A stretch of DNA of 24,213 nt, from the IMG/VR virus record IMGVR_UViG_3300031631_000027, positions 1 to 24,213 of that record; one strand, given 5' to 3'. Origin of the DNA: a virus. Positions 1-24,213 of this stretch are shown here, one piece after another. Within the stretch, counting starts at the first letter, position 1, and each line of letters begins with the position of its first letter. A model generated the notes under the pieces. It ran no database searches, had not been told where the DNA came from, and worked only from the letters and a program-made list of their open reading frames with translations. The position numbers and the translations under genes were made by a program.

Positions 1-2
1 GA

Positions 3-602
3 TGTGGGCTAGAAGTTCGCACAGGTTACGACATGAAAACCGCAAAGAGGTCTTTGAACCTTTTACTTGCGGACTGGGCTAACCGTGGCCTAAATCAGTG
101 GACCATTAAGCAGCGTGCCCTTACGATGATCGATGGTACGGGTAACTATGCGTTAGCCGCGGACGTCATTGATATCCTATCCGTAGTTGTCCAACGCGAC
201 AGCACTGACTATTCTCTACTGCGATTGAGCCGAGACGGCTTTCTTACTATTCCCAACAAGACGACCCAAGGCCGAGTTAATCAATTTTTCTTGGACCGAC
301 AAACCACCCCTAATTTAAAGCTATGGCCTGTCCCAGATAACAGCACTGATGTGGTCTATTATGACGCATTAACGCGCATGGACGATGCGGACATCTACAC
401 TAACTCAATGGACGTGCCTTTCCGGTTCTACCCCTGTTTAGCGGCGGGTTTGGCCTATTATTTAGCGTTAAAACGCGCTCCAAACCGTGTTCAGATGTTA
501 AAAGCGGTCTATGAAGAAGAATTTGAAAGAGCGGCGACCGAAGATAGGGACCGCGCTTCATTCAATGTTGCACCTAATTTTGATTACTACAGGGTGGGCT
601 AA
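3..602 (+). CDS. Head-tail adaptor-like neck protein (5' end outside window)
   Basis: Probably a connector protein that sits between the portal ring and the tail of a short-tailed phage, in the broad P22 gp4/T7 gp11 functional class. The reading frame is open from base 3, well before the first ATG at 33. The residues encoded before that ATG (GLEVRTGYD) read straight into a conserved-looking core (KTAKRSLNLLLADWANRG), so I judge that the real start lies upstream and this copy is truncated by the window edge. Other marks are the NKTTQGRVNQFFLDRQTTPN stretch and a helical C-terminus rich in Glu, Arg and Ala (residues 150-180 counted from the ATG). This pattern matches a family I remember from marine phage contigs. 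The stop codon shares one base with the next start (TAATG). Family placement is from memory; the exact role is inferred. Confidence 0.7.
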   Translation, partial: CGLEVRTGYDMKTAKRSLNLLLADWANRGLNQWTIKQRALTMIDGTGNYALAADVIDILSVVVQRDSTDYSLLRLSRDGFLTIPNKTTQGRVNQFFLDRQTTPNLKLWPVPDNSTDVVYYDALTRMDDADIYTNSMDVPFRFYPCLAAGLAYYLALKRAPNRVQMLKAVYEEEFERAATEDRDRASFNVAPNFDYYRVG

Positions 603-904
603 TGGGTAGGTTTGCTGCTGGAAAAGACTCGTGGGCCATCTCCGACAGATCGGGATTCCGCTACCCTTATCGATTAATGAGGAAGGAATGGAATGGCCTT
701 TTGGTGGGTCCAGACGAATATGATCCAAAACAGCCTCAGTTAGGGCCGTTTCGTAAGGTCTCTGACCCCGAAGCCCTTAAAAATGCCCGTCCTGATCGAG
801 TAGAGCCTTTAGATATTTACGTGTGGGTGCCTTTAGTGGTTGACCCCACCCTACGACCAGTACAAGCGTTTGGTCAAGTTGGAACAGTGACGGTGACCAC
901 ATGA
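602..904 (+). CDS. Conserved small virion-region protein ending in a repeat-like tag
   Basis: A 100-residue protein of unknown function. It is basic and aromatic at the N-terminus (WAISDRSGFRYPYRLMRKEW), followed by a Pro-rich centre with a DEYDPKQPQLGPF stretch, a pattern I associate with small conserved proteins in the neck region of marine phage genomes. The last 12 residues (AFGQVGTVTVTT) closely match one unit of the 22-residue repeat in the protein at 2302-2997, for example ATGQVGSVTVTA there. The start overlaps the previous stop by one base, with only a weak AGGG upstream, so it probably depends on translational coupling. The end overlaps the next start by four bases (ATGA). A virion role is inferred only from position and the shared repeat. 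No catalytic motif, signal peptide or membrane segment is visible. Confidence 0.7.
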   Translation: MGRFAAGKDSWAISDRSGFRYPYRLMRKEWNGLLVGPDEYDPKQPQLGPFRKVSDPEALKNARPDRVEPLDIYVWVPLVVDPTLRPVQAFGQVGTVTVTT

Positions 905-1551
905 GTTTTACATATGACCAGCTAAAAACAGCGATTCAGGACTACACAGAGAACGACGAAACGTCTTTCGTGACCAATCTGCCCCTTTTTATAAGGCAGG
1001 CTGAGGAAAGAATCCTTAAAGGCATCCAACTTAACCTGTTTAGGAAGAATGTAAGCGGCACAATGACGTCGGGAAACCGATTCTTAGCGGCACCTAGTGA
1101 CTTTCTAGCCCCTTTCGCGCTATCCTTTGTTGATAGTAGCGGAGATCATGTGTTTTTACAGTTTAAAGACCCTGATTTTGTACAAACGTTTAATCCAGAC
1201 TCTACTACTACGGGAAACCCCCGTTTTTACGCAAGCTTTGACGTGGGGAACTTTATTTTAGGACCTACGCCTAATGGGGCGTATAATGTAGAACTACACT
1301 ACTTCTATCGTCCACTAAGCTTGACGGCAGGGGTAGCGTCCGGGACAACATGGCTCAGTATAAACGCTGAGATCGCCCTATTGTACGGTTCGCTGATTGA
1401 GGCTTATACTTACATGAAGGGTGACCCGGATATGATGGCGATGTACGAGAAAAGGTTTGCAGAAGCGATGTCCCGCATGCAGGTTCTAGGCGAGACTAAA
1501 GAAGTGACGGATGACTACCGCACTGGACAAATAATAAGGCCTAAACAATGA
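901..1551 (+). CDS. SU10-type phage adaptor protein
   Basis: A 216-residue protein that I place in the SU10 adaptor family, which forms part of the head-to-tail connector in short-tailed phages. The N-terminus carries the pattern typical of this family as I remember it: an alpha-helical start (YDQLKTAIQDYTEND), then LPLFIRQAEERI, then a short beta segment (SGTMTSGNRFLAAPSDFL). The middle (about residues 80-140) is beta-rich with an FILGPTPNGAYNVELHYFYR segment. The C-terminus (160-200) is helical and ends with a basic tail. The start shares the ATGA overlap with the upstream stop and has only a poor GGTGA-like ribosome site, so coupling is likely. Neighbours are also connector-type genes, which supports the call. 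A tail-tube or completion-protein role is the main alternative. Confidence 0.75.
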   Translation: MSFTYDQLKTAIQDYTENDETSFVTNLPLFIRQAEERILKGIQLNLFRKNVSGTMTSGNRFLAAPSDFLAPFALSFVDSSGDHVFLQFKDPDFVQTFNPDSTTTGNPRFYASFDVGNFILGPTPNGAYNVELHYFYRPLSLTAGVASGTTWLSINAEIALLYGSLIEAYTYMKGDPDMMAMYEKRFAEAMSRMQVLGETKEVTDDYRTGQIIRPKQ

Positions 1552-1847
1552 GCTTTCCAGCAATGAAGCTAGAAACACCGGCTACCGTCGCAGTGGATGT
1601 ACACACCACCAGCGGCAGGGGCTTTACGCCAGAAGAAGTGGCCGAACGATGCGCTAATAAGATCATCGCTATTTCTGATGACGCTAACCCGGCCATTAAG
1701 GCCCAAGCTCATGCTTTTCGTGGGCAGTTACTTAAAACTATAGAATTTTACATGCGCCAAGCTATCAAATCGGATAGAACAACCGTGTACAATGCGTTAA
1801 CCGATGCAGGCCAACCAGAGCTTGCTAAACTTATAAGGAGACTGTGA
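1548..1847 (+). CDS. Conserved small helical phage protein, function unknown
   Basis: A 99-residue protein predicted mostly helical after a short N-terminal strand region. It contains GRGFTPEEVAERCANKII, then NPAIKAQAHAFRGQLLKTI, then a basic helix with RTTVYNALTDAGQPELAKLI. I recognise this general pattern from small proteins in the neck region of many tailed phages, but no function is assigned to it that I know of. The start overlaps the upstream stop by four bases (ATGA) and has an AAGG about 9 bases upstream. The stop lies two bases before the next ATG. Its invariable place beside adaptor genes suggests a connector or assembly-assisting role, which is inference. Confidence 0.7.
   Translation: MSFPAMKLETPATVAVDVHTTSGRGFTPEEVAERCANKIIAISDDANPAIKAQAHAFRGQLLKTIEFYMRQAIKSDRTTVYNALTDAGQPELAKLIRRL
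1835..1840 (+). promoter_or_regulatory. Ribosome binding site that sets the start at 1850
   Basis: AAGGAG lies inside the end of the preceding gene. It leaves 9 bases to the ATG at 1850 but only 3 to the in-frame GTG at 1844, so the ATG is the better start. The GTG would overlap the preceding stop (GTGA) and cannot be fully excluded. Confidence 0.65.
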
Positions 1848-1849
1848 CC

Positions 1850-2302
1850 ATGGCCTTTTCAGGAAACTTCATGTGCACCAGCTTTAAGAAAGAATTATTG
1901 TTTGGTGCCCACGACTTCGACGCGGTCAGCGGCGATACATTTAAAATAGCCCTGTACACGAGCTCGGCGACGATGACTGCGGCGACAACGGCGTATTCAG
2001 CGACCAACGAGACAAGTGGAACAGCGTACTCGGCGGGAGGTGCAGCATTGACCCCCGTGGACCCAATCTCTTCCGGAACTACAGCATTGACTGATTTCGC
2101 AGATGAGACGTGGTCCACTGCGACGATTACTGCCCGTGGCGCGTTGATTTATAACACGACGCCGAATACAACCTCTATTACCCTGACTAACCCGTCAATA
2201 GTAGTGTTGGATTTTGGTGCAGACAAAACGTCAACAGCAGGTGATTTCACAGTTGTGTTCCCCACTGCTGATGCAAGCAATGCGATTATTCGGATAGCGT
2301 AA
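1850..2302 (+). CDS. Beta-rich phage structural protein
   Basis: A 150-residue protein from the ATG at 1850 (152 if the upstream GTG is used). It is rich in Thr, Ser and Ala, with the layout of a small all-beta virion protein. Recognisable segments in order are MCTSFKKELLFGAHDF, DTFKIALYTSSATM, a Thr/Ser/Ala-rich loop (SATNETSGTAYSAGG), TITARGALIYN, and the C-terminal FPTADASNAIIRIA. I recall this pattern as a widespread phage protein placed near adaptor or fibre genes, but I do not know a proven function. A decoration or tail-associated beta-sandwich is my best inference. It ends in TAATG, sharing one base with the next start. Confidence 0.75.
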   Translation: MAFSGNFMCTSFKKELLFGAHDFDAVSGDTFKIALYTSSATMTAATTAYSATNETSGTAYSAGGAALTPVDPISSGTTALTDFADETWSTATITARGALIYNTTPNTTSITLTNPSIVVLDFGADKTSTAGDFTVVFPTADASNAIIRIA

Positions 2303-2997
2303 TGACTGATGCAACCGTCACCTTTATAGGCTGGAGTTCGTCCAGCCAAAGTTGGGGAGGCGGTCCGTGGGGCCAAGATGAAGGACTTCCCGCAGCAACG
2401 GGAACCGTTGGCACAGTAAGTGTCGACGCCGCGTCCGATGCCCCCGCCACCGGACTAGAAGCAACGGGAACCGTTGGTGACGTTACGATAGCCAGTGTGA
2501 ACGCTGTATCCGTCACGGGTGTCGCGGGAACAGGCGCAGTGGGCTCGACCTACGTCGGCTTAGGCGCAAGGGTCACCTTTACAGGTTGGAATTCGTCCAG
2601 CCAAAGTTGGGGTGGTGGCCCGTGGGGCCAAGATGAAGGACTTCCCGCAGCAACGGGAGGCGTGGGCACAGTATCTGTAGTTGCCCAGACGAATGCCATC
2701 GTCACCGGACTAGAAGCAACGGCCAGTGTGGGCGTTGTTACCATTATTGCAGAGGCCGGCGTAAACGTTACCGGAATCGCAGCAACAGGAAGTGTGGGCA
2801 CCGCATCAACGCATACGGACAACCGTTTTGCAGTTACCGGTGTTCAGGCAACAGGTCAAGTGGGTAGTGTTACGGTTACAGCCGACGCTATCATTAATGT
2901 AACAGGAGTCTATGCAACGGGTGTTGTGGGTCCAGTACTGGTTTATGGCCGTATTATCCCTGATCAAGACCCAAATTGGACAAACATAGCAGCGTGA
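2302..2997 (+). CDS. 22-residue-repeat virion protein with duplicated Trp/Gly cassette
   Basis: A 231-residue protein made almost entirely of repeats. Eight units begin with ATGxVGxVxV or a close variant and usually close with VTGV or TGLE. They start at bases 2395, 2461, 2527, 2650, 2716, 2782, 2848 and 2914, each in exact 66-bp (22-residue) register within its array. The third unit is cut short by the second copy of a Trp/Gly-rich cassette (WSSSSQSWGGGPWGQDEGLP) that also precedes the first unit. The alternation of small and beta-branched residues suggests a beta-solenoid or stacked strands. The C-terminus leaves the repeat (YGRIIPDQDPNWTN). Single units also end the proteins at 602 and 11676. 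Function unknown; a tail-surface or fibre-attachment role is inferred from position before the fibre genes. Confidence 0.75.
   Translation: MTDATVTFIGWSSSSQSWGGGPWGQDEGLPAATGTVGTVSVDAASDAPATGLEATGTVGDVTIASVNAVSVTGVAGTGAVGSTYVGLGARVTFTGWNSSSQSWGGGPWGQDEGLPAATGGVGTVSVVAQTNAIVTGLEATASVGVVTIIAEAGVNVTGIAATGSVGTASTHTDNRFAVTGVQATGQVGSVTVTADAIINVTGVYATGVVGPVLVYGRIIPDQDPNWTNIAA
2317..2417 (+). repeat. Trp/Gly cassette, copy 1 (direct DNA repeat)
   Basis: About 100 bp that recurs 255 bp (85 codons) downstream with only scattered, mostly third-position changes. It encodes TFIGWSSSSQSWGGGPWGQ followed by DEGLPAATG. The in-frame spacing shows a protein-coding segment duplication. Confidence 0.9.
2395..2949 (+). 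repeat. 66-bp (22-residue) repeat array, eight units
   Basis: Unit starts at 2395, 2461 and 2527, then 2650, 2716, 2782, 2848 and 2914. The consensus is ATGxVGxVxVxA, about five variable residues, then VTG, Val/Leu/Ile and one free residue. Unit 3 begins with GTG in place of ATG (residues) and is truncated. Unit 8 is cut at VLVYG. Confidence 0.85.
2572..2672 (+). repeat. Trp/Gly cassette, copy 2 (direct DNA repeat)
   Basis: Second copy of the segment at 2317, same reading frame, encoding TFTGWNSSSQSWGGGPWGQ and DEGLPAATG. It interrupts the third 22-residue unit. The differences from copy 1 are scattered and are not confined to A positions. Confidence 0.9.
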
Positions 2998-3007
2998 GGA
3001 ATTAAAG

Positions 3008-4936
3008 ATGCCCAGTACTTATACAGTCAACCTCGGGATTGAAAAACCGGCCACCGGTGAACAGTCTGGAACGTGGGGCGATACGGTCAATGACAACTCT
3101 AATATATTAGATGAGGCCATTAACGGTGTAGTTTCGATAACGCTAGCATCTGCTGGCTCTTCGGGCTCCCCCAATCAAATTGCCATCACTAATGGTGCCT
3201 CTTCTACAGGTCGTAATAAATGGATCGAATTCGCCGACGGCGGTGATTTAGGTGCAACGGCGTATGTAGAACTGATTCCTAACGATGCCGAAAAAATATG
3301 CTTTATCAGGAACAGCCTTGCGGGAAGCCGCTCGGTGATCCTTTTCCAAGGCACCTATAACGCGAGCAATGACCTTGAGATCGTTGCGGGCACTGACGTG
3401 GTCGTTAAGTTTAACGGTGGCGGGTCAGGTGCAACCGTCGTCAACATTAATGCCAACTTGGCTGTGGACGCAATTGTTGCGGGTGCGGTTAATATCGCAG
3501 GTGACGGTGCTACCGTTACCGGAATCAAAGACGAAGATAACATGGCGTCTAACAGCGCCACAAAACTAGCCACACAGCAGTCTATTAAGGCTTATGTAGA
3601 CGCCGCATCCGCCGCATCCGTCTCAAGCTTCAGTGCGGGATCAACAGGTTTAACGCCAAGTACAGGTACAACGGGTGCGGTTACTCTAGCGGGTACCCTT
3701 GCGCTTGGTAGCGGTGGTACCGGTATAACGGCCGTCGGAACCTCGGGCAATGTATTGACCTCTACCGGATCTGCTTGGGCCTCGACGGCTCCCGCAGCGG
3801 CAGGTGTTGTGTATGTAGCAAAAACAGGAAACTACACAACGATCAACTTAGAAGGCGTACTTGCAAACACAAGCGGTGGCGCATTTACGGTCACACTTCC
3901 TGCTAGCCCCACGCTTGGTGATCAAGTTGTTATTGCCGACTCGGGTGGTGTTTTTGGCACCAATAACCTGACTACGGGCCGTAACGGTTCTACGATTGAA
4001 GGCACTGCTGCCGATCTCGTGTTGGACATTAACGGGGTTAGCGTACAGTTTGTATACAGCGGAACCACATGGGAAGTCTATGCACAAGTAGGCGGCAACG
4101 GCGGTTCTGTTGTCACTTTAGCTGGCACCCAAACGCTTACCAACAAAGACCTGTCTAGCGCGACAAACACTTTCCCTACGAGCTTGGCTACGCTTACGGG
4201 CACTCAGACCTTAACCAATAAGACGCTGACCTCTCCCGTACTGACTACCCCTGCTTTGGGAACCCCCTCGGCCCTAGTACTGACGAATGCGTCGGGAACG
4301 GTTACTAACCTAACGCTGGTCACCCCTGCTTTGGGTACGCCTGCTTCGGGGGTGGCCACTAACCTGAGTGGAACGGCGGCCTCCTTAACTGCAGGCCTTG
4401 CCACCGACACAGTAGCTAAGACTGGAACGGGCTCTACTTACGCGACTAGCACGTCGCCTACGTTTGTCACCCCAGTTCTTGGAGTACCTGCTTCGGGCAC
4501 ACTGACTAATGCGACGGGCTTACCGCCTGCAGGCGTTGTAGGTACCGCTGCTATTCTTGGTGCTAACACGTTCACAGGTACTCAGAACTTTGCAGACCAG
4601 ATTGCCCAGCGACCAGTGCTTAAAGATTACGGTGAGACTAAAGTGGCCATGGCCGCCAATGACGTAGACCTAGCACTAGGTAACACGCAGACCAAGACTA
4701 TATCTGGCGGGCAGACTCTTACTTTTAGTAATCCACCTGCTAGTGGAACAGCGGGCTCATTTACGCTAATCCTAACCAACGGTGGTAGCGCAACAGTAAC
4801 GTGGCCTACAAGTGTCGATTGGCCTGCTGCTACGGCTCCAACATTAACCGCTTCGGGCGTTGATCTCCTTGTCTTCACCACGATTGACGGTGGAACCATT
4901 TGGTATGGCATTGCAAGTGGAATAGGGATGGCTTAA
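3008..4936 (+). CDS. Tail fibre / structural protein with TLTNKT repeats
   Basis: A 642-residue modular fibre protein. Modules in order: an N-terminal domain (1-60) with YTVNLGIEKPATGEQSGTWG, often seen at the start of marine phage fibre proteins; a linker with TGIKDEDNMASNSATKLATQ (170-190); a GSGGTG segment (about 234); a beta domain at 268-366 (DINGVSVQFVYSGTTWEVYA); TLTNKT/ALGTP repeats (about 367-500); and a C-terminal domain ending in a TTIDGGTIWYGIASG strand. No enzyme motif is visible. Its role is probably host contact or fibre shaft formation. The start is well supported: GAGGA overlaps the previous stop and sits 7 bases from the ATG. Part of its repeat block is shared with the gene at 7375, which suggests recombination between the two. 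Confidence 0.8.
   Translation: MPSTYTVNLGIEKPATGEQSGTWGDTVNDNSNILDEAINGVVSITLASAGSSGSPNQIAITNGASSTGRNKWIEFADGGDLGATAYVELIPNDAEKICFIRNSLAGSRSVILFQGTYNASNDLEIVAGTDVVVKFNGGGSGATVVNINANLAVDAIVAGAVNIAGDGATVTGIKDEDNMASNSATKLATQQSIKAYVDAASAASVSSFSAGSTGLTPSTGTTGAVTLAGTLALGSGGTGITAVGTSGNVLTSTGSAWASTAPAAAGVVYVAKTGNYTTINLEGVLANTSGGAFTVTLPASPTLGDQVVIADSGGVFGTNNLTTGRNGSTIEGTAADLVLDINGVSVQFVYSGTTWEVYAQVGGNGGSVVTLAGTQTLTNKDLSSATNTFPTSLATLTGTQTLTNKTLTSPVLTTPALGTPSALVLTNASGTVTNLTLVTPALGTPASGVATNLSGTAASLTAGLATDTVAKTGTGSTYATSTSPTFVTPVLGVPASGTLTNATGLPPAGVVGTAAILGANTFTGTQNFADQIAQRPVLKDYGETKVAMAANDVDLALGNTQTKTISGGQTLTFSNPPASGTAGSFTLILTNGGSATVTWPTSVDWPAATAPTLTASGVDLLVFTTIDGGTIWYGIASGIGMA
4190..4483 (+). repeat. Fibre repeat block shared with the gene at 7375
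   Basis: Encodes TLTGTQTLTNKTLTSPVLTT and ALGTP repeats, then a 38-residue unit at 4370-4483 (GTAASLTAGLATDTVAKTG through TFVTPVLG). The same order occurs at 7417-7635, with high similarity at the protein level and clear similarity in the DNA. Confidence 0.85.
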
Positions 4937-4938
4937 CA

Positions 4939-6855
4939 ATGACTATTGAGAAGAAGTTATTAGGTACTAATGCTAGTGGAGATAAGCCTAATATCGCTGA
5001 TGTGTTTAGTACGTATTTGTATGCGGGGGATGGCGGCTATAGAACTATTACGAATGCTATAGACCTTTCTAATGAAGGGGGTATGGTATGGATAAAAGAT
5101 CGTGACGCTGTAACTGACCACAGAATCTTTGACACAGCTAGGGGGGCAACAAAGGCCTTACAATCCAACTCAACAAGCTCTGAAGCTACAAAAACTACAC
5201 AACTTACTGCTTTTAACAGTACCGGCTTTAATCTGGGTGGTGATGCTGATGTAAATGGGAGTAACGACTACGTATCATGGACATTCCGCAAGGCTCCTAA
5301 GTTCTTTGACGTAGTGACCTATACGGGTAATGCTACTGCTGGACGTACTATAGCTCATAGTCTCGGCGGTGATGTAGGCATGATGATGATCAAAAACGTC
5401 AGTATGTCTGGGAATTGGGTGGTTTATCATAAGTCTACAGCAGCTACCAAATACCTATATCTAAACACTACTGTTGCCGCTGGCACTTATAGTGGTTTCT
5501 GGAACGATACTGCGCCCACATCAACAGATTTTACATTAGGTAGTAATAATACTGTAAACAACACAGGAGATACCTTCGTAGCCTACCTATTCGCTGACAA
5601 CACAGCCGAAGATGCTGATGAACAGATGATTAAGTGTGGTAGTTATACGGGTAATGGTACAGACAACTCTCTGATCGCTAACTTAGGGTGGGAACCACAG
5701 TTCATGCTTGTGAAGAGAACAAATGCGGCTTCAGATTGGATAGTGGTAGATAGTATGCGTGGGGCTGTCGCTGGAGGCACTGTAAACAACCTTTATGCAA
5801 ATGGAACTAGCGCAACGGCTGTGGCAGGTTCGGTCGCCCCTAGTTCTGAAGGAATTCGCACAGGTAATAGTGGTGATTGGGGCGAGTCTAACGCAAGTGG
5901 CGGAAACTACATCTACATGGCCATTCGTGCGCCTATGATGAAAAAACCAGATGATGCTACAAAGGTGTTTGCCGTTGATCAGGGTGACACCACGTCAAAT
6001 CCAAACTTTCTAGCGGGATTCCCGGTAGATATGGGTATTGTAGCTACTACGGGAGCTGGAGGTAATAACTTCACAGCTTCTAGACTTACTGAGGGGCAAT
6101 CCTTACATACAGAAGACTCTAATGCAGAGACAGCATCTACTGCAACTAAGCTTGATAATAGTACTTCGTGGTGGGACGATACTAGATCTACCGCGTGGTA
6201 TTCTTGGATGTGGAAACGAGCAAAAGGCTTCTTTGATGTTGTAGCTCATACGGGCAATGGCACTGCTGGTAGAACCATTAACCATTCTCTCTCAGTAACG
6301 CCAGAATTCATTCTCTCTAAGAACAGGACTACAGCAGGTACTCATTGGGCGGTATACCACAAGGGGTGTAATGACGGGGTCAGCCCTGAAGATTACTATG
6401 TCATCCTTAATAATTCTGGACAGAATTATCCAGATTCTGATATTTGGAATGATACGGCCCCAAGTAGTACAGTATTTACTGTTGGAGCTAATGAAAAAGT
6501 CAACGCCAACAGTGCAAACTATGTAGTCTACCTATTTGCCACACTAGCTGGGGTTTCTAAAGTAGGTTTCTACACAGGTACAGCCGCAGACCTGAACGTA
6601 GATTGTGGATTCGCAGCAGGCGCTAGATTCATCCTAATCAAACGTACTGACTCTGCAGGCGATTGGTACTTCTGGGATACAACTCGCGGCATTGTCGCGG
6701 GTAACGACCCTTACTTACTACTAAACGATACCGCCGCCGAAGTAACTGGAACAGACTATATTGACCCGCTATCTAGCGGATTCACGGTAACATCTTCAGC
6801 TAGTTCAACGGTTAACGTGTCTAGCGGCACTTACATCTTTTTAGCAATAGCATAA
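4939..6855 (+). CDS. Receptor-binding candidate with DUF7483-type repeats
   Basis: A 638-residue protein from the ATG at 4939, two bases after the previous stop. An in-frame ATG at 4900 lies inside the conserved end of the upstream gene and would add 13 non-family-like residues, so I reject it. The protein is made of about five related units (residues 48-117, 122-220, 232-330, 431-534, 540-638), plus a diverged stretch at 355-427. Each carries most of a pattern: YTGN..AGRTI.HSLG, then a Lys/Arg-rich strand, then W.VY or DW..xDs.RG, then W.DTAP...TVFT, then YVAYLFA. I recall this as DUF7483 from marine phage tail proteins. The gene looks more AT-rich than its neighbours, which fits an acquired module. 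A receptor-binding role is inferred from repeats and position. Confidence 0.75.
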   Translation: MTIEKKLLGTNASGDKPNIADVFSTYLYAGDGGYRTITNAIDLSNEGGMVWIKDRDAVTDHRIFDTARGATKALQSNSTSSEATKTTQLTAFNSTGFNLGGDADVNGSNDYVSWTFRKAPKFFDVVTYTGNATAGRTIAHSLGGDVGMMMIKNVSMSGNWVVYHKSTAATKYLYLNTTVAAGTYSGFWNDTAPTSTDFTLGSNNTVNNTGDTFVAYLFADNTAEDADEQMIKCGSYTGNGTDNSLIANLGWEPQFMLVKRTNAASDWIVVDSMRGAVAGGTVNNLYANGTSATAVAGSVAPSSEGIRTGNSGDWGESNASGGNYIYMAIRAPMMKKPDDATKVFAVDQGDTTSNPNFLAGFPVDMGIVATTGAGGNNFTASRLTEGQSLHTEDSNAETASTATKLDNSTSWWDDTRSTAWYSWMWKRAKGFFDVVAHTGNGTAGRTINHSLSVTPEFILSKNRTTAGTHWAVYHKGCNDGVSPEDYYVILNNSGQNYPDSDIWNDTAPSSTVFTVGANEKVNANSANYVVYLFATLAGVSKVGFYTGTAADLNVDCGFAAGARFILIKRTDSAGDWYFWDTTRGIVAGNDPYLLLNDTAAEVTGTDYIDPLSSGFTVTSSASSTVNVSSGTYIFLAIA

Positions 6856-6864
6856 GGAATTATT

Positions 6865-7371
6865 ATGGAATTTCGTATTCAAGCAACGGGCGAGCTAAAG
6901 ACTCAAGGCGAAGTCCGAAGAATGCACAGCAACACCTCACTCCCTAAAGTGTGGGACTCGGCAACCTGTGAAGCACTGGGAATTAACCCTGTACTCGCAG
7001 CGCCTAAGCCTGAAGTTACTGACTACACCCAAGCAAATCGCAACGGTGCAGTGCAGGACTCTTTAGGTAACTGGGTTGAGGCGTGGGTTGTTGCAGACAT
7101 GTTTTCTGACACTACGGAAGACGGTGTTTCTACGACTAAAGCAGAGCATGAAACGGCCCATCAAGCCCGACTAGATGGTACTGCCGCGGCTAATGCACGT
7201 ACTGAGCGCGACAAGCTTCTAGCCAAAACCGACTGGGTGGTTATTCGTGCCAAAGAATTAGGCCAAACCGTTCCAGCGGCTATTTTCGACTATCGTGGCG
7301 ATCTAAGGCAGGTCCCCGAACAGGCGGGCTTTCCGCACACCATCATTTGGCCCACCGAGATAGAGGGATAA
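6865..7371 (+). CDS. Tail assembly chaperone-like protein
   Basis: A 168-residue protein whose C-terminal half carries the pattern I associate with the phage tail assembly chaperone family PF16778: RTERDKLLAKTDWVVIRAKE, followed by YRGDLRQVP and GFPHTIIWPT. The N-terminal half contains MHSNTSLPKVWDSATCEALG and an NGAVQDSLGNWVEAWVV strand segment. A helical Ala/Arg stretch links the two. It starts 9 bases after the large repeat protein, with AAGGA overlapping that gene's stop and 6 bases to the ATG. Its place suggests it helps fold or trimerise the upstream receptor-binding protein. That pairing is inference. Alternative: a small tail component. Confidence 0.7.
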   Translation: MEFRIQATGELKTQGEVRRMHSNTSLPKVWDSATCEALGINPVLAAPKPEVTDYTQANRNGAVQDSLGNWVEAWVVADMFSDTTEDGVSTTKAEHETAHQARLDGTAAANARTERDKLLAKTDWVVIRAKELGQTVPAAIFDYRGDLRQVPEQAGFPHTIIWPTEIEG

Positions 7372-7374
7372 GAC

Positions 7375-8166
7375 ATGGCTAATTTATCAGATATCATCAC
7401 ACCAACGAATCTTGTTACCCTCACGGGAACGGCTACACTTACCAATAAGACGCTGACTTCGCCGGTGCTGACTACGCCCGCTTTGGGTACGCCTGCGTCG
7501 GGTGTAATGACTAACGTAACAGGAACGGCAGCCTCTTTGACTGCTGGGCTTGCAACAGACACCGTCGCCAAGACTGGAACAGGCTCTACCTACGCGACGA
7601 ACACGTCGCCTACTTTTGTTACACCTGTCCTTGGCACCCCCGCATCCGGGGTGGCTACTAACCTGAGTGGAACGGCGGCCTCTTTGACCGCGGGACTTGC
7701 AACGGACACCGTCACTAAGACGGGAACGGGATCTACCTACGCGACGAACACGTCGCCTACTTTTGTGACACCTGTTCTTGGGACACCGTCTTCGGGCACG
7801 TTGTCAGGATGCACGGTCGACGGCACAGATGCTGTGGGCTTCCGCAACATCCCGCAAAACAGTCAATCGGCAGCCTACACGCTGGTCCTAGCTGACAATG
7901 GTAAACATATCTTCCACCCCTCCACCGATGCTAATGCTCGAATATTTACTATTCCTGCCAATGCTTCGGTTGCATACCCCATCGGAACCGCACTAACTTT
8001 TGTCAATATGACTTCGCAGGTGGTTAGCATTGCAATCACAACCGATGTAATGCGGCTAGCGAAAGATGGGACCACGGGTACGCGTAGTTTGGCACAGTAT
8101 GGGTCTGCAACTGCTCTCAAAATTGAAGCGGCGCTTTGGCTTATTAGCGGAAGTGCGCTGACATGA
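7375..8166 (+). CDS. Second TLTNKT-repeat tail fibre protein
   Basis: A 263-residue protein. Residues 1-20 form a short leader. TLTNKT/ALGTP repeats and two nearly identical 38-residue units (bases 7522-7635 and 7669-7782, 147 bp apart) fill residues 15-140. The C-terminal domain (about 150-263) begins at FRNIPQNSQSAAYTLVLADN and includes TIPANASVAYPIGTALTFVN, a pattern I recognise from phage fibre C-termini. The repeats are shared with the gene at 3008; the two C-terminal domains are not alike. The start has GAGGGA 6 bases upstream of the ATG. The stop overlaps the next gene by four bases (ATGA), so the next gene is probably coupled. Role: fibre or adhesin shaft, inferred. Confidence 0.8.
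   Translation: MANLSDIITPTNLVTLTGTATLTNKTLTSPVLTTPALGTPASGVMTNVTGTAASLTAGLATDTVAKTGTGSTYATNTSPTFVTPVLGTPASGVATNLSGTAASLTAGLATDTVTKTGTGSTYATNTSPTFVTPVLGTPSSGTLSGCTVDGTDAVGFRNIPQNSQSAAYTLVLADNGKHIFHPSTDANARIFTIPANASVAYPIGTALTFVNMTSQVVSIAITTDVMRLAKDGTTGTRSLAQYGSATALKIEAALWLISGSALT
7522..7782 (+). repeat. Two copies of a 38-residue fibre unit
   Basis: Copies at 7522-7635 and 7669-7782, offset 147 bp (49 codons). They match the single unit at 4370-4483 in the other fibre gene. The DNA is close to identical over long runs, for example the ACGCGACGAACACGTCGCCT stretch in both local copies. Confidence 0.9.
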
Positions 8167-9278
8167 GTGGTGCACAGATAAGTATTTTCCAGAACCAGCG
8201 CGGGTTTGCAACGGTACCCGAAGCGCCTACTGTTGGAACAGCTACGAAGACGGGTGATACAACAGCAACGGTAGTATTTACTGCTCCCTCCGAGGATGGA
8301 GGATCACCTATTACGCAGTACCGCGCTATTTCATCACCGGGCAGCCTCACTGGAACGCTGTCTCAATCAGGGTCTGGAACAATCACCGTAACAGGTTTAA
8401 CGGGCTCTACCGCGTACACGTTTACGGTTAGAGCTACAAACTCTGTAGGTAATAGTTCTGAAAGCTCAGTAAGTAATTCAATTACAACCGATCCACCTAG
8501 AGGACAACAAGTCTACACCTCTGCAGGATCATATACGTGGGTGGCCCCTACTGGGGTAACTCAGGCTACTGTTCTCGCTATTGGTGGCGGTGGCGGTGGC
8601 GGTGCATATGGTACGGGTAACTTCCCCGGTGGCGGTGGTGGTGCATTAGCCTATCGCAATACTATATCGGTTACTGCGGGTAGCTCATATACTGTAGTTG
8701 TGGGGGCGGGGGGAACCTTGTCTGGCACGGCATCAGTAAGAAATGGTGATGCCTCTTCCTTTACAGAAGGCTCTAACACTACTACTGCTAGCGGTGCCTC
8801 CGCAACATCAGGAGGAGGACCGTCAGGCACTTACACTGCCGGTAATAATGGCGGTTCAGGTGGCGGCGGTAATGGAGGAGACGGCTCCGGCGGCTCCGGC
8901 GGCGGTGCGGCTGGATATTCTGGCAATGGCGGCGGTATGGGAAGTAGCGGAAATGGTGGCGGTGGCGGCGGTGGCGGTAATACCGGTGGCGGTAACACCC
9001 AAAGAAGGGCGGGTGGCGGCGGCGTTGGGATATATGGCGAAGGGTCTTCCGGTGTAACCACAAACTCACCCTCTAACTACCCCGCCGGTGGTGGCGGTGG
9101 CTCGGGTGGCGGATCTGGATCTTCCGGTGGTAGTGGCGCTAGAGGCGGAAACGGTGGTTCCTATGGTGGCGGCGGTGGTGGCGGGTACTCCGGCGGTGTA
9201 GGGTATGGCGGTGCTGTTCGCATTGTCTGGCCGGGAAATACGAGGACGTTCCCCACAACTGATGTAGCCAATAACTAA
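8163..9278 (+). CDS. FN3 plus glycine-rich adhesin
   Basis: A 371-residue protein with two parts. Residues 19-109 form a fibronectin type III-like domain (VPEAPTVGTATKTGDTTATV, then SPITQYRAISSPG, then STAYTFTVRATNSVG). Residues 117-371 are a glycine-rich domain that starts with a strand segment typical of this class (VYTSAGSYTWVAPTGVTQ), has many runs of 4-8 glycines and ends in GGAVRIVWPGNTRTFPT. Glycine-rich adhesins of some phages, such as S16 gp38, bind receptors through polyglycine-II helices, so this could be the receptor-contacting tip. That parallel is inference, since length and sequence differ. It starts in an ATGA overlap with the fibre gene at 7375, which suggests that the two are made together. 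Confidence 0.8.
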   Translation: MSGAQISIFQNQRGFATVPEAPTVGTATKTGDTTATVVFTAPSEDGGSPITQYRAISSPGSLTGTLSQSGSGTITVTGLTGSTAYTFTVRATNSVGNSSESSVSNSITTDPPRGQQVYTSAGSYTWVAPTGVTQATVLAIGGGGGGGAYGTGNFPGGGGGALAYRNTISVTAGSSYTVVVGAGGTLSGTASVRNGDASSFTEGSNTTTASGASATSGGGPSGTYTAGNNGGSGGGGNGGDGSGGSGGGAAGYSGNGGGMGSSGNGGGGGGGGNTGGGNTQRRAGGGGVGIYGEGSSGVTTNSPSNYPAGGGGGSGGGSGSSGGSGARGGNGGSYGGGGGGGYSGGVGYGGAVRIVWPGNTRTFPTTDVANN

Positions 9279-9288
9279 GGAATATTAT

Positions 9289-9690
9289 ATGCAGTTATAT
9301 ATATGCGTCACAAACAGCGAAACAGTTAACCACCCCGCGTTTGAGGATAACCTCCTCCAAGCGTTTGGGGAGATCCCAGCACACTGGGAAGCCTTTGTGC
9401 GGGTGGATAAACCACTCCTAGCGCCCTATCAAAAATGTGATCAGGCGCCTACTTATGAAAGAGTAGAGGGGACTTGGACAGATAGTTGGTTTTTGCGAGA
9501 CATGACTGCAGAAGAAAAAGCAGATAAGCAGACCCTAGTTAAAAGTGAATGGGTCGCACAAGCGCAGTATGCAAACTATACTACATGGACATTTAATGAA
9601 GAGACCTGTTCATTTATTCCCCCAGTCCCTCGCCCCGATACAGGCGATTATAACTGGTCAGGAGCCGATAACAACTGGGTGTTGGTGTGA
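9289..9690 (+). CDS. Small fibre-associated protein (possible chaperone)
   Basis: A 133-residue acidic, Trp-rich protein. Segments are an N-terminal strand (MQLYICVTNSETVNHPAFED), AFGEIPAHWEAFVRVDKP, a MTAEEKADKQTLVKSEW helix, TTWTFNEETCSFIPPVPRPD and a final YNWSGADNNWV. I recall similar proteins just downstream of phage adhesins. The layout, a helix next to a W.F.EET....P.P strand turn, fits a fibre assembly partner but does not prove it. The start is well marked: TAAGGAATATTATATG, where the stop of the adhesin gene overlaps the ribosome site. It is the last gene before the only real gap in the window. Confidence 0.65.
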   Translation: MQLYICVTNSETVNHPAFEDNLLQAFGEIPAHWEAFVRVDKPLLAPYQKCDQAPTYERVEGTWTDSWFLRDMTAEEKADKQTLVKSEWVAQAQYANYTTWTFNEETCSFIPPVPRPDTGDYNWSGADNNWVLV

Positions 9691-9747
9691 AACAACCCCT
9701 AAGATTGGGGGAAGGGCGGGCCGTAAAAGATAAAGAGAAAGGATGAT
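9691..9747 (+). other. Only sizeable intergenic gap (57 bp)
   Basis: Separates the adhesin module from the nozzle gene. It holds a CCCC...GGGG pair with a 7-base loop (CCCCTAAGATTGGGG), three G runs (GGGGG, GGG, GGG) and an A-rich stretch ending in the AAAGGA ribosome site 4 bases before the ATG at 9748. The stem is only 4 bp and has no T tract, so a terminator call is not supported. No promoter boxes can be recognised. Confidence 0.5.
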
Positions 9748-11679
9748 ATGCCACTTACTAAGTTACAGTTCCGTCCGGGAGTCAACCGCGAAACAACTTC
9801 GTACACCAACGAAGGTGGCTGGTATGACTGCGACAAAGTTAGATTCCGCTTTGGTACGCCTGAAAAGATAGGCGGGTGGCAAAAGGTTTCAACTCGTAGC
9901 TTCTTAGGCACGTCTCGAATCCTCCACCCCTTTGTGGCCCTAGACGGCTCCAACTACATCGGTAATGGCACCCACCTAAAATATTACATTGAAGAGGGCG
10001 GCGGTTATCACGACATCACCCCCTTGCGCGAAACCACTTCCGCGGGCGACGTCACGTTTGCCGCGGTCAACGGCTCATCAACCCTAACCATCACAGACAC
10101 GAACCACGGCGCTTTCCAGAATGATTTCGTGACGTTTTCAGGGGCGGTCACGTTAGGCGGCACGATCACTGCAGCCGTTTTAAACCAAGAATATCAAATC
10201 GCTAGCGTTACAAGCACTAGCGTTTATACCATCGTGGCTAGGGCCGTCGACACATTAAGCGACATTACGATTGACGGGCAATACACCCCTACACCGGTGA
10301 CTGCCAACGGCTCTGACACCGGAAATGGTGGCGGCTCTATCATTGGCAAATACCAAGTGAATACGGGTTTGGACACCACGGTGACCGGGACAGGATGGGG
10401 CGCAGGCACCTATTCCCGAGGAACATGGGGATCAGGAGCTAGTATTGTGGCGGTTGGGGACATACTCCGCCTCTGGTCCAACGACAATTTCGGTGAAGAT
10501 TTGCTTATTAATGTCCGCAATGGTGGTATCTACTATTGGGATAAATCAACAGCCGTGGCGGTGACACCTTATGCGCGGGCCGTGGCGCTTTCTGACTTAG
10601 CCGGGGCCGATGCCACCACGCCGACCATTGCCAAGCAGGTTATGGTGTCCGATAGGGACCGACACGTCATTGTGTTTGGTTGTGATCCGCAAGACGATAT
10701 TGGCGTACAAGACCCTCTTTTGATCCGCTTTTCTGACCAAGAAGACCCGCTAGTGTGGGCGGCGGAAGTCACCAACACGGCAGGCGATCTTCGTATTGGT
10801 ACGGGCTCCGAGATTATTACGGCGGTTGAGACACGCCAGCAGATTCTGGTGTTTACAGACAGCTCACTTCACGCCTTGCAGTATTTAGGGCCCCCATTCA
10901 CCTTCGGAACCACCCTACTTTCGACCAATACCACGATTGCAAGTCCTCTTGCCGCGGTTGCAGTAGACGACATGGTGTATTGGATGGGTGAGCAGGATTT
11001 CTACACATATTCAGGTCAGGTGCAGAAGTTACCGTGCTCCGTAAGGTCGTATGTGTTTGGAGACTTCAACAACGATCAGTCTGAAAAAGTGACGTGCGGC
11101 GTAAACTCCAGCTTTTCCGAGGTGTGGTGGTTTTACCCCTCGGCCAGTTCCTCCACGCTCGACAAGTATGTTGTTTTTAACTACCAAGAAAATGTGTGGT
11201 ACTACGGTGAACTGACTCGTTCTTCGTGGACGGATCGAGGCATCGCACCTTATCCTGTTGCCGCAGGTTTGGACGGGTATTTGTATTATCAGGAGTATGG
11301 CTCGGATGATGGCAGTTCTAATCCGCCCTCGGCCATTGCGTCTTATATTGAAAGCAGTCAGATGTCGATAGGCTCCGGCGATAGCTTTGTCTTCTTGACG
11401 AGGCTCATACCCGATGTCACGTTTGAAGGGTCAAGTAACGCGTCACCTTCCGTTTCGATGACGCTGGAGACGAGGCAGTTTCCCGGTTCGGCCTACACCG
11501 GCACCAAGAGCAATACCGTCACGCGCAGTGCAACCGTGCCCGTGGAACAATTTACTGACCAAGTGTTTGTCAGATTAAGGGGACGGTCCTTCGCATTTAA
11601 GATCAATTCTTCCGATACGGGCGTCGATTGGCGGCTAGGAACCCCCCGTGTTGATTTAAGACCGGATGGTAGACGATGA
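9748..11679 (+). CDS. Tail nozzle protein, P22 gp10 / T7 gp12-like
   Basis: A 643-residue beta-rich protein that would form the hexameric nozzle of a short tail, by comparison with P22 gp10 and T7 gp12. The N-terminus (LTKLQFRPGVNRETTSYTNE, then GWYDCDKVRFRFGTPEKIGG) is typical of this group in marine phages as I recall it. The centre (100-230) has inserted beta segments, including a GWGAGTYSRGTWGSG motif. Residues 300-560 show propeller-like repeats (RIGTGSEIITAVETRQQILV, VYWMGEQDFYTYSG, YYQEYGSDDG). The C-terminus is FKINSSDTGVDWRLGTPRVD. No enzyme motif is seen. It begins after the only gap, with AAAGGA 4 bases upstream, and its stop overlaps the next start (ATGA). Confident as a structural protein; moderately confident as the nozzle. 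Confidence 0.75.
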   Translation: MPLTKLQFRPGVNRETTSYTNEGGWYDCDKVRFRFGTPEKIGGWQKVSTRSFLGTSRILHPFVALDGSNYIGNGTHLKYYIEEGGGYHDITPLRETTSAGDVTFAAVNGSSTLTITDTNHGAFQNDFVTFSGAVTLGGTITAAVLNQEYQIASVTSTSVYTIVARAVDTLSDITIDGQYTPTPVTANGSDTGNGGGSIIGKYQVNTGLDTTVTGTGWGAGTYSRGTWGSGASIVAVGDILRLWSNDNFGEDLLINVRNGGIYYWDKSTAVAVTPYARAVALSDLAGADATTPTIAKQVMVSDRDRHVIVFGCDPQDDIGVQDPLLIRFSDQEDPLVWAAEVTNTAGDLRIGTGSEIITAVETRQQILVFTDSSLHALQYLGPPFTFGTTLLSTNTTIASPLAAVAVDDMVYWMGEQDFYTYSGQVQKLPCSVRSYVFGDFNNDQSEKVTCGVNSSFSEVWWFYPSASSSTLDKYVVFNYQENVWYYGELTRSSWTDRGIAPYPVAAGLDGYLYYQEYGSDDGSSNPPSAIASYIESSQMSIGSGDSFVFLTRLIPDVTFEGSSNASPSVSMTLETRQFPGSAYTGTKSNTVTRSATVPVEQFTDQVFVRLRGRSFAFKINSSDTGVDWRLGTPRVDLRPDGRR

Positions 11680-11972
11680 GTAGAGGATTAGTACAGCCCT
11701 TATTCCCGAACCCTCCCGCGGAGTATGATCAAGGCTACCAAGCTGAGATCTTGAGGGCGTGGACGATCTTTTTGCAACAGGTAAGCAATCCGGGACCGTG
11801 GCAGGCCTCTGCACTAACGCTGCCCAACCTACTAACAGACAATTCTGGCCTTCCACTGGGTGGAGTCTTCCAATATGGTGATGAATTGCGCATTACAGTC
11901 GCAAACATCCCCTACGTGAGAGGGTCACAAGCAACAGGAGCCGTGGGTCAAGCTACGGTAACAATATCATGA
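11676..11972 (+). CDS. Small virion-region protein with C-terminal repeat tag
   Basis: A 98-residue protein. Residues 5-40 include LVQPLFPNPPAEYDQGYQAE and a helix (ILRAWTIFLQQVSNPG). A beta part follows (ALTLPNLLTDNSGLPLGGVF, then DELRITVANIPYVRG). The last residues, ATGAVGQATVTIS, look like one unit of the 22-residue repeat in the protein at 2302, and like the end of the protein at 602. I recall similar small proteins directly after nozzle genes in marine phage contigs, with no function known to me. It starts within ATGA and ends in another ATGA overlap, with no strong ribosome site of its own, so its translation is probably coupled to the nozzle gene. Confidence 0.65.
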   Translation: MSRGLVQPLFPNPPAEYDQGYQAEILRAWTIFLQQVSNPGPWQASALTLPNLLTDNSGLPLGGVFQYGDELRITVANIPYVRGSQATGAVGQATVTIS

Positions 11973-12202
11973 GCGATAATACGATTTTAACGATGCCTAA
12001 CGGCAGCACGTGGCGCCCTTCTACTAGCACCGACCAAGTTCATTGTGTAACCTGTGGTAACATAGTGGACACTCCGGCGGAGATAGCCTCGTATCCAAAC
12101 GGAGAATGCACTGAATGTGGTTCTTTATGGACGGGAGAGGAGAAGCGCAGTACAATAATACAGGTAACTATGCCTGACAGCATTACGGGTGGAGTGGGAT
12201 AA
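11969..12202 (+). CDS. Small zinc-ribbon protein
   Basis: A 77-residue protein with two CxxC pairs (Cys26/Cys29 in CVTCG and Cys47/Cys50 in CTECG) separated by 17 residues, the arrangement of a zinc ribbon. It begins with a strand segment (ILTMPNGSTW) and ends with a similar one (IIQVTMPDSITGG). The function is unknown. Its position between the nozzle and the ejection-type genes suggests a small virion part or an assembly factor whose fold is held by zinc. A nucleic-acid-binding regulator is possible but less likely in this place. It starts in an ATGA overlap and shares one base with the next start (TAATG). Confidence 0.65.
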   Translation: MSDNTILTMPNGSTWRPSTSTDQVHCVTCGNIVDTPAEIASYPNGECTECGSLWTGEEKRSTIIQVTMPDSITGGVG

Positions 12203-13833
12203 TGGCAGCTACAGCAAAAAAAGTCGAAGAAATCGTTGAAGAACCAGAAACTAAGGTAGACACGACCGTTGAAATAGACATTCCGGATGGTGGTATTGGT
12301 AGTTTTGCCATGTCTGAAGAGGACTTTGAAACCCTTGAGGCTGAAGAAACGAAGAAAGAATTCGGCGAATCGGGTTTGGCACAGTTCACTGCGGTTGCTA
12401 AGAAGATGGCAGGACACGGTCGCTTTGGCGATGACAGTGTTGCACATATTCAAACCGGTGAAATGGTTGTCCCTTTAACGCTGCTCGAAAGTAATCCCGC
12501 TTTAAAAGCCCAGATTTTTGAACAATTACGCGAGAGCGGAATTGAAGACCCCGAACAATACGTGGTGGGAAGTAAGGCCAACAACATTAACCCTGAAACA
12601 GGTTTGATGGAATTTGGTTTCTTTTCCAATTTATGGAGCTCGGTGAAGTCGGCGTTCAAGTCGGTTGTTAATGTCATCAAGAAGATCGCACCTATTGTAT
12701 TACCTATTTTATTGTCAATGACGCCTCTCGGACCAATTTATGGTGCGGCGATGGGTTCGGGCATAGCCACGCTGGCTAATGGCGGTAGCTTGGGCGATGC
12801 CTTTAAGTCCGCCCTTGTTTCAGGCGCCATGGGCGCAGCCACCACAGGCTTTACCGGAAAAGGGAAGTTCTTTGAAAACGTCTCTAACGCCGCCGCCGAC
12901 CCTATGGCACGAGCCGGCGCTACATGGGAAGGCGCTAAGTCCAGCCTTAGTGGCGGAGGGTTCAAGGGCGACGGAAACTTATTTTCTGAATATATGCCAA
13001 CAGCAGAAGTTCCTGAAGTCACCTCGGCCGCCCAGACTACTTCAGATTTACCCCCCTCCATGCGCTCGGGTGAGTCCCTTCCGCCTCAACTTCAAGGAGA
13101 TCAGCGTCTCGCCCAGACTATAAACCCCCTACCTTCCACAGACCCTTCGTTTATGGATAAGGCGGGTGATTACATGTTCCGCGGCGGTGAAACCGAGGCG
13201 GCACTAGCTAAATCGGCCACAGAGGCCGGAGAGGCGTACCTACTAAACACCCCTAAAGCAATGCAAACCGTCGCTAATTTTGAAGCAGCTAAAGCGGCTG
13301 TTGCCCCCGGCATAATGGCCACGTGGGGACCTAGCGTTGCCGCGGGAACTGTCGCGATGGGTTTAGCCGGTGGATTCAAAACCCCTGAAGAAGAAGACTT
13401 AGACCTAGTTGACCGCAATGAAGACGGCTCCGTGACCACGGGTTCAGACTTGATTGCCGCCAATCCGGGTGATTATTTAATCCACGACCTCGGTTCAAAG
13501 CGTTTGAATCTGAAGACGGGTAAATATGAAGATGTTGAGGATTACATGGCGTACAAGGCCCCAACGATGCCTGTAAACTACGGGCAAAATATGGGAAATT
13601 ACGTTCAAGCAGCCGCTGACGGCGGACCTATATACCCCCGCCGTAATGGCGGTGTCTTACCTGACGAAGGCGTTAAGGGCAAAGACAGTGTTCGAGCCAT
13701 GCTAATGCCCGGTGAGTTTGTAATGACTACCGACGCAGTACGAGGTTTAGGTAACGGAAACATTAACAATGGTATCAAGAGTATGTACTCTGTCATGAGA
13801 AATCTTGAGAACCGCGGGAGGACTACAGCGTAA
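12202..13833 (+). CDS. Internal virion / ejection-type protein, 543 aa
   Basis: A likely head-internal or ejected protein. Residues 1-60 are acidic (many Glu and Asp). Residues 70-92 carry GDDSVAHIQTGEMVVP. Residues 162-215 are hydrophobic and glycine-rich (IAPIVLPILLSMTPLGPIYG), consistent with membrane association. The C-terminus (about 474-543) has a GGPIYPRRNGGVLPDEG stretch, then KDSVRAMLMPGEFVMTTDAV and a final MYSVMRNLENRG helix. The two DSV...GE.V motifs at opposite ends look like copies of one element; similar wording occurs in tape-measure proteins of long-tailed phages. A good ribosome site (GGAG, 7 bases) precedes the ATG in the TAATG overlap. A tape-measure protein is the alternative, but the rest of the gene set argues for a short tail. 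Confidence 0.65.
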   Translation: MAATAKKVEEIVEEPETKVDTTVEIDIPDGGIGSFAMSEEDFETLEAEETKKEFGESGLAQFTAVAKKMAGHGRFGDDSVAHIQTGEMVVPLTLLESNPALKAQIFEQLRESGIEDPEQYVVGSKANNINPETGLMEFGFFSNLWSSVKSAFKSVVNVIKKIAPIVLPILLSMTPLGPIYGAAMGSGIATLANGGSLGDAFKSALVSGAMGAATTGFTGKGKFFENVSNAAADPMARAGATWEGAKSSLSGGGFKGDGNLFSEYMPTAEVPEVTSAAQTTSDLPPSMRSGESLPPQLQGDQRLAQTINPLPSTDPSFMDKAGDYMFRGGETEAALAKSATEAGEAYLLNTPKAMQTVANFEAAKAAVAPGIMATWGPSVAAGTVAMGLAGGFKTPEEEDLDLVDRNEDGSVTTGSDLIAANPGDYLIHDLGSKRLNLKTGKYEDVEDYMAYKAPTMPVNYGQNMGNYVQAAADGGPIYPRRNGGVLPDEGVKGKDSVRAMLMPGEFVMTTDAVRGLGNGNINNGIKSMYSVMRNLENRGRTTA

Positions 13834-16733
13834 TGGCTACTTCAGAACAGGTCGTCCGTGAAGCACCCGAGATTGAGGCCTACAAACTAGGTCTCCTTAA
13901 ATCTGCTAAAGAACTCGCCGATAAAGGTGTGACCATCCCCGAGCACGTAGTTGCGGAGATGAACAAGTTCCAAATAAAAGCCTCGGACATCGCGGCTGCA
14001 GGGATTGGCGGGTATCAACCTTATTTAGACCAAGCCGGCTACACCATGGGCGATGCTCAGACTGCTATCGGCGCTACGATGGCCGCTGCGAGTCCGTATC
14101 AAAATGAAGCGGGCGCACTCATGCGCGATGCCGCGGGCAACATCCCGGGACAGGTAAGCTCCGCCCAAACAGGCATCCAAGACGCCGTTAATTATGGGCA
14201 GGGCATCACCGGAACATCCATTGGTGGCCTAAATCAAGCCGCTGCTGGCGCACGGGCCGCGGCTCTTGCGGGACAGACCGCGTCCAATGCGGCCGCTGCT
14301 CAGATTCCGGGTGTGATAAACAGGGCTCAAGCTGGAACTGACGCCGCCTTAGCTCAAGCACAAGACTCCGTCGGTATTGCAGGACAAACCGGTGTTGTCG
14401 ACACGTTAGGCGAAGGTTTAGCCGCATCCGATGCCGCCGCACGATTAGGTGCGGCTAGCGCGGGAAACGCGGCGCTAGGATCGGCGGCTAATGCACAAAC
14501 AGGCATTGATGCCGCGAGTGCGCAGGGCGCACAACAAGCCGCTGCCGCACAAGCGGGTTTAAATTCCGCGAGTGCGCTTGCCGCACAGCAAGCCGCCACA
14601 GGACAAACAGGATTAACGGGTGCGAGTGCACTTGCCGCACAACAGGCGGCTATGGGCCAATCCGGACTAAATTCGGCCGCTCAGGGCGCTTTAACAGGAA
14701 GAGGGATTGCTGGAACGGCCAGTGCCGGAACAGCGGGCGCGATTAATGCCGCACGAAACGCGGCTGCCGCGGGTTCGGGAGCACTAGCGCAAGCGGGCCT
14801 TAGCGGAGCAGGTATTGCCGCCGATGCAGGCCTTGGTGCTCGATTGGGTGCCGCTAGAACAGGCGCTAATATTGCAGCCTCGACTGATGCAGCACGGGCC
14901 GCGGCTCAATCCGCAGGTGCGGGCGGTATTGGTGCTTATGAATCTGCCGCAAACCAAACTGCGGGAGCCGTCCAAGGCGCCCGTGGTATTACAAATACTG
15001 CCGCGCAGGCGTTACAACAAGCCGGCGCATATGGCACACAAACCGCTCAACAAGGGATCGCAGGGTTAGCCGGAGCGACCGGCGCCTATGACCCTACCAG
15101 TGCGGGTTCTTATATGAACCAGTACGAAGATGCCGCCGTTCAGCAAGCGTTAGGCGATATTAGGCGTGCGGGCGATATTCAACAGCAAGCCGTAGCGGCC
15201 CAAGCCGTGAGTGCGGGCGCGTTTGGCGGATCACGTCAAGCCGTTGCTGAAAATGAACTTAACCGAAGCATTCTGGAGCAGCAAGGTCGTACTGCGGCGG
15301 GAATGCGTCAACAAGGCTATGAAAGTGCGTCTCAACGGGCTCAACAAGCTTATGAAGCTCAACAAGCGCGTAGCTTACAAGCCGCACAACTTACTGGATC
15401 TATTGGCTCCCAAGGTGCTCAGACGGGTATTGCCGCGGCACAAGCTGCGGGTCAATTAGGCTTATCGGCCGAGCAATTAGCCGCTCAAACAGCCCAACAG
15501 CAGGGTCAATTAGGTTTATCGGCCTATACCCAGCAGGGTCAGCAAGCGATGAGTGCCGAGAATTTGGCACAATCCGGAGCGATGAATGCGGGCAATCTTT
15601 CTCAGAGTGCCGAGCAGTTAGCCGGCCAGCTTGGAATGACAGGCGCCCAGTTGCAGGGTCAATTAGCCGGACAAGCCGCTCAGATGGGTATTTCCGTCGA
15701 ACAGCTTGCAGGCCAGTTAACACAGCAACAAGCCGCGACTGGAATGTCGGCTGAACAGCTTATTTCGCAGTCGGGCCTGACCGCAGCGCAGCAGGGGTCC
15801 CAATTAGGGATGACGGCAGCTCAAATGGCTCAACAAGGCGCCCAACAAGGCGCTCAATTAGGCATGACAGCGGCTCAATTAGCCCAATCCGGCGCTCAAG
15901 CGGGTGGTCAATTAGGTATGTCGTCGGCTCAGATGGCTCAAACAGGCGCCCAACAAGGTGGTCAATTGGGCATAAGTGCGGCTCAAATATCAGGTCAATT
16001 GGGATTATCTGCCGAACAAATGGCGTCAGCTAACTCTCAAGCGCTTGCCCAAACAGGCATGAATTTACAACAACTTCAGGTCCAAACAGGGTTATCTGCC
16101 GCACAATTGGGTGGACAGCTATCCAATCAGATGGGCCAATTAGGCCTGTCAGGTTCCGCTCAACAAGCTAATATTGCTCAACAGTCGGCTCAAATGGGCA
16201 TTTCTGCCGAGCAGTTAGCGGGTCAATTAGCCGGACAAGCCGGTAGCTTGGGCCAATCTCAAGCTCAAATAGGGATGCAAGGCGCTCAACAGTCCGGTGC
16301 ATTAGGGCTGCAAGGAAGTGAATTACAGAGTAAGATAGGATCTGGAATAGGTGGTCTCGGAACGTCGTATGGTCAGCTAAATCTGGCCCAAGGCCAAGCT
16401 CTTGGTGAACTTGGCATGCGTCAAGCGTCACTGGGTGAGCTTGATCAGAGTCTCAACCAGAAAGAATCAGGATTCTTGTTTGATTTGGGTAAGCAGCATC
16501 AAGCGCAGGAACAGGCGACGCTGGAAGCCAGCCGTCAAACCGAGATGGAAAGGCTTTACGAGCCCTACCAGCGCGTCGGATTCTTATCCGACATCTATAA
16601 AGGTGCACCGACGAGTCAGCAATCTATTACGGCGTCTACTGCGCCAAAAAGTTCAGCAGCCCAACAAATACTTGGTTTGGGCGTAGCAGGTTTATCAGCA
16701 GCAGCGGGCGGCAGAGCCGCGGGGATATTTTAA
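13833..16733 (+). CDS. Ala/Gln/Gly-rich repeat protein, probable internal virion rod
   Basis: A 966-residue low-complexity protein, with Ala, Gln and Gly dominating. An 18-residue (54-bp) period appears in both halves: bases 14556, 14610 and 14664, and bases 15801, 15855, 15909 and 15963. Shorter 11-residue steps also occur (15963 to 15996). A typical unit reads QLGMTAAQMAQQGAQQG. Periods of 18 and 11 residues fit long straight alpha helices (5 and 3 turns). A less repetitive centre (about residues 460-520) carries FGGSRQAVAENELNRSILEQ and QQGYESASQRAQQAYEAQQA, a pattern I recall from marine phage internal proteins. The last 110 residues are ordinary (SGFLFDLGKQHQAQEQ, then RLYEPYQRVGFLSDIYKG). 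GGGAGGA lies 10 bases before the ATG, in a TAATG overlap. Confidence 0.7.
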   Translation: MATSEQVVREAPEIEAYKLGLLKSAKELADKGVTIPEHVVAEMNKFQIKASDIAAAGIGGYQPYLDQAGYTMGDAQTAIGATMAAASPYQNEAGALMRDAAGNIPGQVSSAQTGIQDAVNYGQGITGTSIGGLNQAAAGARAAALAGQTASNAAAAQIPGVINRAQAGTDAALAQAQDSVGIAGQTGVVDTLGEGLAASDAAARLGAASAGNAALGSAANAQTGIDAASAQGAQQAAAAQAGLNSASALAAQQAATGQTGLTGASALAAQQAAMGQSGLNSAAQGALTGRGIAGTASAGTAGAINAARNAAAAGSGALAQAGLSGAGIAADAGLGARLGAARTGANIAASTDAARAAAQSAGAGGIGAYESAANQTAGAVQGARGITNTAAQALQQAGAYGTQTAQQGIAGLAGATGAYDPTSAGSYMNQYEDAAVQQALGDIRRAGDIQQQAVAAQAVSAGAFGGSRQAVAENELNRSILEQQGRTAAGMRQQGYESASQRAQQAYEAQQARSLQAAQLTGSIGSQGAQTGIAAAQAAGQLGLSAEQLAAQTAQQQGQLGLSAYTQQGQQAMSAENLAQSGAMNAGNLSQSAEQLAGQLGMTGAQLQGQLAGQAAQMGISVEQLAGQLTQQQAATGMSAEQLISQSGLTAAQQGSQLGMTAAQMAQQGAQQGAQLGMTAAQLAQSGAQAGGQLGMSSAQMAQTGAQQGGQLGISAAQISGQLGLSAEQMASANSQALAQTGMNLQQLQVQTGLSAAQLGGQLSNQMGQLGLSGSAQQANIAQQSAQMGISAEQLAGQLAGQAGSLGQSQAQIGMQGAQQSGALGLQGSELQSKIGSGIGGLGTSYGQLNLAQGQALGELGMRQASLGELDQSLNQKESGFLFDLGKQHQAQEQATLEASRQTEMERLYEPYQRVGFLSDIYKGAPTSQQSITASTAPKSSAAQQILGLGVAGLSAAAGGRAAGIF
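14556..14717 (+). repeat. 54-bp (18-residue) repeats, first cluster
   Basis: Three units start at 14556, 14610 and 14664, each exactly 54 bp apart. They encode GLNSASALAAQQAATGQ and variants. The third unit diverges near its end. Confidence 0.8.
15801..16028 (+). repeat. 54-bp (18-residue) repeats, second cluster
   Basis: CAATTAGG/CAATTGGG anchors lie at 15801, 15855, 15909 and 15963 (54-bp steps), then 15996 (33 bp, 11 residues). Another pair with the same anchor lies at 15453 and 15507. The repeats code for QLGMTAAQMAQ-type units. Confidence 0.85.
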
Positions 16734-19700
16734 TGACTGAAAAAGAAGCACAAGCCATGTACCCTAATCAGTACTTGATGGAAAGCAAACCCGGTGGCCC
16801 TTTTGCACGTCCCCCGGAACGCCAGCCGCCGCAATGGGGCATACCAGAAGATAATCTGTATCCTCCATACCGCATAGGCATCCCTGAAGAGGGCATGTAT
16901 CCGCCCGGATACCAGCCTATGCCACAACCGGGCTGGGACTGGCGCCCAAATCCTGACATAGATAGTAGCTATCCACCTACGATGCCTCCTGTCACTCCTG
17001 TCACTCCACGTGAGGAAGGGCTACCTGCGTGGTTAACTGCTCCACCCGACGGGTCAGCAGTAACCCAAGCGGTGGTTGAACACACAAACCCTATTACGGG
17101 CGAAAAGTTTACGACAATGACTGGGGGGTACAGCATAAATGAAGATTATATGACCACGCAATTCAACAATGCGTATACGGATAACCTTGGCCGTGATATT
17201 GGCGCACCCGGTATGGACTTCTATAGAGGGGAGCTGGACAAATACAACGTTGACCCCGCCACTGGAAAGTCGTGGGATCAAATTCAGGCGGATTTAGACT
17301 ATAGCGCCGAAGGGCAAGCTTTCACGTCGCCAGCAGAAACTGAAACTGCGCGTGTTGCAACCCAAACGGAAAGGCTAAATCAGGCTTATATGGATAACTT
17401 TGGTCGGGGTATTGCAGGGCCCGGGTTAGACTTCTACAGTGACCAGCTTAATCAATACAATGCTGACCCTACTACCGGAAAGTCGTGGGATCAAATTCAG
17501 GCTGATTTGGATTATAGCGCGGAAGGACAGGCCTTTATCACGCCTGCCGAACAAGCGGCTATTGACGCACAAAAAGGTGCCAGTACCACAGGTGGCGGCG
17601 GTGGCGGTGGCGGTGTTGATCGCGCTGTTTCCTCCGTGTCCAATGTCACGGACCGTTGGGGAAACCCCGTTACCACAACTAACGGGTCTCCTGTAGTTAC
17701 AGGCGGTACCGGTGAAGTTAAAGAGTATACAGGCTATACCGATAGCGGTGAGTATGGAACCAACTTCAGTGGCATGGGTAATGATATCGCAAGCTGGTTT
17801 ACGGCCCCAATATCTACTGTAAATGACCATGTTAACGGTGGTGCTGCTGCCCAACCCGTTACCCCACCTACTGTCGTACCTACTAATGCGGGCGGCATAT
17901 TCGACTACGGACAAGGAGGTGAAGTTATGGGACGTCAAATGTTTGCACACGGCGGAATGGTACAACCAATGCAAGACGGCGGAATGGCTGCTATGCCACC
18001 ACAAGCCCCAATGATGGGTGCGCCAATGCCTCCGCAGGAAATGGGTATGGAACAAGCCGCCCAAGGTGCCGCAGCTCAAGGTGTAGATCCGGGTCAGCTC
18101 CAACAAATGCTGGGTGACTACGACCAACAAATGACAAGTATAGGCGCCGCCGAAGATTACGAAGGTGTGATCAATTCAATCCGTGGCGATCAGCTACCGA
18201 TGGAGGCTCGCTATGAAGAACTTGCTGGAATGGTTGGACCGGAGGACGCTACGGCTACTCCAGAATCTGTTCTCACCTTAATACAGCCCGTTATGCAAAT
18301 GGCAGCGGTTGATCAAGGTATTGGAGGTTTGGCTCAAGGCGAAATGTCCACTCCTATTGAGGGTCCGATGGCCGAGGGCATTATGTCCACCGTCAACATG
18401 GGCGCTACGGAGGGCCCAACCCCTGTAAATTTTAACCAAGGGGGACCCGTCAGATACATGGCAGAAGCAGGCGTTGTTCTCCCTAACGATCAATCCGCCG
18501 CTTCCTCCATTGACGGAAGACAAGGCGATCTGTTTAGACAACAGCAGGCCTTTTATAAGAATGCTTTATTGGACCCCGCGCAGCAATCGGCGGACTTTGA
18601 TGAGCAAAAGAAGATGACCAAAGCGCAGATGTGGTTTGACGTTGCGCAAGGTGCTTTAGCGTTCGCCTCACCCGGCGACCGTCCAATGAGCCCCGCGGAG
18701 CGTTTGGCACAGTCATTCTCCCCTGTATTGGGCAGCATAGGCGCCCGTGCGGGTGAATTAAACAAGTTTAAGCAAGCCCAAAGCAAAGAAGAGAAGCAGT
18801 ATGACCTTGCCGCGTTGACCTCGGCACAGGGAATATACTCTGCAGAAAACGCTGCCACGGCCGCGGCAAAACTTAGGGCGGACGAGGTTACAACGGACCA
18901 AGAGGCTGCTTCATCTCTGGCAAACTCGAAGATGTTGAGTAGCGGAAACCCTCTCGACATAAGTATTGAACTAGCCGACGGCACGATACACAACGTGACG
19001 CAGCCCTTATCGGTGGGCCAACTTGCCACACTTAACTCATCGGGTTATGCAAACGTAAGCGTGTCCGAGCCAAGCAAAGATGCTCTGCTCTCTAAAACGT
19101 ACAACGTCAGTTATATGAAAGACGGTGAGAAGGTAGTAGCAAGTAACCAATTATTGAGTCCCGACGAAGTAGCCGCTTTAAAGACCCAGTTCGGTCAGGT
19201 ACAGTTTGTAGAAGTGGCGGCACCATCAAGTCAAGCCGTTAAATTTACAACAATCTCCTTCCCAGACGGATCGAAGCAGGACTTCTCTGAGAATTCGCCG
19301 GGCCATCTTAACGCGATTAAAGCTATCGCTGACGGCGGTCGAGGTGGCATATCTGCTGCCGGAACAGAAAAATCACCCACTAACTTAAAGCTAAGTGATG
19401 GATCAGTAGTCACCGCTACACCCGGGACGGCCCGATTTGCCTTACTAACTAAACCTGTCAGTGAGAAGGGATTTGGGGGCAGGCTTACGGGCGATGTACC
19501 ACAAGATTCGATGGCTAGGAGCCAAGTTACGCTAACAATGGACATTGACATTAACGGCCATAAGTTTAGCGCGGGCGCTTCTCCAAACTTAACGCAGACA
19601 CAACTTTCCTCCATTCCAGCTGATTCGTATACCGCTTATGTAGCACCTTTAAGTGATAAAGACTACATGACCGCATACAAGATGACTAAAAAGCAGTTTG

Positions 19701-20920
19701 AAGCCCAGACTCCTGAAATAAAGGCCTTCTTACAAGGCACCGGACTTTCAGATATGGATTACTTCGACAAGTTTGGCATGAGTCAAGCGCAATTCACCTC
19801 TCTTCCTGTTCTTAGTAAAAACAGGTTGTGGGGAATTGAGACGGAGTACGGCTTCAAGACAGTCAACACTGGCGGCAAGATTGACATCATGCGCTATGAC
19901 AAGAATGATTCGACTTCTCCTCCTGTCAGTATTTACAGCACTGCCATCCTACAAGACCCTGAATTGTTCAGGGTGAACATGCCTGATGAAAAAGGCGTGA
20001 TGACACCAACCATCATCGATCTTAAAACGCCGTCCGGACAATTAGCCCTCAAGAAGGTTAATGACCTTAACAAGGCCAATCCCGGATCAGCCACCATGCA
20101 GAAAATCAGTTCTGAGAGCAATGTTGCTAAAACATTCTTGCTACCTAACTCTACTGCAGGCGGCGGATCGTCTGTTCGCATGTCCTTTGACGGTGGTAAA
20201 ACGTATATCGGGTCTGACGGTCTTCCTAGACAGCTACCTGCCAATGCGTTTGAGCTTAGTAACGTTATTGCTAACGATGTATACCGCAAAGAGATAGTGC
20301 GCTCCTCTGCCAAAGATTGGCTAAGGGAGAACGATGCTGGATACGTTTCCGGTCTAGAAAACCCAGACGGTTCGGCAGTTAGCCCCGGCGACAAGACCCT
20401 TGTGGTGGACATGCTACAGGAAGTTCGCAATGGTACTGGACCGTGGTCTGCGCTTAACGCGGGAATTAACGCACTCATCGGTGGTGCGTTAGCACCTGAG
20501 ACCTTCTCTGAGCTGTTTAAGGATACTGAGCAAGGCAGACAGTATGTTAAGATGATTCGTATAATGGGTCGTTCTGCTTTGGCAGCATCACCTAGATTCG
20601 CGGTCGCAGACCTAGCGGCAACAGAGGGCTTGTTCCCTAGCGAGGAAGCATGGCTGCGTAACTCTGCTTCAGAAGCTAACAAGCTAACACTCTTAGTAGC
20701 CGCGCTGAACGCTGAGGAAGCCCGTTTGTATAGCGTTAGAGCTTCCGATACGCCTCAAGAGGCGGCTGTTTTGGCTACGGTATCCGTGAAACTGCAAGAA
20801 ATTGCTCGATTGAAAGAGCTTCTCGGACCGACATTGACGCAAGCCACCAAGATGGCGTCACCACAAAGTGTTACAGGCGCATTGAACCTAATGAGAAATA
20901 AGTTACCCGGAGTAAACTAA
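16733..20920 (+). CDS. Giant internal virion / ejection-type protein, 1395 aa
   Basis: A multi-module protein. Residues 1-100 are Pro-rich with GIPE/GMYPP repeats. Two DUF4214-like copies (residues 144-202 and 215-273) share LGRD/FGRG, MDFY/LDFY and SWDQIQADLDYSAEGQAF. A run of eight glycines follows (about 288). Residues 390-440 are Met/Pro/Gly-rich (GGEVMGRQMFAHGGMVQPM). Residues 450-560 are helical and acidic, and 600-720 are coiled, Ala/Gln-rich. Residues 742-971 hold about five beta units built around ..DG... and a small helix. Residues 973-1036 are a tandem 32-residue repeat (LSDKDYMTAYKM.., LSDMDYFDKFGM..). The C-terminus (1235-1395) is helical with a GRSALAASPRFAVADLAATE segment. It starts in TAATG with a weak GGGGA. 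The ejection role is inferred from size and neighbours. Confidence 0.65.
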   Translation: MTEKEAQAMYPNQYLMESKPGGPFARPPERQPPQWGIPEDNLYPPYRIGIPEEGMYPPGYQPMPQPGWDWRPNPDIDSSYPPTMPPVTPVTPREEGLPAWLTAPPDGSAVTQAVVEHTNPITGEKFTTMTGGYSINEDYMTTQFNNAYTDNLGRDIGAPGMDFYRGELDKYNVDPATGKSWDQIQADLDYSAEGQAFTSPAETETARVATQTERLNQAYMDNFGRGIAGPGLDFYSDQLNQYNADPTTGKSWDQIQADLDYSAEGQAFITPAEQAAIDAQKGASTTGGGGGGGGVDRAVSSVSNVTDRWGNPVTTTNGSPVVTGGTGEVKEYTGYTDSGEYGTNFSGMGNDIASWFTAPISTVNDHVNGGAAAQPVTPPTVVPTNAGGIFDYGQGGEVMGRQMFAHGGMVQPMQDGGMAAMPPQAPMMGAPMPPQEMGMEQAAQGAAAQGVDPGQLQQMLGDYDQQMTSIGAAEDYEGVINSIRGDQLPMEARYEELAGMVGPEDATATPESVLTLIQPVMQMAAVDQGIGGLAQGEMSTPIEGPMAEGIMSTVNMGATEGPTPVNFNQGGPVRYMAEAGVVLPNDQSAASSIDGRQGDLFRQQQAFYKNALLDPAQQSADFDEQKKMTKAQMWFDVAQGALAFASPGDRPMSPAERLAQSFSPVLGSIGARAGELNKFKQAQSKEEKQYDLAALTSAQGIYSAENAATAAAKLRADEVTTDQEAASSLANSKMLSSGNPLDISIELADGTIHNVTQPLSVGQLATLNSSGYANVSVSEPSKDALLSKTYNVSYMKDGEKVVASNQLLSPDEVAALKTQFGQVQFVEVAAPSSQAVKFTTISFPDGSKQDFSENSPGHLNAIKAIADGGRGGISAAGTEKSPTNLKLSDGSVVTATPGTARFALLTKPVSEKGFGGRLTGDVPQDSMARSQVTLTMDIDINGHKFSAGASPNLTQTQLSSIPADSYTAYVAPLSDKDYMTAYKMTKKQFEAQTPEIKAFLQGTGLSDMDYFDKFGMSQAQFTSLPVLSKNRLWGIETEYGFKTVNTGGKIDIMRYDKNDSTSPPVSIYSTAILQDPELFRVNMPDEKGVMTPTIIDLKTPSGQLALKKVNDLNKANPGSATMQKISSESNVAKTFLLPNSTAGGGSSVRMSFDGGKTYIGSDGLPRQLPANAFELSNVIANDVYRKEIVRSSAKDWLRENDAGYVSGLENPDGSAVSPGDKTLVVDMLQEVRNGTGPWSALNAGINALIGGALAPETFSELFKDTEQGRQYVKMIRIMGRSALAASPRFAVADLAATEGLFPSEEAWLRNSASEANKLTLLVAALNAEEARLYSVRASDTPQEAAVLATVSVKLQEIARLKELLGPTLTQATKMASPQSVTGALNLMRNKLPGVN
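17162..17551 (+). repeat. Duplicated 59-residue DUF4214-like module
   Basis: Copies at 17162-17338 and 17375-17551, offset 213 bp. The DNA of the ends is almost identical (GTCGTGGGATCAAATTCAGG in both). The pattern YxDxxGR....G.DFY..xL..Y.....W..I is close to DUF4214 as I remember it. Confidence 0.85.
19649..19840 (+). repeat. Tandem 32-residue repeat, two copies
   Basis: Copies at 19649-19744 and 19745-19840. They share LSD.DY....xM[ST]..QF....P...K at the protein level; the DNA is diverged. They directly follow the last beta unit of the giant protein. Confidence 0.7.
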
Positions 20921-20921
20921 A

Positions 20922-23900
20922 ATGGCCCAAGCTTATCCTGTAGGCGCTGCTCTCCCCGCCCAACTAACCCCACCGGCTGCGACGCCCGTGGTAAATCCGG
21001 CGGTAGCGCCAGCGGCAGTAAGTCAGCCGATAGTTCAGGCCGCACAACCGGCCGCCCCTGCGGCAGTAAGCCAAAGTAGCCCTTTTCAGATGAGCTTTAG
21101 CCCGCAAGAGTTTATGGACATCTGGGAAACTATGGATGTGGCCGCTAAAGACCCTGCTTCGGGCTTTGACTCGGCAGCGCAGGGATTCGCCTCCAGCTTA
21201 GTAGAAACCCTCGTTTACGACCCTTACTACAAGGGAAAGATGGACTACAACACGCTACGTCTGGGTACTGCACCTATTTTGCAAGAATTGGGCATTGACG
21301 GCGGTCTCACCGACGAACAGATCATAGAAATATTTGCCATAGACGACAAGGGTGCGCCTGTTGTCGCCAATGGGACGGCCATCGAAGGTTTCCAACGGGA
21401 AATATTGGGTGATGCTGTATCCGCGGGTGGTTTCTATGCCGGGATGTATGCAGGTAACGCACTTGTGGCGGGTATACCCCCAATAACACCGTGGACCGCG
21501 GCAATTCGAGTGGGCACTCCGATCATTACAGGACTTGCAGCGGCCATAGCCGGTAAGGCGGGTGGCGATGCCGTTACGGACGCTTTTATGGACCCCGAAC
21601 CTATCATGATTCCGGGAAACCCCGAATATGAAATGGGTAAAACAGCTTCCCACATGCTGGGTTATGTCGTTACTCCTTGGGCAATTCCAAAGGGTGGCGC
21701 CAACCTTGGCGGTCAGATAGTTCTGCACAACCTTAAAAACTTCATGGGCCCCATGCTAAATAATGCCCGTGCCCCACTGTCCGCCCGATTCGTAGGCGGC
21801 ATAGAGTCTATGACGGAGAAGTTAGCAACTAGGGCAGCCGTTAATCCATACGGTACCGCTCTGGTAGAAGTAGGCGCCTACGGCGGCACGGTTGGCGCAG
21901 CGGGTCTAGCCGAAGCGAATTCTCCCGGTAACCCGTGGGTCAGGTTTGGTTTTGAGATGGCGGGTGGCGTAGGCATGGGAGTAGCGACGGATGTCGCGGT
22001 TAACACCATGCCTGCCGTACTAAAGTGGAGCGGAAAAGGACTCTACAACCTATTTAATAAGGTTCGTGGTAAATCGACGCAAACCGACCTACAGCTCCAA
22101 TATGGACTGAGCGAAGATGAGTTAAAAACAGCGGGCAACTTTATCATAGAGCAGCTTGAGAAGAATGCTGAAGACCCCGATGAGATTTTAAAAGTATTGA
22201 ATGACCCCTCCTTTAACAGGTGGCTCGTTGACGAAGACGGTGTTGAGATAGAACTGGACGCAGCCACAAAGGCTGCCAGTGTTACTTTATTGGCACTACA
22301 GCACCAGTTTATGGACGCCGCTCCCGGTGGAGCCCAACAGGGTTCAAAAGCCACAATGACGGATGCTGTTAGCGCGTTACGCCGTGCGTTATTGGCGATG
22401 TATGCCGACGGTTCCGAGACAGCTCTAGGCGATGCAGCTCTAGTCCAAACAGGTTTGTTTGAAGGCGTTTTAGATTCAAAACTAGCGGCCGCTTTCAGTA
22501 ATATGCAGAAATCCATGCGTCAGGTTCGTCCAGACGGTGAGAATGTTGATATTGCCGCGGCAGACGCCATATTCACGTTGCTCGAAGGCCAGTATAAAAA
22601 TGGCCGAAACGCCGAAGAATTACTGTGGAAGCGTATTCCACAAGATGTGGTAGTCACCTCGTTTATAAACGAACAGGGTGTAACGACATCTACTCCAAAC
22701 TTTATTACTAAATGGGCAGAGCTTTTAGGCAACGAAACACCTGAGATAAAAGCCGCTATTCTGAAGAGTGACGACCTGACCTTCTTACAGCAGTTTGTTC
22801 TGCGTAAGACAGAGGAACTGGGGCTGGCACCGACAGAGGCGCCTACTGCCCAACTTTTACCGGCGCTTGCCGAGCAAAAAGTCCTTGATAAGGCCCTCAA
22901 TAAAATAGCTGGCACAGAAAACGCCAACTTTGTGGATGAGACACTTTCCCAGCTCCGGTATGAAGATGCTTCCCCTCAAGCGATGATGGAGCAGCTCCGC
23001 AAACAAGCTAAAGAGGCCCTTGAGCCCGAAGTGGACTGGAGTGGCTTCGGTTCATCACCTAAATCCTTACCTGTGACAAAAGAGCAGAAGCAGTTGGCCT
23101 CGGCATTTGAGGCACAAGCAAACCTTATTGCTGCACAGGAAAACCAAGCAAAAGCCTTTGCGGGACAAGCGGCAGATGCTGCCACGGAAACCGGTGAAAT
23201 AGTCGGCTTACAGGCGAATGAATTAGTTCGGTCTCGTGGTCGTGCCTTGGCCATGGGCCGTAGGTTAAGTGCCGCTGGATACAACGAAGAAGCGCGTATT
23301 GCCAATGAAATGGCCGATGCGATGATGGCCGACTTAAACAGTATGGGCGTCGGCATAAGTCAGGCGTATGACACGGCTCGAAGCTACTCAAGAGCCTTTA
23401 ATGACGTATTTACTCGCGCTTATGGCGGAGAAATCTTAGGCACCAAGCGCAATGGCGCACCAAAAATACCTATTGCGACGTTAGCTAACACCCTTATGAG
23501 AGGCGATGCCGCGTTTATGCGGGCGCAGCAGCTCGATGGCATTGCCCAGTTTGAGGTCACACAATCTTTAACTAACCTCCTTATCTCGGATACCTTAGAG
23601 TCGACGGGCGAAGTAGCGGGTCTTTCTGCCGCCGTAAAAGCGACGGGTAAAGAGCTATTAGAAGACTTCAACCAAAGTATTGACCCCAGCACTGGAATTT
23701 TGGATATGCGCTTAATGCGGGCATGGTATGGCCGAAACAAAGAGGCTATTCTGACCGTCCCTAACTTAAATACGCGTATTACTGATGCCATGAATGGCTC
23801 GACTCAGTTGCGCTCCGCGGAAGAGACACTTGTCCGCACAGTAAGAGCAAACACCCTTAACCCTGACGGAACGCTTAACGTAGGCGCCCTTTCAAACTGG

Positions 23901-24213
23901 CGTAACAACGCCAATAATGAGCGGTTATTGGACCTTTTCCCGGCGCTAAAAAGCGATTTGAATGACGTGACTAAAGCCGCTACACTGCTTGAAGCCGCCC
24001 AACAATCTACCGCTGCGGAGCTTAAAGCCGCAAGGGGAACGCTGGGACTATACGAGCTTTTACCAGACAAAACGGCTAATGCCGCCACTGTAATATCTCG
24101 CGCACTTAGTGATAAGCAGCCTAGACCTTGGCAGGTAATGGACCAATACGTTAGGATGATTGACAATATTGGGGAAGAGGGCTTTACCGTGACGTCCAGC
24201 CTAAGCCCAAATG
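20922..24213 (+). CDS. Large internal virion-type protein, 3' end outside window
   Basis: A frame open from the ATG at 20922 to the last base, 1097 codons with no stop, so the gene continues past the window. GGAG lies 9 bases before the ATG; the previous stop is one base upstream. Residues 1-60 are Pro/Ala/Val-rich (PAATPVVNPAVAPAAVSQP). Residues 60-150 are folded-looking (SFSPQEFMDIWETMDVAAKD). Residues 156-220 are Gly/Ala-rich and hydrophobic (VSAGGFYAGMYAGNALVAG, then TPIITGLAAAIAGKAGGDA), which could insert in a membrane. Residues 280-370 hold a second Gly-rich stretch (GAYGGTVGAAGLAEA). About 700-830 is a long Ala/Gln/Glu helix region (QLASAFEAQANLIAAQENQA). By place, size and membrane-like parts it fits the T7 gp16 class of ejected proteins. 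I see no lytic transglycosylase motif in the part present. Confidence 0.75.
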   Translation, partial: MAQAYPVGAALPAQLTPPAATPVVNPAVAPAAVSQPIVQAAQPAAPAAVSQSSPFQMSFSPQEFMDIWETMDVAAKDPASGFDSAAQGFASSLVETLVYDPYYKGKMDYNTLRLGTAPILQELGIDGGLTDEQIIEIFAIDDKGAPVVANGTAIEGFQREILGDAVSAGGFYAGMYAGNALVAGIPPITPWTAAIRVGTPIITGLAAAIAGKAGGDAVTDAFMDPEPIMIPGNPEYEMGKTASHMLGYVVTPWAIPKGGANLGGQIVLHNLKNFMGPMLNNARAPLSARFVGGIESMTEKLATRAAVNPYGTALVEVGAYGGTVGAAGLAEANSPGNPWVRFGFEMAGGVGMGVATDVAVNTMPAVLKWSGKGLYNLFNKVRGKSTQTDLQLQYGLSEDELKTAGNFIIEQLEKNAEDPDEILKVLNDPSFNRWLVDEDGVEIELDAATKAASVTLLALQHQFMDAAPGGAQQGSKATMTDAVSALRRALLAMYADGSETALGDAALVQTGLFEGVLDSKLAAAFSNMQKSMRQVRPDGENVDIAAADAIFTLLEGQYKNGRNAEELLWKRIPQDVVVTSFINEQGVTTSTPNFITKWAELLGNETPEIKAAILKSDDLTFLQQFVLRKTEELGLAPTEAPTAQLLPALAEQKVLDKALNKIAGTENANFVDETLSQLRYEDASPQAMMEQLRKQAKEALEPEVDWSGFGSSPKSLPVTKEQKQLASAFEAQANLIAAQENQAKAFAGQAADAATETGEIVGLQANELVRSRGRALAMGRRLSAAGYNEEARIANEMADAMMADLNSMGVGISQAYDTARSYSRAFNDVFTRAYGGEILGTKRNGAPKIPIATLANTLMRGDAAFMRAQQLDGIAQFEVTQSLTNLLISDTLESTGEVAGLSAAVKATGKELLEDFNQSIDPSTGILDMRLMRAWYGRNKEAILTVPNLNTRITDAMNGSTQLRSAEETLVRTVRANTLNPDGTLNVGALSNWRNNANNERLLDLFPALKSDLNDVTKAATLLEAAQQSTAAELKAARGTLGLYELLPDKTANAATVISRALSDKQPRPWQVMDQYVRMIDNIGEEGFTVTSSLSPN

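Follow-up and report, generated by a model that had tools for sequence, protein, structure and literature searches.

A single unit of a 22-residue beta repeat sits at the extreme C-terminus of two small proteins, t602 and t11676, and is there under protein-level selection. Both are encoded in the window (the whole stretch of DNA analysed, G000), a 24.2-kb IMG/VR virus fragment that encodes 18 proteins and covers the tail region of a short-tailed phage. A third protein of the window carries eight such units and is called the repeat protein here. We tentatively read the terminal unit as a beta-strand assembly tag that would dock on the repeat protein, a reading to which we give not quite an even chance.

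Repeat units in the window

The genes, units and tags to which we refer are the following.

33..602, + strand: first SU10-type adaptor-like protein (PF24175, E 2e-14, 54.9 bits against a cut-off of 27)
602..904, + strand: t602, a 100-aa tail-region protein with the tag at its C-terminus (PHROG 28581)
866..901, + strand: C-terminal tag AFGQVGTVTVTT of t602 (matrix score 21.3)
892..896, + strand: GGTGA within the t602 tag codons, a Shine-Dalgarno-like site for the next gene, 4 nt ahead of its ATG (901)
901..1551, + strand: SU10-type adaptor paralogue (PF24175, E 1.7e-25, 91.1 bits against a cut-off of 27)
2302..2997, + strand: repeat protein, 231 aa, eight 22-residue beta units
2395..2943, + strand: eight-unit span of the repeat protein (matrix scan)
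2395-2424, 2461-2490, 2527-2556 and 2650-2679, + strand: units 1-4 of the repeat protein (matrix scan)
2716-2745, 2782-2811, 2848-2877 and 2914-2943, + strand: units 5-8 of the repeat protein (matrix scan)
9748..11679, + strand: nozzle-like tail protein, encoded immediately ahead of t11676 (PHROG 3287, E 1e-64)
11676..11972, + strand: t11676, a 98-aa protein directly after the nozzle gene, with the tag at its C-terminus
11931..11969, + strand: C-terminal tag ATGAVGQATVTIS of t11676 (matrix score 20.2)
11955..11960, + strand: ACGGTA within the t11676 tag codons, ahead of the next gene's overlapping ATG (11969)

The t602 gene lies between the two adaptor-like genes (33 and 901), and its stop codon overlaps the start of the latter (ATGA), whose product also weakly matches the SU10 adaptor 7z47. 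The repeat protein gene is preceded by a gene of PHROG 644, and its product contains the motif GW..SWGGGPWGQ twice and a C-terminal PDQDPNWTNIAA. Tail-fibre genes occupy 3008-9690, and the nozzle-like protein matches PDB nozzle chains (8zkm and 8zkk, 8e-6; 9nwi, 2.8e-12). From position and composition we read the three large genes at 12202-20920 as encoding internal virion proteins. The repeat TTPALGTPASGVATNLSGTAASLTAGLA is common to the fibre genes at 3008-4936 and 7375-8166, which suggests duplication or recombination between them. Right after t11676, positions 11969-12202 encode a protein of 77 aa whose two CxxC pairs (CVTCGN...CTECG) mark it as a likely zinc ribbon, and 13833-16733 encodes a 966-aa protein that is rich in Ala, Gln and Gly, contains a 54-base tandem repeat and has no PHROG match.

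The repeat unit of the window has the form ATGxVGxVTV within its 22 residues. Using a scoring matrix trained solely on internal units of repeat proteins, and scoring the 10-residue core, we found strong matches in three of the 18 window proteins: eight in the repeat protein and one each, at the C-terminus, in t602 and t11676. The eight units score 14-30 and the two tags 21.3 and 20.2, while the best score among the other 15 proteins is 3.7, so that both C-termini fit the repeat unit as the earlier note had claimed. The peptides it named also proved exact in sequence and position (AFGQVGTVTVTT at 866-901, ATGAVGQATVTIS at 11931-11969 and the internal unit ATGQVGSVTV at 2848-2877). None of 300 shuffles each of t602 and t11676 reached the real tag score, and these shuffles, together with the scrambled-pattern control described below, rule out chance or composition as the source of the tags.

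The ending in relatives

Among IMG/VR relatives the ending [A/G]xGxVGxVTV is near-universal, and the tag is kept in hundreds of relatives within a short-tailed, mostly marine phage lineage. Its position is strict, with exactly 2-3 residues following VTV in 358/358 tagged ORFs. For counting we used loci fetched independently of the family under test. The t602 ORFs were tagged in 15/15 complete cases where the repeat protein had served to fetch the loci and in 12 of 13 where t11676 had, the thirteenth ending in LGEVTVTIT; t11676 was tagged in 6/6 cases at loci fetched with t602 and in 2/3 at loci fetched with the repeat protein. Close relatives that retain the repeat protein (15/15 for t602, 2/3 for t11676) also retain the tags, the opposite of what the earlier note had named as a refutation.

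Relatives of t602 that have an unrelated linker of another length (e.g. L023, L153 and L121) keep the VGxVxV ending, and in t11676 the tag is among the most conserved parts of the protein. When the two family profiles are compared only the 15 tag columns align, which bears out the description of the tagged proteins as otherwise unrelated. A family of about 31 ORFs located after the nozzle gene (A4) is also tagged and probably represents t11676 in a distant form, since the profiles align over 90 columns, the tag among them (hhalign E 1.6e-9). PHROG 28581 is matched by 43 of 44 t602 members, the window t602 aligning to its first 70 positions only. For t11676 there is no PHROG or Pfam match, and for the window repeat protein no PHROG match and no Pfam model at E 0.1; two relatives of the latter weakly match PHROG 30566. 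Among the phages of the collection of cultured or complete genomes, six have a t602 relative and none has one of t11676. Divergent t602 relatives (L125, L217 and L151) have zinc-ribbon-like CxxC pairs (ICDRCG...CPEC), and the metal site appears to have been lost in the window lineage, since the first pair reads ISDRSG there and the domain is otherwise kept.

We also scanned all viral contigs with a DNA pattern for VGTVTVxx-TAA, using a scrambled pattern of the same bases as control. The scan gave 82 loci with a matching ORF. The ORFs include 53 of t602, 19 of t11676 and 12 others, the last being three truncated t602-like, one nozzle-like with internal units and eight unrelated; the control yielded 19 ORFs and among them no t602 or t11676. 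Chance matches in unrelated proteins, which the earlier note had feared might be frequent, are thus rare. The strings VGTVTV, VTGVSATG or similar were not found in open-access literature text, and a PDB sequence search with the repeat units gave no match. The family of the gene at 1548 was considered as a third tagged protein and rejected because a VGxVxVxTT stretch occurs near the N-terminus in some relatives only, its VG not being conserved across 109 of them. Relatives of 1548-1847 do have a conserved N-terminal strand ending V-x-V-x-T-T, which in L106, L163 and L346 contains a tag-like VGSVxV. In L175 (9116-10834, minus strand) and G018 a nozzle-like gene contains internal unit-like sequences, and its coding sequence is broken into two reading frames.

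The profile of the repeat protein matched 26/29 records in one set and 16/20 in another, these records having been picked through tagged or repeat loci rather than as an unbiased census. The three misses in the first set (G024-G026) are contigs that break off upstream of the repeat slot. Of the four misses in the second set, three have no tagged family in the stretch examined and one, G044, encodes a divergent form of the repeat protein. Two short fragments (G031 and G032) match the profile through the tag itself only, and in G027, a longer member of their lineage, the repeat gene is unlinked, 27 kb away. With the misses so accounted for, the proposed co-occurrence is upheld: wherever the region is complete enough to judge, the repeat protein accompanies tagged genomes. 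It could instead reflect joint inheritance of one tail module.

A predicted double use of the tag codons

Most tagged genes overlap the start of the next gene (ATGA), and in these the VTV codons, GTN-ACG-GTG, are predicted to double as the Shine-Dalgarno site of that gene, with GGTG(A) at the appropriate distance from its ATG. Conservation of the tag is therefore partly at the DNA level. Synonymous divergence (pS) is about 0.8 in the gene bodies and in t602 falls from 0.77 to 0.16 within VGxVTV. The T codon is ACG in 92/120 overlapping tags, 16/66 non-overlapping tags and 21/82 internal units, and the last V codon is GTG in 99/130, 22/66 and 1/82 respectively, all counts being uncorrected for phylogeny. 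In overlapping t602 genes the duplex predicted to form with the end of the 16S rRNA averages −8.3 kcal/mol, against −4.0 in synonymous shuffles. The effect is weaker for t11676, at −4.8 against −2.9 with the overlap and −4.0 against −3.3 without it.

The drop in synonymous divergence, the codon bias and the duplex energies would all be expected if the codons were selected as a Shine-Dalgarno site and the peptide were a by-product. We consider this highly improbable. Tags of non-overlapping genes keep the peptide while their codons relax, and the t602 duplex signal is then gone (−3.4 against −3.9 kcal/mol in shuffles). The ATGxVG half of the tag moreover lies upstream of the ribosome-binding site, and several members carry extra units. 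As a sole explanation the nucleic-acid signal is contradicted by the non-overlapping genes, and it remains as an additional constraint: the peptide is constrained in its own right and the codons are constrained a second time. This double use of the tag codons, as peptide and predicted Shine-Dalgarno site, is new. Whatever the mechanism of the tag, its codons offer a clean example from nature of coding constraints that overlap, for which the non-overlapping gene pairs serve as internal control. Nozzle-like proteins such as that at 9748-11679 have a conserved DGRR at their end, encoded immediately ahead of the overlapping t11676 start, possibly a second case of a peptide and ribosome-binding site sharing the same bases.

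Docking and its alternatives

In the mechanism that we propose, each tag would be unfolded on its own and would fold by contributing a strand to the beta stack of the repeat protein, at its open end or edge. A docked tag would then fix the repeat protein to the neck or nozzle region, or cap the stack; the nucleation of curli by a minor subunit that has matching repeats is comparable. In genes that overlap the next one, the same bases would also carry the latter's ribosome-binding site. The tag is probably an assembly clip, given that it is kept in hundreds of relatives. A broader claim is possible but doubtful: that unrelated tail proteins of short-tailed, mostly marine phages carry interchangeable single-unit C-terminal tags that polymerise onto a repeat protein of variable length, and that the tag codons form a ribosome-binding site by which translation of the next tail gene is coupled, together a widespread and undescribed assembly code.

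Several fusions and losses fit docking. In roseophages CRP-901 and CRP-902 t602 carries many units followed by a GWGNNAWGNGTWG (GW) motif of the repeat-protein type, and the usual slot of the repeat gene before the tail fibre is empty; in CRP-902 the t11676-like protein has no tag. HTVC027P has neither tag, and its repeats are degenerate. In L070, L096-L099 and L108 a cupredoxin-like domain is fused to t602. This domain is shared between t602 (L070) and a repeat protein (L408:3442-4737) at 40% identity (E 2e-16), and in such fusions of both proteins the units lie between it and the rest of the chain. We interpret these events as modules passing between cooperating proteins, whose contact is putative. 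It counts against docking that t602 tags do not resemble the units of their own genome more than those of others (P 0.43), whereas the tags of t11676 do (P 0.0002, uncorrected for phylogeny), and that a few genomes combine canonical repeats with one diverged tag, as in the G020 lineage, where t602 relatives end in QVGVVEVDIT or LTEVTVEIL, or with one tag replaced by the cupredoxin-like domain (L070, L096-L099 and L108).

AlphaFold models the repeat protein as a beta stack with two strands per 22 residues, at low confidence (pLDDT 60.7, pTM 0.61), and is prone to stacking any tandem beta repeat. Among chains re-aligned to this model curli CsgA (8c50) ranks first (Z 12.3, rmsd 8.6, 184 residues), with other beta-solenoids close behind. 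Foldseek found no PDB match to the model at E <0.001 and two matches below that value among viral predicted structures, both uncultured Caudovirales proteins without known function. The single-chain model of t11676 (pTM 0.31) has one helix of 19 residues and one hairpin, and its lone tag is predicted to be disordered (pLDDT <50 at residues 85-90 and 92-96). Neither t602 nor t11676 has a sequence match among PDB chains.

In curli an anchored minor subunit, CsgB, has the same beta repeats as the main subunit CsgA and nucleates it (PMC10192328). The tagged proteins likewise carry a unit of the main repeat protein, for which CsgA is the best structural match, albeit to a low-confidence model. Unlike curli, the repeat protein has no curlin sequence motif and is not a secreted fibre, and the tag is a single unit. 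The proposed action of the tag also resembles donor-strand complementation in chaperone-usher pili, where a terminal beta-strand completes the fold of a partner; this likeness is one of analogy and not of homology or structure. Tagging by strand addition is in itself a known principle.

A serious rival, though a less likely one, is that each protein uses the unit for its own oligomerisation, as a short shaft or beta-prism element, without cross-docking. The t11676 tag would then be the short beta tip of a needle, and the repeat protein would be a similar but longer fibre. What makes this rival serious is that t11676 occupies the place of the trimeric needle in SU10: the SU10 tail has the adaptor gp11, the nozzle gp17 and then the needle gp18, whose C-terminal domain was modelled as a beta-prism (PMC9509320). 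The window resembles SU10 in having PF24175 in two neighbouring genes and a small-protein gene, t11676, directly after the nozzle-like gene. It differs in that t602 and t11676 lack sequence matches among PDB chains and that the SU10 account (PMC9509320) describes no such C-terminal tag. Needles of the SU10/P22 type are trimers with a long coiled coil; the t11676 model (pTM 0.31) has a single 19-residue helix. A shaft would also suit a repeat number that varies from 1 to 14 and units that serve as connectors to the cupredoxin-like domain, both in t602 and in one repeat protein. Against it, 10-14 residues are short for a stable independent oligomer, the tag is strictly terminal and co-occurs completely with the repeat protein, and CRP-901/902 combine the fusion with an empty repeat slot. 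We think it improbable that the tag is instead a targeting, processing or chaperone signal read by some other component, such as portal, capsid or host chaperone, with the repeat protein merely sharing an old module. Such a signal would be short, strictly terminal and found on unrelated proteins, as the tag is, but the tag is identical in kind to a repeat unit, comes as 2-4 tandem units in some members and is confined to tail-region families, and no terminal sorting tag of this form is recognised.

Of the docking scheme suggested in the earlier note, the general idea fits the t602-repeat fusion and the predicted lack of structure in a lone tag. One tag for every unit is argued against by the range of 1-14 repeats set beside tags that are usually single, which suggests capping of an end; some tagged families have tandem units, 2-4 in some (L178, L200, L214, L243, L248 and CRP-901/902). 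Were docking true, the tag would be a portable 12-residue assembly clip. The finding assigns a specific role, one that can be tested, to three families without known function that abound in environmental viral contigs, and the tag provides a way to predict small proteins of the same tail sub-assembly. Among the tail genes of two other loci (L410:1322-2080 and L378:10134-10916) we also observed related genes, with VAIVGLGRSWFDYNL and IAIVAMGESQLDFHL, that are apparently non-virion.
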